From a virus: a stretch of DNA of 64,000 nucleotides. The stretch lies in IMG/VR virus record IMGVR_UViG_3300030329_003696, positions 102,834-166,833 of that record; one strand, 5' to 3'. The stretch's first letter is position 1. Each line of letters begins with the position of its first letter. Positions 1 through 64,000 of the stretch are shown one piece after another. The position numbers and the translations under genes were made by a program. Under the pieces are notes generated by a model. The model did not search any database. It worked only from the letters and a program-made list of their open reading frames with translations, and was not told the origin of the DNA.

Positions 1-190
1 AGCCGCCCACAACACGAATCAAGTCGCCCTTATTAAGAGTCATATGATCCTCTACCTTCTTCTTTTTATTTCCTTTCCTATATTTCTTCATCTTAAAAGG
101 ATAATCACATTTTTTACATTCATATGCACGAACACCATTTACTTCCCCGCAGTTCTCGCATATTTTTTGCCCACGTTTTCTTTCCGTCAT
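1..190 (-). CDS. Zinc-ribbon protein, C-terminus cut by window edge
   Basis: A leftward reading frame opens with ATG at 190 and is still open at position 1, so only the first 63 residues are visible. The start is supported by AGGAG about ten bases upstream. Two CxxC pairs (CENC near residue 12 and CKKC near residue 29) form a zinc ribbon, followed by a lysine-rich stretch. Zinc ribbons of this kind bind DNA, RNA or protein; no specific function can be named. It lies directly downstream of its own TTGACA/TATAAT promoter at 259-287. Confidence 0.75.
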   Translation of the reverse strand, partial: MTERKRGQKICENCGEVNGVRAYECKKCDYPFKMKKYRKGNKKKKVEDHMTLNKGDLIRVVGG

Positions 191-258
191 ATAAAATTGC
201 TCCTAAATGGCTGACTATACGTTATCGTGCGACCTTCCTAGTTTGGATAGTACATATC

Positions 259-287
259 ATTATATACTATAGATCGGCATATGTCAA
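259..287 (-). promoter_or_regulatory. Leftward early promoter (zinc-ribbon gene)
   Basis: TTGACA (287-282), 17-bp spacer containing CCGAT, TATAAT (264-259). It matches the promoter family repeated through the left region and lies about 70 bp upstream of the zinc-ribbon start codon. Confidence 0.85.
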
Positions 288-299
288 GTGGTTCTTTAA

Positions 300-560
300 T
301 AAAAAATTGAAAAATACGAATCTTTATTTATATATCATATATATTTAGCCCGAAACCGCTGACTATGGCTATCTTGGCGATATGATAAGTTAGAGTAATA
401 CATACTAAAAAATATTAGCATTTAAAAATAAGTGTCAACAAAATGTAACCAAATCTCGCTGGCTATAGGCATCTTGGCGAAACGTTAGCTTCGAGTGAGA
501 CAGAACGGGTCAGATCGAGCGAGTGACCAAACGTGTCACACCTATATACAGACATACATA
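300..560 (-). ncRNA. Possible small RNA region, no ORF
   Basis: This stretch lies downstream of a leftward promoter (567-594) and holds no convincing reading frame or GAAAGG-type ribosome binding site. It contains two related 41-bp segments exactly 100 bp apart and a hairpin with GTGAC/GTCAC arms near 523-540. A minus-strand TTGACA at 433-438 with a poor -10 (TAATAT, 15-bp spacing) could start a second transcript over the left copy. I infer one or two small RNAs; the ends are guesses. Confidence 0.3.
356..496 (-). repeat. Two imperfect 41-bp direct repeats, 100 bp apart
   Basis: Copies at 356-396 and 456-496 match at about 30 of 41 positions, including an identical ten-base block ATCTTGGCGA. 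A shorter related piece (TCGCTGACTCGCTGGCTA) occurs near 6371-6388, at the distal end of the other non-coding transcript. Both copies lie in non-coding sequence. Confidence 0.7.
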
Positions 561-566
561 CTATAC

Positions 567-594
567 ATTATAACACATATATCGTCAATTACAA
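567..594 (-). promoter_or_regulatory. Weak leftward early promoter
   Basis: TTGTAA (594-589), 16-bp spacer containing ACGAT, TATAAT (572-567). The -35 departs from consensus, but the context (CCCC before it, T-tracts and a GC palindrome upstream) matches the family. It points into the non-coding repeat region. Confidence 0.6.
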
Positions 595-652
595 GGGGTC
601 ATCTTTATTTTTATTTTTATGTTGAATGGTATGAATTTTGCTGTATGAGTTT

Positions 653-668
653 TGGCATGGTATTTGCA
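653..668 (+). promoter_or_regulatory. Sigma-54-like sequence (doubtful)
   Basis: TGGCATGGTATTTGCA keeps the GG and GC dinucleotides ten bases apart that define -24/-12 promoters and departs from the consensus at one core position. No plus-strand gene follows, so it may be chance. Confidence 0.2.
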
Positions 669-673
669 CAAAT

Positions 674-687
674 CCGGGGGGGCCCGG
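674..687. repeat. GC palindrome element, copy 1
   Basis: CCGGG-GGGG-CCCGG, followed after ten bases by TGTCAA (698-703), which is a -35-like TTGACA on the minus strand. It lies 80 bp upstream of the leftward promoter at 567-594. Confidence 0.85.
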
Positions 688-793
688 CCGCAGCCGGTGT
701 CAACCCCTATTCTTCAAAAAAACAGGAAATAGACCAGAAAAAAATCACCATCAAAATTAGCTGTATCATACCCTACCATCCCACTGAAGTTAT

Positions 794-826
794 AAAAACC
801 CCAAGCGGCCAAATGGCCGCAAGGGG
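794..826 (-). terminator. Rho-independent terminator of the DUF932 gene
   Basis: On the minus strand, CCCC-TT-GCGGCC, a four-base loop and GGCCGC-TT-GGGG run straight into TTTTT. It lies 24 bp after the DUF932 stop codon and is a textbook intrinsic terminator with one small internal mismatch. Confidence 0.85.
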
Positions 827-849
827 TAACACAACAGAAAGGGGTAAGG

Positions 850-1767
850 TTAGGCCGCAAGTTCCAAAGCGAGCTTCTCAGCCGCCTTGACCTCTTGCGA
901 GTTGGATGCACGCAGGATTCGATCAAAGTCACCCTTGAAACCCTCCTTCGCCTGTGCGTCGTGTTGGACGTAGCCCTGAATAGCGTTGTATGCTTCCCAA
1001 GCGGAAACCACATTGGTCATCGCTGGACGACCTGTCAGGTTACGCTCACGATTAAGACGCTTCCAGATTGCCTCAGTACGATTTTGGTGAGTAGTCACCG
1101 CACGCACTCGCTCGCCACGGGCTGCACGATCCAGTTGATCCTGATCAGGACGACCATAGATAGAATCGAGAAACTCAGTCATGCGAACCTCAGTAGATTC
1201 GAGACGGTCAATAACATCGGTCAGGGTAGACCAGCTATTTTTGAGGGTCTCAAATGTTGAGATCAATTCGTCCATGTTGGCACGCAATCCGGAAGTGTGA
1301 CGAATGGAAACGGTTGTACCGTTCACCATACGCATCATCGCCAGATTACTACACGCATCACGGAAATAACCCATAGTGGCGGTAAACGCTTTACCGTCAT
1401 AACCAGCGTTAATCATCACGCGAGGCCATACGTTATCCGTATCACGATCCTTGAAAATCGAACGACGATCTTCAGCGGTTGGTTGAATGGACACATAGTG
1501 ACCACTACGGAAGTGAGTATTGCAAGCAATCTCACCATCGAACGCCTCACCAGCGGCATCGACCAACGCACAAACGTCATCAGTCGTATGGGGAACGTAG
1601 CGAGGGGAAACGGACTTCACGCCCTTGAGATAACCCGTATCAGAACGGAACAAGCCGTACTGGTCAGTCGGCATATGATCCGGGCCAAACAGTGGAAACT
1701 TGTCAACGGTGAAATCGAAAGCGGAACGAACGGAAGCTGAAACGTCAGCAGATTGAATGTTAGTCAT
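850..1767 (-). CDS. DUF932-family phage/plasmid protein
   Basis: 305 residues. The N-terminal part, with a YGLFRSDTGYLKGVKSVSP-like stretch followed by a segment predicted to form strands and helices, resembles the DUF932 (plasmid/phage TIGR03299-like) family, which is common on large phages and plasmids; its molecular role is unknown. The C-terminal third is helical and charged. The start ATG at 1767 follows a GAAAGG-type ribosome binding site. The gene has its own promoter (1810-1837) and a strong terminator (794-826), so it is a single-gene unit. I assign the family from recalled pattern only; no profile search was possible. Confidence 0.75.
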   Translation of the reverse strand: MTNIQSADVSASVRSAFDFTVDKFPLFGPDHMPTDQYGLFRSDTGYLKGVKSVSPRYVPHTTDDVCALVDAAGEAFDGEIACNTHFRSGHYVSIQPTAEDRRSIFKDRDTDNVWPRVMINAGYDGKAFTATMGYFRDACSNLAMMRMVNGTTVSIRHTSGLRANMDELISTFETLKNSWSTLTDVIDRLESTEVRMTEFLDSIYGRPDQDQLDRAARGERVRAVTTHQNRTEAIWKRLNRERNLTGRPAMTNVVSAWEAYNAIQGYVQHDAQAKEGFKGDFDRILRASNSQEVKAAEKLALELAA

Positions 1768-1809
1768 AGTAAAACCTTTCTGAAATGTGTGAAACTAACT
1801 TACTCTCTC

Positions 1810-1837
1810 ATTATAATATATATCGGCTAGATGTCAA
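1810..1837 (-). promoter_or_regulatory. Leftward early promoter (DUF932 gene)
   Basis: TTGACA (1837-1832), 16-bp spacer with CCGAT, TATAAT (1815-1810). Upstream are T-tracts starting about every ten bases (1851, 1861, 1878, 1887), which suggest curved DNA. Confidence 0.9.
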
Positions 1838-1921
1838 TGGGGACTTGAGCTTTTTTTGGATTTTTTTTATTCCGGACTTTTTTGGCTTTTTTAGCATTTT
1901 CCCTCTTGACAAACGACCCGG

Positions 1922-1935
1922 CCGGGGGGGCCCGG
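1922..1935. repeat. GC palindrome element, copy 2
   Basis: CCGGG-GGGG-CCCGG extended on the left by CCCGG. GGTCAA follows after seven bases and a plus-strand TTGACA lies to the left, so the core is flanked by inverted TTGAC boxes. It is 85 bp from the promoter at 1810-1837. Confidence 0.85.
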
Positions 1936-2094
1936 ATTCCAAGGTCAACCGGCGACCCTCATGTTGGCGATGAGAGATCTATTTGAATCCTGTTACCCCG
2001 TCGCCCTCTTCTCATCTTACAGTTACCGTTGTTAGCGTAAGACGGCGGGCAGGCAACCAACATAAAGGTCAACCGGCATCTCTTGAAAGGAATA

Positions 2095-2325
2095 CTAATC
2101 CTCGTGAGGCATTGTACAATATACTTCGTAAGGTGTAGCGGCATAGGTCATCTGTGAATGGTCATCTTCCCACCATCCTACAAACCCCTTCACCCCACCA
2201 CCAGAAGCAACTTCAAAGCAAGCGATGCGGTCGTTCGTTTGCTCCGCCAGTTTGCAAGTGCCTTCTTCACGAATAATTTTTCTTACAAAGTTGTTAAATC
2301 TAACAACGCTTCCTACTTTGTCCAC
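2095..2325 (-). CDS. Unknown small protein, coupled to upstream gene
   Basis: 76 residues if translation starts at the GTG at 2325, one base after the TAA of the upstream gene. A longer ATG start at 2397 would overlap that gene by 71 bp, so I prefer the GTG, which lies right behind a GGTGG that can serve as a Shine-Dalgarno sequence. This is the usual arrangement for translational coupling. The C-terminal half is rich in Gly, Trp and acidic residues (GFVGWWEDDHSQ). No domain is recognised. It shares the promoter at 2738-2765. Confidence 0.65.
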   Translation of the reverse strand: MDKVGSVVRFNNFVRKIIREEGTCKLAEQTNDRIACFEVASGGGVKGFVGWWEDDHSQMTYAATPYEVYCTMPHED

Positions 2326-2326
2326 G

Positions 2327-2698
2327 TTACCACCAGCTACTATACACAACGGTATAGCCTTTCTTAATTGCCGCACGAGCCTCACGGATGAACTCACGGT
2401 CTTGCTCTGCGTAATATTCTTCAGAGTTTTCCCCGAAGAAGAAACCTACTGTCTCTGGTAGGGCGTTTTCGTCCAGAGCTTCTTCCATGCTGTCCAAGTC
2501 CCCAAGTGTCAATTCGACATCGACACAATTAAACTCACCATCTCCACCCTTTTCACGGTAGAGTTCTTCCATCCACCCCTGCAAACTAGGGTGCTTTCGC
2601 CAGTAGGCCAGTTCCATACTGTCCTCGTAGTAAGTGTAGCCATCTTCGTCCTTCTTAGCTTCGCCACGTCGTGCGGATGCGTATTGGTCAAGTCCCAT
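2327..2698 (-). CDS. Conserved phage protein (MGLDQYA family)
   Basis: 123 residues. The start MGLDQYA, the block ELAYWRKHPSLQGWMEELY, the FNCVDVELTL stretch and the ending YSSWW are typical of a small protein widespread in T4-like and other large phages; it is sometimes labelled phosphoglycerate kinase in databases, a label I do not trust. ATG at 2698 is chosen over 2713 because AAAGG lies about seven bases before it and related proteins start there. The function is unknown. The promoter of this gene is unusual in having a palindrome in place of the CCGAT box. Confidence 0.8.
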   Translation of the reverse strand: MGLDQYASARRGEAKKDEDGYTYYEDSMELAYWRKHPSLQGWMEELYREKGGDGEFNCVDVELTLGDLDSMEEALDENALPETVGFFFGENSEEYYAEQDREFIREARAAIKKGYTVVYSSWW

Positions 2699-2737
2699 AA
2701 TTTTACCTTTCAAAAAGTAGTGTTGGTTATACTGTAT

Positions 2738-2765
2738 ATTCTAACATACAATTATTGTATGTCAA
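2738..2765 (-). promoter_or_regulatory. Leftward promoter with operator-like palindrome
   Basis: TTGACA (2765-2760), 16-bp spacer, TAGAAT (2743-2738). The spacer lacks CCGAT and is filled by a perfect palindrome with 8-bp arms, CATACAAT-T-ATTGTATG (2745-2761), which reaches into the -35. A protein bound here would block RNA polymerase. Confidence 0.8.
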
Positions 2766-2770
2766 GTGGT

Positions 2771-3238
2771 CTAATGAAAAAATGGTGGTTTATGACTGAA
2801 GGCCATTACTGCATTGTCGAGGATTGACAAGTCAGCATAGTCAGCGTTTTCTATTGGGCTTGCGTCGTACTGCTTGATGAACGTGTCACAGGTGTATGGG
2901 TTGTAGTAAACTTTTTCCCATCGTGTTTCGCCGTTGTCGATCTGCTCATCAGTGAGATGACCGTCAACTTTTTGGTCGGTCGTACGAGTATCAACCACAT
3001 AGCCCTCAATAAACGCATGTACGTTTTTCTTCTGTTCATCCCTGACTCTCCTTTGTCCTGCCTTGGACACAATGAATTGACAACTTCTCAACGTAACATT
3101 TTCTGCATGACAGCGAACGATGCCGCCTTGCTTAACGCTGTAGCAATCTCGATGCAGGTTGCGATAGACTCGCACCTTCTTGGTTGGGTCGATATGCTCC
3201 GCAATCTGGAAGCTTTTTTGTGTTCGTGGTTTCTTCAT
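2771..3238 (-). CDS. Conserved phage hypothetical protein
   Basis: 155 residues. A strand-rich N-terminal half includes VRVYRNLHRDCYSVKQ and KKNVHAFIEGYV, which I recall from hypothetical proteins of large phages; no function is known. The start at 3238 follows a GAAAGG-type site. The TAG stop lies only 5 bp from the -35 of the next promoter, so this gene and the following unit are tightly packed. Confidence 0.7.
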   Translation of the reverse strand: MKKPRTQKSFQIAEHIDPTKKVRVYRNLHRDCYSVKQGGIVRCHAENVTLRSCQFIVSKAGQRRVRDEQKKNVHAFIEGYVVDTRTTDQKVDGHLTDEQIDNGETRWEKVYYNPYTCDTFIKQYDASPIENADYADLSILDNAVMAFSHKPPFFH

Positions 3239-3264
3239 AACTTATCCTTTCGTGTTACCCTTCC

Positions 3265-3292
3265 ATTATATTATATATATCGTCATAGTCAA
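3265..3292 (-). promoter_or_regulatory. Leftward early promoter
   Basis: TTGACT (3292-3287), 16-bp spacer with ACGAT, TATAAT (3270-3265). It drives the 155-residue protein gene. Confidence 0.85.
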
Positions 3293-3362
3293 GGGGTCGG
3301 CATTAACTTTTTCTGGCTTTTTTCTAATCTTTTTTTACTGAGAACCAGTCTCAACAACCAAA

Positions 3363-3376
3363 CCGGGGCCGCCCGG
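3363..3376. repeat. GC palindrome element, copy 3
   Basis: CCGGG-GCCG-CCCGG, then CGTCAA after twelve bases. This is the inverted orientation of the CGGC-loop version. It lies 71 bp from the promoter at 3265-3292. Confidence 0.85.
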
Positions 3377-3456
3377 ATTTGCCCGCCGCGTCAATCCGGC
3401 TGGAATGAGTAAGACACCGCCACCGGCTGAGACTACCCCAACCGGCAGCGGCGTAT

Positions 3457-3508
3457 ATAAAAAAAATAAAAAATAGCGGTTACCTTTTATCCTCACCACC
3501 TATACCGC
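3457..3508 (-). terminator. Probable leftward terminator
   Basis: On the minus strand a GCGGT/ACCGC stem is followed by TATTTTTTATTTTTTTT. It lies 28 bp after the stop codon of the 92-residue protein gene. Confidence 0.6.
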
Positions 3509-3535
3509 AAGGTCAGTGGTGCGGGTCATAGCGTC

Positions 3536-3814
3536 CTACGACTTTAGGAACGGTGCGACTAGGGAACCAACGAAAGGAATTTTAATTCCCCAATTCTGAC
3601 GCTCTTTATAGAACGCCTTTACACCGTCACGGGTTTGCACCGTGTCAAGGTCTCGCGACCGTTTGAATTCAGGATCGTATTTACGATACGCTCCCGTGAT
3701 TGTCTCCCAACTAAGCGGGTGCTTGTTGGTGTTGCGTCGTTCCTTAAGAACTCCCCAACGAAACTTAGAACCTTCAACCGGTTGCTTGTAACTGAACATA
3801 ACTAGACTTTTCAT
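3536..3814 (-). CDS. Unknown small basic protein
   Basis: 92 residues from the ATG at 3814, which I choose over in-frame ATGs at 3820 and 3817 because AAAGGAT lies at a suitable distance. The protein is rich in Lys, Arg and Trp and ends in a short hydrophobic stretch (IPFVGSLVAPFL), too short to be a sure membrane segment. No domain is recognised. No promoter is seen in the 76-bp gap upstream, so it is probably co-transcribed with the gp88-like gene and ends at the terminator at 3457-3508. Confidence 0.65.
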   Translation of the reverse strand: MKSLVMFSYKQPVEGSKFRWGVLKERRNTNKHPLSWETITGAYRKYDPEFKRSRDLDTVQTRDGVKAFYKERQNWGIKIPFVGSLVAPFLKS

Positions 3815-3890
3815 AATCAATATCCTTTTGTGTAGTGGTCTGAAATACCATGAGCTGCTGAAAAAAATAAAAGTAACAATACAAGTTGAA

Positions 3891-4673
3891 TCACACTGTT
3901 GCCACCTTTCTGCTATAGCTATGCCGCACCTTGTCCCGTTTCAGCACCTTTAAGGCATCGGCGGCTTCGCTACCTTTGGGCTGTGTTCCGTGTAGCATCA
4001 ATGCAAATGATTGATTGCGTAGGCTTGGCTTTGCTGCGTGTGTGTCGTCGTGGTCGATAGCTAGTCCGAGATCGTGAGCCTCTTGTTCACTGTATACCAC
4101 TTTGGCGAATCGCATATCGTACTCGTCGATACGCCAATCATCACGACCGCCATATGATGCGGTCAAAACGAAATTGTGTAGAATTGGAAACTCGTTGATA
4201 GAGTGCCAGAACCTGAGCGACTTGGTATAAGCGTAGAATAGCTTGTCGGGGTTTGCCACTGCTACAGAATACCACGCTTCCATATATTGCTGATTGAAGA
4301 AATCGCCTGCAACGTGGATGCGAACGATACCGGCATTGGTGGGTAATGAGTTATTGATTAAGTCAATCATCTCGCCGGTTGATAGTTTACGCAACGAATC
4401 AAAATTGTGTTTGCGTAGATTGTACACGTTGGTGTACTGTACTTCCTGAGAAGCTGAGAAGCAACGGAACTGCGTTTTGTGTCCGTCTTGTATTTTGCGT
4501 TTGCCGTTTGGCTGAACTACGGCTTTGGATAGGCACGACTCTGCGAACGGGCATGAGTAGCCACTGAGAAGGTCAAGGGAATAAACCTTGCGTTTATCTG
4601 TCAGATACTCTGACAACTCGTCGTCGTTTTTGAGTGCTTCGATTTTAGCGTTTGCGTTTGAGAACTTTAACAT
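3891..4673 (-). CDS. gp88-like phage protein
   Basis: 260 residues. A cysteine-containing segment SGYSCPFAESCLSK, then a KIQDG...RCFSASQEVQYTNVYNLRKHNFD block and a central RIHVAGDFFNQQYMEAW region match what I recall of the phage 'gene product 88' family, which has conserved cysteines but no settled function. The cysteines (in SCPFAESC and near RCF) could hold a metal or an iron-sulfur cluster; that is inference. It is the first gene of a two-gene unit driven by the promoter at 4707-4734. Confidence 0.65.
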   Translation of the reverse strand: MLKFSNANAKIEALKNDDELSEYLTDKRKVYSLDLLSGYSCPFAESCLSKAVVQPNGKRKIQDGHKTQFRCFSASQEVQYTNVYNLRKHNFDSLRKLSTGEMIDLINNSLPTNAGIVRIHVAGDFFNQQYMEAWYSVAVANPDKLFYAYTKSLRFWHSINEFPILHNFVLTASYGGRDDWRIDEYDMRFAKVVYSEQEAHDLGLAIDHDDTHAAKPSLRNQSFALMLHGTQPKGSEAADALKVLKRDKVRHSYSRKVATV

Positions 4674-4706
4674 CTGTTTACCTTTCGTTGTGTTGCTTAC
4701 AGTCTT

Positions 4707-4734
4707 ATTCTACTATATATTATCGGAATGTCAA
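4707..4734 (-). promoter_or_regulatory. Leftward early promoter (gp88-like gene)
   Basis: TTGACA (4734-4729), 16-bp spacer with CCGAT only two bases after the -35, TAGAAT (4712-4707). Confidence 0.85.
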
Positions 4735-4766
4735 GGGGTCAAACTTGAATAATTCCGGTTATTTTT

Positions 4767-4921
4767 TGGCGACGGGAACGGGGACTCGAACCCCGCACTC
4801 GTAGGCACCAACTCGATAAGGCCTGAGATAGCCCCGTCGATTCCCTCCCAATCCGTCGATTAGGCCAGTTGTCGAACTATCATGTCGTCGGTGTCTCATC
4901 CTACGAGACCATTTTCCCGCC
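4767..4921 (-). ncRNA. 155-nt RNA with tRNA-like 3' end and CCA
   Basis: The minus strand shows a 7-bp acceptor stem (GGCGGGA 4921-4915 with TCCCGTC 4777-4771, one G-U pair at the second position), discriminator G, encoded CCA (4769-4767) and a perfect T-arm with loop TTCGAGT (4779-4795). An ordinary anticodon arm is missing. Instead CTCGTAGG (4907-4900) pairs with CCTACGAG (4805-4798) and CACCGAC (4893-4887) with GTTGGTG (4812-4806), giving a long helix that ends two bases before the T-arm, as in the tRNA-like domain of tmRNA. The inner 74 nt hold GATT/AATC and GATAG/CTATC pairings and the short frame M-I-V-R-Q-L-A-stop. Its own promoter lies about 15 bp upstream. Alternatives are a tRNA with a ~70-nt insertion in the anticodon loop or a degenerate tRNA. 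Confidence 0.6.
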
Positions 4922-4935
4922 ATGTTGTTTACTCT

Positions 4936-4963
4936 ATTATATATTATATCGGCTATTTGTCAA
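4936..4963 (-). promoter_or_regulatory. Leftward early promoter (tRNA-like RNA)
   Basis: TTGACA (4963-4958), 16-bp spacer with CCGAT, TATAAT (4941-4936). The expected start is about eight bases upstream of the tRNA-like 5' end. T-tracts at 4978, 4989, 5002 and 5013 lie upstream at 11-13 bp intervals. Confidence 0.88.
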
Positions 4964-5045
4964 GGGGAACTTTAGCATTTTTCCAAAGTTTTTTTTCATT
5001 GTTTTTTTCCTGTTTTTTGCCGATTGGACTTGACTTTTGACCCGG

Positions 5046-5059
5046 CCGGGGGGGCCCGG
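5046..5059. repeat. GC palindrome element, copy 4
   Basis: CCGGG-GGGG-CCCGG extended on the left, then ten bases and TGTCAA (5070-5075); a plus-strand TTTGAC lies just left of the core. It is 83 bp from the promoter at 4936-4963. Confidence 0.85.
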
Positions 5060-5095
5060 CTCGCCGGTTTGTCAACCCCTATTTTTATTTTTTTC

Positions 5096-5143
5096 GTGGG
5101 GAAAGAGAAGCCGCCTGAACGTCACAGGCGGCATTCTCCCCAC
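5096..5143 (-). other. Long stem-loop after a leftward gene
   Basis: GTGGGGA (5096-5102) pairs with TCCCCAC (5137-5143) and GCCGCCTG (5110-5117) with CAGGCGGC (5125-5132). It lies 21 bp after the stop of the gene ending at 5164. No T-run follows on either strand, so it is not a standard intrinsic terminator; it may stop transcription in another way or protect the 3' end of the mRNA. Confidence 0.6.
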
Positions 5144-5163
5144 AACACGAAAGGTCGGCGGTT

Positions 5164-5367
5164 TTAGAGTGACGCCACGCACTTTTTCAGTGAGAACGAC
5201 TTGTGCAAGCCGTTGTCCTCTCGGACGGTAATCCCACGGCCATTTGGCCCGGTGAAGCTCGCAACCTTTACGCCGGTTACTGAGCGGAGGATATTCTTAC
5301 TCCCGTTTTTGGGATACAGGAAAGAAACTTTGCGTTCGTTACGCTTGTGATAAAGATCGTTGTTCAT
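5164..5367 (-). CDS. Small conserved phage protein, strand-rich
   Basis: 67 residues. ATG at 5367 is preferred to 5412 because AAAGG lies seven bases upstream. The sequence (KVSFLYPKNGSKN, VTGVKVASFTGPNGRGITV, ending SFSLKKCVASL) suggests a small beta-barrel; I recall similar short proteins in other phages but no function. It is the last gene of a three-gene unit (5505-5738, 5339-5527, this gene), and its start overlaps the upstream gene by 29 bp. Confidence 0.65.
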   Translation of the reverse strand: MNNDLYHKRNERKVSFLYPKNGSKNILRSVTGVKVASFTGPNGRGITVREDNGLHKSFSLKKCVASL

Positions 5368-5527
5368 GGATGAACCTTTCAACTTGTGAAAAAGAAAATT
5401 GTTTGACACCATCCGCAGTGTCGATTAAAACGTGATCGTTCTTAATGGCTACGACCGTGCCAGCAGGGAATTTGGTGCCGATCCTGCATAACGGCGTTTG
5501 TGAGTTACTCACTCTCTGATTCTCCAT
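5339..5527 (-). CDS. Unknown 62-residue protein
   Basis: The reading frame overlaps the upstream gene by 23 bp and the downstream gene by 29 bp, a compact arrangement that fits translational coupling. Translation could start at ATG 5527 or at GTG 5512, which sits across the upstream TAA; the sequence does not decide. The middle (GTVVAIKNDHVLIDTADGVKQFSF) alternates short strands and looks like a small SH3-like barrel. No family is recognised. Confidence 0.55.
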   Translation of the reverse strand: MENQRVSNSQTPLCRIGTKFPAGTVVAIKNDHVLIDTADGVKQFSFSQVERFIHEQRSLSQA

Positions 5528-5738
5528 CTGCGAGTTGCTTGGCTTCCTCTAGACGCTCGGAAGCGATTTGCGTGAGCTTGTCGCCTAGCTTTTTGTGAAG
5601 CTGTGCCATGACTTCCTCAGTCATCGTGAACAATACAACGTCATCTCCGTTGTGTAGTTCGACCTCATTGTCAGACTTCCAGCTAGACAGGTAGGTGTGG
5701 TCAATCTGACCGAACTCTACTTTTTGTGAAATCTTCAT
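5505..5738 (-). CDS. Unknown 77-residue protein
   Basis: Starts at ATG 5738 behind a good GAAAGGAG site. It has a strand-rich N-terminal half and an acidic helical C-terminus (SERLEEAKQLADGESESE). It is the first gene of a three-gene unit. The leader from the promoter at 5865-5892 is about 120 nt, unusually long here, and contains a run of A's just before the ribosome binding site. No function is recognised. Confidence 0.65.
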   Translation of the reverse strand: MKISQKVEFGQIDHTYLSSWKSDNEVELHNGDDVVLFTMTEEVMAQLHKKLGDKLTQIASERLEEAKQLADGESESE

Positions 5739-5864
5739 AAGACTTCTCCTTTCAAAAAAAAATGTGTTGCGGATGCAGTGGCTCTTAACCCTAACTCACT
5801 AGCTTGATATTATTCGCCTCAAGACAGGCAGGTGAGTTCCAGTTCCGTGCTGTGTTATACTACC

Positions 5865-5892
5865 ATTATACTATATTTATCGGCAATGTCAA
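5865..5892 (-). promoter_or_regulatory. Leftward early promoter
   Basis: TTGACA (5892-5887), 16-bp spacer with CCGAT, TATAAT (5870-5865). The -35 overlaps the TGA stop codon (5889-5891) of the upstream 50-residue gene. Confidence 0.88.
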
Positions 5893-6041
5893 GCGGTTAC
5901 TTGAGGAATTTCCAAAATAATTTCGGAATCTTTTGCGAGTTCTGAATCCTTCTCGATATAGATCGAGCCTGACACGTCGCCGGTTGCTGTAAAGCGTACT
6001 TTCGTCTTTGTCTCTTTGTCTTTGATAAATTTGATTGTCAT
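5889..6041 (-). CDS. Unknown 50-residue protein
   Basis: ATG at 6041 with GAAAGG nine bases upstream. The peptide begins MTIKFIKDKETKTKVRF and continues with GSIYIEKDSELAKDSEIILEI, probably a small beta sheet. The stop codon TGA is part of the TTGACA of the next promoter, a packing trick also seen at 9234. It is the third gene of the unit started by the promoter at 6316-6343. No family is recognised. Confidence 0.7.
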   Translation of the reverse strand: MTIKFIKDKETKTKVRFTATGDVSGSIYIEKDSELAKDSEIILEIPQVTA

Positions 6042-6062
6042 CTTAAAAACCTTTCGCTAAAA

Positions 6063-6215
6063 TTAAAACTCACTAATGGCCGCACGACGTTGTGCCGACC
6101 GTGTACGTTGCCGCTTCGGGCGATTATCATGAACCTGATGAGTGTTGGCTTGATGGCCGACTGAGGGTTTCCCCAGCTTGATCTTCAGGGTTATCGTTTG
6201 CTTTCGTCTTTTCAT
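6063..6215 (-). CDS. Unknown small, strongly basic protein
   Basis: 50 residues starting at ATG 6215, with GAAAGAG seven bases upstream. It is very rich in Arg, Lys and His (MKRRKQTITLKIKLGK at the start, NRPKRQRTRSAQRR near the end), which fits a nucleic-acid-binding or ribosome-associated peptide; this is inference. It overlaps the upstream frame (6127-6309) by 89 bp in a different frame, so one of the two may have a different end than drawn. The 50-residue gene at 5889 follows 21 bp later. Confidence 0.6.
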   Translation of the reverse strand: MKRRKQTITLKIKLGKPSVGHQANTHQVHDNRPKRQRTRSAQRRAAISEF

Positions 6216-6309
6216 TTTTCACTCTTTCAATGTCGTCTTGCAAGGCTAACCAACGTCGCTTCTGTGCCATGCTTGTGAATGTTCTGTGTTTTGCTCGTTC
6301 GTCTTTCAT
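6127..6309 (-). CDS. Unknown 60-residue protein, possibly leaderless
   Basis: The ATG at 6309 lies only six bases after the -10 TATAAT (6321-6316), so the transcript would begin at or next to the start codon with no room for a ribosome binding site. An internal ATG at residue 14 (6270) is the alternative start. The middle is a charged helix (RWLALQDDIERVKNEK); the C-terminal third is low-complexity and overlaps the basic 50-residue gene, so its translation is less certain. Confidence 0.45.
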   Translation of the reverse strand: MKDERAKHRTFTSMAQKRRWLALQDDIERVKNEKTKANDNPEDQAGETLSRPSSQHSSGS

Positions 6310-6315
6310 GTCTTT

Positions 6316-6343
6316 ATTATACTTTATTTATCGGCGTTGTCAA
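6316..6343 (-). promoter_or_regulatory. Leftward early promoter
   Basis: TTGACA (6343-6338), 16-bp spacer with CCGAT, TATAAT (6321-6316). It serves three small genes (6127-6309, 6063-6215, 5889-6041). Confidence 0.88.
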
Positions 6344-6369
6344 GGGGTAAACTTTAATTTATTTTGACT

Positions 6370-6666
6370 TTTTTCGCTGACTCGCTGGCTACCACATTTA
6401 CACTTTATCCGTTAGGATAAGATGAGACACATCACGATGGCAGGCCTATCCATCTGCACCGTAGTCTGCTGCGTCCTTTTTTAAGTTCACAAAGGAACCG
6501 GATTTGACTTACGCCTCGATGCACCCCTAAATCGTCTTACCGATCCTGTCCTTACGTAATGGCTACAAAGGCCTTAAAGGGGTTGTGATGTTGTCTCGTT
6601 GTAAGATGCCCCTTTCGGGGAACCAAGTCCAGCGGCGTAGTTCCAACTGGGTTGTAGCTAACTTAC
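6370..6666 (-). ncRNA. Promoter-driven ~290-nt RNA without ORF
   Basis: A full early promoter (6673-6700) reads into this stretch, yet there is no GAAAGG-type site and no plausible minus-strand frame. The RNA shows structure: a GNRA hairpin CCCC-GAAA-GGGG (6620-6609), a 7-bp pairing GCTACAA (6658-6652) with TTGTAGC (6568-6562), a competing AAAGGGG (6615-6609) with CCCCTTT (6582-6576), and a TTATCC/GGATAA hairpin near 6406-6421. I could not match it to tmRNA, RNase P RNA or 6S RNA. The 3' end is not marked by a clear terminator and is set only by the next promoter. Confidence 0.5.
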
Positions 6667-6672
6667 TCCTCC

Positions 6673-6700
6673 ATTATAATATACATCGACCAAATGTCAA
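6673..6700 (-). promoter_or_regulatory. Leftward early promoter (non-coding RNA)
   Basis: TTGACA (6700-6695), 16-bp spacer with TCGAT, TATAAT (6678-6673). Confidence 0.88.
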
Positions 6701-6781
6701 GGGGATCTTGAATAAAATTCCAGAAAAAACCAGAAAACTTTTTTCACCTTTTTTCCGTTTTTCCTATTGACAAAAACCCGG

Positions 6782-6795
6782 CCGGGCGGCCCCGG
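6782..6795. repeat. GC palindrome element, copy 5
   Basis: CCGGG-CGGC-CCCGG, ten bases, TGTCAA (6806-6811); a plus-strand TTGACA lies to its left, so the core sits between inverted boxes. It is 82 bp from the promoter at 6673-6700, with A-tracts then T-tracts between. Confidence 0.85.
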
Positions 6796-6819
6796 CTCGC
6801 CGGTTTGTCAACCCCTATT

Positions 6820-7032
6820 CTAGCAAAAAGCACATGCGTCGAGCGTGGGCGTGTACTCTCCTCCTTGCTTGCCGCACTTGGGGCAGATGTCGCTACCGTC
6901 TAGGACGGTGGGGCAGGTGTTGGATTGCTCCTCTAGTTCCATCTGCTCCTCGCACCACATCCAAAACTCAAGTGAGCCATCACTTTCTGGCTCTTGGTAA
7001 TCTCTTGGATCGCTCATAACTCCACTCATCAT
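6820..7032 (-). CDS. Acidic protein with C-terminal zinc knuckle
   Basis: 70 residues. The N-terminal half is acidic (EPESDGSLEFWMWCEEQMELEEQ); the C-terminal part has cysteines in the order NTCPTVLDGSDICPKCGKQGGEY...DACAFC, ending in a CxxC, which fits a four-cysteine zinc site. ATGs at 7032, 7029 and 7017 are possible; AGG five bases before the first supports it weakly. The gene overlaps the membrane micropeptide gene upstream by 53 bp and shares its transcript. Confidence 0.6.
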   Translation of the reverse strand: MMSGVMSDPRDYQEPESDGSLEFWMWCEEQMELEEQSNTCPTVLDGSDICPKCGKQGGEYTPTLDACAFC

Positions 7033-7108
7033 AAAGACCTAACAAAACAGGAAATGTAACAGCGGCGACAATCGCCCAATTCCAAAATACAACCATCTCA
7101 CTACTCAT
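6980..7108 (-). CDS. Single-pass membrane micropeptide, 42 residues
   Basis: The frame starts MSSEMVVFWNWAIVAA; a 38-residue form could start at the second ATG (7096). One hydrophobic segment (about residues 6-25) is followed by a charged tail ending RSKRLPRARK, which predicts an N-out, C-in membrane protein by the positive-inside rule. The start overlaps the stop of the acidic protein gene (7101-7490), so translation is probably coupled. It is too short for ordinary gene callers; I include it because of the clear membrane segment and the tight overlap. Confidence 0.5.
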   Translation of the reverse strand: MSSEMVVFWNWAIVAAVTFPVLLGLYDEWSYERSKRLPRARK

Positions 7109-7490
7109 AATCGCAGTACGCCTCCCATGCGTCGTAATCGTTGTAAGTATCCTCGAACGGCTCGCCGTTGTACGGATCGTCATATAGTTCATTGTCGCCA
7201 ACGCAGGCGAAATCCTCATCGTCGTAGAGGTTATCGGATCGCATACCTTCTTCCCACGCGATGGCTTCCTCCGTCCACTCGTACTCGTCGGTGGTGTCGA
7301 GTTCACCGATAGAATCATCGGTGTCATCTTCCCACCCTTCGGGTGCGGACAGTTGGAAATCCTCCGGCTCCGGCAGAGGCTCTGATGCCTCTTGTGAGTC
7401 GAGCCACTCGTGGTACTCAGCCCAATCAGCCGCAGTCGGCTCGTAAGAGGTGATTTCTTCGCAGTGGATTTGTGTGTCGAACTTGGTCAT
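7101..7490 (-). CDS. Extremely acidic protein, possible DNA mimic
   Basis: 129 residues with about 45 Asp/Glu and only two Lys/Arg, spread through the whole chain together with many Tyr and Trp. Small, very acidic early phage proteins often mimic DNA and block restriction enzymes, nucleoid proteins or RNA polymerase (Ocr, Arn, and Gam-like examples are known); here this is inference from composition only. The start at 7490 follows AAAGG. First gene of a three-gene unit from the promoter at 7530-7557. Confidence 0.7.
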   Translation of the reverse strand: MTKFDTQIHCEEITSYEPTAADWAEYHEWLDSQEASEPLPEPEDFQLSAPEGWEDDTDDSIGELDTTDEYEWTEEAIAWEEGMRSDNLYDDEDFACVGDNELYDDPYNGEPFEDTYNDYDAWEAYCDYE

Positions 7491-7529
7491 GTTGAAAACC
7501 TTTCAAAGAGTGATGTGTTGTATGCCTCT

Positions 7530-7557
7530 ATTATAACTAATATCGGCCAGTTGTCAA
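7530..7557 (-). promoter_or_regulatory. Leftward early promoter (acidic protein)
   Basis: TTGACA (7557-7552), 16-bp spacer with CCGAT, TATAAT (7535-7530). Confidence 0.9.
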
Positions 7558-7570
7558 GGGGTTCTTGAGA

Positions 7571-7638
7571 AAAAAAAGAAACTTTTTGGTAATTGAGTGA
7601 TTGCGACAGAGCTTACCAAACTCCACACCCCGAAGGGG
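7571..7638 (-). terminator. Leftward terminator after the zinc-binding gene
   Basis: On the minus strand a small CCCC(UUCG)GGG hairpin (7638-7628) is followed by TTTGGTAA (7620-7613) pairing with TTACCAAA (7592-7585), then AAGTTTCTTTTTTTT. It lies just after the stop at 7653. Confidence 0.7.
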
Positions 7639-7652
7639 ACGGTCAAGCGGTT

Positions 7653-7865
7653 CTACTCCTCGTCGGAGCCGAACAACTCATTCCAGCACTTGTCACAAGT
7701 GCCAGAGATGAGAAGCTCGCGTTGATCCGCTGAAAGCTCGGGGAGAGCATCTTGGATCAACTTGCCGCCTTGCCAAGCAACGAATCCCTCGATGTTAACC
7801 GTGAGATCCGTCACCTCTTTACAAAGGCGACAGGGAACCGCAACGACTGATGTCATTGCTAACAT
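7653..7865 (-). CDS. Small zinc-binding phage protein
   Basis: 70 residues. PCRLC near residue 11 and CDKC near residue 57 form two CxxC pairs, a likely zinc site, around a helix-rich middle (ALPELSADQRELLISG). Small proteins with this pattern are common in phages; no function is established. The ATG at 7865 is six bases after the -10 (7877-7872), so the message would be leaderless or nearly so; the ATG at residue 4 (7856) is an alternative. Confidence 0.7.
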   Translation of the reverse strand: MLAMTSVVAVPCRLCKEVTDLTVNIEGFVAWQGGKLIQDALPELSADQRELLISGTCDKCWNELFGSDEE

Positions 7866-7871
7866 GATTTA

Positions 7872-7900
7872 ATTATATCATAAAGAGTTGATCTTGTCAA
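7872..7900 (-). promoter_or_regulatory. Leftward promoter without the CCGAT box
   Basis: TTGACA (7900-7895), 17-bp spacer, TATAAT (7877-7872). The spacer lacks CCGAT, unlike most of the family. Confidence 0.85.
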
Positions 7901-7916
7901 GGGGTATTTGGAAATT

Positions 7917-7985
7917 TTACGATAAAACTTCTGCACCCAGAAGACCAACGAGACACGCACAAACCAGTAAAATAAAAAACGTCAT
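7917..7985 (-). CDS. Membrane micropeptide, 22 residues
   Basis: ATG at 7985 is preceded by GGAGG at ideal spacing. The peptide MTFFILLVCACLVGLLGAEV-L-S is almost entirely hydrophobic, one membrane span. The GGAGG lies right against the -10 of its promoter, so an ordinary start site would leave little or none of it in the message; transcription may start closer than usual. The strong ribosome site, own promoter and clean membrane segment argue that it is real. Confidence 0.55.
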   Translation of the reverse strand: MTFFILLVCACLVGLLGAEVLS

Positions 7986-7998
7986 ATCAACTTCCTCC

Positions 7999-8027
7999 TT
8001 TATACTATATATATCGGCAGGAGTCAA
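7999..8027 (-). promoter_or_regulatory. Leftward early promoter (22-residue peptide)
   Basis: TTGACT (8027-8022), 17-bp spacer with CCGAT, TATAAA (8004-7999). The GGAGG of the downstream gene touches the -10. Confidence 0.8.
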
Positions 8028-8070
8028 TAGCAAACTTAACAAAAAACCAAAAAAAAGCAAAAAAACCCGG

Positions 8071-8084
8071 CCGGGCGGCCCCGG
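8071..8084. repeat. GC palindrome element, copy 6
   Basis: CCGGG-CGGC-CCCGG extended by CCCGG, ten bases, TGTCAA (8095-8100). It is 44 bp from the promoter at 7999-8027. On the minus strand it is followed by T7-GC-T8, so it could act as a terminator hairpin. Confidence 0.85.
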
Positions 8085-8121
8085 ATCGTCCCGGTGTCAA
8101 CCCCTTTGGTTTGGATAATAC

Positions 8122-8197
8122 ATAGATGGCGGGTACGGCTGGAGGCGTCTCGTCTCACCCTCACACGCTTTACCGACGAGTTGACCTTACCATCTAT
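8122..8197 (-). other. Nested stem-loop after a leftward operon
   Basis: ATAGATGG (8122-8129) pairs with CCATCTAT (8190-8197), and inside it CTCGTC (8149-8154) with GACGAG (8175-8180). It starts one base after the stop of the gene ending at 8198. No T-run follows, so it is either an mRNA 3' structure or a small RNA. TATAAATA occurs on the minus strand across 8193-8200. Confidence 0.5.
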
Positions 8198-8365
8198 TTA
8201 TAGTGAGACATCACGAACACCGCGAAGGATACCCAACCGGCGGAACATGCGAACCACAAAATTGACTTTAGCCTGTCGTTCATTTTCCAATCTCCTTTTT
8301 TCAATATTTTCTAATCGTTGACAATAACGTGCCAACTCATTGGCGTGTGTCCTTCTCATTCTCAT
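8198..8365 (-). CDS. Unknown basic helical protein, 55 residues
   Basis: ATG at 8365 overlaps the TGA of the upstream micropeptide (ATGA), so it is translationally coupled; an upstream ATG at 8413 would run through that gene and is rejected. The protein is rich in Arg and predicted helical (ELARYCQRLENIEKRRLENE, then VVRMFRRLG), possibly a short coiled coil. Last gene of a four-gene unit driven from 9209-9237. Confidence 0.6.
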   Translation of the reverse strand: MRMRRTHANELARYCQRLENIEKRRLENERQAKVNFVVRMFRRLGILRGVRDVSL

Positions 8366-8445
8366 AGTATCAACCCCGATATAATACAACCGGCAATAAA
8401 TGCAATCGTGCAAAATATAATTGCTTGCTTCTGTTCTTCGTTCAT
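8362..8445 (-). CDS. Membrane micropeptide, 27 residues
   Basis: MNEEQKQ followed by a hydrophobic segment (AIIFCTIAFIAGCIISGLIL) to the end. Its start overlaps the stop of the upstream gene by ATGA and its stop overlaps the start of the downstream gene by ATGA. This chained overlap inside an operon is strong evidence that so short a frame is translated. One membrane span with an acidic outer end; function unknown. Confidence 0.65.
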   Translation of the reverse strand: MNEEQKQAIIFCTIAFIAGCIISGLIL

Positions 8446-8741
8446 AGTTCTGTACTCCATTCGTGATATTGTTCGGTACTCATAAAACTCATATCTTCAC
8501 CGTGAGCAAGTACCCACGGAAAACCAAATTCATCTTCTACCCATAGTTCAAGCAAATCTAAATTGCCAGCGGCTACAGCTTCGTCAAGTACCTCAGTAGG
8601 TACAGCGACCTTCATAGAACTAATCGCTCCACCTTCAGGGGTTTCTCCAAACCACTCGCACTGTTGCCAGTTCGACGGTTTCAATATCCTGCAAAGTGTA
8701 ACCATACAAACGCCCATCGGGGGCAAAATTCCATCATTCAT
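8442..8741 (-). CDS. Unknown 99-residue protein
   Basis: Starts at ATG 8741, which shares its A with the TAA of the upstream gene; coupled translation is likely. The protein has a mixed fold with an acidic central part (VLDEAVAAGNLDLLELWVEDEFG) and several aromatic residues near the end. No domain is recognised. Second gene in a four-gene unit. Confidence 0.65.
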   Translation of the reverse strand: MNDGILPPMGVCMVTLCRILKPSNWQQCEWFGETPEGGAISSMKVAVPTEVLDEAVAAGNLDLLELWVEDEFGFPWVLAHGEDMSFMSTEQYHEWSTEL

Positions 8742-9175
8742 TATTCGGTCTCCAAGTCATCCCATTCAATCAGTCCACCGTTAACCATACCACGAACAAA
8801 AGCGTATTCGTTTTTGGCAAGCTGAATTTCATCGGCTTCGTTTTCGCCATAGTCAAAACCACTTTCCATATCGACGAAATCCGTACCGCCTTTATGCGTG
8901 GTGTAAATTGCTTTTTCCTCGAATTGCTTTCTCAGCTTTTCGATGTTGCGAGCTTTTGCCGCTTTCGCTTTTTGGTGTGCGGTTTCGGTTTCTTCTTCTT
9001 CCGCAATCAATTCATTCAAGCGTGCAAGCGTACGACCACCACGAATCTTGTCGTGATACTTTTCAGGCAGCAAATCGTTAGGAACTTCGATGCACTCAGC
9101 GAACACGCCTTCAACGTGTGCATTGAGTTCGTCGATGTTGTTGAATCCGCAGTAAGGTTTAGTTGAGTCTAGCAT
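8741..9175 (-). CDS. Unknown coiled-coil protein, 144 residues
   Basis: Starts at ATG 9175 behind GAAAGG. After about 50 residues a long charged helix follows (LNELIAEEEETETAHQKAKA and onward to about residue 93), typical of a coiled coil, then an acidic tail. No family is recognised. First gene of the unit 8741-9175, 8442-8741, 8362-8445, 8198-8365. Confidence 0.65.
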   Translation of the reverse strand: MLDSTKPYCGFNNIDELNAHVEGVFAECIEVPNDLLPEKYHDKIRGGRTLARLNELIAEEEETETAHQKAKAAKARNIEKLRKQFEEKAIYTTHKGGTDFVDMESGFDYGENEADEIQLAKNEYAFVRGMVNGGLIEWDDLETE

Positions 9176-9208
9176 AGTTTTCCTTTCGAGTGTGTTTTGT
9201 ATATCTAA

Positions 9209-9237
9209 ATTTTACTTTATGAAATTGTATTTGTCAA
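9209..9237 (-). promoter_or_regulatory. Leftward promoter without the CCGAT box
   Basis: TTGACA (9237-9232), 17-bp spacer, TAAAAT (9214-9209). The -35 contains the TGA stop (9234-9236) of the upstream gene. Confidence 0.8.
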
Positions 9238-9389
9238 GGGGTTTCAGAAACTTTTTCCGACTTTTTTGCTTCTTTGTCTATGACAACCATAGCGTCAATA
9301 ATAGCGTTTGTGGCTGCCCTTGATGCTCCGGCTTCCTTAGCCTTGTGCCATACTTCCCACAACAGTGATTTTAGTTCTTTCGTTTTCAT
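9234..9389 (-). CDS. Unknown helical protein, 51 residues
   Basis: ATG at 9389 follows GAAAGG; a longer frame from 9449 would start inside the promoter and is rejected. The peptide is predicted mostly helical (KELKSLLWEVWHKAKEAG, then ATNAIIDAMVVIDKEAKK). Its TGA stop forms part of the next TTGACA. Single-gene unit; no family recognised. Confidence 0.65.
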   Translation of the reverse strand: MKTKELKSLLWEVWHKAKEAGASRAATNAIIDAMVVIDKEAKKSEKVSETP

Positions 9390-9414
9390 TTTCTTTCCTT
9401 TCGTTATGTTTATC

Positions 9415-9443
9415 ATTATACCATAATTATCGGCACTTGTCAA
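9415..9443 (-). promoter_or_regulatory. Leftward early promoter
   Basis: TTGACA (9443-9438), 17-bp spacer with CCGAT, TATAAT (9420-9415). Confidence 0.9.
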
Positions 9444-9455
9444 TAGCAATCTTAA

Positions 9456-9572
9456 CTAATTCTCATAATAATTTAATATTTTTGTGACAACCCAGCCGAC
9501 TGGAATCAACAACGCCGGAACAATTACGAACATCATCAATTCTTCGTTTTCAATCATCCACTCAAAACTCAT
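9456..9572 (-). CDS. Membrane micropeptide, 38 residues
   Basis: ATG at 9572 with GAAAGG nine bases upstream. MSFEWMIENEE is followed by a hydrophobic segment (LMMFVIVPALLIPVGWVV), then TKILNYYEN. One membrane span with an acidic N-terminus. Single-gene unit from the promoter at 9599-9627. No homology is recognised. Confidence 0.65.
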   Translation of the reverse strand: MSFEWMIENEELMMFVIVPALLIPVGWVVTKILNYYEN

Positions 9573-9598
9573 AGCTTTCCTTTCGTGTTAACTTCTTA

Positions 9599-9627
9599 AG
9601 TCTATCATATATATCGGCCACTGTCAA
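9599..9627 (-). promoter_or_regulatory. Leftward early promoter (38-residue peptide)
   Basis: TTGACA (9627-9622), 17-bp spacer with CCGAT, TAGACT (9604-9599). Confidence 0.78.
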
Positions 9628-9671
9628 GGGCAATCTTTAGAAAATCTCAAAAAAAAGGCAAAAAATCCCGG

Positions 9672-9685
9672 CCGGGGCCGCCCGG
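9672..9685. repeat. GC palindrome element, copy 7
   Basis: CCGGG-GCCG-CCCGG extended on the left, ten bases, TGTCAA (9696-9701). It is 45 bp from the promoter at 9599-9627, with A-tracts between. Confidence 0.85.
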
Positions 9686-9695
9686 ATCGACTCAC

Positions 9696-9724
9696 TGTCA
9701 ATAGGGAAAGTTTGAAAAAGACAA
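9696..9724. repeat. 29-bp exact repeat, copy A
   Basis: Identical over 29 bases to 10543-10571. Each copy starts with the TGTCAA box of a GC palindrome element and runs into a GGGAAA...TTTTTCC hairpin followed by T's on the plus strand. Confidence 0.9.
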
Positions 9725-9740
9725 GTTTTTCCCAGTTTTT
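9704..9740 (+). terminator. Plus-strand terminator-like hairpin, copy A
   Basis: GGGAAA (9704-9709) pairs with TTTCCC (9728-9733), followed by AGTTTTT. It faces the 3' end of the leftward gene 9739-9951. No plus-strand transcript is obvious here, so it may work in both directions. Confidence 0.5.
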
Positions 9741-9951
9741 AGAACCCGCCTAATCCGTGCATGTCGTGCAACACATCCCAAGCCGATTGGGAAGCGTTCC
9801 ATTCATCGACAGTCATTCCGAATTGTTCATGAATTGGGATCTCTTTGACTTCCGATTCTTTCCAGCTATTGCCGTTTGCAATGCTTGGCTTGTCAGAGCC
9901 ACCGATTAACAAATACTGTTTTCCCTGTTCGGGCTTATCTTTTTTAGTCAT
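9739..9951 (-). CDS. Unknown 70-residue protein
   Basis: ATG at 9951 follows GAAAGG at standard spacing. The N-terminus is charged (MTKKDKPEQGKQYLLIGGSD), the rest acidic with several Trp, ending HDMHGLGGF. No domain is recognised. The promoter upstream is weak, so it may also be read from the unit that includes 10008-10220. Confidence 0.6.
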   Translation of the reverse strand: MTKKDKPEQGKQYLLIGGSDKPSIANGNSWKESEVKEIPIHEQFGMTVDEWNASQSAWDVLHDMHGLGGF

Positions 9952-9975
9952 AATCTTTCCTTTCGTTGATTTCTT

Positions 9976-10004
9976 ATATTATTATTATCGTCTATGGGCG
10001 TGAC
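9976..10004 (-). promoter_or_regulatory. Degenerate leftward promoter
   Basis: The spacer box ACGAT and a TAATAT -10 (9981-9976) are present, but no TTGACA lies at the right distance. It looks like a worn member of the family. Confidence 0.35.
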
Positions 10005-10007
10005 ACG

Positions 10008-10220
10008 TTAGGTCATCCGAACGTATTTTCCTACAAGTTTATGCCACTTTTTCATGACATATTCGTATTTGCCCTGACACTCAGGATTGCCTATTGCAGC
10101 TCCGGTTGAACCTACCCAACTACAGATTGCCCACTTGTTTGTATGATTGCATCGCACTAGGTAACGCATGCCGGTTGGCGTATCTTTGGTCATTCTGATT
10201 GTATAAGGTTGGTAGTTCAT
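10008..10220 (-). CDS. Unknown 70-residue protein with two cysteines
   Basis: ATG at 10220 is chosen because GAAAGG lies at standard spacing; the frame is open up to 10328 but that region carries the promoter. Sequence features are RYLVRCNHTNKWAICSWVG and GNPECQGKYEYVMKKWHKLVGKY, a small mixed fold with Cys, Trp and a basic C-terminus. No family is recognised. The upstream promoter has no TTGACA and may be of sigma-54 type. Confidence 0.6.
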   Translation of the reverse strand: MNYQPYTIRMTKDTPTGMRYLVRCNHTNKWAICSWVGSTGAAIGNPECQGKYEYVMKKWHKLVGKYVRMT

Positions 10221-10257
10221 AATCTTTCCTTTCGATTGCTTTCTATAGTATATATAG

Positions 10258-10273
10258 TGCATTACCCGTGCCA
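10258..10273 (-). promoter_or_regulatory. Possible sigma-54-type promoter
   Basis: On the minus strand TGGCACG-GGTA-ATGCA keeps GG and GC ten bases apart and departs from the -24/-12 consensus at one position. It lies about 38 bp upstream of the start codon at 10220, where every other gene nearby has TTGACA/TATAAT. A weak sigma-70 reading (TTTGGC, 17 bp, TATACT) is also possible. Confidence 0.35.
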
Positions 10274-10390
10274 AACGTGCCGATTGAGCCAATAAAATAA
10301 AATAATCTTTTATTAGCCTGTAAAACAAGGGGTTTCAGAACATAAATAAATTTTTGTGTTTTGGCATGGGTTTTGGCATGGCTTGAAAAG

Positions 10391-10424
10391 TGTTATCAAA
10401 TTGATACAACCTGTTATCAAATTG
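10391..10424 (+). promoter_or_regulatory. Operator-like tandem repeats
   Basis: The 13-base word TGTTATCAAATTG occurs at 10391-10403 and 10412-10424, 21 bp (two helical turns) apart. The first extends to a palindrome TATCAA-A-TTGATA (10394-10406). The second overlaps the -35 of the plus-strand promoter, a position suited to a repressor. Confidence 0.6.
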
Positions 10425-10450
10425 TCCTAATGCTACTATACAAGTATAAT
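10422..10450 (+). promoter_or_regulatory. Plus-strand promoter in the leftward region
   Basis: TTGTCC (10422-10427), 17-bp spacer, TATAAT (10445-10450). It is the only convincing rightward promoter I see in the left 13 kb. Confidence 0.6.
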
Positions 10451-10518
10451 ACGAGGTAACCAAAAATCAAAATGATGACACATTAACATAGAGCAAATAC
10501 CGTGCCAAAAATTGCCGA

Positions 10519-10532
10519 CCGGGCGGCCCCGG
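10519..10532. repeat. GC palindrome element, copy 8
   Basis: CCGGG-CGGC-CCCGG, ten bases, TGTCAA (10543-10548). It is the only copy not followed by a nearby leftward TTGACA/TATAAT promoter; instead it lies inside the plus-strand RNA unit. Confidence 0.85.
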
Positions 10533-10542
10533 AGCTGGTGGC

Positions 10543-10571
10543 TGTCAATAGGGAAAGTTTGAAAAAGACAA
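10543..10571. repeat. 29-bp exact repeat, copy B
   Basis: Identical to 9696-9724; see that entry. Confidence 0.9.
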
Positions 10572-10590
10572 ACTTTTTCCTAGTTTTTTA
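10551..10590 (+). terminator. Plus-strand rho-independent terminator
   Basis: GGGAAAGTTTG (10551-10561) pairs with CAAACTTTTTC around a seven-base A-rich loop, followed by CTAGTTTTTT. It ends the small plus-strand RNA and overlaps the stop of the leftward nuclease gene. Confidence 0.75.
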
Positions 10591-11112
10591 TAGCTCATCT
10601 GGGAAGTCTTCCATGTCAAACAGCTCAACGTGTTTGTGTACCAAGTCCAGAGGGACGGGAAGATTGTACCCTTTGCGGCTTTCCTTTCGTTTAGAAGCCC
10701 ACTGATCCCAGAACCTTTCGCTAGTTGTCCATTTCAATATGATTCCCTCGGTCGGATGAACAAAAGCGAAAACAATATACTCAAACGATTCCGGACATAT
10801 TCCCATAAAGAAAAACCGTTTATTAGTCTGATTGCTATTGGTCACCAAAGCCGATTTTACCTCAACTCTCACAGGGCGGTCTGTAAGCTCAACCGTAATA
10901 TCCCACTCGCCCGTATGAACGGTTTGAGTTGCTTCAAAGCCCATATTTTTAATGTGTGAGAAGACTACGCTTTCAATGCGTGTTCCTCGGTTTGTGGAAG
11001 TCATCTTTGACGCAGCGAAAGAGGATGGGCAATGATCCCCATAAAGCGACTTGTTTCCTTCTTGTCCTTCTGCGTCGATTAACTGATCAAGTGTGATTTC
11101 GTTGTAGCTCAT
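10588..11112 (-). CDS. PD-(D/E)XK nuclease-like protein
   Basis: 174 residues. A helix with Glu (GTRIESVVF, E47), then GEWDI (D71) and VRVEVKSAL (E84-V-K86) give the E...D...ExK order of the restriction-endonuclease-like fold, as in Holliday-junction resolvases and small phage nucleases. The N-terminal 45 residues are unlike any family I know; the C-terminal half (FFFMGICPESFEYIVFAF, then ERFWDQWASKRKESRKGY) resembles restriction-type proteins that read out a target. It probably cuts host or branched DNA. The start at 11112 follows a weak GTAAAAAA leader rather than GAAAGG. Single-gene unit from 11156-11183. Confidence 0.7.
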   Translation of the reverse strand: MSYNEITLDQLIDAEGQEGNKSLYGDHCPSSFAASKMTSTNRGTRIESVVFSHIKNMGFEATQTVHTGEWDITVELTDRPVRVEVKSALVTNSNQTNKRFFFMGICPESFEYIVFAFVHPTEGIILKWTTSERFWDQWASKRKESRKGYNLPVPLDLVHKHVELFDMEDFPDEL

Positions 11113-11155
11113 TTTTTTACCTTTGCTTGTGTTGTGCTTAATTGCTTATGTCTTA

Positions 11156-11183
11156 ATTATAATATACTTATCGGATTTGTCAA
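11156..11183 (-). promoter_or_regulatory. Leftward early promoter (nuclease)
   Basis: TTGACA (11183-11178), 16-bp spacer with CCGAT, TATAAT (11161-11156). Confidence 0.9.
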
Positions 11184-11213
11184 GGGGAATCTTTAATAAT
11201 TCCCAAAGTTTTT

Positions 11214-11522
11214 TTATCCTGCTACCCATGCGTGCAACGATGCTTCATCCCATTTACGGGGAAAGCCCGAAGCATCGCAATCGCTAGGGCAACCGCACTG
11301 AATCCAAACCTTGGCCGAATTCAGAAGCTCGCTCAATGGAGCGTATGGCGAATAATTGAAAACCATAGCGTTGCCGATTGGATCAACGACGTAAGCAATC
11401 AGCTTGGTAACCATTACGTTACCATCTGGATCGAGTTCGCTAATCTTATCAACCCATAGGGTATGATCTTCAAGGCCGTAGTTTTCAGAATTAAAGATAT
11501 TTTTAACAGCTTCAGTTTTCAT
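11214..11522 (-). CDS. Unknown 102-residue protein
   Basis: ATG at 11522 follows AAAGG. Predicted mixed fold: LWVDKISELDPDGNVMVTKL and AYVVDPIGNAMVFNYSPYA suggest strands joined by turns, then QCGCPSDCDASG with three cysteines and an aromatic C-terminus. The cysteine cluster could bind metal. No family is recognised. Single-gene unit. Confidence 0.65.
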   Translation of the reverse strand: MKTEAVKNIFNSENYGLEDHTLWVDKISELDPDGNVMVTKLIAYVVDPIGNAMVFNYSPYAPLSELLNSAKVWIQCGCPSDCDASGFPRKWDEASLHAWVAG

Positions 11523-11557
11523 TTTAACTTTCCTTTGTGTTGTTTTGTTATGTTCTT

Positions 11558-11586
11558 ATTATACTATAACTATCGGCAAAAGTCAA
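11558..11586 (-). promoter_or_regulatory. Leftward early promoter
   Basis: TTGACT (11586-11581), 17-bp spacer with CCGAT, TATAAT (11563-11558). Confidence 0.88.
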
Positions 11587-11599
11587 GGGGTATCTTGAA

Positions 11600-11713
11600 C
11601 TATTTTTCAAAAATATTGAAATAAATAATGTGTGCCCCAAGCGTTGCGATTGATACAATAATGCCGGTTGAAACGATAATCTTCGAGAGAATTTCTAATT
11701 GTGCCATTTTCAT
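11600..11713 (-). CDS. Membrane micropeptide, 37 residues
   Basis: ATG at 11713 (or the third codon, ATG at 11707) follows AAAGGAAA. A membrane segment (IIVSTGIIVSIATLGAHIIY) occupies the middle; the peptide ends HIIYFNIFEK. The same ending, HIIYFNILGK, occurs in the 32-residue peptide at 12866-12964, so the two are paralogues. Single-gene unit from 11746-11773. Function unknown. Confidence 0.7.
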   Translation of the reverse strand: MKMAQLEILSKIIVSTGIIVSIATLGAHIIYFNIFEK

Positions 11714-11745
11714 TTTCCTTTGTGTTGTGTTTTTGTTATGCTTCT

Positions 11746-11773
11746 ATTATACATAGATCGGCAGAAATGTCAA
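11746..11773 (-). promoter_or_regulatory. Leftward early promoter (37-residue peptide)
   Basis: TTGACA (11773-11768), 16-bp spacer with CCGAT, TATAAT (11751-11746). Confidence 0.9.
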
Positions 11774-11813
11774 TAGGCTTTAGCTAAAAATCCAGAAAAA
11801 AAGCAAAGTTTTT

Positions 11814-11827
11814 CCGGGGCCGCCCGG
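11814..11827. repeat. GC palindrome element, copy 9
   Basis: CCGGG-GCCG-CCCGG, ten bases, TGTCAA (11838-11843). It is 41 bp from the promoter at 11746-11773. Confidence 0.85.
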
Positions 11828-11899
11828 ATCGCCCAGGTGTCAACAGTAAATCTGGTCTTTTTGTCGAAGTACTGTGACGCCCCTAGGCGATTGGTTAGG

Positions 11900-12181
11900 C
11901 TAAGACGGCAAGCATCCGTCAACTATACCACCGTGAGCGTCAAGCTCTGCCTGTACTACCTCAATCGGCACGAAACCATAAACGGTCTCGGTGTAGTCGC
12001 TAGTACCGCACAGCTCTGCATAGTTGCGTAGCTCTGCTGTCTTTGGTGTAGTGGTAGGAAATCCACACTCTACAGTAAGCAGGTTGCCTGCTGTGTTACG
12101 TTGGCAGTAGCTACCATCGTGAGCCTGTACGCTGATATTAAAGCCATCGTTGCAAGTGATTCTAGGATTGTGATTGTACAT
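11900..12181 (-). CDS. Unknown 93-residue protein
   Basis: ATG at 12181 with AAAAGG upstream. The chain is strand-rich with five cysteines (ITCNDG, SYCQR, VECGF, ELCGT, DGCLP), which may form disulfides or bind metal. No family is recognised. No promoter is evident in the 116-bp gap upstream, so it is probably transcribed together with 12298-12531. Confidence 0.6.
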   Translation of the reverse strand: MYNHNPRITCNDGFNISVQAHDGSYCQRNTAGNLLTVECGFPTTTPKTAELRNYAELCGTSDYTETVYGFVPIEVVQAELDAHGGIVDGCLPS

Positions 12182-12297
12182 AAGATAAACCTTTTCTAGT
12201 ATAGTGTAGTTGTGTTGGCCATTGTTATTCTCTTAGGCTTGAGTGGTTATTGTTATAGTGTTAAACCTTCACTCAGGAATAGCTACACGCTACCCAT

Positions 12298-12531
12298 CTA
12301 CTCGTTGGCGGTTCCGTACTTCTCGAAGTATCGACGCATAGCGTCCATCTTGGATTGCGGTACTTCCGTAACGCTGATAGTCTCAACGTCATTATGATAA
12401 TGATTGTAACGGAAGCGGGTTTCACCGTGTTCGTTGGTGAATAGCGAATCCTGCCCAACAGTGCAGAATGTAGTTTCTCGACCTGTTACTGGGTGTATAG
12501 CCAGAACGTCAAAGTTTTTTTTGTTAGTCAT
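12298..12531 (-). CDS. Unknown 77-residue protein
   Basis: ATG at 12531 is chosen over 12582 because GAAAGG lies just upstream and the longer frame enters the promoter. Sequence: VLAIHPVTGRETTFCTVG, then RFRYNHYHNDVETISVTEVP, a likely small beta fold, ending in a helix (SKMDAMRRYFEKYG). No family is recognised. Confidence 0.65.
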   Translation of the reverse strand: MTNKKNFDVLAIHPVTGRETTFCTVGQDSLFTNEHGETRFRYNHYHNDVETISVTEVPQSKMDAMRRYFEKYGTANE

Positions 12532-12572
12532 ATTGTTACCTTTCGTGAATGACTGTTGTGTGTTATGCTTTA

Positions 12573-12601
12573 AGTATACCATACTTATCGGCGTTTGTCA
12601 A
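12573..12601 (-). promoter_or_regulatory. Leftward early promoter
   Basis: TTGACA (12601-12596), 17-bp spacer with CCGAT, TATACT (12578-12573). Confidence 0.88.
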
Positions 12602-12610
12602 GTGGTTTCT

Positions 12611-12781
12611 TTAACTATTCATGATATTTTTTAGAATATCTTTTCTAGCCCAAAGCACTTCCAATTCGTTCATTATCTCAGTTTTCTTATAGCGTGAACG
12701 TGCGTTGGCGTGTTCGTTGACTTTCGCTTCAATTTGTCGGTTAGTCGTGAACAGTTTCAGTTTAGCTTCGTTGCGAGTCAT
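12611..12781 (-). CDS. Unknown helical protein, 56 residues
   Basis: ATG at 12781 follows GAAAGG. The protein is charged and predicted helical throughout (NEAKLKLFTTNRQIEAKVNE, then KKTEIMNELEVLWARKDILK). No family is recognised. Single-gene unit from 12824-12852. Confidence 0.65.
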   Translation of the reverse strand: MTRNEAKLKLFTTNRQIEAKVNEHANARSRYKKTEIMNELEVLWARKDILKNIMNS

Positions 12782-12823
12782 GTTGTGTTCCTTTCGAGAA
12801 CGTTGTTTAATTGTTATGTCTTA

Positions 12824-12852
12824 AGTATATTATATATATCGGCAAAAGTCAA
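12824..12852 (-). promoter_or_regulatory. Leftward early promoter
   Basis: TTGACT (12852-12847), 17-bp spacer with CCGAT, TATACT (12829-12824). Confidence 0.88.
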
Positions 12853-12865
12853 TAGCAATCTTTAA

Positions 12866-12964
12866 TTATTTTCCAAGAATATTAAAATAAATTATGTGTC
12901 CGATTAAACCTGCGAAAGCTGTTACTGTGCCGATTGTTACGATTGTTGTTGCGATGATTGTCAT
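12866..12964 (-). CDS. Membrane micropeptide, 32 residues
   Basis: ATG at 12964 follows GAAAGG. MTIIATTIVTIGTVTAFAGL opens the membrane segment; the ending HIIYFNILGK is shared with the 37-residue peptide at 11600-11713. One span, nearly uncharged. The repeated ending points to a common partner or membrane position. Single-gene unit. Confidence 0.68.
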   Translation of the reverse strand: MTIIATTIVTIGTVTAFAGLIGHIIYFNILGK

Positions 12965-12997
12965 AGTTAACCTTTCGTTGTTGTTTGTTATGCTTTA

Positions 12998-13026
12998 AGT
13001 ATATCATAAAGATCGGCACTTGTCAA
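12998..13026 (-). promoter_or_regulatory. Leftward early promoter (32-residue peptide)
   Basis: TTGACA (13026-13021), 17-bp spacer with CCGAT, TATACT (13003-12998). Confidence 0.88.
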
Positions 13027-13070
13027 TAGTAAACTGAAATAATTCTGAAAAAAAACAGAAAAAATCTGAT

Positions 13071-13084
13071 CCGGGCCCCCCCAG
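13071..13084. repeat. GC palindrome element, copy 10 (imperfect)
   Basis: CCGGG-CCCC-CCCAG, the inverse of the GGGG-loop version with one mismatch. The nearest TGTCAA (13112-13117) is 27 bases away instead of ten. It is 45 bp from the promoter at 12998-13026 and marks the right end of the early region. Confidence 0.7.
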
Positions 13085-13131
13085 CTTATGTGGTGGGTGT
13101 TTTATCTTCGATGTCAATCTACTTTTCAATA

Positions 13132-13180
13132 AGAAAAAAGCCCTAGGTGGTTCAGTCACAATTCGGAGCACTCTCTAGGG
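13132..13180 (-). terminator. Terminator of the sugar dehydrogenase gene
   Basis: On the minus strand CCCTAG (13180-13175) pairs with CTAGGG (13146-13141), followed by CTTTTTTC. The loop is long (28 nt) and may fold further. Confidence 0.65.
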
Positions 13181-13218
13181 TTGTCTTACCTAAACCACAC
13201 CATTAAAGTAAATAGGTA

Positions 13219-14085
13219 TTAGTCCGTAGAATCGACTTGTGCCCCATAGATACGCTTCCAGTCTTGATCTTCCCTAACAGAGAGGTTGTAGCTCCACGCT
13301 GCTTCTAATAAAGGACAATCGACGCCCTGTTCTGCAAAAAGAGTAATCATACCATTTAAATCTTTTGGAAAACACTTGCCCCCAAACCCCAATTGACCGT
13401 CAGGTCCCGGTACATTCCAGTGTGACCCTCCCAATCTAGAGTCTGTTTGGTTCGCTGCCCCTATAAATTTATTGTAATCAATACCTAAAGATTCACTAAG
13501 TTGATACATATGATTCGCAAAGGTCACCCTAACCGAAAGATAACTGTTGATTGTATACTTTATTAGCTCTGCCTCTGTGTTTGATACAAATATACATTCA
13601 CACCCCACCCACAATGACTCATGATATCTTTGGAATATGCCCCTTAAGGACTCTGAGTCGCCCTCTGGAAGCCCTAAAACATGATACTTGGCATTGCGTA
13701 GGTCTTCGTAAGCATTTCGCTCTGTGAGGAACTCAGGGTTTGTTACAATCACAATATTACTAAATTCTTTTTTGAGTCGCTCTGAAGTTCCCGGTGACAT
13801 AGTTGATTTTATTAAAACGATGGGCTTGTCTACCCTATTTTCTGACAAATCGCTGATCAATCCTAAACTTTGCTCTAATATTCCCGTATGACACTTACCA
13901 TTTTTATCCATAGGCGTCGGAACTGCCACATAAATTAACTCTGAGCGTGTTACAACGCGATTATAACCCTCTGAAATGTCGCCGTCTCTTGCATCAAACG
14001 CTTCTATTGAATGATGAGAGTTTTCGATGAGGAACTTTTCCATAGAACCACCAACAAAACCTCTACCAATAATACCGATTCTCAT
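13219..14085 (-). CDS. UDP-glucose/GDP-mannose dehydrogenase family protein
   Basis: 288 residues. The Rossmann motif GRGFVGG (residues 7-13), VAVPTPMD, STMSPGT, TNPEFLTE and the catalytic-cysteine loop GFGGKCFPKDL (C238) identify a nucleotide-sugar 6-dehydrogenase, which oxidises a UDP- or GDP-sugar to its uronic acid with two NAD. Family members are usually 380-450 residues; this one ends about 50 residues after the cysteine and lacks the C-terminal sugar-nucleotide-binding domain, so it may be a short phage form, or bind its substrate as a dimer in another way. The start at 14085 follows GGGAGAAG. It could act with the GDP-mannose dehydratase at 16694. It does not have the early promoter type. 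Confidence 0.85.
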   Translation of the reverse strand: MRIGIIGRGFVGGSMEKFLIENSHHSIEAFDARDGDISEGYNRVVTRSELIYVAVPTPMDKNGKCHTGILEQSLGLISDLSENRVDKPIVLIKSTMSPGTSERLKKEFSNIVIVTNPEFLTERNAYEDLRNAKYHVLGLPEGDSESLRGIFQRYHESLWVGCECIFVSNTEAELIKYTINSYLSVRVTFANHMYQLSESLGIDYNKFIGAANQTDSRLGGSHWNVPGPDGQLGFGGKCFPKDLNGMITLFAEQGVDCPLLEAAWSYNLSVREDQDWKRIYGAQVDSTD

Positions 14086-14464
14086 AACTTCTCCCTATTT
14101 TGTTATTACATACCAAGACCATTTATACCTGTAAAGATATTACAAGCACTTTAGTTGAGATAGGAAGCAGTTAGGTCTTCAACACTAATTTCTTTACACT
14201 CACTCAATAAATTTGCCTTGAGGCCTTTACAGGTCTAGGTTGGTTGGTCACACAGAGCCTAGATTTCAATTTTGCCTAACCTTGGAGTCCTTGGAAACTC
14301 GCCGGTAACTTCCTAATTCAGCTGGACTTAGGTGAGGCTACAGCCCAATTATTCACTTTATACAAATATTTGCTGAATCTGATCACTTTTCAACCATTGA
14401 TCTACTATATTCTAGCTCTTTTTACAAGTTTTAGCAAAACGTTTTTTGGAATTTTGCCCTCTTC
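14086..14464. other. Non-coding region between divergent transcription units
   Basis: About 380 bp between the leftward dehydrogenase and the first rightward promoter hold no ORF. On the minus strand a TATAAAT lies near 14135, about 45 bp upstream of the dehydrogenase start, and another TATAAAG near 14361; both could be -10-only promoters. Several short hairpins are visible, for example CTAGG/CCTAG (14231-14258) and GCCTTGAGGC (14214-14223). It may contain a structured leader RNA or an origin; I cannot say which. Confidence 0.4.
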
Positions 14465-14474
14465 TGTGTATAAT
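14465..14474 (+). promoter_or_regulatory. Late promoter 1 (TGTGTATAAT)
   Basis: A -10-only motif with no -35 at the right distance, 31 bp upstream of the first rightward gene. Same word as the other late promoters. Confidence 0.75.
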
Positions 14475-14505
14475 AGGATGGAGAGACAGTAACAAGCACT
14501 AAGAT

Positions 14506-14706
14506 ATGGAACAAAAAATGACTGAAAAAATTAATGGTGACAAAAAAAATCCAACGAAATGTGAATCTGTGACTTGCTGCAAGGCGACAGCATCGCTACA
14601 GAAGTCTGTGGCCGAAGATTTGAAGAAGGAAGACAAGAACTTACAGGATATTTTAAATGACGACTCTGAAAACACTGCCGCTGGGGATCAGCCCTGCGAA
14701 GATTAA
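14506..14706 (+). CDS. Unknown 66-residue charged protein
   Basis: First rightward gene. The chain is rich in Lys, Asp and Glu, with CESVTCC near residues 19-25 and a final CED; no fold is evident. The ATG at 14506 has no strong ribosome site; the in-frame ATG at residue 5 (14518) is possible. It overlaps the next gene by 50 bp in another frame. Confidence 0.5.
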   Translation: MEQKMTEKINGDKKNPTKCESVTCCKATASLQKSVAEDLKKEDKNLQDILNDDSENTAAGDQPCED

Positions 14707-15361
14707 GCAAGAAAAAGTTATAATAGACGCTTGCTGCTTTGATGACCTAAAGCACCCCTATTATTCTGAAGACACAGAGTGTATAAAAGACCACTGCCTA
14801 CAGGATATTGTGGGTTTAGACACTGAATTTATGTATTCAGCCTTTTGTTTTGGCAAAGAAATCGAAACAGATAGTGGTACTCACGGGGAAGTGGGGTTAG
14901 GTAGACTAACCAAAGAGGACGATCAAGTAATTTTACTTAGAGAGTCCGCTATTTTCTACCAAAATCAAGATTCTGGAAGAGTTCCACCCCAAAATGACAA
15001 CGAAATAAACCAAGGCTTCTTTGAAGAAGACTCAAACCTGCTTATATCAGTCTTCCAAACAGACCCTTTAGACTCTCATCTCATACAAAACACACTTTTC
15101 TACAATGGTGGGTATGTAAAACTCACCGATGAGGGTATATTATGCTCCCTAGATGGTCACTTAATTAAATTTAGCCCTCAAGACTTGGTTAAATTTATAT
15201 CTAGAAGTAGTGCTAACATATCAACTGGCCCTATTTCTATTAAACCATTAAAAACTCGGCCCTCTAGAGTCAAAAAAGGAACAGTTATCTTCAACGAAAT
15301 CAAAAGCAAGCTTGAAGTATACGATGGAACAGAGTGGAAAACTCTAAAATGGGAGGACTAA
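14657..15361 (+). CDS. Putative virion structural protein
   Basis: 234 residues. Most of the chain is not recognised, but the last 35 residues (SRVKKGTVIFNEIKSKLEVY, then DGTEWKTL) match the short terminal module found in many phage fibre and baseplate proteins. The start is uncertain: ATG 14657 lies 50 bp inside the previous gene and no better start with a ribosome site appears before residue 20. It lies directly before the sigma factor gene. Confidence 0.55.
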   Translation: MTTLKTLPLGISPAKIKQEKVIIDACCFDDLKHPYYSEDTECIKDHCLQDIVGLDTEFMYSAFCFGKEIETDSGTHGEVGLGRLTKEDDQVILLRESAIFYQNQDSGRVPPQNDNEINQGFFEEDSNLLISVFQTDPLDSHLIQNTLFYNGGYVKLTDEGILCSLDGHLIKFSPQDLVKFISRSSANISTGPISIKPLKTRPSRVKKGTVIFNEIKSKLEVYDGTEWKTLKWED

Positions 15362-15362
15362 C

Positions 15363-15878
15363 ATGAAATTACCCAAAGGAATGACTGAACAACAGGTTAT
15401 AGATCAAATAAATATTGTCTGTAATAGAATATCACCTAGATATACCTTTTATGGATATACAGTTGATGACATAAAACAGGAATCTTTCATTATTTGTATG
15501 GAAGCCCTAAACAGATATGATGGAATTCGCCCTTTGGAAAACTTCCTGAGTGTAAATCTATCTAATCGACTTAAAAATTTCGTGAGAGACAATCACTTTT
15601 TAGGTTCTGAGAACACAGAGAGACAAAAAGTTTACCAACCGGCTCAGTTGGAATACGAGGACTACATAGTAGACGAAGAAAATAAACTTTCTATATCATA
15701 CGATCATATACAAAAGGAAGAAATGGTTGATGCTATTAATAAATACCTACCAGCCAACATGAGAATGGATTATCTCAAGATGATTAATGATGTTTATATT
15801 ACGAAACAACGAAGAGAAGAGATCACAAATATAATTATAGATATTTTACAGGAACACGGTTACCATGAAGAAGGGTAG
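15363..15878 (+). CDS. Late sigma factor, T4 gp55-like
   Basis: 171 residues. Residues about 33-79 (YTVDDIKQESFIICMEALNR followed by a YDG...PLENFLSVNLSNRLKNFVRDNH-type helix) match sigma-70 region 2, which binds the -10 element and core polymerase; regions 3 and 4 are absent, as in T4 gp55. Such factors direct late transcription from promoters with only a -10. This fits the TGTGTATAAT words found before the virion genes. The ATG follows GGGAGGACTAAC, one base after the upstream stop. It overlaps the next gene by 14 bp. Confidence 0.8.
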   Translation: MKLPKGMTEQQVIDQINIVCNRISPRYTFYGYTVDDIKQESFIICMEALNRYDGIRPLENFLSVNLSNRLKNFVRDNHFLGSENTERQKVYQPAQLEYEDYIVDEENKLSISYDHIQKEEMVDAINKYLPANMRMDYLKMINDVYITKQRREEITNIIIDILQEHGYHEEG

Positions 15879-16677
15879 ATTCTCTAAAGACGAGATAAAA
15901 TTCATAAAAGAGAATATTGATACCGGTGCAAACCGAATAGCAACCGAACTAAACCGAGATCCTGACAGTGTTTTGGATTTAATCAAGAGAAATGTTGCCA
16001 AGGGCGAGTTTGAGCGTCCAATTTGGATGGAAGATCAGGGCGATGTAGAAAAAGCCAAGTACGATTTAACCTTTAGACCGTATTGGACAGAGCTAAAACA
16101 GCAATTTACCGACGACGAGCTTGAATTATTCCAATACCACTGGGCAAGAATCATCTCACAGTTTAAAGATGATGTGATTCCCACCGAAGAACTACAAGTT
16201 GTTGACCTAATTAAGCTAGAATTGCTAATGAATAGGGCACTCAAGCACAACAAAGAGAACATCGAGCAGATATCAGCCCTAGAAGCCCTCATATTAAGCG
16301 AGAGACAGCGTGATCCAGATCAGGTAGACAAAGACGCCTTGTTTAATATGGAGCGTCAGGTGGCCTCTCTGAAGGCCTCACAGGAGTCTTTGAATCGTGA
16401 CTACAGAGATTTACAAACAAAGAAGAACTCGATGTTAAAGGAAATGAAGGCGACCCGTGAGCAACGAGTTAAAAGATTAGAAGATAGTAAACAGAACTTT
16501 ACTAGTTGGATGTCGTATCTTGTAGCTAATCCGGAAGTAACAAATGCTTATGGTCTTGAGATGGAAAAAATGAGATTAGCAATGAACAAGGAAAAAGAAA
16601 GACTAGCACAATACCACAAATATACGGATGAGATGGTAGATCAACCATTTCTAACACCCGAAACAGTTAAAGACTAA
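15865..16677 (+). CDS. Possible small terminase subunit
   Basis: 270 residues. An N-terminal helix-turn-helix (FSKDEIKFIKENIDTGANRI, then ATELNRDPDSVLDLIKR) is followed by a helical middle and a long coiled coil (about residues 150-215). This order (DNA-binding N-terminus, helical oligomerisation region) and the position 2.7 kb before the large terminase fit a small terminase, which recognises the packaging site. The length is above the usual 150-200 residues. A transcription regulator acting with the sigma factor is the alternative. Confidence 0.5.
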   Translation: MKKGRFSKDEIKFIKENIDTGANRIATELNRDPDSVLDLIKRNVAKGEFERPIWMEDQGDVEKAKYDLTFRPYWTELKQQFTDDELELFQYHWARIISQFKDDVIPTEELQVVDLIKLELLMNRALKHNKENIEQISALEALILSERQRDPDQVDKDALFNMERQVASLKASQESLNRDYRDLQTKKNSMLKEMKATREQRVKRLEDSKQNFTSWMSYLVANPEVTNAYGLEMEKMRLAMNKEKERLAQYHKYTDEMVDQPFLTPETVKD

Positions 16678-16693
16678 AAGGAACAGGACTAAA

Positions 16694-17689
16694 ATGAAAA
16701 CAGCTATTATTTTTGGCGTTACCGGACAGGACGGAAGCCACCTTGCAGATTTACTACTAGAAAAAAACTACAAGGTCGTAGGAGTGTCTAGGCGTTCCAG
16801 TACAGACAACACAGATAGAATTAGACATATCCTCAATAATGAAAACTTTATTTTGGTTCAAGGAGACATAACGGACGCATTTAGCGTTTCAAGAATACTT
16901 AAAGAATACGTTCATGTAGATGAAATCTACAACCTAGCAGCTCAGTCTCACGTCGCCGTGTCATTTAAGCAACCAGCACTGACTTGGGATATAACGGGAA
17001 AGGGTTGTCTCAATATTCTACAAAGCATGATTGATCTCGATATGTTACAGACTAGATTTTACCAAGCTAGTAGCAGTGAGATGTATGGTAAAAACTACGA
17101 CGAATTATCATCGGGAAGCAAATATCAAGATGAAGAAACAAAATTTTTACCTCAGTCGCCATATGCGATTGCAAAATGTGCCGCTCACTACATGACAAGA
17201 CTAGTAAGAGAAGGTCACGGAATACATGCGAGTGCCGGAATTTTATTTAATCACGAAGGTCCGAGAAGGGGTGAGACTTTTGTAACTAGAAAGATTACAA
17301 AATGGATCGGAGACTTTATTAAAAGTGGACGCGATCCAGAATTTCCAAAGCTGCGTCTAGGCAACTTGGAAGCATTTCGAGATTGGGGGTATGCGGGAGA
17401 TTACGTGGAAGCCATGTGGATGATGCTCCAGCAGGAAAGTCCAGATGATTATGTCATCTGCACTGGTAAAACTCATACGATTCGCGAGTTCCTAGACGTA
17501 GCGTTTTTACATGTGGGTATTGATGACTGGTCTGAATATGTAGTACAAGACCCAGAGTTTTACAGACCAGCAGAGGTAGACTATCTCAGGGGATGCAACG
17601 ACAAGGCTATGGAAAAATTAGGCTGGAAGCCAAATCATTCTTTTGAAGATCTTGTTAAAATGATGGTTAAGCACGATGTAGAGAATTAA
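16694..17689 (+). CDS. gmd: GDP-mannose 4,6-dehydratase
   Basis: 331 residues, the usual length. GVTGQDG (residues 8-14) binds NADP; S126-S128 in QASSSEMYG and Y157/K161 in SPYAIAK form the catalytic set of short-chain dehydrogenase-type sugar enzymes; FNHEGPRRGETFVTRKI is diagnostic of the family. It converts GDP-mannose to GDP-4-keto-6-deoxymannose, the precursor of fucose, rhamnose or perosamine. Large phages use it to remodel host surface sugars or decorate their own structures. It starts behind AAAGGAACAGG and ends one base into the next start (TAATG). Confidence 0.92.
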   Translation: MKTAIIFGVTGQDGSHLADLLLEKNYKVVGVSRRSSTDNTDRIRHILNNENFILVQGDITDAFSVSRILKEYVHVDEIYNLAAQSHVAVSFKQPALTWDITGKGCLNILQSMIDLDMLQTRFYQASSSEMYGKNYDELSSGSKYQDEETKFLPQSPYAIAKCAAHYMTRLVREGHGIHASAGILFNHEGPRRGETFVTRKITKWIGDFIKSGRDPEFPKLRLGNLEAFRDWGYAGDYVEAMWMMLQQESPDDYVICTGKTHTIREFLDVAFLHVGIDDWSEYVVQDPEFYRPAEVDYLRGCNDKAMEKLGWKPNHSFEDLVKMMVKHDVEN

Positions 17690-17943
17690 TGATAATTTAT
17701 AACGTGACATTAGATCTAACATTAGTAATTGCTAGACTGAAAGAATTTAGACTTGGAGAATTTAATTCCCTTTGCCCCACTGTTTTTACGGAGGCAGGAA
17801 ATCCAGATGACGCCTGTTACTTCACTATGTGCAGATTTTCAGATATAATATTAAAACAAAAGGAAACAGCGACTACCGCTCTTTTATTAAAAGACGTGTT
17901 ACATGATATACGCATAACAAAAGTGAGACCTAAAGATGCCTAG
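17689..17943 (+). CDS. Unknown 84-residue protein
   Basis: The ATG overlaps the stop of gmd. The sequence (MIIYNVTLDLTLVIARLKEF and FSDIILKQKETATTALLLKD) suggests a small alpha/beta protein with three cysteines. It overlaps the HNH gene by 8 bp, so it belongs to the same operon. No family is recognised. Confidence 0.55.
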   Translation: MIIYNVTLDLTLVIARLKEFRLGEFNSLCPTVFTEAGNPDDACYFTMCRFSDIILKQKETATTALLLKDVLHDIRITKVRPKDA

Positions 17944-18202
17944 AAACTATAACGACCCAGTCTACGCAGAGTGGAGAAAGAGAGTTCTGGCTAGAGATAA
18001 ATATAAATGCCAGATGCCAAACTGTAAAAGGAAAAAGAGCTTACAAGTACACCACATCCAAAAATGGTCTTCTGCCTCTACACTTAGATTTGAAGTAGAC
18101 AATGGGATTACCCTTTGTTACGGTTGCCATAAAGAGGTTACTAACAACGAAACTTTTTATGAGTCCTTATTTCATCAAATAGTGAGAGAGAAAAATGTCT
18201 AA
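17936..18202 (+). CDS. HNH endonuclease
   Basis: 88 residues. C25/C30 and C61/C64 form the zinc-binding pairs of an HNH module; VHHIQKW (H39, H40) supplies the catalytic histidine and N56 in DNGITLCYGCH the second conserved residue. Small HNH proteins close to terminase genes often help in DNA packaging, but many are homing or free-standing nucleases. It sits between gmd and the ERCC4 nuclease, with 8-bp overlaps on both sides, so it is part of the operon rather than a mobile insert. Confidence 0.85.
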   Translation: MPRNYNDPVYAEWRKRVLARDKYKCQMPNCKRKKSLQVHHIQKWSSASTLRFEVDNGITLCYGCHKEVTNNETFYESLFHQIVREKNV

Positions 18203-18701
18203 AGCACCAGCATATACAGTCATCAAAGACAGTAGAGAACAAGATGGGTATACGTTTGAAAAATTTAATAGTAGGTACCACGCTTGTGCTGGTATGGTTG
18301 TTAGAAAATTAGATACAGGAGATTATTCTCTAGAAGGCCTAGAAGATAAAGTCTGTATAGAAAGAAAAGGTAGAATATCAGAACTCGCAATTAATCTAGG
18401 TAAGGACAAACACCGGTTTATGCGTGAGATAGAAAGGATGAAAGAGTTTCCTTTCAAATTTTTAGTTTTAGAATTTTCTCTAGAGGATGTAATGGACTTT
18501 CCAGAAAGGTCAGACATACCGGAAGAAAACTGGAACTCTCTTAAGATAACTAATAAATACATACTAAAAATGCTGATAGAATTTCAAATGTACGACGATA
18601 TACACGTTATATTTTGCGGAAGTAAGAAAAACGCAAAACTTGTAGTTAGCAGTATATTAAAACGTGTAAACGAATACTACTCTATCGGGAGAAAAAAGTG
18701 A
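18195..18701 (+). CDS. ERCC4/XPF-type nuclease
   Basis: 168 residues. DSREQ (D12, E15), LDTGDYS (D43) and CIERKGRISEL (E56-R-K58) are the acidic and ERK motifs of the XPF/Mus81 nuclease domain; no helix-hairpin-helix domain follows, so it is a single-domain form. Such enzymes cut branched DNA and could trim replication or recombination intermediates before packaging. It overlaps the HNH gene by 8 bp and the protease gene by 4 bp (ATGA-like, here GTGA). Confidence 0.82.
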   Translation: MSKAPAYTVIKDSREQDGYTFEKFNSRYHACAGMVVRKLDTGDYSLEGLEDKVCIERKGRISELAINLGKDKHRFMREIERMKEFPFKFLVLEFSLEDVMDFPERSDIPEENWNSLKITNKYILKMLIEFQMYDDIHVIFCGSKKNAKLVVSSILKRVNEYYSIGRKK

Positions 18702-19351
18702 CAGTAAACGTAGATATGATTTCAGATATAAATTCTTACGGCATAGATATAAAAAATAGAGAACTGTTTCTTCACAGCTATATAGCTAATAACGATGAAG
18801 ATCCTGGAGTAGACCATAAAATGGCTGCTTCATTCTACAAAAACATAAGAATGTTAGATAATCTATCCAAAGACCCCATAATAATTCACATGCACAGCGT
18901 AGGTGGAAACTGGAATGATGGAATGACTATCTATGATTCCATATTATTATGTGATTCATACGTCACGATAATCGCTTACGGCCAAGCCGAGTCAATGAGT
19001 AGTATCATACTGCAAGCTGCCGATAAGAGAGTTATGACACCAAACTCGTATTTTATGTGTCACTTTGGTTCTAGCGGGTATTCTGGGAATTACTTGGATG
19101 TTCAGAAGGGTGCAGCTTTTGAGAAAAGACAAACCGAAAAGATGTTAGATATATATTCAGAAGTTTGCTCTGAAGGGAAATACTTCAAGGATCAGTATAC
19201 AGATATAACGGAAGATAAAGTTAAAAATTATCTAAAAAGAAAGTTGAAAGATGGCGACTGGTACTTAGATCCTAATGAAGCAGTCTTCTACGGATTTGCA
19301 GACTGTGTATTAAAAACAAGAAAATGTCAAACAATCAATAGTTTAAAATAG
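18698..19351 (+). CDS. ClpP-like serine protease
   Basis: 217 residues. HMHSVGGNWNDGMTIYDSI is the ClpP oxyanion region; AESMSSII holds the nucleophile (S99, beside M100) and FMCHFGSSGYSG the histidine (H122). The start is GTG or ATG: the frame opens at GTG 18698 inside the upstream stop. Phage ClpP-like proteins usually mature the head, but this phage has a separate prohead protease, so it may instead process host or other phage proteins. It precedes the large terminase by 1 bp. Confidence 0.78.
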   Translation: MTVNVDMISDINSYGIDIKNRELFLHSYIANNDEDPGVDHKMAASFYKNIRMLDNLSKDPIIIHMHSVGGNWNDGMTIYDSILLCDSYVTIIAYGQAESMSSIILQAADKRVMTPNSYFMCHFGSSGYSGNYLDVQKGAAFEKRQTEKMLDIYSEVCSEGKYFKDQYTDITEDKVKNYLKRKLKDGDWYLDPNEAVFYGFADCVLKTRKCQTINSLK

Positions 19352-19352
19352 T

Positions 19353-21329
19353 ATGACTGATTTGAAAAATATCGATGAAGCTTGGTTGAACCTAGATATA
19401 AAAGAAAAAAATCTTTTTAATCCGTTCAAGCTTGTTAATTTTAACGACGACGACTTTCACCTTAAGATGCTTTGGCTCATGACTAGGCCAGAGTATTTTT
19501 CCTTTTTATGTAAACATGTTTTTAATATAAACATTCTACCATCTCAAGCACTTTTCTTATGCGAGATGTGGAACAGAAGATTCCCCATGCTCATCGCTAG
19601 TCGTGGTTTTGGTAAATCATTTATATTATCACTGTACGCCATGATCAGAGCCTTGCTTTTGCCCGAAAGAAAAGTCGTTGTAGTTGGTGCTGCATTCCGA
19701 CAGTCGAAGGTGCTTTTTGAATATATGGAAACAATTTGGAACAATTCTCCAATTCTGAGAAGTATGTGTGACTCTAACAGTGGTCCCAGAAGAGATGTTG
19801 ATCGTTGTGTTATGAGGATAAATAACTCTAGAGTAACATGTTTACCTTTAGGTGATGGACAAAAAATTAGAGGTCAAAGAGCCAATGATATTATTAGTGA
19901 CGAGTTTGCTTCGATCCCCAGAGATATCTTTGAAACTGTTGTTGCTGGCTTTGCTGCTGTTAGTTCTGATCCCATAGAGAACGTAAAGAAGATAGCAGCA
20001 AGAAAAAAAGCCCAAGAGTTGGGGGTTGAGCTAGAGGAAGAGAGTGACTCTGTACTAGAAAAGAAAGACAACCAAATTATATTAAGCGGTACAGCCTATT
20101 ATGATTTTAACCATTTTGCAGTATACTGGAAGAAGTGGAAATCAATAATTAAAAGTCAGGGAAGATTAAACAGGTTGAGAGAAATATTTGGAGAAGACCC
20201 ACCTAAAGATTTTGACTGGAGGGACTACTCCATAATCAGAGTTCCTTACGAGCTTTTACCAGAAGGCTTCATGGATGCCTCACAGGTTGCTAGATCAAAG
20301 GCGACGGTTCATGCTGGAATATATCAAATGGAGTTCGGAGCGTGCTTTACACGTGATTCTCAGGGCTTCTTTAAGCGTACTCTAATAGAAAGTTGTGTTA
20401 CGAATGATACAGACTCCGTAAAAGACTCAAAAGGTGAACAAATATGTTTTCAGGCACAGCTAAGGGGGGACATAAATAAAAAGTATATATTTGGTGTTGA
20501 CCCCGCATCAGAAGTTGATAATTTTAGCATAGTAGTTTTAGAGGTTAATGGCGACCACAGAAGAATTGTTCACTGCTGGACTACAAACAGGTCGGAACAC
20601 AAAGAAAAGGTGAAGAGCGGTTTTTCCTCAGAGAGCGATTTCTACGCCTACTGTGCTAGAAAAATCAGAGATCTAATGAAGATATTCCCATGTATACACA
20701 TCGCTATGGATGCTGGTGGTGGAGGAATTGCTGTCATGGAATCCCTACACGATCAAGACAAGATCCAAGATGGAGAGTTACCCATCTGGCCAGTTATAGA
20801 TGATGATAAGCCAAAAGATACAGATGACCACAGAGGGCTACACATACTTGAGATGTGTCAATTTTCCAAGTATGACTGGTTAGCTGAAGCAAATCATGGA
20901 ATGAGAAAAGATTTTGAGGACAAGGTTCTTTTATTCCCAATGTTTGACTCCGTAAGCTTAGGAATAGCAAATGTCGAGGATGGACTAAAAGGTAGAAACT
21001 ATGATACGTTAGAGCAGTGTGTTATGGAAATTGAGGATCTTAAAGACGAATTGACTATGATTCAAATCACTCAGACGGCCACAGGTAGAGATAAGTGGGA
21101 CACACCAGAAACAGTTATAGGAACCGGTAAAAAGGGTAAGCTAAGAAAAGACCGTTACTCTTCTTTACTTATGGCTAATATGGCCGCTAGAACCTTATCA
21201 AGAATGCCGGAGGCAACAATCTACAATTTCTACGGTGGTTTCGCAACGCTAGAAAAATCTAAAGACAAAACCGGAGAAGACTACTCTGGCCCAAACTGGT
21301 TCACAGATGGTATGAATGGCATTTATTAA
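19353..21329 (+). CDS. terL: Terminase large subunit
   Basis: 658 residues. Walker A SRGFGKS (residues 83-89), Walker B IISDEF (about 180-185) and a C-terminal RNase H-like nuclease with FGVDPASEVDNF (about 382) and AMDAGGGG (about 452) identify the ATP-driven packaging motor. The N-terminal segment (ALFLCEMWNRRFPMLIA) is typical of T4-like large terminases. It probably works with the protein encoded at 15865-16677. The start ATG lies one base after the upstream stop; the ribosome site is weak, which suggests coupling. Confidence 0.93.
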   Translation: MTDLKNIDEAWLNLDIKEKNLFNPFKLVNFNDDDFHLKMLWLMTRPEYFSFLCKHVFNINILPSQALFLCEMWNRRFPMLIASRGFGKSFILSLYAMIRALLLPERKVVVVGAAFRQSKVLFEYMETIWNNSPILRSMCDSNSGPRRDVDRCVMRINNSRVTCLPLGDGQKIRGQRANDIISDEFASIPRDIFETVVAGFAAVSSDPIENVKKIAARKKAQELGVELEEESDSVLEKKDNQIILSGTAYYDFNHFAVYWKKWKSIIKSQGRLNRLREIFGEDPPKDFDWRDYSIIRVPYELLPEGFMDASQVARSKATVHAGIYQMEFGACFTRDSQGFFKRTLIESCVTNDTDSVKDSKGEQICFQAQLRGDINKKYIFGVDPASEVDNFSIVVLEVNGDHRRIVHCWTTNRSEHKEKVKSGFSSESDFYAYCARKIRDLMKIFPCIHIAMDAGGGGIAVMESLHDQDKIQDGELPIWPVIDDDKPKDTDDHRGLHILEMCQFSKYDWLAEANHGMRKDFEDKVLLFPMFDSVSLGIANVEDGLKGRNYDTLEQCVMEIEDLKDELTMIQITQTATGRDKWDTPETVIGTGKKGKLRKDRYSSLLMANMAARTLSRMPEATIYNFYGGFATLEKSKDKTGEDYSGPNWFTDGMNGIY

Positions 21330-21331
21330 TC

Positions 21332-21346
21332 TTTTTTGTGTATAAT
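21332..21346 (+). promoter_or_regulatory. Late promoter 2 (TTTTTTGTGTATAAT)
   Basis: A T-run followed by TGTGTATAAT, 45 bp upstream of the portal gene, no -35. Confidence 0.8.
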
Positions 21347-21391
21347 CTATTAACAATCCAATTACAATCCAACTGTTGATAGGAACACTAA

Positions 21392-23404
21392 ATGTCAGAC
21401 GATTCTTTTATAACATGGAACGAAAACGATAGTAGCGATAAAGCTAAAGCTTTTGAGCAATTCTCTGACTCAATAGAGTCGTACGACGGCATATCGCGTG
21501 CTTACCATAGAGACTTTTTAGATATAGAACCAAACAGGTCTGTCCGACCCGGTTTTACTTCTCAAGACTACTATGCCTTTAGAACTGAAGAGCAGGTTCC
21601 CAAGCGTCAAAAACGCATTATTAAAATGTGCATGGACGCCTACGATAAGGTTGGTATTGTAAGAAACATTATTGATCTCATGGGCGACTTTGGTAGCCAA
21701 GGTATTAATATAGTACACGAAAACAAAAGCGTAGAAAAATTCTTTCAGCAGTGGTTTAGAAAAATAGATGGTAAAGAGCGATCAGAGAGATTCCTTAACA
21801 ATCTTTATAGAACTGGGCAGGTTTTTCTCTACAAGAGCTATGCCAACATCACGCCCGAGATTAACAAATATATTAAATCTCTGGGTAGTGATATAACTCT
21901 AGAGCTTCCAAACATAGAAAAATCAGTTGTGCCTTGGAGATACAACTTCTTTAACCCACTAACCGTCGATATGAAAAACGGCGAAGTTAACTTATTCTTA
22001 GGTAGGAAAAATTTTCAATTAACCGCCAACAGCTTCTTCGACAATTTTAAAGATGGTGCGATCCCCGCAAAGGTTCTAGAAACACTACCAACAAACGTAA
22101 AAGACGCCATCAAACGAGGCGACAGAAAAATAACCCTAGATCCAGAACGCTTATCCGTATTTTACTACAAGAAAGACGACTGGCAACAATGGGCACACCC
22201 GCTAGTATACGCAATTCTTGATGACATTATAATGTTAGAGAAAATGCGTTTAGCGGACTTATCCGCATTAGATGGTGCAATATCTAATATCAGACTTTGG
22301 ACTTTAGGTAGCTTAGACCATAAAATATTACCAAATAAAAACGCAATCAATAAACTTAGAAACATATTAGCTAGTAATGTTGGTGGCGGAACTATGGAGT
22401 TGGTTTGGGGTCCAGAGCTTACATACACAGAATCTAATAGTCAGGTTTATAAGTTCCTAGGCTCTGAAAAGTATCAATCTGTATTAAACAGTATCTATGC
22501 CGGTTTGGGCGTTCCCCCAACCCTTACGGGTATGGCTGGAAACGGCGGAGGGTTTACAAATAATTTTATATCCCTTAAAACTATGGTTGAGAGACTTCAA
22601 TACGGAAGAGATCAGCTAACAAAGTTCTGGCAAAAGGAAGTAGAATTTATCAGAAAAGCTATGGGCTTTAGAAAACCAGCACATGTTGTTTTTGATCAGA
22701 TGAGCTTGTCAGACGAAGCAGCCGAGAAGAACCTGCTTATTCAGTTGGCTGACAGGGATATCATTAGCCATGAGACCATCCTAGAAAGATTTAAAGAAAT
22801 ACCATCTGTTGAAAAGATGCGTTTGCAAAGAGAATCTAAGGATAGGAATAAGGAAAAGCTTCCCGACAAAGCAAGCCCATTCCATAATGCTAACCATAAG
22901 AAGGATCTCGAAAAGATGGACAAACAGGCTAAAGTAGATGAGGACAAAGAAAACAGAAAACCGCAAAAAGAGGGAGTGGTACCTAAAATTCAAGAAAACG
23001 GCAGACCTCCCTTTAAAAAAGACGAGGAACCTAGAAAGAAAAGGGTTGAGACTCCAAAGTCAACACCCGGTTTAGCAGATATGATTGTTTGGGCTTCCTC
23101 AACATTCGATTCACTATCCGTGCTTTCAAAGGCCTACTTGGGCACAAAAGAAAAGTCGAACATGAGACAGCTAACGAAAGCTGAAGCCTCTGAATTAGAA
23201 GATCTTAAGATAGATGTGCTCACAAAACTAGAGCCTCTCTCGTCGGTAGATAACGACTCTATCTTTAAGGCACTTAGCCAAAAATCTTACAATAAACAAT
23301 TTAAATCTCACTTAAAAAACAAAAGTATTACTCTTGACTCTATGACTATGGATAGTTACAAAAAGGCGGTTGTCGGTGCTTTTGTAGAGTTTTTCTATCA
23401 CTAA
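21392..23404 (+). CDS. Portal protein
   Basis: 670 residues. It is the ring at the capsid vertex through which DNA enters. The recognisable parts are the stem-wing region around residues 80-180 (DAYDKVGIVRNIIDLMGDFG, then RTGQVFLYKSYAN), the later LVYAILDDIIMLEKMRLAD helix and the GVPPTLTG...GGFTNNFISLK crown-proximal loop. The C-terminal 150 residues are charged and helical. The position directly after the large terminase supports the call. It has its own late promoter. Confidence 0.88.
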   Translation: MSDDSFITWNENDSSDKAKAFEQFSDSIESYDGISRAYHRDFLDIEPNRSVRPGFTSQDYYAFRTEEQVPKRQKRIIKMCMDAYDKVGIVRNIIDLMGDFGSQGINIVHENKSVEKFFQQWFRKIDGKERSERFLNNLYRTGQVFLYKSYANITPEINKYIKSLGSDITLELPNIEKSVVPWRYNFFNPLTVDMKNGEVNLFLGRKNFQLTANSFFDNFKDGAIPAKVLETLPTNVKDAIKRGDRKITLDPERLSVFYYKKDDWQQWAHPLVYAILDDIIMLEKMRLADLSALDGAISNIRLWTLGSLDHKILPNKNAINKLRNILASNVGGGTMELVWGPELTYTESNSQVYKFLGSEKYQSVLNSIYAGLGVPPTLTGMAGNGGGFTNNFISLKTMVERLQYGRDQLTKFWQKEVEFIRKAMGFRKPAHVVFDQMSLSDEAAEKNLLIQLADRDIISHETILERFKEIPSVEKMRLQRESKDRNKEKLPDKASPFHNANHKKDLEKMDKQAKVDEDKENRKPQKEGVVPKIQENGRPPFKKDEEPRKKRVETPKSTPGLADMIVWASSTFDSLSVLSKAYLGTKEKSNMRQLTKAEASELEDLKIDVLTKLEPLSSVDNDSIFKALSQKSYNKQFKSHLKNKSITLDSMTMDSYKKAVVGAFVEFFYH

Positions 23405-23431
23405 TTCAGGGTTTTTTGCAAAAAATAATAA

Positions 23432-23445
23432 TTTTTGTGTATAAT
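23432..23445 (+). promoter_or_regulatory. Late promoter 3 (TTTTTGTGTATAAT)
   Basis: A -10-only motif 16 bp upstream of the protease/scaffold start, so the leader would be very short. Confidence 0.8.
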
Positions 23446-23461
23446 TCTGTGAGGTTCAAAT

Positions 23462-24946
23462 ATGACTATAAAAATTTATAAAAAAGAAATAGAAGACGGT
23501 ATTGGTGAGCTTGTAAAAAGTACCGCCAGCGTTGCGTATTGTTCTGAAGCTACAGTTAACACGTATGCTCCAGACTCTCTCCCTAAACCTAATTCTAAAA
23601 TCATAGATAAGGTAATAGCAGAGAATAAAGATCAGATAGATCTTCATTACATTGAGTCTGTATTAGTTTCATGTGGCTGGAATAAGAACGATGACGTTTT
23701 TCTCACCAGAGCTACTTGGGAGGCTAGAAATACTCCTGAAGATAAGCAGTTTAATTTTATGCACGATGAAAATGATATCATTGGACATATTACTGGAAGT
23801 TATGTTTTAACTAAGGATGGAAAAGCTGTTGCAGATAACGAAGAAATGCCTGAAGATTTTGATATCATAACACAGGCGGTCCTATACAACAGCTGGACAA
23901 ACGAAGAAAACAAAGACAGGATGCAGAAAATCATTTCCGAAATTCAGGAAGGCAAATGGTTTGTTTCTATGGAATGTCTTTTTTCTGGATTCGATTATGC
24001 CTTACAGGGGCCAGACGGTGATTCAAAATTATTAGCCAGAAGTGAAGAATCTGCTTTTTTGACAAAACACCTAAGAGTTTATGGAGGCACAGGTGAGTAT
24101 GAAGGATATAAAATCGGGCGGGCATTATCTAATATAGCCTTTTCTGGCAAAGGACTGGTTGCAAAACCGGCCAACCCAAGAAGCGTTATATTGAATAGTA
24201 AGAGTACCGCACAATTTAATGTACAAGAGATGAATTCTAACCTTTCTATAGGAGATTTTAACATGTCCGATGTTTTGACAAATCAGGTTGCTGAACTTAA
24301 AACGCAACTTGAAGCTGCAAAGGCTGAAAACGAAGCTATTAAAGCAAAGATTGAAGAAGCAAAAGATAAAGAGCTTGCTTCGACGGTTGAGGCTTTTCAA
24401 ACACAAGCTGAAGAAAGTCAAGCAACTATTGATGAGCTTAACGAGACTATCAAGTCTACTCAAGCTCGTGTTGCCGAACTCGAAGATCAGCTTAACACTT
24501 CCACAACCGAATTGGCTGAGGCCATGAAGGAAGTGGCTTTAATGAAGAAAAAAGAAGCTATGATGAAACGCAAAGCTTCCTTGGAAGAAGCTGGCTTTGA
24601 AGCAGAAGAGATCGAAGAATCTCTTGCTACTTTTGAGTCTTTGGAAGACGAAGCTTTTGAAGCCGTCGTTGCTCTCATGAAAAAGAAAGCAAAGAAGGAC
24701 GCAAAAGACGAAGACGCTGAAGCCGGTATGCCTCCAGAAATGAAGGAAGCTATCGAGAAGAAGAAAAAGGAAAAAGAAGCTAAAGCTGAAGAAGAAGCTG
24801 AAGCGGAAGAAGTGACAGAAGAAGTTTTTGAAGATCTCGAATCGTCAGAAGCTACTTTGGTGGAGTCCGAAGAAGTGGACGAAATCGAACAGACGAGAGC
24901 CAGTATTGCTGACTGGTTTGAAACTAACGTCCTCAATACCAAATAA
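23462..24946 (+). CDS. Prohead protease fused to scaffold
   Basis: 494 residues. The N-terminal 240 residues form a herpes-assemblin-type protease: FNFMHDENDIIGH (histidines about 101 and 109) and WFVSMECLFSGF (serine about 168) supply the expected His and Ser, and GLVAKPANPRSV closes the domain. From about residue 265 onward a long, low-complexity coiled coil rich in Glu, Ala and Lys follows, typical of scaffolding. The fusion lets protease and scaffold enter the prohead together; the scaffold part is then cut out. Charge-rich repeats (AEEEAEAEE) are extreme. It starts 16 bp after its late promoter. Confidence 0.85.
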   Translation: MTIKIYKKEIEDGIGELVKSTASVAYCSEATVNTYAPDSLPKPNSKIIDKVIAENKDQIDLHYIESVLVSCGWNKNDDVFLTRATWEARNTPEDKQFNFMHDENDIIGHITGSYVLTKDGKAVADNEEMPEDFDIITQAVLYNSWTNEENKDRMQKIISEIQEGKWFVSMECLFSGFDYALQGPDGDSKLLARSEESAFLTKHLRVYGGTGEYEGYKIGRALSNIAFSGKGLVAKPANPRSVILNSKSTAQFNVQEMNSNLSIGDFNMSDVLTNQVAELKTQLEAAKAENEAIKAKIEEAKDKELASTVEAFQTQAEESQATIDELNETIKSTQARVAELEDQLNTSTTELAEAMKEVALMKKKEAMMKRKASLEEAGFEAEEIEESLATFESLEDEAFEAVVALMKKKAKKDAKDEDAEAGMPPEMKEAIEKKKKEKEAKAEEEAEAEEVTEEVFEDLESSEATLVESEEVDEIEQTRASIADWFETNVLNTK

Positions 24947-24971
24947 CTTTTATACTAAAAGGAGATTTACA

Positions 24972-25472
24972 ATGGCTCTTAAAGCAGATAGATATGAAGA
25001 ATCAACAGATATCAGTCACTTTTCGTCATCAACTGGCGTTAGAGGACAGGTAGTCTGTTTGGATGCAGCAGCTCTTGCTGGAGCATCTGGTGCAGCTTTG
25101 GATCAAGGTGAAAACACTGTTTCACCAATCTCAGCTGTAGGCGGGACTACTCCTAGTGTTCCCGTTGGTATCATTCTTAACGACGTTGTTAATAAAGACC
25201 TTACCCGAACCCACCTTAACCAATATAAGGATGAAGTTCAAAAGGGTGGCAAGGTAACAATCTTGACTCGTGGTTGGGTTGTTACAGACCAAGTCACTGA
25301 TGACCCTAAAGCTGGCGATACGGCTTATGCGGGTGCGAATGGTAAGATCAGCCCAGCAGCTGGTTTGGATGTAGCATCTGGAGAACTTGCTATCGGACGA
25401 TTCATGTCCCGCACAGACTCTGATGGTTACGCAAAAGTTTATGTTAACCTTCCACAGGCTTGGGGTGCTTAA
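24972..25472 (+). CDS. Head decoration or stabilisation protein
   Basis: 166 residues from the ATG at 24972, which follows AAGGAG. A longer frame from 24828 overlaps the scaffold end and is rejected. The chain is strand-rich and resembles capsid-decoration proteins that sit between scaffold and capsid genes: PVGIILNDVVNKDLTR, VTILTRGWVVTDQV, AGDTAYAGANGKISPA. They bind the outside of the expanded shell and stabilise it. Identified mainly by position and style. Confidence 0.7.
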   Translation: MALKADRYEESTDISHFSSSTGVRGQVVCLDAAALAGASGAALDQGENTVSPISAVGGTTPSVPVGIILNDVVNKDLTRTHLNQYKDEVQKGGKVTILTRGWVVTDQVTDDPKAGDTAYAGANGKISPAAGLDVASGELAIGRFMSRTDSDGYAKVYVNLPQAWGA

Positions 25473-25501
25473 GCCTCTATAATTTAAAGGAGAATTTAAC
25501 A

Positions 25502-26509
25502 ATGTCATATACAGAAAGACCAAGTGAAGAATTTATTTCACTTTTAAAGCAGACTGGTAATAACGACCAGAATGTGGCTTATGCTGCTCAACGCGAATTT
25601 GCTAAGGCACTTGAGTTACCTTTGCGAAAAGGCGTTCTGGTTGGAAATATCCTTGGTGATATTTTTGAAACTATTAATGTCGAACCCGGTGCTTCCACGG
25701 AGTATCCTCTCGACTTAATCTCTCCTGGGCTTGAGGGCGAACATGTTGCCTATACCAACCCAGGACACGGTCGTATTCCTGAACGAGCAGTGGAAAGCGA
25801 CTACGTCATGATTCCAACCTATAGCATCACAAGCTCAGTTGATTATCTTCTGCGTTTTGCTCGTGAAGCTCGTTGGGATGTTGCTGCTCGTGCAATGCAG
25901 GTGATGGAAGCTGGATTCGTCAAGAAAATGAACGATGATGGCTGGCACACCATTCTGGCCGCAGGCGTTGACCGTAACATTTTGGTTTACGATGGTGACG
26001 CCACTGCTGGTTTATTCAGCAAGAGACTCGTTTCTCTGATGCAGACTACCATGCGTCGTAACGCTGGTGGTAATACGGGTTCTGCAAATCGCGGTCGTCT
26101 GACCGACCTCTACGTTTCTCCAGAAGCTCTGGAAGATGTACGTAACTGGGGTCTTGATCAGGTTGACGAAGTGACTCGTCGTGAGATCTACACTGCCGCT
26201 GAAGGTGGTGCCCCAATCACACGCATTTTTGGTGTGAACCTTCACGATCTCGACGAACTTGGAGAAGGTCAAGAGTACCAAACGTTCTTTACGAGCGGTT
26301 TGAGTGGTGCTGTTGAAGCTAACGACGTAGAGTTGGTAGTTGGACTTGACCAGTCATCCAATGATAGCTTTGTTATGCCAATGAAGCAGCAGTTGGAAGT
26401 ATTTGAAGATCCTACCCTCCATAGACAGCAACGTGCTGGTTACTATGGTTTCGCTGAACTTGGATTCGGCGTACTGGATAACCGTAGAGTTATCTTGGGA
26501 TCATTCTAA
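25502..26509 (+). CDS. Major capsid protein, HK97 fold
   Basis: 335 residues from the ATG at 25502 behind AAGGAG. Features of the HK97-type shell protein are the helical N-arm (EEFISLLKQTGNNDQN...REFAKAL), the E-loop region near residues 60-95, the long spine helix (DVAARAMQVMEAGFVKKMNDDG, residues about 125-147) and the strand-rich end (QQRAGYYGFAELGFGVLDNRR). It is followed by a strong terminator, as expected for the most abundant protein. No separate N-terminal scaffold domain is present. Confidence 0.9.
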   Translation: MSYTERPSEEFISLLKQTGNNDQNVAYAAQREFAKALELPLRKGVLVGNILGDIFETINVEPGASTEYPLDLISPGLEGEHVAYTNPGHGRIPERAVESDYVMIPTYSITSSVDYLLRFAREARWDVAARAMQVMEAGFVKKMNDDGWHTILAAGVDRNILVYDGDATAGLFSKRLVSLMQTTMRRNAGGNTGSANRGRLTDLYVSPEALEDVRNWGLDQVDEVTRREIYTAAEGGAPITRIFGVNLHDLDELGEGQEYQTFFTSGLSGAVEANDVELVVGLDQSSNDSFVMPMKQQLEVFEDPTLHRQQRAGYYGFAELGFGVLDNRRVILGSF

Positions 26510-26532
26510 TTCCCGTTGCTTTCTTATCAAGA

Positions 26533-26572
26533 AAAGAGTCACTCTCATATTGTTGGGGGTGGCTCTTTTTTT
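26533..26572 (+). terminator. Terminator after the capsid gene
   Basis: AAAGAGTCAC (26533-26542) pairs with GTGGCTCTTT (26559-26568) and runs into T7. The T-run is also the 5' part of the next late promoter, so stop and start are fused. Confidence 0.85.
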
Positions 26573-26581
26573 GTGTATAAT
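26566..26581 (+). promoter_or_regulatory. Late promoter 4 (T7-GTGTATAAT)
   Basis: TGTGTATAAT directly on the T-run of the capsid terminator; it starts the fibre region. Confidence 0.82.
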
Positions 26582-26631
26582 ACATTGTAATTCGCGTTTT
26601 ACAGTAGGATTTAACTAAAGGGGAATTCCTT

Positions 26632-27120
26632 ATGACAGCCTTATCAGATTATTTGGAGTCCGGCTTACTCCACCACATTTTTAGGGGTCAAACGTTTAAT
26701 AAACCTAGTGGTATATCCATAGCATTATGTAGCGGTGTTCCTAGAGAATCAGACACCGGGGCTACAATTCCTGAGTTACCAGTTAAAAAAGATGGTAATA
26801 ATACTGGATATGGTAGATATTTCTTAGGTGACCCAAAATCAGACGATTCAGTACCCGGAACGCAGAGCGGAAATTATTTCTGGTCTCATTCAGCAAATGA
26901 CTATGCAGCTGGCAGTGGTGTTATTAAAAATGCAAATCTCATCATGTTTGATAACGCCCTACAGGATTGGGGGTGGGTATCAGGTATTGCTATCTGTGAT
27001 TCAGGGACCGTTGGCTCTGGAAACTTACTAATGTATGCCCAACTTAATAATCCAAGAATAATTTATCAGGGAGATACCGTCAAGTTTGACCAGTCTTCTT
27101 TGCAAATCAGCTTTAAATAG
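26632..27120 (+). CDS. Minor virion structural protein
   Basis: 162 residues. The opening SDYLESGLLHHIFRGQTFNK and the phrase ISIALCSGVP are typical of a family of small phage structural proteins encoded next to tail fibres, where the exact role is unclear. The rest is strand-rich (YGRYFLGDP, WGWVSGIAICDSGT, LLMYAQLNNPRIIYQGD). The ATG follows GGGGAATTCCTT. First gene after the capsid terminator. Confidence 0.7.
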   Translation: MTALSDYLESGLLHHIFRGQTFNKPSGISIALCSGVPRESDTGATIPELPVKKDGNNTGYGRYFLGDPKSDDSVPGTQSGNYFWSHSANDYAAGSGVIKNANLIMFDNALQDWGWVSGIAICDSGTVGSGNLLMYAQLNNPRIIYQGDTVKFDQSSLQISFK

Positions 27121-27129
27121 GGTTAAACA

Positions 27130-29862
<2,733 letters not shown>

Positions 29863-29876
29863 TCTAGGAACAAAAA

Positions 29877-32546
29877 ATGAAAGATAGATTATCAATACAT
29901 TTAGAAAACGGCCAATCTGAAATTTTTGAGGCTGTAACAGTACTGAGAAATGGTGGTACCGTTAGTCAGTCCGGACTAGTTGGTATAACAAACAAGAAAC
30001 GCACCAATTCAGGTTCTGACCCACACCTACCAGAGACCATCTTTAACGTTCAGTCTACTGGAGATTCAAACATAAGATTTTCAAGCGGCCCCTCTAAAGA
30101 CTATAGGAGTAGTATAGAGCTTATGGGTATGGGAAATACTAGAGCTTCAGGCTTGCATATTTCTTATGACCCCCAAAACGACGACGCTTTTATAGCGAGA
30201 GATGGATATTACGACTATACTGATCTGTGTGTCGAAGCCAATGGTTCCGACAATGTTGTAGCTGATTTTTCTTTAATCAGATCTAGTGGGTGTTGTGGAA
30301 TGGAGTTTTCCCATATATCTATGTCTGAACGCGGATATGTAGGTATTGGGGTCACCAGAAGACACAAAGAAAGATTATGGTCTCCAAACTCACCATTAAC
30401 GGTGGCGTACTGGTGTGACGATATGTGTGATAGCGGCACTATATCCATGCATGAACAAGCCTGTAAGCCAATGATCAATGATGACTACGGTAAAATATAT
30501 GTAAAGCCTTGGACAGAGGTTCCCGGTCATACACAAGCATTGTTTTTTGTAGACGACGAAGGTAAAGAAACAAACCTTATAAAGAAACAAGATATATCAC
30601 AATTGGATTCAAAAGACGGATTAATCTTTGGTGATAACTGTAATACCTATGGCGGCTGGACGACCCCCAAAGAAAGAGCTTACGATAGCGATAAACATGC
30701 AAACACTTATTACGGTTGGGGGGCTGGATTTAATCTTTCCGATGATGGAACCGTTGAGTGTAACACCTTAGTTGGTTGTAGTACAGGTAGTGGGCTAACA
30801 CCATCAAACTCAAACGACAATACGGTTGTTGGCTGTAAAAGTCTTACTGGCTGGACATCTGCTGAAAGAAATACTATAATTGGGTCTAGAATTGCTACCG
30901 GTGGCAACGGTAATTTTGGAGGGATGGATGACTGTATTCTTTTAGGTAGAAGCTTATTTCAAAACAATTTACCCCAAGATGGCACTTTAGCAATAGGTAT
31001 TGGCTCAACCCCAATAATATCCGGAAGTTTAATAAACGATAGGCAGTTTTCATTATCCAATGCTCGCCTATCCATATTCAATGGCGATGTTAACTTCTCA
31101 GTTAAAAACGTTGTGTCGGCAGGCTCTGACGATTCTGTTATTGATATAATTGACTCTACAAGAGAAGGTAGTTTTTATTCTAGAAGTAACTTATCTTTTG
31201 ATTTTTCAAACGCGGACTCCCTAACTAATAAATTATTTGTATTAGACCCTAATGGCTGTGTACTAACAAATATACCTAATTATGCCACCCCAACTGATTG
31301 TGCTCCGTTTGCAGAGCTTAACGGGGATCTCAAACTTAGGGGTGCTGTTAGATTTCAAGATGGCACTTCCTTGTCTGGGTTGGCAGAATTTGAACTAGTT
31401 CCATCTTTCGGTACATCTGGGGTTAGCAAGAATTTTATCACCGACATAAACAAAAATGCATATGTGCTAGATTACTCAGAACTAGAACTTGCTGGTAATG
31501 TTTCTAGCAATATTAGAACGGATAACACATTTGTTGCGGTACAGCTAGACGGCACCAATTCTTCCAACGTCGGTAAAATGTCACTACAGGGACTTGCAGA
31601 TTACGTTAGCAGCGGCACAAGCTCTATTGCGGAAAACTGTAATATCCTCATAGCAAATCCAGAAGCTGAATTAAATGTAAATACTGGCGGAATTTCAAGG
31701 TCGGTTATGATAGGCTGCGATGTTGCACAGTTTGCGTCTGGGTGGAAGAACGCAGTGATACTCGGTGCCGATGCTGGAAGCAATGCAACGACAACCAATA
31801 ATAGTCTTAATATAGACAAGCCGGTTATCTTCATAGGGCATAGAGCTGGAAACAACGCTGATGATATAACGCACGCTGTATTTATAGGTGAGGACGCCGG
31901 TAGAAACTCTGAAGCTAACGAGTCTGTTTTCATAGGATTAAATGCTGGCGAAGATTCACACTCAGAAAAATCTATAGGTATAGGAACTTTTGCTCTAGCA
32001 GGAATGGCTGGAACGCAATGTAAAAATAATATAGAAATAATTACCGGATTATCAGATAGCGAGAGGCTTCTGCATAAATCTAGAATAACAGACAACACGA
32101 GCAATAAACTAGTTATACAGAAAATGATTGCCGGTGATCACGGCAAGAGGAATGTATCGGTTGGTGATGCAATATTAGATCCGGACGCACCCCTTTCTGT
32201 TAGAAGGGATAGTATTGTTCATGTTGGGAATGGAAATAATTATATACAGACTTGGTACTGTGATGACACCCTAGTCGCCTCTATTGATTGCGACGGGAAT
32301 TTTGACACCGCTGGTAATAGTAATATTGTTGAGGGTCTTCTAAAATCCCCCGGTATGTCTTCCCCCTCAAACTCTGCGACTGGGGTTGAAGAAGCTATAA
32401 TAGAGGTCTATAAAGACGGAGCCTTTACGGGAGAGGAACTTACTATACACAATAGAGACGCGAGCCTTACCGCCGCAGGTGGCGTGTTTATTGTAGTTCA
32501 AAAAATAGGTTCCGAATACAGACCCATCTGGGTTGGTTGTTCATAG
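29877..32546 (+). CDS. Fibre protein with YadA-like repeats
   Basis: 889 residues. Repeats of the YadA-head type are clear in two places, around residues 285-380 (NTLVGCSTGSG, NTVVGCKSLTG, NTIIGSRIATG) and 615-720 (AVILGADAG, PVIFIGHRAG, AVFIGEDAG, SVFIGLNAG, SIGIGTFAL); these form a left-handed trimeric beta roll. Between them are other strand-rich segments. The end (YRPIWVGC) resembles fibre tips. Probably a trimeric tail or head fibre. Confidence 0.75.
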   Translation: MKDRLSIHLENGQSEIFEAVTVLRNGGTVSQSGLVGITNKKRTNSGSDPHLPETIFNVQSTGDSNIRFSSGPSKDYRSSIELMGMGNTRASGLHISYDPQNDDAFIARDGYYDYTDLCVEANGSDNVVADFSLIRSSGCCGMEFSHISMSERGYVGIGVTRRHKERLWSPNSPLTVAYWCDDMCDSGTISMHEQACKPMINDDYGKIYVKPWTEVPGHTQALFFVDDEGKETNLIKKQDISQLDSKDGLIFGDNCNTYGGWTTPKERAYDSDKHANTYYGWGAGFNLSDDGTVECNTLVGCSTGSGLTPSNSNDNTVVGCKSLTGWTSAERNTIIGSRIATGGNGNFGGMDDCILLGRSLFQNNLPQDGTLAIGIGSTPIISGSLINDRQFSLSNARLSIFNGDVNFSVKNVVSAGSDDSVIDIIDSTREGSFYSRSNLSFDFSNADSLTNKLFVLDPNGCVLTNIPNYATPTDCAPFAELNGDLKLRGAVRFQDGTSLSGLAEFELVPSFGTSGVSKNFITDINKNAYVLDYSELELAGNVSSNIRTDNTFVAVQLDGTNSSNVGKMSLQGLADYVSSGTSSIAENCNILIANPEAELNVNTGGISRSVMIGCDVAQFASGWKNAVILGADAGSNATTTNNSLNIDKPVIFIGHRAGNNADDITHAVFIGEDAGRNSEANESVFIGLNAGEDSHSEKSIGIGTFALAGMAGTQCKNNIEIITGLSDSERLLHKSRITDNTSNKLVIQKMIAGDHGKRNVSVGDAILDPDAPLSVRRDSIVHVGNGNNYIQTWYCDDTLVASIDCDGNFDTAGNSNIVEGLLKSPGMSSPSNSATGVEEAIIEVYKDGAFTGEELTIHNRDASLTAAGGVFIVVQKIGSEYRPIWVGCS

Positions 32547-32556
32547 GGAGGGCAAA

Positions 32557-35500
32557 ATGGGAAGACCTATAGTTTGCAACACCTGTTGCCCATCTGACGA
32601 TCCCCCACCACCAACAGACTGTTTTGGTGCGATAGGTGTCGTGTTTATGGACGAGTCTGACATGGCCAGCCGCCAAGCAGAACATGTTGCCGCTTTGCAG
32701 GAAAAAATAGATAAATATTTGAGAGCATTTCCTGATAGACTAATCTTTTTTATGGATGTTGAACCGGGCAGATGGGGAAGTATGGACTATAATGAGTGGC
32801 CCCAATTTGTAAGCTCAGATAGATGCTATTCACTAAGACTAGAGTATGAAGCTGGTCTTTCCGTACCCCAGTATATCAAGAGGGATAGTACTGGCTTTGT
32901 TTCTGACGTTTATGACTATATCGTAGAAATAGTTACCAACAGCTCCAAAAGTACAGACGAAGTTAGAGAAATTTGGAACACATCTACAGAAGTTAGCGTG
33001 TTTAGAGACAACTCTGGTAGTATGTTCGCCTCTCACGTCCAAAAAACCCATGACAAATTTGACACAGACTTACAATCCAATGGTAAGCACATAGTATCCA
33101 GTGAATCCAATGGTAATGAAGACTTTATCTGCCCTTTTGTTTTTGAGCAATGCTGTATCAATCAAGATGCGGCAGATCTATTGAAAATATGTTTGGATGT
33201 GGAATGTACACCAGCAGAACTTCGCTTTTTAAAAGACCCCAATAACATCTTTGTTATAGATGACCCTTGCGACTCTTTACTGCTCGATAATACAGCTGAA
33301 GCGTGTGATAATTGTCCAGAGGTGCGACCCGATAACCACGAGGTTAAGTATACAGCCGCTGCTGTACAATCGGACGGAGCTACATTAAACCACATTGATG
33401 TAGATTACTATCTTCAATACAGAGATTCCGAAGACGATAACTTTGTAGACTTATACGATCTTCCTAACGATAAAGGGGGTGTCGAACAAACTCTTGATGT
33501 ACTTCTTAGAAAATTCATATGCAAGGATGATGGCGGCGGTGCTAGCAGTACCGTGGGTGGTACTACCGGCTGGAAGCTTGTTGATACTAAAGTGGGCGAT
33601 GATTATGGGGGCACTAGTTACAATCCAGAGGGCTTTGGATTTTGTATAGATATATCCGCAGACGGTGAATATATTGTTGTTGGTCCTTCTCGCAATCCGC
33701 AATCCGTTCTACCTGATGGAAAACAGGGCAAGATTGTTACCTTTAGAAGAGAAGTGTTTTATGGTCCGGATATCGGCTTCGGTGATTCTTTACCCCAAGT
33801 TCGCTACAATCTCCTAAACACACTCGATATTGAAGATATGGAGTTAGTAAATACAATAACTAAGCACCATAGTCGGAATGATATAACCATAACACCGGAT
33901 GGACGGACAATGGTATTTTCTTGTCACGGTCTCGGTCCCGCTCATTCAGACTCCTTTTTCAATGGTGAGTTTTTCACTAAAGCTGTTGGTAAGACTTTTG
34001 TTTATGACCTACTTATAAATAAGAATGTTGAACCGCACACTGGAACTTGGGTTCAAAGAGGTTCTGCTATCACTTGGGATGATATAGGTATAGGAGGATC
34101 TGGTGGATCAGTAGAAATCTCTGTAATCAGAGAGGACGGTAAAATCAAGTCCATCGGTGACACTGTATTAGTTTGCCCATCAAATGATGGCAACCGGAGC
34201 CACAATAACATTGCGGCTAGGGTTTTTAGCTGGAACGGCACAGCTTGGATTCAGAAAGGTCAGGATCTCGTAATACCAGGCCTTCCATCTGAACCCTTAA
34301 TTAACGGTACACAGAAATTTGTGTTTGACAGTGCGATGTCTGACGATGGCTCAGTAATAGCTTTATCAGAGATAGTTCACAACACTAGGGGTATTGTTCG
34401 CGTTTATGAATATAACACTTCGACATCCCAGTGGGATATTAGACATGATTTTGTCGGTGAAAAAGGACAGCATATTGGTTCCGCTATCGGTATGTCTACG
34501 GATGGTACTAGGGTCGCGTTTTTTGGATACGAGGGCAATCCAAGTGTAACTTCAGCAAATCTGTCCGATATTTCAATTGGAGATTTCACATTTACTGCAT
34601 ATGACTGGAATGGTTCTTCTTACACACAGGTTGGCAATACTATTAAATTTGCTAGAAGCAATGCCAATTTACTGCATAGCGGTCAGCAACCACAAATAGA
34701 TTTTGCTGATAAAGATATCGTCGCCCTTAATGTGCAACTCGATAAAGACATGTCTCCTTCAAGTACAAGCAAAACGATTGTTTTTAAGTTGATTGGAAAC
34801 ACTTGGGTACAGCAGGGGGGTGACTTTCTAGCCGGTACCGATAATAATATAAGTTCGTTTGGAACGGGCACATCAATATCTAGGACTGGATTTATTTTTG
34901 ACGGGGAACACTTTGGGCACACCTTAGTCTTCGGAGACCACCAGCATGATGGGAACAATGGAAAAATTTACATTTACATGGGAAAGGGTAATTTTATTCC
35001 CCCTGATGACGATAATGAATGTGAAAAAGTGTCCTGTCATCCGCTTATTTCTGAGATGGGAAATCCACCATCTTCTTGCGATGCCTTTACAGATCAAAAC
35101 ATTGGTAATGGGTGTGCAATAAGGTTATTTAACAGAGAATTTAGAATAAGAGCTAGTAATGATAGCCTAACAACAGTGTTCTCAAAGACGTTTAAATTAT
35201 ACCGATATTTAGGCACTGAGGATAAACCGCCAAATCCGCCTTCAGGTTCCGGAAAATGGATTGAATTGGGACCACTGGGCAGTTCCTATCCAGCCCAACC
35301 ATACGAGACCGGTAAAGATTGGAACTATACGGGTGGAGCAACAAGGCTTGATCCTTTTGGAGTTAAAATGATATCAGGTCTTCCTACCGACCCAACCGTT
35401 AACAAGGGTCACATCGAGGTTTATACTTCAATGTCACCTGAAGACCCTGTTCTTAGTCTTGCTTTTTCAAACCAGGGTTCGGAAAACGAATTCAATGCGG

Positions 35501-36759
35501 CTAAGTATGTGGCATTTGCTTCGTCAGAGTCAGCTCCATTTGGTTTACATAGAAACCAATTTAAACACTGGATAGGCAGCACAACCTTTGCATATACATA
35601 CCCGGGGGTGCTTGGAGGTACATCGAGAAGAGATTCTGATGACCCAGTTGTGATAATTGTTCAGCACGCAACCAGAACACTCAATGAGCATCAATTACCT
35701 CTTGAGATTCCCGCTTTCTTACTTAGTTTTATAGGTCAACCGTTTAACACTATTGCAAATAGGCCCGATGGACTAACCCCTTCATTCATAGCATCTAACA
35801 ATCTTGAGGGAACTCTTCCAATACGGTGGGGTGCTGAGTTTGCCCTAGATGGTGATGGCGACACAATGATTGTTAGTGACCCTTATGGTCAAACTGGCGA
35901 GGAAGATTGTGGAAGAGTTTGGATCTATAGGTTTAGGTATGATTATATAATAGATGGAAGACCGCCTAAAGTTGAAGCAATAGCAACCTTTGCTGGGGAA
36001 AATGAGCTTGGTCTTATTGTTTCACCCCAGATAAGCGAGGATGGTTCTATTATTGGTTGGGTTGAACCAGGTGGGGGCGACACTGGGGCCATAACTGGTA
36101 ATGTCAGGATATACAAAGATACTACAGGTTCTCCACTCTGGAAAGGCACTCAGCGTCCAGTCCTTCCTAATTATGTTGAAAGACCAATATTTAACCTTGA
36201 TACTCCAGCAGTCTCATCAACAAATAAAAGCATATATAAAATGAGACTTAGTAACGACGGTGATACTTTTATTATTTCCGGTGGAACTCTTTCTGAATCT
36301 TGGGTTAAAGTGTTTACTTGGGATGGTACCAAGTATATGCAGAAGGGTCAAACATTCACTGGTTGCGGTGCGGGCTGGGATATATCAATCAGTGCTGACG
36401 GCCAAACGATTGCATACTCTACACATGAGGCAAATCCAGAATTACCACCTAGAGGAGCTGGATGTTCAAATGATGACCACGGATCTGTTTACGTTTACAG
36501 CTGGAATGGCAGTGCTTGGAATCAAGTTGGACAAACTATCACTTCAACCAATACAGAGGGGACAGATCGCGTTGGCAATATAACAAACTTCTACCGTTTT
36601 GGCAATCGAATTCAACTAGTCAAAACGCAGTTTGGACGATCAGACATGGGAATCCCAAAAGATAGAATGAGGCTTTTAGTGTGGGCCTTTACTAATCCTC
36701 ACCACAGCCCGTCAAGCCACGACAGCCGCTACTTCTTGCATGAGTTTATACCAGAATAG
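32557..36759 (+). CDS. Large protein, vWA-like domain plus beta-propeller
   Basis: 1400 residues from the ATG at 32557 (behind GGGAGGG). After a cysteine-rich start (CNTCCPSDD) an alpha/beta domain carries IGVVFMDESDM and, at about residue 149, VFRDNSGSM, a DxSxS motif as in the metal site of von Willebrand A domains. From about residue 350 on come many FG-GAP/Kelch-like blades (SADGEYIVVG, SDDGSVIALSE, STDGTRVAFFG, SADGQTIAYS, with repeated Y-x-WNG-x-x-W), in two clusters. This order is known from large structural proteins of marine phages; it probably mediates adhesion. One of the longest proteins of the window. Confidence 0.7.
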   Translation: MGRPIVCNTCCPSDDPPPPTDCFGAIGVVFMDESDMASRQAEHVAALQEKIDKYLRAFPDRLIFFMDVEPGRWGSMDYNEWPQFVSSDRCYSLRLEYEAGLSVPQYIKRDSTGFVSDVYDYIVEIVTNSSKSTDEVREIWNTSTEVSVFRDNSGSMFASHVQKTHDKFDTDLQSNGKHIVSSESNGNEDFICPFVFEQCCINQDAADLLKICLDVECTPAELRFLKDPNNIFVIDDPCDSLLLDNTAEACDNCPEVRPDNHEVKYTAAAVQSDGATLNHIDVDYYLQYRDSEDDNFVDLYDLPNDKGGVEQTLDVLLRKFICKDDGGGASSTVGGTTGWKLVDTKVGDDYGGTSYNPEGFGFCIDISADGEYIVVGPSRNPQSVLPDGKQGKIVTFRREVFYGPDIGFGDSLPQVRYNLLNTLDIEDMELVNTITKHHSRNDITITPDGRTMVFSCHGLGPAHSDSFFNGEFFTKAVGKTFVYDLLINKNVEPHTGTWVQRGSAITWDDIGIGGSGGSVEISVIREDGKIKSIGDTVLVCPSNDGNRSHNNIAARVFSWNGTAWIQKGQDLVIPGLPSEPLINGTQKFVFDSAMSDDGSVIALSEIVHNTRGIVRVYEYNTSTSQWDIRHDFVGEKGQHIGSAIGMSTDGTRVAFFGYEGNPSVTSANLSDISIGDFTFTAYDWNGSSYTQVGNTIKFARSNANLLHSGQQPQIDFADKDIVALNVQLDKDMSPSSTSKTIVFKLIGNTWVQQGGDFLAGTDNNISSFGTGTSISRTGFIFDGEHFGHTLVFGDHQHDGNNGKIYIYMGKGNFIPPDDDNECEKVSCHPLISEMGNPPSSCDAFTDQNIGNGCAIRLFNREFRIRASNDSLTTVFSKTFKLYRYLGTEDKPPNPPSGSGKWIELGPLGSSYPAQPYETGKDWNYTGGATRLDPFGVKMISGLPTDPTVNKGHIEVYTSMSPEDPVLSLAFSNQGSENEFNAAKYVAFASSESAPFGLHRNQFKHWIGSTTFAYTYPGVLGGTSRRDSDDPVVIIVQHATRTLNEHQLPLEIPAFLLSFIGQPFNTIANRPDGLTPSFIASNNLEGTLPIRWGAEFALDGDGDTMIVSDPYGQTGEEDCGRVWIYRFRYDYIIDGRPPKVEAIATFAGENELGLIVSPQISEDGSIIGWVEPGGGDTGAITGNVRIYKDTTGSPLWKGTQRPVLPNYVERPIFNLDTPAVSSTNKSIYKMRLSNDGDTFIISGGTLSESWVKVFTWDGTKYMQKGQTFTGCGAGWDISISADGQTIAYSTHEANPELPPRGAGCSNDDHGSVYVYSWNGSAWNQVGQTITSTNTEGTDRVGNITNFYRFGNRIQLVKTQFGRSDMGIPKDRMRLLVWAFTNPHHSPSSHDSRYFLHEFIPE

Positions 36760-36767
36760 GAATAGAT

Positions 36768-38462
36768 ATGTTTAAAATAGCAGACAGAGTGAAAGAATCT
36801 ACATTATCAACCGGTACCGGTTCGGTTGTATTGGCCGGTGCGTATGCCGGTTTTGACTCTTTTGCTAACGGTATCGGAGATGGAAACACTACCTATTACA
36901 CTATAGAAAACTTTAACAGGTGGGAAGTTGGTATAGGTACATACACAGCATCAACAAGCTCTCTTTCTAGAGACGTTGTGTTAAAAAGCTCTTCCGGTGC
37001 GGGGATTAAGATAAACCTAGAGGGATCTTCTATCGTATTTTGTACCCTCCCAGCAGACAGAGCTTTTATCAAAAATCCAGACAACGACATTGAATCCTTG
37101 AGTGGTGTGTTATCCGAAAGCGGTATCTTCAATAAGCTTATAGTAAAGGATGACCTAACCGTAAATGATTCTATTGATGTAAATTCCTTATCAGCCACTG
37201 GTATCTCAACAGAGTCTATAAATATAAGTGCTCACACCGAGACAGAAAGCCTTGCGGTAAAAAATGACACGTTGGTTTCTGGTCTTCTAACACTAGCCCC
37301 ACCAGATGACTCCGGTTGTTTTATACATGCTTACCGTAGTACACTAAATGACAAAACGGTAGCGTTACATATGAATAACGCTTCTTCCCCACTTTGGAAG
37401 CTTGGGTTAAAATCTAATAATAACCACAAATCGGACGCCCCAGATCATGGATATGTTTATGGTATAGATGGTTCTGCTGGTGTTGCCGTAAATAATAACA
37501 ATTATACAGAGATGTCTTCGTCTGCTGGGCTTTTTACCTATCATGACTCACATGTATTATTAAGGGCCAGTTCTGCAACCGGTGTCTATATAGATGGAAA
37601 AACCGCAGCTTATCCTGTCCTTACGGTTCAGGGTGCTGCCGGTCAATCTGAAGACCTCCAAAGATGGGAAACTAGTGCAGGCATAATTTGTGCCCAGATA
37701 ACTAATAACGGAGATTTCTTAACCAGTGGAGATATTACTTCTGCTAGTGGTCAAATATTTCTTCAGGGTGGAGGTAGTCCGGTTAGTGGACCCACTTTAT
37801 GTTTCACTGGAAGTAGCAACAGACGCTTGGGTTTTTATGAAAAGCAGTCTGATGAACAACTATCATTTTGTGCTGCTGGTCGTAATAAAATTATATTTGG
37901 AACTGATCGTCTTCACGTGAATAATGAGGCTTATATTGGGTGGTCTAGCAGTCTTGTTGGCGAAGCTGAAGATTCTTCAGATTTGAACCTAAGAAAATAC
38001 GCCTCCGGTGTAATGTCTGTCCACATCACTAAAGGTTCTACTAATAACTTAGGAGAAATACTCGCTAGTGGATTAACTGCCAGCGGCGTGGAATTAGTAA
38101 ATCATGTACCTGTTTCAATTACAAACAGGCTTTATAACGATGGGGGCACACTTAAGTTTAATGGCTCTGCTGTAAGCAGTTCCAATAGAACACACAACAG
38201 CGTAACGTCTAACTTTTCTATGTCAGATAATTCTGACGTAGTATTTATGGATACATCCTCTTCACCCCTTAATGTTTACTTACCCACAGCCGTTGATCAG
38301 GGCGGTAAAGAACTTATAGTAAAGATGAAGGCGGGGTCAAACTCTGGCGTTTTGGTTGCTAGTGGATCTCAGACTATAGATGGAGAGTCACAATTTGCCC
38401 TAAAGTATGTCAACCAAAGCATTACACTAATCTCAGATAATTCAAATTGGTTCATTACTTAG
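36768..38462 (+). CDS. Tail fibre protein
   Basis: 564 residues. The N-terminal 90 residues (IADRVKESTLSTGTGSVVL, then GDGNTTYYTIENFNRWEVGI and LSRDVVLKSSSG) are the well-known anchoring domain of phage fibres that begins DRVKETT. The middle is strand-rich; the end (SQTIDGESQFALKYVNQSIT, ending SDNSNWFIT) is a terminal module shared with the next protein. A related anchoring domain starts the 1660-residue fibre at 46396. ATG behind AGGAATAG. Confidence 0.8.
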   Translation: MFKIADRVKESTLSTGTGSVVLAGAYAGFDSFANGIGDGNTTYYTIENFNRWEVGIGTYTASTSSLSRDVVLKSSSGAGIKINLEGSSIVFCTLPADRAFIKNPDNDIESLSGVLSESGIFNKLIVKDDLTVNDSIDVNSLSATGISTESINISAHTETESLAVKNDTLVSGLLTLAPPDDSGCFIHAYRSTLNDKTVALHMNNASSPLWKLGLKSNNNHKSDAPDHGYVYGIDGSAGVAVNNNNYTEMSSSAGLFTYHDSHVLLRASSATGVYIDGKTAAYPVLTVQGAAGQSEDLQRWETSAGIICAQITNNGDFLTSGDITSASGQIFLQGGGSPVSGPTLCFTGSSNRRLGFYEKQSDEQLSFCAAGRNKIIFGTDRLHVNNEAYIGWSSSLVGEAEDSSDLNLRKYASGVMSVHITKGSTNNLGEILASGLTASGVELVNHVPVSITNRLYNDGGTLKFNGSAVSSSNRTHNSVTSNFSMSDNSDVVFMDTSSSPLNVYLPTAVDQGGKELIVKMKAGSNSGVLVASGSQTIDGESQFALKYVNQSITLISDNSNWFIT

Positions 38463-38470
38463 TGTATAAT
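38461..38470 (+). promoter_or_regulatory. Late promoter 5 (AGTGTATAAT)
   Basis: It overlaps the TAG stop of the upstream fibre gene; 34 bp before the next ATG. Confidence 0.7.
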
Positions 38471-38504
38471 ACATTGATAAAACACTTTTCACGGGAGATA
38501 GAAA

Positions 38505-39965
38505 ATGTCATACCAACCATACGATAGAAATCCAAGCGGGATTGTATTTTTTGGAACCGACGAAACAGACCAAGTTTACGAATCCAATTCCGCCTTTACC
38601 ATAGGTGACGATACCCTCTCAGCGACCAATATTAAGGTTTCCGATGGCGGAAACATTGGTAGTGCAACGACAGCTAACGCTATAACTATCGCATCTAACG
38701 GAAAGATAACCCTAGCTGGAGATTTACAGGTTAATGGCACTACGACCACTGTTAGTACCACCAACACTGTAGTGTCTGACCTCTTGCTTGAGCTTGGAAA
38801 CGGTACAACAGGTTCAGCCTCCAATGATGCTGGTATTGTTATCGAAAGAGGTGATGACGCCAATGTGTTCATGGGGTTTGATGAATCTGCAAATAAGTTT
38901 ATTATGGGTAGTGGTGCATTTACCGGTGCTAGTACGGGAGACCTAACAATCAATACTGGTACCCTTGTCGCCAACCTTGAGGGCGACGTAACCGGTAATG
39001 CTGATACCGCCACACAGCTTGCAAGTGCAAGAAACTTTAGCATCATAGGCGGCGTTATGGCTGCTAGCGACGTTTCTTTTAATGGCAGTGCCGATGTTGA
39101 CTTGACAGTTACCGCTGCTAGTGGTCTGGTTATGAATCAGTCTACAGAAACATCAATTGCTGACGGCGACTTCTTGGTATTTTCAGATATTAACGATTCC
39201 CACAACCTTAAAAAGATCACTAAGGCAAATCTTGTTTCTGGGCTTGGTGGCGGCGGAGGCATGTCTAATTTTAATATCACTGACGGATCTACAAGTCAGC
39301 AAATTGATGACGGTGAAAATATCACTTTTACAGATGGTACTGGTGCTGAATTTGTTGTTAGTGCCACCAATACCGTTACGGTCAACAGCGTAGACAGCGA
39401 AATCGATCATGATGCATTATCTAATCATGAACCTAATGAACACATTGATCACACTTCGGTCACGATGACTGCTGGTAATGGTTTAACTGGTGGTGGTACA
39501 ATTGCTTCTACCAGAACTTTTGCTGTAGGTGCTGGCACTGGTATCACTGTTAATGCCGACGACGTTCAGATTTCCGATGGAGGTGTTGATACTCTTCAAC
39601 TTGCTGCCGACGCAGTAGATGGAACTAAAATCGAAGACGACGCAGTTGATAGCGAACATATCACAGACGGTGCCGTCGATGAAGTTCACAGAAATAGAAC
39701 TGTAGAAACGGACGCCACTACCACCCATAGTATAACTACAGACATTGTTTTGTGTAATGGCGGAGGAACCCCATTTACCGCCACACTACCTACGGCAGCG
39801 TCAGTAGCTGGGAAAATAGTCACGGTAAAAAATGTGGGCAACGACGCAATAACCGTTGTTGGTGATGGTTCTCAAACCATAGACGGTGCGGCAAGTTATA
39901 TACTCTACCATAGATACGAATCCGTAACAGTTGCTTCTGACGGATCTAATTGGATTATTATCTAA
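38505..39965 (+). CDS. Tail fibre protein
   Basis: 486 residues. Typical fibre shaft phrases are LAGDLQVNGTTTTVSTTNTV, LEGDVTGNADTATQLA and ATSGLVMNQSTE-like stretches, followed by NGLTGGGTIAST and a helical repeat with SEHITDGAVDEVHRN. The C-terminal 100 residues (TATLPTAASVAGKIVTVKNV, SQTIDGAASYILY, SDGSNWIII) are the same terminal module as in the preceding protein. It starts behind a GGGAGATAG ribosome site, downstream of a late promoter. Confidence 0.78.
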   Translation: MSYQPYDRNPSGIVFFGTDETDQVYESNSAFTIGDDTLSATNIKVSDGGNIGSATTANAITIASNGKITLAGDLQVNGTTTTVSTTNTVVSDLLLELGNGTTGSASNDAGIVIERGDDANVFMGFDESANKFIMGSGAFTGASTGDLTINTGTLVANLEGDVTGNADTATQLASARNFSIIGGVMAASDVSFNGSADVDLTVTAASGLVMNQSTETSIADGDFLVFSDINDSHNLKKITKANLVSGLGGGGGMSNFNITDGSTSQQIDDGENITFTDGTGAEFVVSATNTVTVNSVDSEIDHDALSNHEPNEHIDHTSVTMTAGNGLTGGGTIASTRTFAVGAGTGITVNADDVQISDGGVDTLQLAADAVDGTKIEDDAVDSEHITDGAVDEVHRNRTVETDATTTHSITTDIVLCNGGGTPFTATLPTAASVAGKIVTVKNVGNDAITVVGDGSQTIDGAASYILYHRYESVTVASDGSNWIII

Positions 39966-39987
39966 CTAATTATTAGGAAACAAAGAT

Positions 39988-41325
39988 ATGGATTCTATTA
40001 CACTACAAACGCGAGACAATGCAATAGCCAGTGGTGACGTTATAGGTCGCCTCGGCTTTGCTGCGTCATCGGAATCAGACGGGACTAATGCTACACTCGT
40101 TGCAGCTAAAATAGAGACTAAGGCAGAAAAAACTTTCAGTGCTAGCGACAACGCCGCGAGCATGGTTTTTTATCTGGCCAACGATGGTGCAGCGGCTTCT
40201 AAGATGACTCTATCTCCTGCCGGTAATCTGACTGTGGCCGGTGACTTGCAGGCCGCTAACGGAACCCTGAGTGGACTTACGGTTGATTCAACCGGTGGTA
40301 TTAAAGTAAAAAATGGCGATACAAGTGCGGGCTTTATTGAGTTTTACGAAGACTCAGATAATGGTACTAATAAGGTGACCTTGATTGGACGAACGTCCAC
40401 AGGTAGCGACCTTACCGTTAGCTTGCCAGCTTACACCGGCACTTTAGTTTGTTCCGCTGGGACACATACAATAACAGCTTCTGCGGCTTCTGATACACCC
40501 CTTATAAACAAGGGGGAAAGTGGACAATCCGCTTCGCTGCAAGAGTGGCAGAACAACATTGCTACCAAACTCTTGGCAGTCGGACCCGATGGGGGATTAG
40601 AGCTTCCAGACAATACTCCGGATACCACCACTAACAAGCTATACAACGATGGCGGCACCCTTAAATTCAATGGCTCTGCTGTTGGTGGGGGGGGCGGCGT
40701 CGATGCTGCAAATGGTGTTGACAATAGGATTGCCACCTTCACAGATTCAGACAGCTTAAATGGTGAAGCCAACTTAACATTCGACGGATCGGCATTAACC
40801 TGCATAGGCACAATGACAGTTGGCGTTGACGACACGGGGCATGATGTAAAATTCTTTGGTGCTAGATCTGGTTCTTATGTAGAGTGGGATGAAAGCGAAA
40901 ACAGACTGCACTTAGTACAAGGAGCATATGTTAATCAGCCAGTTCCAGCTACCGGAAGCACGACAGAAAATGCTACACTAGAGATAGATCTAAGTAAGGG
41001 TAATTATTTCAATATACTGCTGGGTGACGACATAACAGCCGTCGAGTTTCAAAACGCAACAGTAGGGCAAAAGTTTATTATTCGATTTATTCAAGCCACC
41101 AGTGGGACTGGATGGGGAATAAGTTGGTCAACAGTGAGAATAGATGGAAGTACCGACGCTGAGTTAAAATGGGCTGGAAATATTGCACCAACGATGACTG
41201 GAAACGACGGAACTTCCCATGAGGGACATAAAGATGTCTATGGATTTTTATGCACGGCTACCGGAGGTAGTGACAATGATACTAAATTTGATGGCTTTAT
41301 CATAGGTCAGGACATACCAAACTAA
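39988..41325 (+). CDS. Fibre or structural protein
   Basis: 445 residues. The start (MDSITLQTRDNAIASGDVIG, RLGFAASSESDGTNATLVAA) and phrases such as AGNLTVAGDLQAANGTLSGL are typical of phage fibre proteins. The middle has TLKFNGSAVGGGGGVDAANG, also seen in part in the 564-residue fibre (TLKFNGSAVSS). The C-terminal 120 residues look like a separate globular tip. Belongs to the fibre group; exact position on the virion unknown. Confidence 0.7.
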   Translation: MDSITLQTRDNAIASGDVIGRLGFAASSESDGTNATLVAAKIETKAEKTFSASDNAASMVFYLANDGAAASKMTLSPAGNLTVAGDLQAANGTLSGLTVDSTGGIKVKNGDTSAGFIEFYEDSDNGTNKVTLIGRTSTGSDLTVSLPAYTGTLVCSAGTHTITASAASDTPLINKGESGQSASLQEWQNNIATKLLAVGPDGGLELPDNTPDTTTNKLYNDGGTLKFNGSAVGGGGGVDAANGVDNRIATFTDSDSLNGEANLTFDGSALTCIGTMTVGVDDTGHDVKFFGARSGSYVEWDESENRLHLVQGAYVNQPVPATGSTTENATLEIDLSKGNYFNILLGDDITAVEFQNATVGQKFIIRFIQATSGTGWGISWSTVRIDGSTDAELKWAGNIAPTMTGNDGTSHEGHKDVYGFLCTATGGSDNDTKFDGFIIGQDIPN

Positions 41326-41747
41326 TGGCTAGAAATTTAAGAGATCACGTTGTAGTCATAAGCTCGCTACAATGCCATAATGACGGCTCGGTCAGTGGTT
41401 CTGGCCCTAGCTATACAGTTACATATGACACCGGTGAGGATGTTAGTGATGCACAAATAGGTCACTATGTTTATATAGAAAAAAGAGAAGCTGGAGCCGG
41501 AGCTAGTAGTACAGTATTATCTACATATGTTTATGTTATAACGGGCAAGAATACTGGCGGCGGAGAAGAAATGGAACTGGGCGGGCAGCACGAGCTAACA
41601 CTTAAATACGTATATGATACAGCCGAAACTGGCGACGATTCCCCCGCTGACCTACCCAATGGTAGTGGGAGTTCTGGTTCTCCGGATAGAGCTGACCATA
41701 AAGTAGTTATGATATTAGGACCGGGTTTTGAGATGTTTATGGAGTAA
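41325..41747 (+). CDS. Unknown structural-type protein, 140 residues
   Basis: The ATG overlaps the stop of the fibre gene (TAATG). The protein is strand-rich: VVVISSLQCHNDGSVSGSGP, IGHYVYIEKREAGAGASSTV, LSTYVYVITGKN. It resembles small accessory proteins encoded after fibres but no family is named. Followed 3 bp later by the phosphoribosyltransferase gene. Confidence 0.55.
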   Translation: MARNLRDHVVVISSLQCHNDGSVSGSGPSYTVTYDTGEDVSDAQIGHYVYIEKREAGAGASSTVLSTYVYVITGKNTGGGEEMELGGQHELTLKYVYDTAETGDDSPADLPNGSGSSGSPDRADHKVVMILGPGFEMFME

Positions 41748-41750
41748 AAA

Positions 41751-42785
41751 ATGGGACCAGAGGAATGTAAATGCCCCCAAGCTGGGTATTGTGAATATTT
41801 TAAACAGGAAATGACATACGACCCACCGAACTGGCAGTGGTGTCAAAACGCTAGCCAACAAGAGAGGGCTAGGTACAAGGTTGATTGCGACAAAAAACAC
41901 AAAAGAAGAGAAGAAGAAAAACGAAAATTCTTAGCTGGTGAATATATAACTAACGCACAGCTAATAAGAGACTGTAAAAATTTATTGCTACCACAAGTTG
42001 CGAATTTAGACATAAAAGGTATCGTTGGCATACCAAGATCTGGGATGTTACCGGCTAGTATGATCTCTATATGGCTAAACCTTCCGTTGTATTTTTTAGA
42101 TCCACAAAATAATTTGCTACCGATGTCGGCAGCGAGTAAATTTGGTGGGGTTAGAATGCTCAAACACAGGTCGTCACTCGGCAGACTACTCGTCGTTGAC
42201 GATACCGTATACTCCGGAACCGCAATGAAAAATTTCAAAAAGAAATTGCTTGAAGATGCTTATTTTTGTTCGGTATATTGCAGGCCAGCATCAAAATTTA
42301 AACCAGATTTCTACGGAAGGGAATTAAATCCCCCACACCTTTTAGAGTGGAACCTTTTTAATTGTACATATATCCAAAGTGCCCTGCTTGACTTTGACGG
42401 AATACTCTGCCCAAACGTACCCTTTGATATATTAGACGATGAGGATAAACACAGGGACTGGTTAGCCAACGTGACGCCCTTTTACCATAGAATACCAAGG
42501 GTTCCCTGTAAAGGAATAGTAACAGCTAGATTTGAAAGGTACAGGAGTATAACAGAGGAGTGGCTACATAAACATGGTATTCAATACGGTTCACTAACGA
42601 TGCTTCCAGACGAGATGGAAGAACAAAGACTCAAAGACCACGTAGAAGTTTCTTCTAGTTATAAAGCTAAACATTTCATTGAATCAGATGCAAATTTTTT
42701 CATTGAAAGCGAGGTAGCTGAAGCTGTGAGAATAAGAAAAAAAAGTGGTAAGTTTGTTATTTGCCCGGAGGAAAAAGATGGATAA
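41751..42785 (+). CDS. Phosphoribosyltransferase-HAD fusion protein
   Basis: 344 residues. After a cysteine-containing start (CKCPQAGYCEYF) the N-terminal domain has GIVGIPRSGMLPA and the PRPP-binding loop LLVVDDTVYSGTA (about 145-158), as in orotate-type phosphoribosyltransferases. The second domain opens with ALLDFDGILCP (D214, D216, the HAD nucleophile pair), has VTARFERYRSITEEWL and ends with KAKHFIESDANFFIES, matching HAD motifs I-IV. So a sugar or nucleobase transfer activity is tied to a phosphatase. The cassette with the next two genes suggests surface or nucleotide modification; the substrate is unknown. Confidence 0.75.
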   Translation: MGPEECKCPQAGYCEYFKQEMTYDPPNWQWCQNASQQERARYKVDCDKKHKRREEEKRKFLAGEYITNAQLIRDCKNLLLPQVANLDIKGIVGIPRSGMLPASMISIWLNLPLYFLDPQNNLLPMSAASKFGGVRMLKHRSSLGRLLVVDDTVYSGTAMKNFKKKLLEDAYFCSVYCRPASKFKPDFYGRELNPPHLLEWNLFNCTYIQSALLDFDGILCPNVPFDILDDEDKHRDWLANVTPFYHRIPRVPCKGIVTARFERYRSITEEWLHKHGIQYGSLTMLPDEMEEQRLKDHVEVSSSYKAKHFIESDANFFIESEVAEAVRIRKKSGKFVICPEEKDG

Positions 42786-43338
42786 AATAAAAGAATATGA
42801 AACAGCATTTGAGATGTACTTAGATATCCCCAAAGATGCGGTAGGGGCGGAGATTGGTGTTTGCAAGGGGTGGAATGCTATCCAGTTGTTTCATATCACT
42901 AAACCTACAAAGTTATATTTATGCGATGTGTGGAGAGAAAGACACCCGAACGCCTGCCTCATAGAAGCTCCCCACCTATGGGAAGATGATCACAGGGTTT
43001 TGGTAGGTAAGTTATTTGAAAGAGAAATAGCTTCTAACACAGTAGAACTACACAGGGAATACGGAGGTAATTTTCTTTACGGATTAGAGAACGATTCCCT
43101 CGATTGGGTTTATATTGACGCTTGCCATGATTACAAATCTGTAAAAGTAGAACTAGAGAATGCTCTATATAAGGTTAAGAAGGGCGGCTTAATAATGGGC
43201 CATGACTATGTAACAAACTGTCAGGTGTGGAAGGCTGGTGTTATTAGGGCAGTTAATGAGTTTATTCAGGCTGGTAAAATAAAGATGATTGGAATTAGCT
43301 TGGAGAAATTCCCAAGTTATATGTGCGAGGTACTATGA
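42778..43338 (+). CDS. SAM-dependent methyltransferase (Methyltransf_24 type)
   Basis: 186 residues from the ATG at 42778 behind GGAGG, overlapping the upstream stop by 8 bp. VGAEIGVCKGWNAI (motif I, SAM binding), LYLCDVW (motif II), WVYIDACHDYKSVKVELE and GGLIMGHDY are the signature of class I methyltransferases found in glycan and secondary-metabolite clusters. The target is probably a sugar. Together with the PRTase-HAD and sulfotransferase genes it forms a modification cassette in the fibre region. Confidence 0.78.
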   Translation: MDKIKEYETAFEMYLDIPKDAVGAEIGVCKGWNAIQLFHITKPTKLYLCDVWRERHPNACLIEAPHLWEDDHRVLVGKLFEREIASNTVELHREYGGNFLYGLENDSLDWVYIDACHDYKSVKVELENALYKVKKGGLIMGHDYVTNCQVWKAGVIRAVNEFIQAGKIKMIGISLEKFPSYMCEVL

Positions 43339-43856
43339 TATATCTACCAGAACGAGCAGTTTTCATACATATACCAAGAACTGGAGGTAATTCCATAAAG
43401 AACGCTATCGCATCCGTCTGTATTGGAAAAGACATACCTGCGGTTGTGAGTACGATGCCCACATATATCAAGGAGTTTGATAGAGTTCAAGGCCACCAAA
43501 CCGCGTCAGTACTCAAGGGTTATATAAGAGAGTGGAATGACATTTATAGGTTTGCTGTCCACAGGCCAATTGAAGATAGATTTGAGAGCATGAATAATTT
43601 TATAAAAATGATAAAGGCTAGGCCCAACCACCAAGTTCCTGAGCAGCTTAAAGATTTTATGGCGATAGAGGATCATTTATCTTACTTCAAAAAGGAGTGG
43701 TCTGGCCACACGACCCAGTTCTTTACGCAAGGTCTTTATGGCGAAGATCTAGGCGTAGAAGTGTATAATTATGAGGATTTACCAGATAGATGGCATGAGA
43801 TATGTGATAAGTGTAAGATCCCTAGGTGCGACCTGCCCCACTTAAATAAATCATAA
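43335..43856 (+). CDS. Sulfotransferase
   Basis: 173 residues from the ATG at 43335, which overlaps the stop of the methyltransferase (ATGA). FIHIPRTGGNSIKN (5'-phosphosulfate loop, residues about 10-23) and FAVHRPIEDRFESM (3'-phosphate motif, about 75-88) identify a PAPS-dependent sulfotransferase of the carbohydrate (Sulfotransfer_2) group; the length is short for the family (usually 220 or more). It would transfer sulfate to a sugar. Such genes occur in some large aquatic phages. It is the last gene of the cassette. Confidence 0.8.
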   Translation: MIYLPERAVFIHIPRTGGNSIKNAIASVCIGKDIPAVVSTMPTYIKEFDRVQGHQTASVLKGYIREWNDIYRFAVHRPIEDRFESMNNFIKMIKARPNHQVPEQLKDFMAIEDHLSYFKKEWSGHTTQFFTQGLYGEDLGVEVYNYEDLPDRWHEICDKCKIPRCDLPHLNKS

Positions 43857-43867
43857 AGGAGAATAAA

Positions 43868-44167
43868 ATGGCAATTTTTGAACTCGCAATCGCTGACGAA
43901 GATGTCCAACGTGTCTTTGATGCTGTTTGCGGAAATTACAATCGACCAGAAAAAGTCGATAACCCCGATTTTGACCCCAACCTACCAGAACATGAAGCTT
44001 CAAACCCAAGGCAAATTGATAATCCAGAAACTCAAGGAAGTTTTGTGCATAGGATGGTGAGACAATTTTTGTCTGATCATGTGGCTGCATACGAAATAAA
44101 CTTAGCAAAACAGCAGGCGGTAGAGAACACCTCAGTAGATGTGGACATAACTGATCCGCAACCGTAG
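43868..44167 (+). CDS. Small phage tail-region protein, 99 residues
   Basis: ATG behind AAAGGAG. DEDVQRVFDAVCGNYNRPEK and GSFVHRMVRQFLSDHVAAYE match a small protein found in the tail region of several phages, where it is annotated only as hypothetical. A connecting helix ends in an acidic tail. Function unknown, possibly a structural or assembly factor. Confidence 0.6.
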   Translation: MAIFELAIADEDVQRVFDAVCGNYNRPEKVDNPDFDPNLPEHEASNPRQIDNPETQGSFVHRMVRQFLSDHVAAYEINLAKQQAVENTSVDVDITDPQP

Positions 44168-44188
44168 TTTGATTTTTTCAGTAATTTA

Positions 44189-44197
44189 GGGTATAAT
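44189..44197 (+). promoter_or_regulatory. Late promoter 6 (GGGTATAAT)
   Basis: TATAAT at 44192-44197 only 3 bp before the ATG at 44201, so the message would be leaderless or the true start is elsewhere. Less similar to the TGTGTATAAT word. Confidence 0.5.
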
Positions 44198-44200
44198 ATA

Positions 44201-44446
44201 ATGTTATTTGGCGGCTCAACTTGGTCTGAATTACCAATATCCTCACTGACTGTGCCGCTATTTAATGGCGAAGAGTTTAATTTTACTTCCGCTATTGATA
44301 CAGAGTTGGCAGTGATTAGTACAATAGATCAAGTTTTAGAACCTACAGGAAAAATAGATACAACACTTACGGTTACTGGAACTATTGATCAGGTAGATAA
44401 CTTCACGCTTACTATAGACAGTTCAAAAGAAAAAACGTTAATTTAA
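44201..44446 (+). CDS. Small strand-rich structural protein, 81 residues
   Basis: The chain is made of alternating strands (FTSAIDTELAVISTIDQVL, TLTVTGTIDQVDNFTLTID), with an internal repeat around TIDQV. It starts right next to a late promoter. Probably a small virion protein; no family recognised. Confidence 0.5.
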   Translation: MLFGGSTWSELPISSLTVPLFNGEEFNFTSAIDTELAVISTIDQVLEPTGKIDTTLTVTGTIDQVDNFTLTIDSSKEKTLI

Positions 44447-44455
44447 GGTATAAAG

Positions 44456-44761
44456 ATGGCTAGCCAAATTCATCAAAATGACGTTGGAACAAAGTTACTG
44501 GTAACTGTGACGGATGACGGTTCTGCTGTTGACATATCCGCAGCATCGTCCTTGACAATTTTCCTAAAGCAGCCAGATGGTGACGTTTTAGAAAAATCTG
44601 CCACTTTAAACACAAGCGGTGAAGACGGAAAAATGTACTATTTAACCGTACTTGGAGACCTAGATAAGGCTGGCACCTACAAGATACAGGGCAAGGTGGT
44701 GATATCTACCGGAACTTTTTATACTAGTATTTCCACTTTTAAAGTTCATTGTAATTTATAA
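44456..44761 (+). CDS. Baseplate-type Ig-like protein, 101 residues
   Basis: IHQNDVGTKLLVTVTDDGSA, VDISAASSLTIFLKQPDG and GDLDKAGTYKIQGKVVIST are typical of the BppU-N / DUF2479-like beta sandwich found on phage baseplates and tails. It sits between small structural genes. The ATG follows AAGGTATAAAG. Confidence 0.7.
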   Translation: MASQIHQNDVGTKLLVTVTDDGSAVDISAASSLTIFLKQPDGDVLEKSATLNTSGEDGKMYYLTVLGDLDKAGTYKIQGKVVISTGTFYTSISTFKVHCNL

Positions 44762-44771
44762 GGTAATTATT

Positions 44772-45290
44772 ATGTCTTGGCAAGGTCAAATGGGTCTCAT
44801 AGTTAGACATCTGATAAACGATGTAGATCCCGATAGCTATAAATTTTCAGATCATAGAATAGAAACCACTTTGTTGGTTGCCGCCCAATTATGTCAGATG
44901 AATATAGATTTCACTAATACCTACACAGTCAATGTAGAAAGCTGCGAGCTATCGCCAGATCCCACAGAGGCAGATAGTAAAGATGACGCCTTTATAACAT
45001 TGATTTGTTTGCGTGCTGCGTGTATAATTATAGGTAGTGAAATAAGAAGTGAGTCTGGAAACGCTATCTCCATTAAGGATGGCCCATCAGCCATCGACCT
45101 TCGGGGAGTTACACAAACACTCGCTGTTTTATACAAAGATTTATGTGAAAAATACGAACACTTATCGTTAGAATACAGGGCTGGAAACAGCGTTGCTGGA
45201 CAGTCAATTCTTGGTCCTTATAGCCCCGCCTCAGACAATGTCACTAGGGGGCATATGGGCCATAGGGCTGGTGGATACTTTGATTATTAA
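44772..45290 (+). CDS. Putative head-tail connector protein
   Basis: 172 residues, largely helical. The start (LIVRHLINDVDPDSYKFSDH, RIETTLLVAAQLC) resembles gp6-like connectors, which begin with a helix bundle that fits under the portal; the acidic, Gly-rich C-terminus (GPYSPASDNVTRGHMG) is less typical. The position close to neck genes supports the call weakly. Confidence 0.5.
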   Translation: MSWQGQMGLIVRHLINDVDPDSYKFSDHRIETTLLVAAQLCQMNIDFTNTYTVNVESCELSPDPTEADSKDDAFITLICLRAACIIIGSEIRSESGNAISIKDGPSAIDLRGVTQTLAVLYKDLCEKYEHLSLEYRAGNSVAGQSILGPYSPASDNVTRGHMGHRAGGYFDY

Positions 45291-45303
45291 AGGAGAACTT
45301 TAA

Positions 45304-46353
45304 ATGCCTAACCAATTAAATTCAGGTGAGTTGATAGCTAGTATTTCAGCCGACCTAGCTGACAACAACGCTGGTCTAATTTCAGCAGAAGATGTCAGAC
45401 ACAACATGGAGGACACGGCGTACTCCATTAGAAGAATTGTCGCCAGTGGTGACGCAAACGAGACAAATTTTGTCTTTTACAATACTCTTAGGGTCAGTAA
45501 GTTATCTGCACCTACAGCCGATCTACCTACCGCAACTAGTGGTGACATTCAGGTTGAATCTGGAATATTTTTTCCAAACGCTCCAGAAAACGATGCCAAA
45601 CGTCAGGTGCGACCTTTCCTAGGTAGTAGGAGTATAGATCATAGTCAACTTCTAAACTTAGATGAAGACGATCACCTACAGTACTATAAGTTGGACGGGC
45701 TTCGACCTCTTGAGGGTAACATGAAGACCAATGGGGTATGGATAAATGCTTCTGGCCAAAACTATACAGGTCTTAAATTTAGACCAGATCACACCTCTGA
45801 TGCCACCCAGCAAACCATCTTAGTTTCTGGTTATTCACCATCAGCTAGAAGAACTGAGGCCGGATTTTCCAATCAAGGCGGTTTTGAGTTCATGGATAAG
45901 TCGATCATTCCAAATGGAAAAGGAATGGCGAAAGCTTGGTTATCTTTAGCTACTAGCGGAATCCATAATGGTCAAGATGACAGACCTCAATTATTTGCTT
46001 ATCACAACATCAGTGGTGTGCATCGTATTGCTGAGGGGCAGCTTGCCGTTACCTTTACTTCTGGCACCTTCCACGACAACTCCTATGTTGCGATAGGTAC
46101 GGCTAGTGCTAGAAATACATCCACACCAAAAGACTATGGCCTTGGTGGAACTGCGAATAATCCGGCGAACTTCGAGGTAAACACGGTTGGTATAGCTGGT
46201 AGATCTGGAGTTAGAAACGGCCTAAGAGAGTGTAGGGTCTACATTATAGACGATGACGGCTCCTATCAGGACTCTGATCGACTAGACCTTGTATTCTTTG
46301 GGTATAGCCCGTCAGAAACTTCTGGAACTCACCCAACAATTAGTAGGGCTTAG
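45304..46353 (+). CDS. Fibre-like structural protein, 349 residues
   Basis: ATG behind AAGGAG. The N-terminal module (GELIASISADLADN, LISAEDVRHNMEDTAYSIRR) corresponds to the one at the start of the 910-residue fibre (LISPEDLRTSLVDLVDSV). DEDDHLQYYKLDGLRPLEGN is a hallmark of phage fibres. The C-terminal half is strand-rich. Probably attached to the same site on the virion as the 910-residue protein. Confidence 0.68.
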   Translation: MPNQLNSGELIASISADLADNNAGLISAEDVRHNMEDTAYSIRRIVASGDANETNFVFYNTLRVSKLSAPTADLPTATSGDIQVESGIFFPNAPENDAKRQVRPFLGSRSIDHSQLLNLDEDDHLQYYKLDGLRPLEGNMKTNGVWINASGQNYTGLKFRPDHTSDATQQTILVSGYSPSARRTEAGFSNQGGFEFMDKSIIPNGKGMAKAWLSLATSGIHNGQDDRPQLFAYHNISGVHRIAEGQLAVTFTSGTFHDNSYVAIGTASARNTSTPKDYGLGGTANNPANFEVNTVGIAGRSGVRNGLRECRVYIIDDDGSYQDSDRLDLVFFGYSPSETSGTHPTISRA

Positions 46354-46395
46354 TAATTAATACAGTCAACTTCAGTTTAAAAGGATGCGTGATTA

Positions 46396-49300
46396 ATGTC
46401 CAATAATTTTTTCTTAGCAGACAGAGTAAAAGAGCTTTCTCGCGTTGAAGGGCGAGGGAGCATCAGTTTAGACGGTGCTGTCGATGGATTTAGTTCGTTT
46501 GGAGATTTCTATGCATCCGGCGACGTTGTATTCTATGCGATTACAGATAACGTCAAGTATGAAGTTGGATCTGGTGTTTATACACCGGATGGTTCTACTG
46601 GCCGATCAATAACTAGACAGCCCATGCGAAGCTCAGACATAAACTCTGGGCCTTACTTTATATATGGTAGTGGTGCTGGATCACACGCTGGTCAAGAAGG
46701 ATATTTTTATCCGCTTTGGCTAACGAAGTCTGCGGCAATCAGTGGCGTTGGAATTACTGGTGCCTCAAAGGGGCCGTATTCTAATGCTCATGAACACGTA
46801 TTCTCTGGGGTTCCGGGTGTAACTTTTTATATGCCCTCTGACCATATGGCTCACGGCCTAACAACTAGTGCTGCTAAAACTACTGCGGCAACTAGCGGCT
46901 CAGATTACACGTCTGCATCTCGACCGGTAGACTTTAACGTTGGCACAAAGGAGGTATTTGTAACCTATCCTGGTGCTAGAGCTGTTTACAATGCTTATGG
47001 AATTGATTCAGATACAGCTGAACCAAAACAAAGTGGTTTAGCATTCTGGCAAAATAACCAAATCCTTAGCTATTCCTCTAACTTAGTTTGGAGCGACAGC
47101 GAAAGTTTTCTTGGTATAGATAAGCATAACCCAGAATTTGCTATAGATATTGGTGGATTAAAAAGCTTTTCACAGGTTAGAGCTTCTGGCTTTATGGATG
47201 GTGGTTCTGGTGTTTTATTTTCCGGTATTCCCGGTAGCCGCTCTGGTGGTAGACAGCTAGAACCGTTTTTACGAAATCAGGTGGCTAGTACCGCTAATGG
47301 TGTTATTAAAGTTAGTGGGCTAGTAGATCAGTTTATTGGATTTGAAAACCAAGCCCCAACCCTAGTGTTTGCTGGGCCAGCGAGTGACTGTGGTTGTGAC
47401 GACGCTGTTCCTACTTTCAGGGCTTTAACAGCTGCTGACTTCCCATTGGCTGGTGACGACGGCTTAGATAACAGGTATGTTCAACAGTATAACCCAGGAA
47501 TTGTTTCCAGCGATCCATTCACATTCCAGCTTGGACAGGTTGCCTTATATCAAGCCAGCGGTAAAATAAGTTATTCAAGTGGAATTATTTATGACCCAAC
47601 AAACGATAGACTTGGTCTAGGCGGGGGCAATGTTGGCATTATTGATCCGGCTTACACGCTTGACGTTAGCGGTACAGTAGCTGCCAGCTCTGGTTACTTT
47701 AGCCGAATTACCTTTCCTAATGACAGTATTCATATTGGTAGAAACACTACCCCCAATGACGATAATTATAAGTCATCCGCTGTCGGCTCAACAGTTTCAA
47801 ACTATGTAGCTGTAGGCTTATCCGCCTTCCAAAACTCTAGCGGTATATCTAGCAGTGTTGCGATTGGTCATCGAGCTGGCCACTCGTCTAAAACATTCGA
47901 TCAGAGTGTAGCTATAGGTAGTGGTGCAGCAATAAATTCTGTTTCGGGTATCCAGACTGTCTTTATAGGCGTTCGTGCTGGAGATGTTTCATCTAAAATT
48001 GACCAAACGGTTGCTATCGGTGAAACCGCTCTTTTAGAAGCGAAGAGCTGGGACACTTCGGTAGTAATCGGGTACGGTGCTGCTAGTGGTTCGAGTAAGA
48101 TTGAAAACAGCTTGGCTCTTGGTCAATCTTCTATGACCTCTGCCGCACAATCTTCTGGCATTGTGTCTTTGGGCTATAAGTCTATGTATGATGCAAGCGG
48201 AATTGTTAGAACTGTGTCTGCTGGATTTAGAGCCACTAGGGGCGTTGACGAGGGCAACGATATAGTTTCTATTGGTACAGACAATCTTGAAGACGCTAGC
48301 GGAGTAGATAACGTAATTTCCATCGGTAGAGAGACACTGGTTAGATCTAGCGGTGGACTAGAAGAAGTTACCGCCATTGGTTACCAAGCTGGATACCAAG
48401 CGGTACGAGTAAAAGACAGCACATTTTTAGGTACGTCTGCCGGTCAAACCGCCAGTGGTACCTTCAATATTTATGTTGGCCACAATGCAGGTATTGCTGT
48501 TTCTGGTCATGAAAATATAGAGATTATAGCTTCGGGCGGTAATACTAGTATACTTACTAGCTCTTCTGTTGGCAAAATCAACATAGGTAACACAATAGTC
48601 GGAGACATTAATGCTGGTTCTGTGGGTGTTGGCCATATGACCAATGCAACCCCTCCGGCGACACTATTTGTACAAACGAGTGGTGCAAACGACCACGCCA
48701 TGATTATTCGTCAGCAAGGTTCTGGCTCTAAAGCACCTTATTTTGCCTTACAAAGCGGCGATGCGACTACGTTCTTCCAGATCACAAATAGCGGAAACGT
48801 TATGACTAGTGGCTGGATGTCGCCAAGCGGTGGTTTACATTTAGGCGATAGAGATCCGACTAGGAGTTCTGGTGTTGGCGGCTACACACTATGGAACAAC
48901 GGTGGAACATTAGTTTGGAACGGTAAAACTGTTGATACAGCTGGCGGAACAACATTTAAAGTTTCCCCCTATACCACGAGTGCGGCTTCACCAAAAGCCG
49001 TCGCAATTAATGACGGCCAGTTAGTTACCATCAGTGGTGTTAGCGGCGTTGAAGTACAACAAAACACTGATAGATTCTTAAGAATATCAGCTAGTGGATT
49101 ATCCGGAGTTTTACAGAATCAAATAGATGCATTGAGTGCAGGTAGTTATAATTTCTTTATGACCGCTTCTGGAAACGGCAATAAAAATAACCAGCGACAC
49201 GATGTAGCAGACAACAGTTCTATAGCTCTATCGGGTGTTAGCGGTATTAAGATTGATTTCACTAATCTGACCGGTGGTGGAGACACTACCGGTATTTATA

Positions 49301-51378
49301 CTATAGGATGGGATGCCAATTCGGTCTTTACTGGAAACCTGATTGCTAGTGGCGACAATAAAACCAACGGACGCAACAAATCTAGACAGTTATTACTTAA
49401 TGGTAGCGGTTTAGCATTTAAGGGTATAAAAGGTGTTGACTTCGGGTTTAGTCAGGAAGCTGGCAATGGCTCCTTGTTTACTTTAGATCCAAGCACACTA
49501 TCCGGTGTTCTCTATGAAACCACACAAAGTAGCGGCAATTACATATGGGAAGATCATATTGACTGGAGAGCAAGCGGTATCGCAGTTAGTGGCCAAGTGG
49601 TCGCTAACACGACAGCCATAAAAGCTGTAACCTCTAAGAGTGCTACAAGCGGAATAAAGATACAACTTGACAAGTACGTACTTGACTCCGGTAATGGTGG
49701 TTTATTGTCGTTCCTTCAGCTTACAGATATCAACCCAGACGCTACAACACAAGGACTTCAGTCGGGTAGCGGGAACATACTTATTAATGATAACTCTGGA
49801 ATCTTTAACAGACCTAGAGTGGGAGATACAGTAGACACGGTAGCCATCGGCCATGATGTTGGAGTGCGGGCTTCAGGTTTAAGAAGCTCAGTGTTAATTG
49901 GTGACGAGGCCGGTGCCCACTACACGCCCCATCGAGATTCTAGCAATGATCCAACCAGTCAAGAAATATTTATTGGTTATCGTGCTGGATCTCATCTTAA
50001 CAATAGCGGCACTACTGGTACGGATAATTGGCGTGGTAATAATATTGCTTTAGGGGCCGAGGCTATTTATGACTCTAATAAGATATTTAATTCAGTTGGT
50101 ATCGGTTGGTACTCTACAAAACAAGCACGTAATATCAGCAATTCAGTTGCGATAGGCGGTTTTTCTTCAAATCAATCGCATGACATGATGCAGATGAGTG
50201 TCGTTGGGTATAACGCTGGGGGCGACGCTCGCGAGTCTGTTAGATCAAATTGGTACGGTGCCTATGCTGGGGATTCTTCTAGTGGTGTATCTTATGATAC
50301 TTCAATCGGATACCTATCCAGTGCAAGAGCTTCTGGGCACTATGGGATTACGCACGCTGATTTATATGGCGGGGCCAGTCTATCTGATCAGGATTCCTAC
50401 ATAATCTCACTCACGTCAGCACCAACGTCCACGCACGCTTACAACATATCCATAGGTTACTCCGCGAGCTATGAAGCCTATAATAACCAACACTCAATAT
50501 TTATTGGTAGGGATGCTGGCTACGCTAGTTCTGGGGTTACTAACTCAGTATTTATCGGTCATAACGCCGGACAACGAACGAGCCATCAAAACTCGATCAT
50601 ACTGAGTAACAAAGCCTTGAGTTTGTCTGCCGACGATACGTACCCAATAAACTATGGAAACGGTCAAACAGACTTCATACTGGATATTTCACATGGTATT
50701 CAGGGCATTGTCAAGACTGGACCGATTGCTTGGGAAGAAGACAAGGACTCAAACATACACGACGTTAGGCTTCATATCGGGCCGATGATTTCTAGTGGGG
50801 ACTTCGCGGCGGGTGCCTACCTAAATTCGACCACCGAGATACAACCCACCCAAAGCGATAGCCCAGTCTTTTCTTTAGACCAGTTTGGCAAAAGAACAGA
50901 ACGCACATCTACGGGCACAAGCGACAACCCAGGAGTCGATGGGCAGACGGTGGGAGACACTCGAACCTCTATGTTTGTAACAACTACAAACACATTGTTT
51001 GAAGTCAGTAATCTCACCGCAGGTCGAGACTATCAAGACCCAATTGGTAATGATGATTATAGCATGAAGCTTGAAATTATCAACAAGCATGGATTCCCAG
51101 TTATTCCGCTTTTTACAAGGGTTACCGGCGGAGGCGATTCACCTTACGTATTACTCACCGCAACGGTACCTCAAAACCAAGTCCTTCCAGACGATAGAGG
51201 AATGAGATACAGCGTCATACCAATGTATCCAGGTGCTTTTGCTTACGGGTATGGTGTGTCCGACGATTTCTCGCCTGGATACTATTTAGCTATTTGCTTC
51301 CAAGATTATGATAATTCCCCCGAAGCTGTAGTAGTTAATGGTGTACGATTAGCATGGAAATTTGTAAAACTTGACTAG
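46396..51378 (+). CDS. Giant fibre with YadA-head-like repeats
   Basis: 1660 residues, the longest complete gene. The N-terminus (FLADRVKELSRVEGRGSISL) is a diverged copy of the DRVKE anchoring domain of the 564-residue fibre. Residues about 465-720 and 1150-1400 hold many 14- to 16-residue turns of the form SVAIGxxA (VAIGHRAGHSS, VAIGSGAAINS, VFIGVRAGDVS, VAIGETALLEA, SVVIGYGAASG, SVFIGHNAGQR), the left-handed roll of trimeric autotransporter heads. Between are strand-rich shafts; the C-terminal 250 residues look like a globular receptor-binding tip. A trimeric long fibre is the best reading. Confidence 0.8.
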   Translation: MSNNFFLADRVKELSRVEGRGSISLDGAVDGFSSFGDFYASGDVVFYAITDNVKYEVGSGVYTPDGSTGRSITRQPMRSSDINSGPYFIYGSGAGSHAGQEGYFYPLWLTKSAAISGVGITGASKGPYSNAHEHVFSGVPGVTFYMPSDHMAHGLTTSAAKTTAATSGSDYTSASRPVDFNVGTKEVFVTYPGARAVYNAYGIDSDTAEPKQSGLAFWQNNQILSYSSNLVWSDSESFLGIDKHNPEFAIDIGGLKSFSQVRASGFMDGGSGVLFSGIPGSRSGGRQLEPFLRNQVASTANGVIKVSGLVDQFIGFENQAPTLVFAGPASDCGCDDAVPTFRALTAADFPLAGDDGLDNRYVQQYNPGIVSSDPFTFQLGQVALYQASGKISYSSGIIYDPTNDRLGLGGGNVGIIDPAYTLDVSGTVAASSGYFSRITFPNDSIHIGRNTTPNDDNYKSSAVGSTVSNYVAVGLSAFQNSSGISSSVAIGHRAGHSSKTFDQSVAIGSGAAINSVSGIQTVFIGVRAGDVSSKIDQTVAIGETALLEAKSWDTSVVIGYGAASGSSKIENSLALGQSSMTSAAQSSGIVSLGYKSMYDASGIVRTVSAGFRATRGVDEGNDIVSIGTDNLEDASGVDNVISIGRETLVRSSGGLEEVTAIGYQAGYQAVRVKDSTFLGTSAGQTASGTFNIYVGHNAGIAVSGHENIEIIASGGNTSILTSSSVGKINIGNTIVGDINAGSVGVGHMTNATPPATLFVQTSGANDHAMIIRQQGSGSKAPYFALQSGDATTFFQITNSGNVMTSGWMSPSGGLHLGDRDPTRSSGVGGYTLWNNGGTLVWNGKTVDTAGGTTFKVSPYTTSAASPKAVAINDGQLVTISGVSGVEVQQNTDRFLRISASGLSGVLQNQIDALSAGSYNFFMTASGNGNKNNQRHDVADNSSIALSGVSGIKIDFTNLTGGGDTTGIYTIGWDANSVFTGNLIASGDNKTNGRNKSRQLLLNGSGLAFKGIKGVDFGFSQEAGNGSLFTLDPSTLSGVLYETTQSSGNYIWEDHIDWRASGIAVSGQVVANTTAIKAVTSKSATSGIKIQLDKYVLDSGNGGLLSFLQLTDINPDATTQGLQSGSGNILINDNSGIFNRPRVGDTVDTVAIGHDVGVRASGLRSSVLIGDEAGAHYTPHRDSSNDPTSQEIFIGYRAGSHLNNSGTTGTDNWRGNNIALGAEAIYDSNKIFNSVGIGWYSTKQARNISNSVAIGGFSSNQSHDMMQMSVVGYNAGGDARESVRSNWYGAYAGDSSSGVSYDTSIGYLSSARASGHYGITHADLYGGASLSDQDSYIISLTSAPTSTHAYNISIGYSASYEAYNNQHSIFIGRDAGYASSGVTNSVFIGHNAGQRTSHQNSIILSNKALSLSADDTYPINYGNGQTDFILDISHGIQGIVKTGPIAWEEDKDSNIHDVRLHIGPMISSGDFAAGAYLNSTTEIQPTQSDSPVFSLDQFGKRTERTSTGTSDNPGVDGQTVGDTRTSMFVTTTNTLFEVSNLTAGRDYQDPIGNDDYSMKLEIINKHGFPVIPLFTRVTGGGDSPYVLLTATVPQNQVLPDDRGMRYSVIPMYPGAFAYGYGVSDDFSPGYYLAICFQDYDNSPEAVVVNGVRLAWKFVKLD

Positions 51379-51384
51379 TATAAT
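51376..51384 (+). promoter_or_regulatory. Late promoter 7 (TAGTATAAT)
   Basis: It overlaps the stop of the giant fibre gene; 58 bp before the next ATG. Weaker match to the late word. Confidence 0.45.
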
Positions 51385-51442
51385 AGGATAAGTAACCTTA
51401 AACCTGTAATTAATGTAACTTTATAATTTTGGAGAGTATATA

Positions 51443-51643
51443 ATGCCAGACCACATAGTAATGAAAGCAAATAATAGCAACCCAGTGAAGAACGGGGGTT
51501 TAATAACTCTCGTTTTTGAGACTGGGGTTGCTGCTAGTGGTGAGCCTCTAGTTAATCAGTTTGTGCCGTCAGGAACTATGCAAGATAGGCTAAAAGATAG
51601 ATTTGATGATGTCAGATATTACACTGGCGACAGCCCTAGCTAA
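51443..51643 (+). CDS. Small protein related to the next gene
   Basis: 66 residues. PDHIVMKANNSNPVKNGGLI and SGTMQDRLKDRFDDVRYYTGDSPS correspond to the first 60 residues of the 267-residue protein that follows (KIILSNDIKHGSAVTF, SGVIEDRMKLYRFYSGDENG). The two genes therefore share a domain by tandem duplication. The ATG follows GGAGAG. Probably a small virion protein. Confidence 0.55.
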   Translation: MPDHIVMKANNSNPVKNGGLITLVFETGVAASGEPLVNQFVPSGTMQDRLKDRFDDVRYYTGDSPS

Positions 51644-51653
51644 AGGTGATTAA

Positions 51654-52457
51654 GTGACAGTCTTTAAAAAAATCATCCTATCAAACGATATTAAACACGG
51701 TTCCGCCGTTACGTTTACAAATCAGCTCGGAGCGTCAGAGATCATAGATTCAAACGTCTCACTTAATGGTATTCATCATTCAGGTGTCATTGAGGATCGC
51801 ATGAAGCTTTATAGGTTTTATAGCGGTGATGAAAATGGGCTTACTCCTTCAGAAACTACGACTACCTACACGATAGCCACTGGTGCAGACGATGGAATGG
51901 CCTCTACGTCTTACAAAACCAGTACCAACAACAGTACTTATACCACCGGTTTCACCAATAGTAATACAACTTCCTATCTTGGGGTAAACTATGACGACGA
52001 GGAAATTGAATACAGGTACTATGTGGGATATTTTAGATTCACTAACATTGCTGCCGCACAAGGGGCAACAATTAAAAGTGCGTACCTCTCGCTATACAAA
52101 ACGGGTTATTCAGGCTGGACAGGAAATCATTCCTTTTATGTTGCCGCCTTAGATGCTGACAACCAAGCTGCCCCAACAGCCCCATGGCACCTTAATCACA
52201 GTATCTATACTACAGCAGAAGTTGTTTGGAATGACGACGGAGCCATTAGAACGGCAAGTAATGACTCATTTGTAAAATCCCCTGACATCAAAACTGTAAT
52301 TCAGGAGATTGTGGATAGGCCCGGATGGTCTACAGGGAATAGCATAGTGTTAACGTTTTTCCAGAAAACTGCCCCGCCAGACTATTGGGCTTTGCCAAGA
52401 TTTGAGTTTTATGACGATTCAGACTCAAATACACCAAAACTAGAAATAACAGTATAG
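51654..52457 (+). CDS. Structural protein with carbohydrate-binding-like domain
   Basis: 267 residues from a GTG at 51654 behind AAAGGTGAT. The first 60 residues repeat the small protein encoded upstream. From about residue 115 a beta-sandwich follows (TIKSAYLSLYKTGYSGWTGN, then SPDIKTVIQEIVDRPGWSTG, FEFYDDSDSNTPKLEI) that resembles the DNRLRE/CBM96-like domain used by bacteria and phages for binding sugars. Probably a surface or fibre-associated protein. Confidence 0.65.
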   Translation: MTVFKKIILSNDIKHGSAVTFTNQLGASEIIDSNVSLNGIHHSGVIEDRMKLYRFYSGDENGLTPSETTTTYTIATGADDGMASTSYKTSTNNSTYTTGFTNSNTTSYLGVNYDDEEIEYRYYVGYFRFTNIAAAQGATIKSAYLSLYKTGYSGWTGNHSFYVAALDADNQAAPTAPWHLNHSIYTTAEVVWNDDGAIRTASNDSFVKSPDIKTVIQEIVDRPGWSTGNSIVLTFFQKTAPPDYWALPRFEFYDDSDSNTPKLEITV

Positions 52458-52466
52458 GTAATAAAA

Positions 52467-52946
52467 ATGCCAGTAAACATTCCAGAAAGCGTTTTTACAA
52501 AATATTACGATGTAGTTGATTCCACATTTGATATATTTGGAGTCACCTGTCAATTAGTATATATAGAAAAGGTAGAGGAGATATCCAACACCTTTGACAA
52601 TATACCTAGTAATAGATCAATCAATTCGCACAGGAGAGATACGAATATATATAAAAGAGAAAATAAAGTCATTAAAGAAGTTGAGAAACTCGAAGACATT
52701 AAAATTAAGGTTTATTGGGATAGCAAGAGTTGGGTTAAAGTTGGTGGGGACATAGTTATACCAGATAATAGTATACAAACCATTTTCTTTGCTACAGATT
52801 TAGACAAAATCATGAGGGCAAAACAGCTAATAGTTCACAAAGGCATAAAAGATAAAAAAGAGATGAGGTTCAAAAAATTTGGCGAGCCTTTTCCAATGGG
52901 GTTGCGGCAAGATAGGTACTTTGGTTGCTTTTGGGAGAGAGACTAA
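52467..52946 (+). CDS. Putative neck or head-completion protein
   Basis: 159 residues. Strand-rich, basic C-terminal half (KAKQLIVHKGIKDKKEMRFK-like) and a central WDSKSWVKVGGDIVIPDNSI. No clear family; its position in the row before the tail-tube gene fits a head-closure protein. Ends in TAATG overlapping the next gene. Confidence 0.5.
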   Translation: MPVNIPESVFTKYYDVVDSTFDIFGVTCQLVYIEKVEEISNTFDNIPSNRSINSHRRDTNIYKRENKVIKEVEKLEDIKIKVYWDSKSWVKVGGDIVIPDNSIQTIFFATDLDKIMRAKQLIVHKGIKDKKEMRFKKFGEPFPMGLRQDRYFGCFWERD

Positions 52947-53587
52947 TGTCCATCTCACTAAAAATTTTAGAATCTAATACACGAATTTCTGGAATGATAT
53001 CTAAGTCGATATCACAAGAATTAAATATAAGGGTTGCGAAAAACAGGAGTAAGGTCGAGAAAAGTATAAAAAGTATGATTCCCGCTTGGCTACACGAACA
53101 AGATGAAATTACAAGTCTTTTATCTGACGGTGTAGTAAATTCGCTTAACGCACAGTTTGGCATCCCAAAAGGGACTTCATCTGGAGTTGTATCAGCGATA
53201 GTGTCTGCTGTTTCAGAAAGTGTTATCGTGGAAGTTGGTAAAATAGACAACACTTTAAGGGGTTTAATAACATTTAAGATTCAACCAGAAGATTTCAGTA
53301 ATCTCTTGGTGCTTCCGCAAGGATTTGTACAGACAGTAACAATTAGTGGCGGTAAAAGCTTACATTGGTTAAATTGGTTACTAACTATGGGGTCGGCGGC
53401 AATTGTAGGCGGCTACGAATATCAACCAGGAAATGACGGAAGATCCGGAGGCGGAACTATGGTTGGCGGTGTGGCTTGGAGGGTTCCCTCAGATTACTCC
53501 GGAACAATAGACAATAACTTTGTGACAAGAGCATTAGAGAACAGAGAAAAACAAATAATTAACGCACTAAAGGGTTTATTTTTATAA
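52946..53587 (+). CDS. Putative neck protein
   Basis: 213 residues from the ATG at 52946, which shares a base with the upstream stop (TAATG); an ATG at 52925 lies within the upstream gene and is rejected. The N-terminal part is helical (ISLKILESNTRISGMISKSI, VEKSIKSMIPAWLHEQDEIT); the end is strand-rich with Gly (GGYEYQPGNDGRSGGG). Resembles tail-completion/neck proteins in style and place only. Confidence 0.5.
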   Translation: MSISLKILESNTRISGMISKSISQELNIRVAKNRSKVEKSIKSMIPAWLHEQDEITSLLSDGVVNSLNAQFGIPKGTSSGVVSAIVSAVSESVIVEVGKIDNTLRGLITFKIQPEDFSNLLVLPQGFVQTVTISGGKSLHWLNWLLTMGSAAIVGGYEYQPGNDGRSGGGTMVGGVAWRVPSDYSGTIDNNFVTRALENREKQIINALKGLFL

Positions 53588-54567
53588 TGTCTTTTTTTAG
53601 CCCACTCAAAGGTTTTAAAAACATAAATTCATCCACCCTTTCCAATGATATACAGGACGGGTTGGTTGAGTTTTTTGATTGGGCGTTATTAGACAAAGGT
53701 AACTACTTTAACGTAACACTTAATGAACAATCCCCTAACGGTGAGGATTATAGCAAATTAAGGTTATCATCAAACGATTCTTATACTTTAGGACAAGTCT
53801 GGGAAGGGTTTAGAAAAAACTGGGTTTGGCAAACTGGCATATCCGTGGACGGCATGGACTCTCCTTTTGTTAGCTCAGACGCCAATCACTTGGGAGTTTC
53901 GGGGGTTTACGTAAATGACGTATTTCAACCATCCTCTGGGGTAGGACAATATGCACACAGTATAGACCACTTTAACGGTAGAGTGATATTTGACTCTGCC
54001 ATACCAAGTGGTTCTAAAGTACAAGCGGAACACAGTTACAAGTACATCAACGTTGTTTATGCAAATAACGTTCCTTGGCTTAGAGAAATACAAACCAGCA
54101 CTTTGCAGCCCACTAGTAATTTCAATGAAGTTAGCAACGGAGCTTGGGACATACCAACAGAGACGCGATTACAGCTACCAGCTATTGCTATCGAAGTTGT
54201 CCCGACTAGGAGGTTCAAAGGATATCAGCTAGGCGGAGGTCAATTCGTCTACTCAGATGTAATATTTCACTGCATAGCAGAAGACGAATACACCAGAAAT
54301 CAGATGGTAGATATAATCTCATTACAGAACGATAAAACAATACATTTATTTGACAGTAATTCTATAAATCAAGACTCTGATTTTCCGTTAGATTACAAAG
54401 GGTCTGTGGTACCCAGTGCCTTGAGATACCCAGACTTAGTAGAAACACACCCCGGAGGTAGGCTCAGGCTTACAAATGCCAGAATAGAACAGATGATAAT
54501 GGCTAAATCTGACGTTTTTGGGGGCGTAGTAAGGATGACAACTGAAGGAATAAAGGCAAATATCTAG
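53587..54567 (+). CDS. Structural protein of neck or tail, 326 residues
   Basis: The ATG overlaps the stop of the upstream gene. Strand-rich chain with GVSGVYVNDVFQPSSGVG and SYKYINVVYANNVPWLREIQ, typical of phage proteins that fold like viral jelly rolls or tail-terminator-associated proteins. It is the last gene before the tail-tube promoter. No exact family named. Confidence 0.55.
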   Translation: MSFFSPLKGFKNINSSTLSNDIQDGLVEFFDWALLDKGNYFNVTLNEQSPNGEDYSKLRLSSNDSYTLGQVWEGFRKNWVWQTGISVDGMDSPFVSSDANHLGVSGVYVNDVFQPSSGVGQYAHSIDHFNGRVIFDSAIPSGSKVQAEHSYKYINVVYANNVPWLREIQTSTLQPTSNFNEVSNGAWDIPTETRLQLPAIAIEVVPTRRFKGYQLGGGQFVYSDVIFHCIAEDEYTRNQMVDIISLQNDKTIHLFDSNSINQDSDFPLDYKGSVVPSALRYPDLVETHPGGRLRLTNARIEQMIMAKSDVFGGVVRMTTEGIKANI

Positions 54568-54581
54568 TTTTTGTGTATAAT
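54568..54581 (+). promoter_or_regulatory. Late promoter 8 (TTTTTGTGTATAAT)
   Basis: A -10-only motif 47 bp before the tail-tube gene, overlapping the stop of the upstream gene. Confidence 0.82.
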
Positions 54582-54627
54582 TTATTAGAAAAATAATCTT
54601 TTTCATCACGTAAAGGAGAGATCCCTC

Positions 54628-55830
54628 ATGAGTAGTAATGACAGAATATTCTACGCCTGCCAAGCCGTAGCCATAACCAATCATGGCGATAATAGTGTCG
54701 AAAGTACAAACGGTACTGACATGGTCTATGGTCTACAGAGCGTAGGAATGACGACCAACTTCAATCTTGAGCAGGCGTTTGAGCTTGGCCAGATTGAAAT
54801 TTATGAAAACATCGAAGGTACACCAGATATCGAAGTAACCTTAGAGAAGGTACTCGATGGTAGACCCCTTATATATCACATGGCGAGCACGGGCATTGTA
54901 GATGGCTCACAAAGCGGCTTGGTTGCACGTTCAAAAGAGCGATGTGACCTCAGACTGGGCATTTATGATGAGTCTGCAAACTCTGTCTCTAAAGCTTCGG
55001 CCAATGGCGGCAAACCCGAAGTTGAGGTTTATTGTTCCGGATTGTATATCAGCAGTATCTCTTATACGATCCCCGTAGACGGTAATGCTACAGAGTCTGT
55101 TACACTGGTTGGTAATAACAAGCAGTGGTTGACTGGCTCTGACGTTAAGATTCAAGACGGCTCAGTTGTTAATTTCGACGGTAACGATGAGCCACTCATG
55201 GGTGTTGATTCATCGGCCAGTGGCGGTGTTGTAAGGCGTGAAGACGTACTTATTAGTGGAAGTATTCTTCCAAAATCCATCAAGGGCGTTGCGGGAAGTG
55301 GATACGGTAACGCACTTAATGACGATGGCAGTAATAGGGTTCACGTACAAAGCTTTAGTGTTAGTACTGACTTTGGTCGTGAAGACATTCTGGAACTTGG
55401 TAGAAAAACTCCTTACGCTCGTCCTGCTAACTTCCCAATTGAAGTTTCTTGCGAAATCGAAGCTATCACTAGTTCCGGCGACTTTGTTCAGGCTTATGAG
55501 TTTGGTGATCCAAGTCTTTATACCACCACTGCTTCCGGCAACAATACCTCAAATGAAAATATTTTCCTTTGCGTGAGACAGGGGTATGGTTTTGACTTAG
55601 GCACTAAAAACCGTCTTGCCAGCGTAAGTTATGGTGGTGGAGATGCTGGTGGTGGAAATGCAACCTGTACGTATAGTTATACCAACTTTAATGACTTAGA
55701 CGTTCAAAGTATCAGACACAACGCTGCCCCGTTTGGTTTTGGTGGCTTGAAGAACGGCGGAACAGGCACACCTAGTTACGCTAATAATGTTGGTCAGGGT
55801 GCATTCCCAGACGACCTATACTTTAGCTAA
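54628..55830 (+). CDS. Probable major tail (tube) protein
   Basis: 400 residues. ATG behind AAAGGAGAG, a very strong ribosome site. The content is strand-rich with DMVYGLQSVGMTTNFNLEQA, FELGQIEIYENIEGTPDIEV (a tube-protein-like start where the ring hairpin follows), VSTDFGREDILELGRKTPYA and PIEVSCEIEAITSSGDF. Its own strong late promoter, the strong ribosome site and the place just before chaperones and tape measure fit the tube protein that polymerises around the tape measure. Confidence 0.68.
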   Translation: MSSNDRIFYACQAVAITNHGDNSVESTNGTDMVYGLQSVGMTTNFNLEQAFELGQIEIYENIEGTPDIEVTLEKVLDGRPLIYHMASTGIVDGSQSGLVARSKERCDLRLGIYDESANSVSKASANGGKPEVEVYCSGLYISSISYTIPVDGNATESVTLVGNNKQWLTGSDVKIQDGSVVNFDGNDEPLMGVDSSASGGVVRREDVLISGSILPKSIKGVAGSGYGNALNDDGSNRVHVQSFSVSTDFGREDILELGRKTPYARPANFPIEVSCEIEAITSSGDFVQAYEFGDPSLYTTTASGNNTSNENIFLCVRQGYGFDLGTKNRLASVSYGGGDAGGGNATCTYSYTNFNDLDVQSIRHNAAPFGFGGLKNGGTGTPSYANNVGQGAFPDDLYFS

Positions 55831-55929
55831 TAGCCAATAAGTTTTTGTTATTGGTGGACGTTCCCCCCTATTTGCGATAGCGACTTAGGATAGCGAGTAA
55901 AGAAGGGGGGAGAGGAAAGGAAATTAATT
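55831..55929 (+). promoter_or_regulatory. Structured leader before the chaperone gene
   Basis: Two stem-loops: CCAATAA/TTATTGG (55834-55840 with 55848-55854) and CCCCCC/GGGGGG (55863-55868 with 55905-55910, 36-nt loop), the second ending just before a GAGGAAAGG ribosome site. No T-run follows, so it does not look like a terminator; it may limit how much of the next genes is made. Confidence 0.6.
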
Positions 55930-55980
55930 ATGAACATCTATACTCCCGTTTACTATGAGGTTCTCCATGACTCCATATGA
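55930..55980 (+). CDS. Short upstream ORF (16 codons)
   Basis: ATG at 55930 lies nine bases after GGAAAGG, the best ribosome site in the region, and encodes MNIYTPVYYEVLHDSI before TGA. The frame is -1 relative to the next gene (start 55967), which lies inside it. It is either a leader peptide that couples translation or the 5' part of a frameshifted product. Confidence 0.4.
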   Translation: MNIYTPVYYEVLHDSI

Positions 55981-57004
55981 ACGGGAGTATTTTGTATCTA
56001 GGATTAGGGCGGGGTTTTATATTGTCAAACTACGAGACTTTGACGTAAAAATATTAACGCCCACCGCAGAGGACGAATTCTTTGCAAATCAAGTATTTAT
56101 GGAGTCGTTTGATAGATCCAGAGGCGACGACTTCATGACTGAAGATGAGATGATTGATTGGCTCAAGGAAAAGGGTCTATGGTCTGACGAAGAAGATCAA
56201 AAAATAGAAGATATAGGAAAGGAGATAGAAAAGCTAAAGATAGAAATTTTTAATGCTAGGAGCAATGTAAAACTAAGAGAGCAGATTAGAAGATATATTA
56301 GGGCCGCTGAAAAAGCCCTAGTGAAGCTTAGAGAAAAGAAACAAGACTATTTTACTAATACTTGTGAAGGAATTGCGTTACAGGACAAAGCTGCCGAGAT
56401 CTTTAAGAGGTGTTGTTTTGTTGAGGGAAAACCACTAGATTTTGATCTTGTTGATCAGTACGACCTGTTCCACCAATATAATGTGCAGATATTAGCAGAT
56501 AAACAAACAAGAGAGCTAGCTAGGAACGAACCTTGGCGTTCACTGTTTATCTTAAAAGATGAGTTAAAACTGTTTTCAAATCCAGACGGAAGACTCTTGT
56601 CTTTAGACCAGAAAGGCTTACTTATTTGGTCTAGGATGTATGACAATGTTCAGGAGTCTATGGAGTGCCCAACTGAAGAAGTCATAAACGACGACGACAT
56701 GCTGGACGGCTGGTTTATTGTACAGAGGAAAAAGGCGGAATCAGAAAAAGCAAAATCAGAGCTAGAACAAAGAACTCAAAATGAGAAGATTTCTAACTCT
56801 GACGAAATTTATGTTTTTACCGACTCCAAAAAAGAGGCTCAAACAATAGAGAGTATGAATTCAGTTAACGCGTCGATGATAAAGAAAGAGAGATTGGCTA
56901 CCATAAAAGCCAAAGGTGGTGCCGAAGACAAGGACTTCAGGGACCAGAAGATTAAGTTATCAAATATGCAACATCAACAATTTAAGGAAAATTTTAGGAG
57001 GTAG
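55967..57004 (+). CDS. Possible tail assembly chaperone A
   Basis: 345 residues from the ATG at 55967, which has GAGG six bases upstream; the ATG at 55955 has none. After about 45 residues comes TEDEMIDWLKEKGLWSDEED and then a long helix pair (EIEKLKIEIFNARSNVKLRE), a pattern that recurs in the 298-residue protein at 57374 (TKKELGVLMKKRGIWDEAKA). The C-terminal third is charged, helical and poorly conserved-looking. The position between tube and tape measure fits tail assembly chaperones; the sequence alone does not prove it. Confidence 0.55.
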   Translation: MTPYEREYFVSRIRAGFYIVKLRDFDVKILTPTAEDEFFANQVFMESFDRSRGDDFMTEDEMIDWLKEKGLWSDEEDQKIEDIGKEIEKLKIEIFNARSNVKLREQIRRYIRAAEKALVKLREKKQDYFTNTCEGIALQDKAAEIFKRCCFVEGKPLDFDLVDQYDLFHQYNVQILADKQTRELARNEPWRSLFILKDELKLFSNPDGRLLSLDQKGLLIWSRMYDNVQESMECPTEEVINDDDMLDGWFIVQRKKAESEKAKSELEQRTQNEKISNSDEIYVFTDSKKEAQTIESMNSVNASMIKKERLATIKAKGGAEDKDFRDQKIKLSNMQHQQFKENFRR

Positions 57005-57006
57005 AG

Positions 57007-57381
57007 ATGAATAACTACGATGACCTCATCCGGAAGCAATCAGAGTACAAAAGTGTAAGAGAGGATAAATATAGAGTTGACTCTAAAGACAGGCTTTCAA
57101 AAATATTAAAGAAAAAAGTACAGACCACCATGATTGGATCGCTTAGTTCTATAGAAGAACACTTTTCATTCCTCTGGTCTACAGATAGTTCGGAAATGAC
57201 CCCAGAACAAAAAATGATGTATGAAATTTTTCAAAAGGTCAGATCTGAGATTTTAGATAAAGGAAACACCCAAGCACGAAATATAGATGCTGAGTTAGCT
57301 CAATATGACGTAAAATGGTTAAGATACCAAAATAACATTCCAGTTAGAAACCAAGACTTAGGAGAAGGACAAGATGGCTAA
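57007..57381 (+). CDS. Unknown helical protein, 124 residues
   Basis: ATG two bases after the upstream stop, behind GGAGG. The chain is charged and helical (SIEEHFSFLWSTDSSEM, QARNIDAELAQYDVKWLRYQ), with no domain named. It overlaps the next gene by 8 bp. It belongs to the assembly operon between tube and tape measure. Confidence 0.55.
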   Translation: MNNYDDLIRKQSEYKSVREDKYRVDSKDRLSKILKKKVQTTMIGSLSSIEEHFSFLWSTDSSEMTPEQKMMYEIFQKVRSEILDKGNTQARNIDAELAQYDVKWLRYQNNIPVRNQDLGEGQDG

Positions 57382-58270
57382 ACTAAAGAACAAAGTAGAA
57401 AAAACAGTAACATTTGAAGATGGCAAAGAAGTAAAAATTTACGTACAAAGACCAAATAACCAGACTGTAAAGTTGGCAGATAGGCATAAATCAAAAGCTT
57501 GGAACCAAGCAATACAAGATGATGTGCTTACCAAAAAAGAGCTTGGCGTTTTAATGAAGAAGCGTGGTATCTGGGATGAAGCTAAGGCCAAAGAGGAAGA
57601 TGACATTACTAGAGATATAGTAAAATTAGAGCGTGAGTTATATACGGGTAAAGACGGTAAAAGCAAGCCAAAAGTCTCTGAGGGGCGAGACATCGCTGTT
57701 GAGATTAGAAAGGCCAGAATGGAGCTGAGGGAGTTGATCGCAGAACGTATCTCCCTTGAAGAAAATACGGCAGAATCTTTAGCTGATAATGCTAGGTTTG
57801 ATTTTTTGGTGGCCAACTGTACTTTCTATGAAAACGGCTCTCGCGTGTATAATTCTTTTGAGGAGTACAATAATCAAAGTGCTGACGAAATTGCCTTTGC
57901 AGCTGCAACAGCCTTGGGGGAAATACTTTATAATTTAGACTCCTCTTTTGAGCAAAACTTACCAGAAAACAAGTTCCTCAGTAAATTCGGGCTTGTAGAC
58001 GATAATTTAAGCTTGATTGATCCCAATACTGGGGATACAATTGACACCAAGGGAAATAGAATAGACGAAGAAGGCTACCTTTTAGATGAAGATGGCAATA
58101 GAGTAGACAGAGAAGGTAACACTATTAATTCAGAGGGGTTTTATGATCTTAATGAAAATTATATCAATGACTTAATAGTTAAACCTAAGCGTACCAGAAG
58201 AAAAACAACTAAAAAAGAGGCACCAAAGGAGACTTTGGAAGAAGCGAAAGAACCGGCAACGGAAAGCTAA
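57374..58270 (+). CDS. Possible tail assembly chaperone B
   Basis: 298 residues. The N-terminal half is related to the 345-residue protein upstream (TKKELGVLMKKRGIWDEAKA, then two long charged helices and a conserved FLVANCTFYENGSRVYNSFEEY). Residues about 215-265 hold a run of short repeats (DTKGNRIDEEGY, LDEDGNRVDREGN, TINSEGFYDLNENY) of about 11 residues with D-x-D-G-like centres that could bind calcium. The end is basic (KPKRTRRKTTKK), then acidic. Position supports a role in loading the tape measure. Confidence 0.55.
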   Translation: MAKLKNKVEKTVTFEDGKEVKIYVQRPNNQTVKLADRHKSKAWNQAIQDDVLTKKELGVLMKKRGIWDEAKAKEEDDITRDIVKLERELYTGKDGKSKPKVSEGRDIAVEIRKARMELRELIAERISLEENTAESLADNARFDFLVANCTFYENGSRVYNSFEEYNNQSADEIAFAAATALGEILYNLDSSFEQNLPENKFLSKFGLVDDNLSLIDPNTGDTIDTKGNRIDEEGYLLDEDGNRVDREGNTINSEGFYDLNENYINDLIVKPKRTRRKTTKKEAPKETLEEAKEPATES

Positions 58271-58305
58271 CTGGATAGTGTAGTCTTACATAACAAAGGT
58301 AAACA

Positions 58306-61300
58306 ATGTCAAAATTTGTACTGACTGCACAGTTACAACTACAAGCACCTAGAAACACTAATCAAGTACTAACCCAAATGAGGCAACAGCTCTCAAGTGG
58401 TGTTACTGTACCTGTTAGTGCTAAGGGTGCTGCACAGGCACAGAAGCAGATAACGCAAGTAGCTAATGCTACCCAGAAAGCGGCGACAGCAGCTGAATCT
58501 ATGGGGAAAAGCTTTGGATTGGCTACAAAGCGTTTTGCTGCATTTACTGTGGCTAGTAGGGCCGTCAGTCTGCTGACCAATTCGCTAGCAAACTCTATAT
58601 CAGAAGCCATCGATTTTCAGAGAGAGATGGTGAAGATTGCCCAAGTTTCTGGAAAGACTATGGGTCAGCTAAAGGGTCTACAAAACACCATCACAGGTCT
58701 AGCCTCTTCACTTGGTACATCTAGCACTGAATTATTAAAGGTTACTAGAATTCTGGCTCAGGCTGGTGTTCAAGCTAATGATTTAGAGGTTGCGTTAGCC
58801 GCTCTTGCCAAGACCACACTAGCCGCTACATTCGATAATATTGAAAACACGGCTGAGGGTGCCGTTGCTATTTTGCGTCAGTTTGGAGAGGGCGTAGGTG
58901 CCTTAGAACGGCAATTAGGTGCCATCAATGCTGTTGCTGGACAGTTTGCTGTTGAATCTGGTGACCTCATTGGTGCTGTTCGTAGATTTGGTGGTGTCTT
59001 TAAGTCTGCCGGTGGTTCTCTAGAAGAACTCCTCGCCATCTTTACAAGTGTTCGTGCTACGACTCGTGAAAGTGCTGAATCAATTAGTACTGGTTTACGT
59101 ACTATCTTTACACGTATTCAGCGTCCAAAAACTATATCATACCTTAGACAACTAGGTATTGAGCTTACTGATGCTGAAGGTAAGTTTGTTGGCCCAATGA
59201 AAGCGGCACAGCTACTCTCTGAAGCTTTATCTGGCTTGGCAGAGGGGGATTTACGATTTGTTAAAATCGCTGAAGAACTTGGTGGTTTCCGTCAGATTGG
59301 TAAAGTCATTCCTCTTTTACAACAGTTTGAAACAGCACAGCTTGCATATAACGCCGCTGTAGACGGTGGAAACTCTCTCAACAAAGACGCCGCTACCGCT
59401 CAACAGGCATTGGCTGTTCAAATAGAAAAAGTCAGAGAAGAATTTCAAGGCCTCGTTCGTACCATTACAGATAGTTCTAGTTTTCAAATATTTGTTAGAA
59501 CTTCTTTAGAGCTTGCGAGTGCTCTTATAAAAGTTGGCGAAGCGTTGGCACCACTATTACCCCTTTTAGCCACAATGGGGGGCATAAAGTTAATGAGTGG
59601 TTTGGGCGGCTTCATGGGTGGCATAGGTTCTGCGATCCGTGGTAAAAATCATGGGGGTAGAGTACTTGGTTTCAATAGGGGCGGTTTGGTTCCGGGTACG
59701 GGTAATAGAGACACTGTGCCAGCTATGCTTTCCCCCGGCGAGTTTGTTATCCGCCAGAGTAGTGTTAAGAAGCTGGGTGCTTCTAGACTTCAGGCTATGA
59801 ATAATAATAGATTTGCTGAAGGTGGCGAAGTTGGAATATTAGCTGTCAGTAGTAGTTCTGGTAGTGGTAGAAAAGAAATGATAGAGAAGGGGAAGGTAGA
59901 AGCTGCTGCAATCTCCAAAGCCATAGGTAGCATAAACTGGAAGGGCACGAGCGGTAACTTCAGCGATGACCCAGGAGCTGGAACCCCATTCTTAAAAGGC
60001 GGCAGGTGGAATCCGAATCTGCCAGCGGCAAATAAAAACAGTATGCAGAGGCTGTTCAATAAAAATGCAGAAACCACTACTGCGTATGGATTCCCGCTAA
60101 AAGCCGTCGATGGAGACACAGCCACGATTGAAGACGATATTTTATCAGATGTCAGCGATGGTATTAAAAGGGGTATAAACAATATTGGCTCTAGGGTGGG
60201 TGGATTGATTGGTATAACTAAGATATCGCCAGCTACCAACGATACAATCGCAGAGGTCGGTGCCGCCAGCATGATAGGTAAAATGTTTGAAGCTGGAATG
60301 ACACTATTAGACTCCTCCAAGTTAAGCGGAACTAAAAAATCTAAAGATGAGGGAGCTAATCCAAATGCCGCTTTTGATTACGCTAATGGTATTGGTAGCA
60401 AAATAGCTGGTAAGTTAGGAGATTCTCAAGTAGCTAAAAAGCTTGCTGATATACCGACAGACGCTAAGAAGATGTTATACAAAGGAAAAGATGGCCTTAA
60501 AGATTCTATTACAAAGAAAAGAAAAAATGTTATAGCCGAAGAAGTAGCTAGAAGTGAGCAGTGGGCAGCAGAAAAAAGATCTGCTCTTCAAGCTATGACA
60601 AAGACGAGAAAAAATGCGGGTGGCGGCATTGGTGGAACCGACACCGTTCCTGCCCTTCTAACTCCCGGTGAGTTTGTTATCAATAAGAGTGCTGCCCAGA
60701 GCATTGGTTATGCCAATCTTAACAGAATGAACACCAAGGGTGTTACCGGATTCGCTCAGGGTGGACCCGTTGGCGTCCAAAAATTCGCGATGGGCGGGGC
60801 GGTTGGCTTCGCTGCTGTTGCTGGTATTTTCCAACAAGCAGTTGCGAATTTCGGAGATAAGAGTGAAGAAGCTTCGGATAAGATGTTCAGGAACACGGTT
60901 ATATTTGAATCATCTATTAAAGCGTTAACAAGAGTTATTGTTGGCTTTTTCGTCTTTAAAGAAGTCGCAAAACAGATGAAGAACTTTGGCGAATCTATCC
61001 AGAATTGGGCTTCGGGGCCAGATGGAAAGTTTGAATCAGACGCAACGGCACAGTCAAAAGCAGACGCCGAACAACAGAGACAGGCCAACGCAGTTATCAC
61101 TGGCGAAGCGGAGTCAAAGGCGGTGGGTGGCGAATCTGCAATGGGTGATATATCTCAAGCCACCTTCAGTGTTGGTTCTGCTATAATCAATATTCAGTCA
61201 CAACAGGCTGCTGGGGGTGCAGCTGGAGATCCTGGTCGCCCAGAGGTTGACCTAGCCGGAGAATACGATCTCAGCACAGGCAGAGGTATGGTTGATAAAA

Positions 61301-64000
61301 AGTCTTCCATCTCGGATATAAATGCAGCTTCACAAGAGCGTGCATCAATGGCGGCAGACGCTGAGGACTTACGAGCACGAGCAAAAAGCAGAATGATGTC
61401 GGATTCAGGTGGCGGATCAATTGAGGCAAGACTAGAAAGAGCACAAACACGAGAAGCAGAAGTAACCAGCCCCGAAGCAAAAAAACGAATAAAGAAGAAG
61501 AGAGAAGAACTGTCCCTCGCTGAAGGTATCAATCCAAAAACTGGTAAACGCAAAAATGACAAAGGTGGTAATATAACAGCAGACCCAAAGAAGGCTGCTA
61601 AGTTAAGGGCAGAGCTAGAGGCCATAGACAGAGTTATGGCAGACGTGGCCCAAGAAACTAGGGACGCTCAAGCTAGCTTTGATCTAGCCGAAAAAGAAAT
61701 GCGGGAAATGGAAGCGGCGGCAGATCAGCTTGACCAACAGATAGAAGCAAGTACGAAGTCCTCTAAAGATGCAATAAGAGTCAGAAAAGCTGAACTAGCA
61801 GCAAGAAAAGCCAATGCAGCTAGGCAAGCAGAATCTAAAAGGGGATTAAAGATCTTAGGCAAACAGTTTGGCTCTTTCAACAGAGGTCTGAGAGAACTTG
61901 GTGCAAAAATGAATAACGCTGGACGCAAGACAGATGCGTACAGGACCAAGTTGATAAAAGCCAACAATATGACGATAAAAAATACCAAAGGGTGGTCACT
62001 CAACGCTATAAAGACGAGAAATGCAGCAAGGGCGAGCAAGGGTCTGAACGTAAGCCTTAAGATGATGGGTAGAGGCCTCAAGGGTGCTGGTAGATTTGTT
62101 AACCTTCTTGGTAGAGACGCAAGAAAATCCATCAAACCACTACAAGCTCTCGGTAGGAGAATCAAAGACCTAGGCCGTTCAGCTGCACGTGGTGTCGGAA
62201 GGGGAATCGCTAAGGGTGCTAACGTTATTGGTGGCGTTGGAATGGGCATGAATGCGATAGCTGGTGTTGGTTCTGCAATTACGGGTGCTATGAGCCAGTT
62301 TGCCGAAAGAGAAAAACAACAAGCGATCAAAAGTGGTGACACCGCAGGTGCCGCAAAAGCTGCTGGACAGGCGGCTCTTTCAGAGGGGATGGGAGAAGTG
62401 TTTACTGCGGGCGGGTTCTTTGAGGCGGTTTTTGACCCATCTGGTTTCGTAGAGAGAAGGCAAAAAAGAAAAGAATCCGCAGAAGCTGAGACCGCCACAC
62501 AGGTAGCCGTGTCAAATACTCAAGCGACAATGGAAGAGATAGGTAAACAGGGAAGCACCGCGTTTAGAACCGCTGAAGGCGATTTAGACGTTGCGTCTCT
62601 CAGTAGCAACATAAGCAAAGATGCTCAAGAAGCTAGAAGCCAAATAAGCGATCTGGACCCCAAAGAACAGAAAAAGTTAAGGGCGGAATTAGACGCTTCT
62701 ATGAGGGCAAGCATACAAACTATAGCCTCAAGAAATGTTTCCGAGGCGGAAGCTGTTGCAATGGCTGAGGAGTTGGCTGGAGGCAACGCAGAACTTAGAG
62801 ACCAATATGTTGCCCTAGCTAAGTCAACCGTAGCCTTGAGGGTTGCTCAACAAGCACTTGCTAAAGCCAATTTTGATTCGCTGAAAATGACATCTGCATT
62901 CAGTGGTGCTAACGCGGCTGTAGACAATCTAATAAATGGTCTTCAAACTGGTTCTTCTGAGCTTGGAGGCTTCATTAATAGCATAAAGACCGCACAAAGT
63001 ACGATTGGTGTTGATGCTTCTTCTGCAATTGATCAGGGCGAGGAAGCGTTGCTAGCAGCTGCCGGTGGCAATAAAGCACTTTCATCTTCTATTAAGGGGC
63101 AAGCCAATGTAGCAAGAGCTGCCAATCAATTCTCTCAAAACATTGGTGGGTCTATAACAGAGGGCGACTTTAGCAGGAGTGATTCGGAAAAAGCAAAGAC
63201 TCAACTTAGAGAAAGATTACTAGCCGCCATTCCTGACGATGCAGATGACGCTACAAGAAAATCGATGGAGGCTGCAATAGAAGGTAGATTAGCAGGAATT
63301 ACAGATGAGAATGTTGCTACCATAGACATCTCTGAGTTATTGGGGGGTATTTCTGAAGACGCCAACAAACAGGCGGCTGGGTTCACCGAATCTTTAGAGT
63401 TGTTAAACAAGCACAACTCCACAATGACGAAGCTGTATCAGCAGCGTGAGCAACTAGAGCTTAAAGCTGCACAGGCTATGAATAAGGCCATTGATATACA
63501 ATTAGAAGCAGCTAAAATCTTTGAATCCTTTGGCGGAGCAGCATTAACCACAGACCAGAGAACCGAGGCTAGAACCGCACAGTTTAATAATATTGGTGCT
63601 ATGGCTGGTGTTCAACTTGGGGGTAGTGGTGCCGCTGATATTAGAAGGGCGGGAGAGCAACTAAGTAACATAGTTACGTCACAAAACCAAATGCAGTTTA
63701 CAGACACTATGGTGAGGGGTGCCGTAGGAGATAAGGCTGGACCCGGTGTATTCGCTGGTGCTCAAGGCGTACAACAAGACAAGCGTGAGGAAGCAAAACG
63801 TGCCAACGAAGCATTAATACAATTTACTAAACAAAGAGTATCTTTACTCAAAGAAGAATTAGCAATAGTTCAGAAAAAGAACGCAGCAGAAAAAAGCTCT
63901 CTTGAAAAATTATTGGCGGGTGATGTAGAAGGGTTTATTTCCGGTCAAGCCGCCGCTGGTGCTGGTGCAGCCTTGGCCACTGGGGATGCCGGATTAGCAG
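58306..64000 (+). CDS. Tail tape measure protein, C-terminus beyond window
   Basis: The frame opens with ATG at 58306 (AAAGG upstream) and is open for 1898 codons to the right edge. Helical N-terminus with TFDNIENTAEGAVAILRQFG, VRRFGGVFKSAGGSLEELLA and FTSVRATTRESAESISTGLR is the conserved tape-measure start. Two copies of the LVPGTG...DTVPAMLSPGEFVI motif occur, near residues 462 and 771. Afterwards come Ala-, Lys- and Glu-rich coiled coils and a Gly-rich hydrophobic stretch around residue 1300 (GVGRGIAKGANVIGGVGMGM). It sets tail length and may reach the host membrane. At more than 1900 residues it predicts a long tail, using the usual 1.5 angstrom per residue rule for helical tape measures. 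Confidence 0.93.
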   Translation, partial: MSKFVLTAQLQLQAPRNTNQVLTQMRQQLSSGVTVPVSAKGAAQAQKQITQVANATQKAATAAESMGKSFGLATKRFAAFTVASRAVSLLTNSLANSISEAIDFQREMVKIAQVSGKTMGQLKGLQNTITGLASSLGTSSTELLKVTRILAQAGVQANDLEVALAALAKTTLAATFDNIENTAEGAVAILRQFGEGVGALERQLGAINAVAGQFAVESGDLIGAVRRFGGVFKSAGGSLEELLAIFTSVRATTRESAESISTGLRTIFTRIQRPKTISYLRQLGIELTDAEGKFVGPMKAAQLLSEALSGLAEGDLRFVKIAEELGGFRQIGKVIPLLQQFETAQLAYNAAVDGGNSLNKDAATAQQALAVQIEKVREEFQGLVRTITDSSSFQIFVRTSLELASALIKVGEALAPLLPLLATMGGIKLMSGLGGFMGGIGSAIRGKNHGGRVLGFNRGGLVPGTGNRDTVPAMLSPGEFVIRQSSVKKLGASRLQAMNNNRFAEGGEVGILAVSSSSGSGRKEMIEKGKVEAAAISKAIGSINWKGTSGNFSDDPGAGTPFLKGGRWNPNLPAANKNSMQRLFNKNAETTTAYGFPLKAVDGDTATIEDDILSDVSDGIKRGINNIGSRVGGLIGITKISPATNDTIAEVGAASMIGKMFEAGMTLLDSSKLSGTKKSKDEGANPNAAFDYANGIGSKIAGKLGDSQVAKKLADIPTDAKKMLYKGKDGLKDSITKKRKNVIAEEVARSEQWAAEKRSALQAMTKTRKNAGGGIGGTDTVPALLTPGEFVINKSAAQSIGYANLNRMNTKGVTGFAQGGPVGVQKFAMGGAVGFAAVAGIFQQAVANFGDKSEEASDKMFRNTVIFESSIKALTRVIVGFFVFKEVAKQMKNFGESIQNWASGPDGKFESDATAQSKADAEQQRQANAVITGEAESKAVGGESAMGDISQATFSVGSAIINIQSQQAAGGAAGDPGRPEVDLAGEYDLSTGRGMVDKKSSISDINAASQERASMAADAEDLRARAKSRMMSDSGGGSIEARLERAQTREAEVTSPEAKKRIKKKREELSLAEGINPKTGKRKNDKGGNITADPKKAAKLRAELEAIDRVMADVAQETRDAQASFDLAEKEMREMEAAADQLDQQIEASTKSSKDAIRVRKAELAARKANAARQAESKRGLKILGKQFGSFNRGLRELGAKMNNAGRKTDAYRTKLIKANNMTIKNTKGWSLNAIKTRNAARASKGLNVSLKMMGRGLKGAGRFVNLLGRDARKSIKPLQALGRRIKDLGRSAARGVGRGIAKGANVIGGVGMGMNAIAGVGSAITGAMSQFAEREKQQAIKSGDTAGAAKAAGQAALSEGMGEVFTAGGFFEAVFDPSGFVERRQKRKESAEAETATQVAVSNTQATMEEIGKQGSTAFRTAEGDLDVASLSSNISKDAQEARSQISDLDPKEQKKLRAELDASMRASIQTIASRNVSEAEAVAMAEELAGGNAELRDQYVALAKSTVALRVAQQALAKANFDSLKMTSAFSGANAAVDNLINGLQTGSSELGGFINSIKTAQSTIGVDASSAIDQGEEALLAAAGGNKALSSSIKGQANVARAANQFSQNIGGSITEGDFSRSDSEKAKTQLRERLLAAIPDDADDATRKSMEAAIEGRLAGITDENVATIDISELLGGISEDANKQAAGFTESLELLNKHNSTMTKLYQQREQLELKAAQAMNKAIDIQLEAAKIFESFGGAALTTDQRTEARTAQFNNIGAMAGVQLGGSGAADIRRAGEQLSNIVTSQNQMQFTDTMVRGAVGDKAGPGVFAGAQGVQQDKREEAKRANEALIQFTKQRVSLLKEELAIVQKKNAAEKSSLEKLLAGDVEGFISGQAAAGAGAALATGDAGLA

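What the first reader, a model, noticed from the sequence alone, without database searches (positions are those of the whole stretch)
41751..43856. Phosphoribosyltransferase-HAD fusion with methyl- and sulfotransferase inside the fibre cluster
Three overlapping enzyme genes interrupt the row of structural genes. PRPP-loop and HAD motifs in one chain are not a combination I know from phages. Together with methyl- and sulfo-transfer this suggests sulfated, methylated sugars or modified nucleotides placed on fibres or host surface, linked to gmd and the dehydrogenase upstream.
Basis: partly seen in the sequence, partly recalled or inferred. Interest (0 to 1): 0.6.

Follow-up and report, generated by a model that had tools for sequence, protein, structure and literature searches.

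The report
Viral ribose-adding enzyme with sulfation partners
A marine phage carries, among its tail-fibre genes, a two-part enzyme that most likely takes ribose from the cell metabolite PRPP, adds it to a sugar chain and trims off the leftover phosphate, together with a methylating and a sulfating enzyme; the same unstudied enzyme occurs in the tail modules of dozens of other uncultured viruses and in bacterial slime-capsule gene clusters.

Summary
ORF 41751-42785 encodes one chain: a small Cys-rich module, a type I phosphoribosyltransferase (PRT) and an HAD phosphatase. It overlaps a Methyltransf_24 gene (42778-43338) by 8 nt, and that gene overlaps a sulfotransferase (43335-43856) by 4 nt. 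All lie in a row of tail-fibre genes. The AlphaFold model is confident (pLDDT 91.9). Core PRT and HAD residues are invariant in 47 viral homologues. Residues equivalent to purine-specific residues of the closest solved PRTs (XGPRT Asp92, Lys115) are not conserved.

The family anchors tail modules in 55 non-redundant loci. It is followed by sulfotransferases, methyltransferases, pyruvyltransferases, GT8s or sugar epimerases, and is fused to GT8 or to LicD plus methyltransferase. Full-length cellular homologues sit in exopolysaccharide clusters. The best reading is a PRPP-dependent glycan ribosyltransferase with built-in phosphatase. It works like the gPRT-PRP/CriT-CrpP enzymes, but fails their membership test: reversed domain order, adjacent DD motif, little or no HAD cap, no detectable homology. 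The likely target is the virion's own fibres (about 60:40 over host surface). Activity, acceptor and timing are untested.

The parts
41751..42785 (+). PRT-HAD fusion, 344 aa: proposed PRPP-dependent glycan (phospho)ribosyltransferase with built-in phosphatase
41766..41930 (+). N-terminal Cys-rich module (C6, C8, C14, C31; residues 6-60), shared with a GT8 glycosyltransferase of the same virus and with GT8/GT4 proteins of other viruses; absent from the cellular homologues examined
41940..42365 (+). Type I phosphoribosyltransferase domain (residues 64-205)
42186..42224 (+). PRPP loop LLVVDDTVYSGTA (residues 146-158); D150, D151, T152, G156 invariant in 47
42333..42353 (+). Family signature PHLLEWN (residues 195-201), at the hood position that contacts the base in purine PRTs; becomes PR.FEWN-like in cellular members
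42366..42782 (+). HAD phosphatase domain with little or no cap (residues 206-344): D214xD216, T258, K305, E319
42778..43338 (+). SAM methyltransferase (Methyltransf_24); ATG with GGAGG upstream, 8-nt overlap with PRT-HAD
43335..43856 (+). PAPS-type sulfotransferase (IPRTGGNS and HRPIEDRFES motifs); ATGA overlap with the methyltransferase
16694..17689 (+). GDP-mannose 4,6-dehydratase (gmd), possible sugar supply
13219..14085 (-). UDP-glucose/GDP-mannose dehydrogenase, possible sugar supply

Best explanation
The 344-aa protein is a bifunctional glycan ribosyltransferase. [quoted passage not shown] The HAD domain in the same chain then removes the 5'-phosphate, leaving ribofuranose that the co-translated methyltransferase and PAPS-dependent sulfotransferase can decorate. 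The Cys-rich N-terminal module, shared with phage glycosyltransferases, probably docks the enzymes on a common acceptor. The cassette is embedded in the tail-fibre operon and the record shows no lipid-linked export genes, so the acceptor is most likely the virion's own fibre glycan, with host surface glycan second. Shown: domains, conservation, gene linkage, domain sharing and fusions, cellular homologues in polysaccharide loci. Inferred: PRPP as donor, ribose as product, order of steps, acceptor.
For: Confident two-domain model; PRT fold and HAD-type phosphatase fold, weak scores. Core catalytic residues invariant in 47 viral proteins and in six cellular ones. Purine-PRT residues not conserved: the XGPRT Asp92 equivalent is mostly Y or M, never D; the Lys115 equivalent is mostly N, H or R, K in 3 of 47. 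Linkage: 40 of 45 sulfotransferases, 23/23 methyltransferases, 13/13 pyruvyltransferases and 7/7 GT8 in the loci lie within three genes downstream of PRT-HAD. Fusions: PRT-HAD-GT8 in L027, LicD-PRT-HAD-Methyltransf_24 in L084; PRT-HAD beside GT2-GT4-GT4 and an epimerase in L082. The Cys-rich module is also on GTs. Cellular homologues (hhalign E=1.6e-54) lie in exopolysaccharide clusters. PRPP-ribosyltransferase plus HAD phosphatase is an established way to put ribofuranose into glycans (PMC10299916, PMC12096443, PMC11127046). A further glycan island in the same virus without PF02397 or PF01943.
Against: No activity, product or structure with substrate. The PRT's nearest solved relatives make nucleotides. 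19 of 55 locus groups show none of the partner types I modelled within three genes; some of these are contig ends or carry other glycan genes, such as Sulfotransfer_4 in L047. In Rhizobium plasmids the homologue sits beside a glycosyltransferase and T6SS genes, with VgrG annotated in two of the four, not in an exopolysaccharide cluster. The record may be incomplete, so absent export genes are weak evidence.
Confidence: 0.63

Rival explanations
1. Nucleoside maker: the PRT joins PRPP to a purine-like or unusual base and the HAD dephosphorylates the nucleotide to a nucleoside used as a small molecule or as a modified nucleic acid building block.
For: The PRT fold is closest to 6-oxopurine PRTs; PRT plus phosphatase is the logic of nucleoside synthesis; the automatic GO term of cellular members is nucleoside metabolism.
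Against: Purine-recognition positions are not conserved; neighbours are glycan enzymes, not nucleotide or DNA-modification enzymes; fused to GT8 and LicD; cellular members in exopolysaccharide clusters.
Confidence: 0.15
2. Host-surface modifier: same ribosyltransferase chemistry, but the cassette remodels the infected cell's surface polysaccharide (superinfection exclusion, or release of progeny from receptor).
For: Cellular homologues lie in surface-polysaccharide clusters; sulfation and pyruvylation are typical of exopolysaccharides; the virus carries gmd and a sugar dehydrogenase.
Against: Genes sit inside the tail/fibre operon in most viral loci and among structural genes of a planctomycete prophage, a late-gene position; no flippase PF01943 or initiating transferase PF02397 in the record.
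Confidence: 0.25
3. A redox- or nucleotide-sensing regulatory protein with degenerate PRT and HAD domains and no catalysis.
For: PRT-fold regulators exist (PurR and GfcR-like hits).
Against: The catalytic motif residues of both domains are invariant across viruses and cells.
Confidence: 0.03

Closest known systems
Dual-domain ribofuranosyltransferases gPRT-PRP (Klebsiella O4/O7, Thermobacillus composti; Kelly et al. 2022, described in PMC11127046 and PMC11231755)
   Same: PRT-type domain and HAD phosphatase in one chain, in glycan biosynthesis loci; PRPP donor proposed here
   Different: Order reversed (PRT first), compact canonical type I PRT, little or no HAD cap, no detectable sequence similarity; PRPP use not shown here
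Bcs3 CriT/CrpP of H. influenzae b (PMC10299916) and Cj1432 of C. jejuni (PMC12096443)
   Same: PRPP ribosyl transfer plus HAD dephosphorylation, combined with another transferase in one chain, as in L027 (GT8) and L084 (LicD)
   Different: In CriT the two acidic residues equivalent to DD lie in different loops; here they are adjacent; CriT carries helical bundles; HAD precedes PRT
Type I 6-oxopurine PRTs (E. coli XGPRT, Sulfolobus GpT-1/GpT-2)
   Same: Fold, PPi loop and PRPP loop
   Different: Base-specific Asp and Lys positions not conserved, hood replaced by PHLLEWN; fused HAD
Phage PNKP-type HAD phosphatases (phrog_415, Pnkp1)
   Same: HAD core with DxD, T and K motifs
   Different: No kinase; joined to a PRT
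Unnamed 'phosphoribosyltransferase family protein' of alphaproteobacterial plasmids
   Same: Full-length homologue of both domains, 28-34% identical to the window protein
   Different: No Cys-rich module in those examined; in exopolysaccharide clusters or beside T6SS genes instead of tail modules

Membership tests
Type I phosphoribosyltransferase | PRPP loop with adjacent acidic pair and Rossmann-like PRT core | tested here: met
   D150 D151 G156 invariant in 47; fold hits E=4e-8
Type I phosphoribosyltransferase | Uses PRPP | not testable with these tools
   Needs enzyme assay
6-oxopurine PRT (XGPRT/HGPRT) | General-base Asp in PRPP loop and Lys contacting O6 (roles from general knowledge) | tested here: not met
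   Equivalent residues 154 (mostly Y/M, never D) and 178 (mostly N/H/R; K in 3/47)
HAD phosphatase | Motif I DxD, motif II T/S, motif III K | tested here: met
   D214, D216, K305 invariant; T258 46/47
HAD phosphatase | Motif IV acidic pair | tested here: inconclusive
   FIES: E319 46/47, second acid variable
gPRT-PRP dual-domain ribofuranosyltransferase | PRT-type and HAD domains in one chain in glycan loci | tested here: met
gPRT-PRP dual-domain ribofuranosyltransferase | HAD N-terminal to the PRT, as in Bcs3 and Cj1432 | tested here: not met
   PRT 64-205, HAD 206-344 versus order in PMC10299916, PMC12096443
gPRT-PRP dual-domain ribofuranosyltransferase | Acidic pair in separate loops (CriT D680/E818) | tested here: not met
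   Adjacent D150-D151 versus PMC10299916 section 9
gPRT-PRP dual-domain ribofuranosyltransferase | Helical cap on the HAD | tested here: not met
   About 40 residues with one helix between motif I and next core strand; cap described in PMC10299916, PMC11127046
gPRT-PRP dual-domain ribofuranosyltransferase | Sequence homology to solved members | tested here: not met
   No entry named as Bcs3 or a ribofuranosyltransferase among 56 PDB hits to E=10
PAPS-dependent sulfotransferase | Sulfotransferase family match and PAPS-binding motifs | tested here: met
   phrog_3347 E=2e-12; IPRTGGNS and HRPIEDRFES
SAM methyltransferase Methyltransf_24 | Pfam match over curated cut-off | tested here: met
   56.7 bits vs 26.3

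The most novel reading that the evidence does not exclude
A second, independently evolved class of PRPP-dependent ribofuranosyltransferase, recruited from the nucleobase-type PRT lineage and joined to a minimal HAD phosphatase. It is used by bacteria for exopolysaccharide and by many marine viruses to build ribose-containing, sulfated, methylated or pyruvylated glycans on their own tail fibres.
Probability: 0.4. Interest if true: 0.8.

Novelty: new variant of a known kind. Interest (0 to 1): 0.62.

Why it matters
PRPP-dependent glycan ribosylation was assigned to enzymes only in 2022-2025. A second, architecturally different enzyme family for it, shared by bacterial exopolysaccharide loci and the tail modules of dozens of uncultured viruses, would explain many 'phosphoribosyltransferase family proteins' misfiled under nucleotide metabolism. 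It would also give a concrete, testable case that phages decorate tail fibres with sulfated ribose-containing glycans.

Tried and rejected
Named phages: tblastn with the window protein found nothing at E=0.01; divergent relatives gave only partial PRT or Cys-module matches. NCBIfam gives no specific family. Nucleotide or DNA modification was considered and set aside for lack of nucleotide genes nearby and loss of purine-PRT residues. SAR202 as host: the window shares 13,032 bp at 100% identity with a contig in a SAR202 MAG, but this may be co-binning of the same virus, so host is left open; no tRNA in the window to help. Promoter scan was about what shuffles give, and the + strand terminator-like matches lie inside coding sequence. 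Literature searches found no description of this family.

Full report
What is there. The window is bases 102834-166833 of a 166,833-base virus record. In a row of + strand fibre-like ORFs lie three tightly packed enzyme genes. Reading the sequence for ribosome-binding sites puts the starts at 41751, 42778 and 43335, so the genes overlap by 8 and 4 nt and are probably translationally coupled. The first is a 344-aa chain with a Cys-rich N-terminus, a phosphoribosyltransferase domain and an HAD domain; the second is a Methyltransf_24 enzyme; the third is a sulfotransferase.

Structure. AlphaFold2 on 47 window and locus proteins gives pLDDT 91.9 and pTM 0.84. Foldseek against the PDB returns hypoxanthine/xanthine-guanine PRTs (E down to 4e-8). 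The HAD domain alone (pLDDT 95.1) gives weaker matches to HAD-type phosphatases: vegetative storage protein, Pnkp1, MDP-1. In BFVD no viral protein convincingly matches over both domains. Core residues are invariant or nearly so: R96, S97, G98, D150, D151, T152, G156 (PRT); D214, D216, T258, K305, E319 (HAD); and a family-specific PHLLEWN. The positions aligned with XGPRT Asp92 and Lys115 (roles from general knowledge) are not conserved, which argues against an ordinary purine salvage enzyme.

Distribution. A profile scan found 74 viral loci, most carrying PRT-HAD and a few only the Cys-rich module. The PRT-HAD core is constant while the N-terminal Cys-rich module varies. The window's type of module is also found on GT8/GT4 glycosyltransferases, including one in this same virus. 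After grouping at 90% identity there are 55 groups; 28 have a sulfotransferase, 19 a methyltransferase, 8 a pyruvyltransferase and 36 at least one such partner within three genes downstream. In the loci examined, 40 of 45 sulfotransferases and all methyltransferases, pyruvyltransferases, radical-SAM and GT8 genes fall in that interval (the p-values there are inflated by related loci). In L027 PRT-HAD and GT8 are one ORF. In L084, a planctomycete MAG contig, LicD, PRT-HAD and Methyltransf_24 are one ORF. A planctomycete prophage in Thalassoglobus neptunius has PRT-HAD followed by a sulfotransferase inside its structural genes, and a planctomycete chromosome has PRT-HAD, sulfotransferase, methyltransferase and a GT-like gene in a row. 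The family is rare in cellular genomes: 6 of 392 Planctomycetota and 1 of 301 from the phylum of the SAR202 bin, the latter being the viral contig itself.

Cellular relatives. Two planctomycete proteins without the Cys-rich module led to 41 alphaproteobacterial plasmids with full-length homologues (hhalign E=1.6e-54). In Paracoccus and Bosea they lie among glycosyltransferases, nucleotide-sugar enzymes, LPS or exopolysaccharide biosynthesis proteins and, in Bosea, a polyprenyl glycosylphosphotransferase. In four Rhizobium plasmids they lie next to a glycosyltransferase and T6SS-type genes (VgrG annotated in two), a different context that is not explained. Catalytic residues are the same.

How it probably works. 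Studied systems put ribofuranose into glycans by moving ribose-5-phosphate from PRPP and then removing the phosphate with an HAD domain (PMC10299916, PMC12096443, PMC11127046). The same pair of activities in one chain, in glycan loci, makes this the best explanation here. By features it is not a member of the gPRT-PRP family: domain order is reversed, the DD pair is adjacent, the HAD has little or no cap, and no sequence homology was found. So it works like them without being one of them.

Acceptor. The cassette sits inside the tail/fibre operon in most loci, and the virus record has a further glycan island at 28.5-54 kb with epimerases, GT4, GT8, Methyltransf_24 and a sulfotransferase but no Wzx-type or initiating phosphoglycosyltransferase family. 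That favours a cytoplasmic acceptor such as the virion's own fibres over exported host polysaccharide, about 60:40. Neither has been shown, and the record may be incomplete.

Limits. No activity, donor, acceptor or expression data exist. Neighbourhood statistics come from related metagenomic contigs. The structural comparisons rest on predicted models.

Noticed in passing
L109-L110 (record G000 bases 28545-54000, outside the window): A glycan island of about 22 minus-strand genes: two epimerases, two GT4, a sulfotransferase, two Methyltransf_24, DUF5672, DUF6492, DUF6625, an NTP transferase and a GT8 carrying the same Cys-rich module.
   Followed up: partly
L110:15051-19532 (G000 bases 55051-59532): Three DUF1501-type genes close together with secretion-like N-termini, unusual cargo for a phage; related viruses (L072, L077) also carry DUF1501-type genes.
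   Followed up: partly
L071:541-730: In one relative only a 50-codon stump of the Cys-rich module remains between the flanking tail genes, suggesting the whole cassette was lost.
   Followed up: no
L104, L105, L106, L101: Rhizobium plasmid homologues of PRT-HAD sit between a caspase-family or peptidase gene and a large glycosyltransferase near T6SS-type genes (VgrG annotated in two).
   Followed up: no
L078 (VFHP01000007.1) versus window 35751-48782: A contig binned in a SAR202 MAG is 100% identical to the window over 13,032 bp; a hint of host that may only reflect co-binning. Another contig of that MAG (L086) carries a terminase 73% identical to the window's.
   Followed up: partly
L010:7033-8431 and L025: An alternative cassette: an unknown 324-aa protein plus a cytidylyltransferase-like protein in place of methyl- and sulfotransferase.
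   Followed up: no
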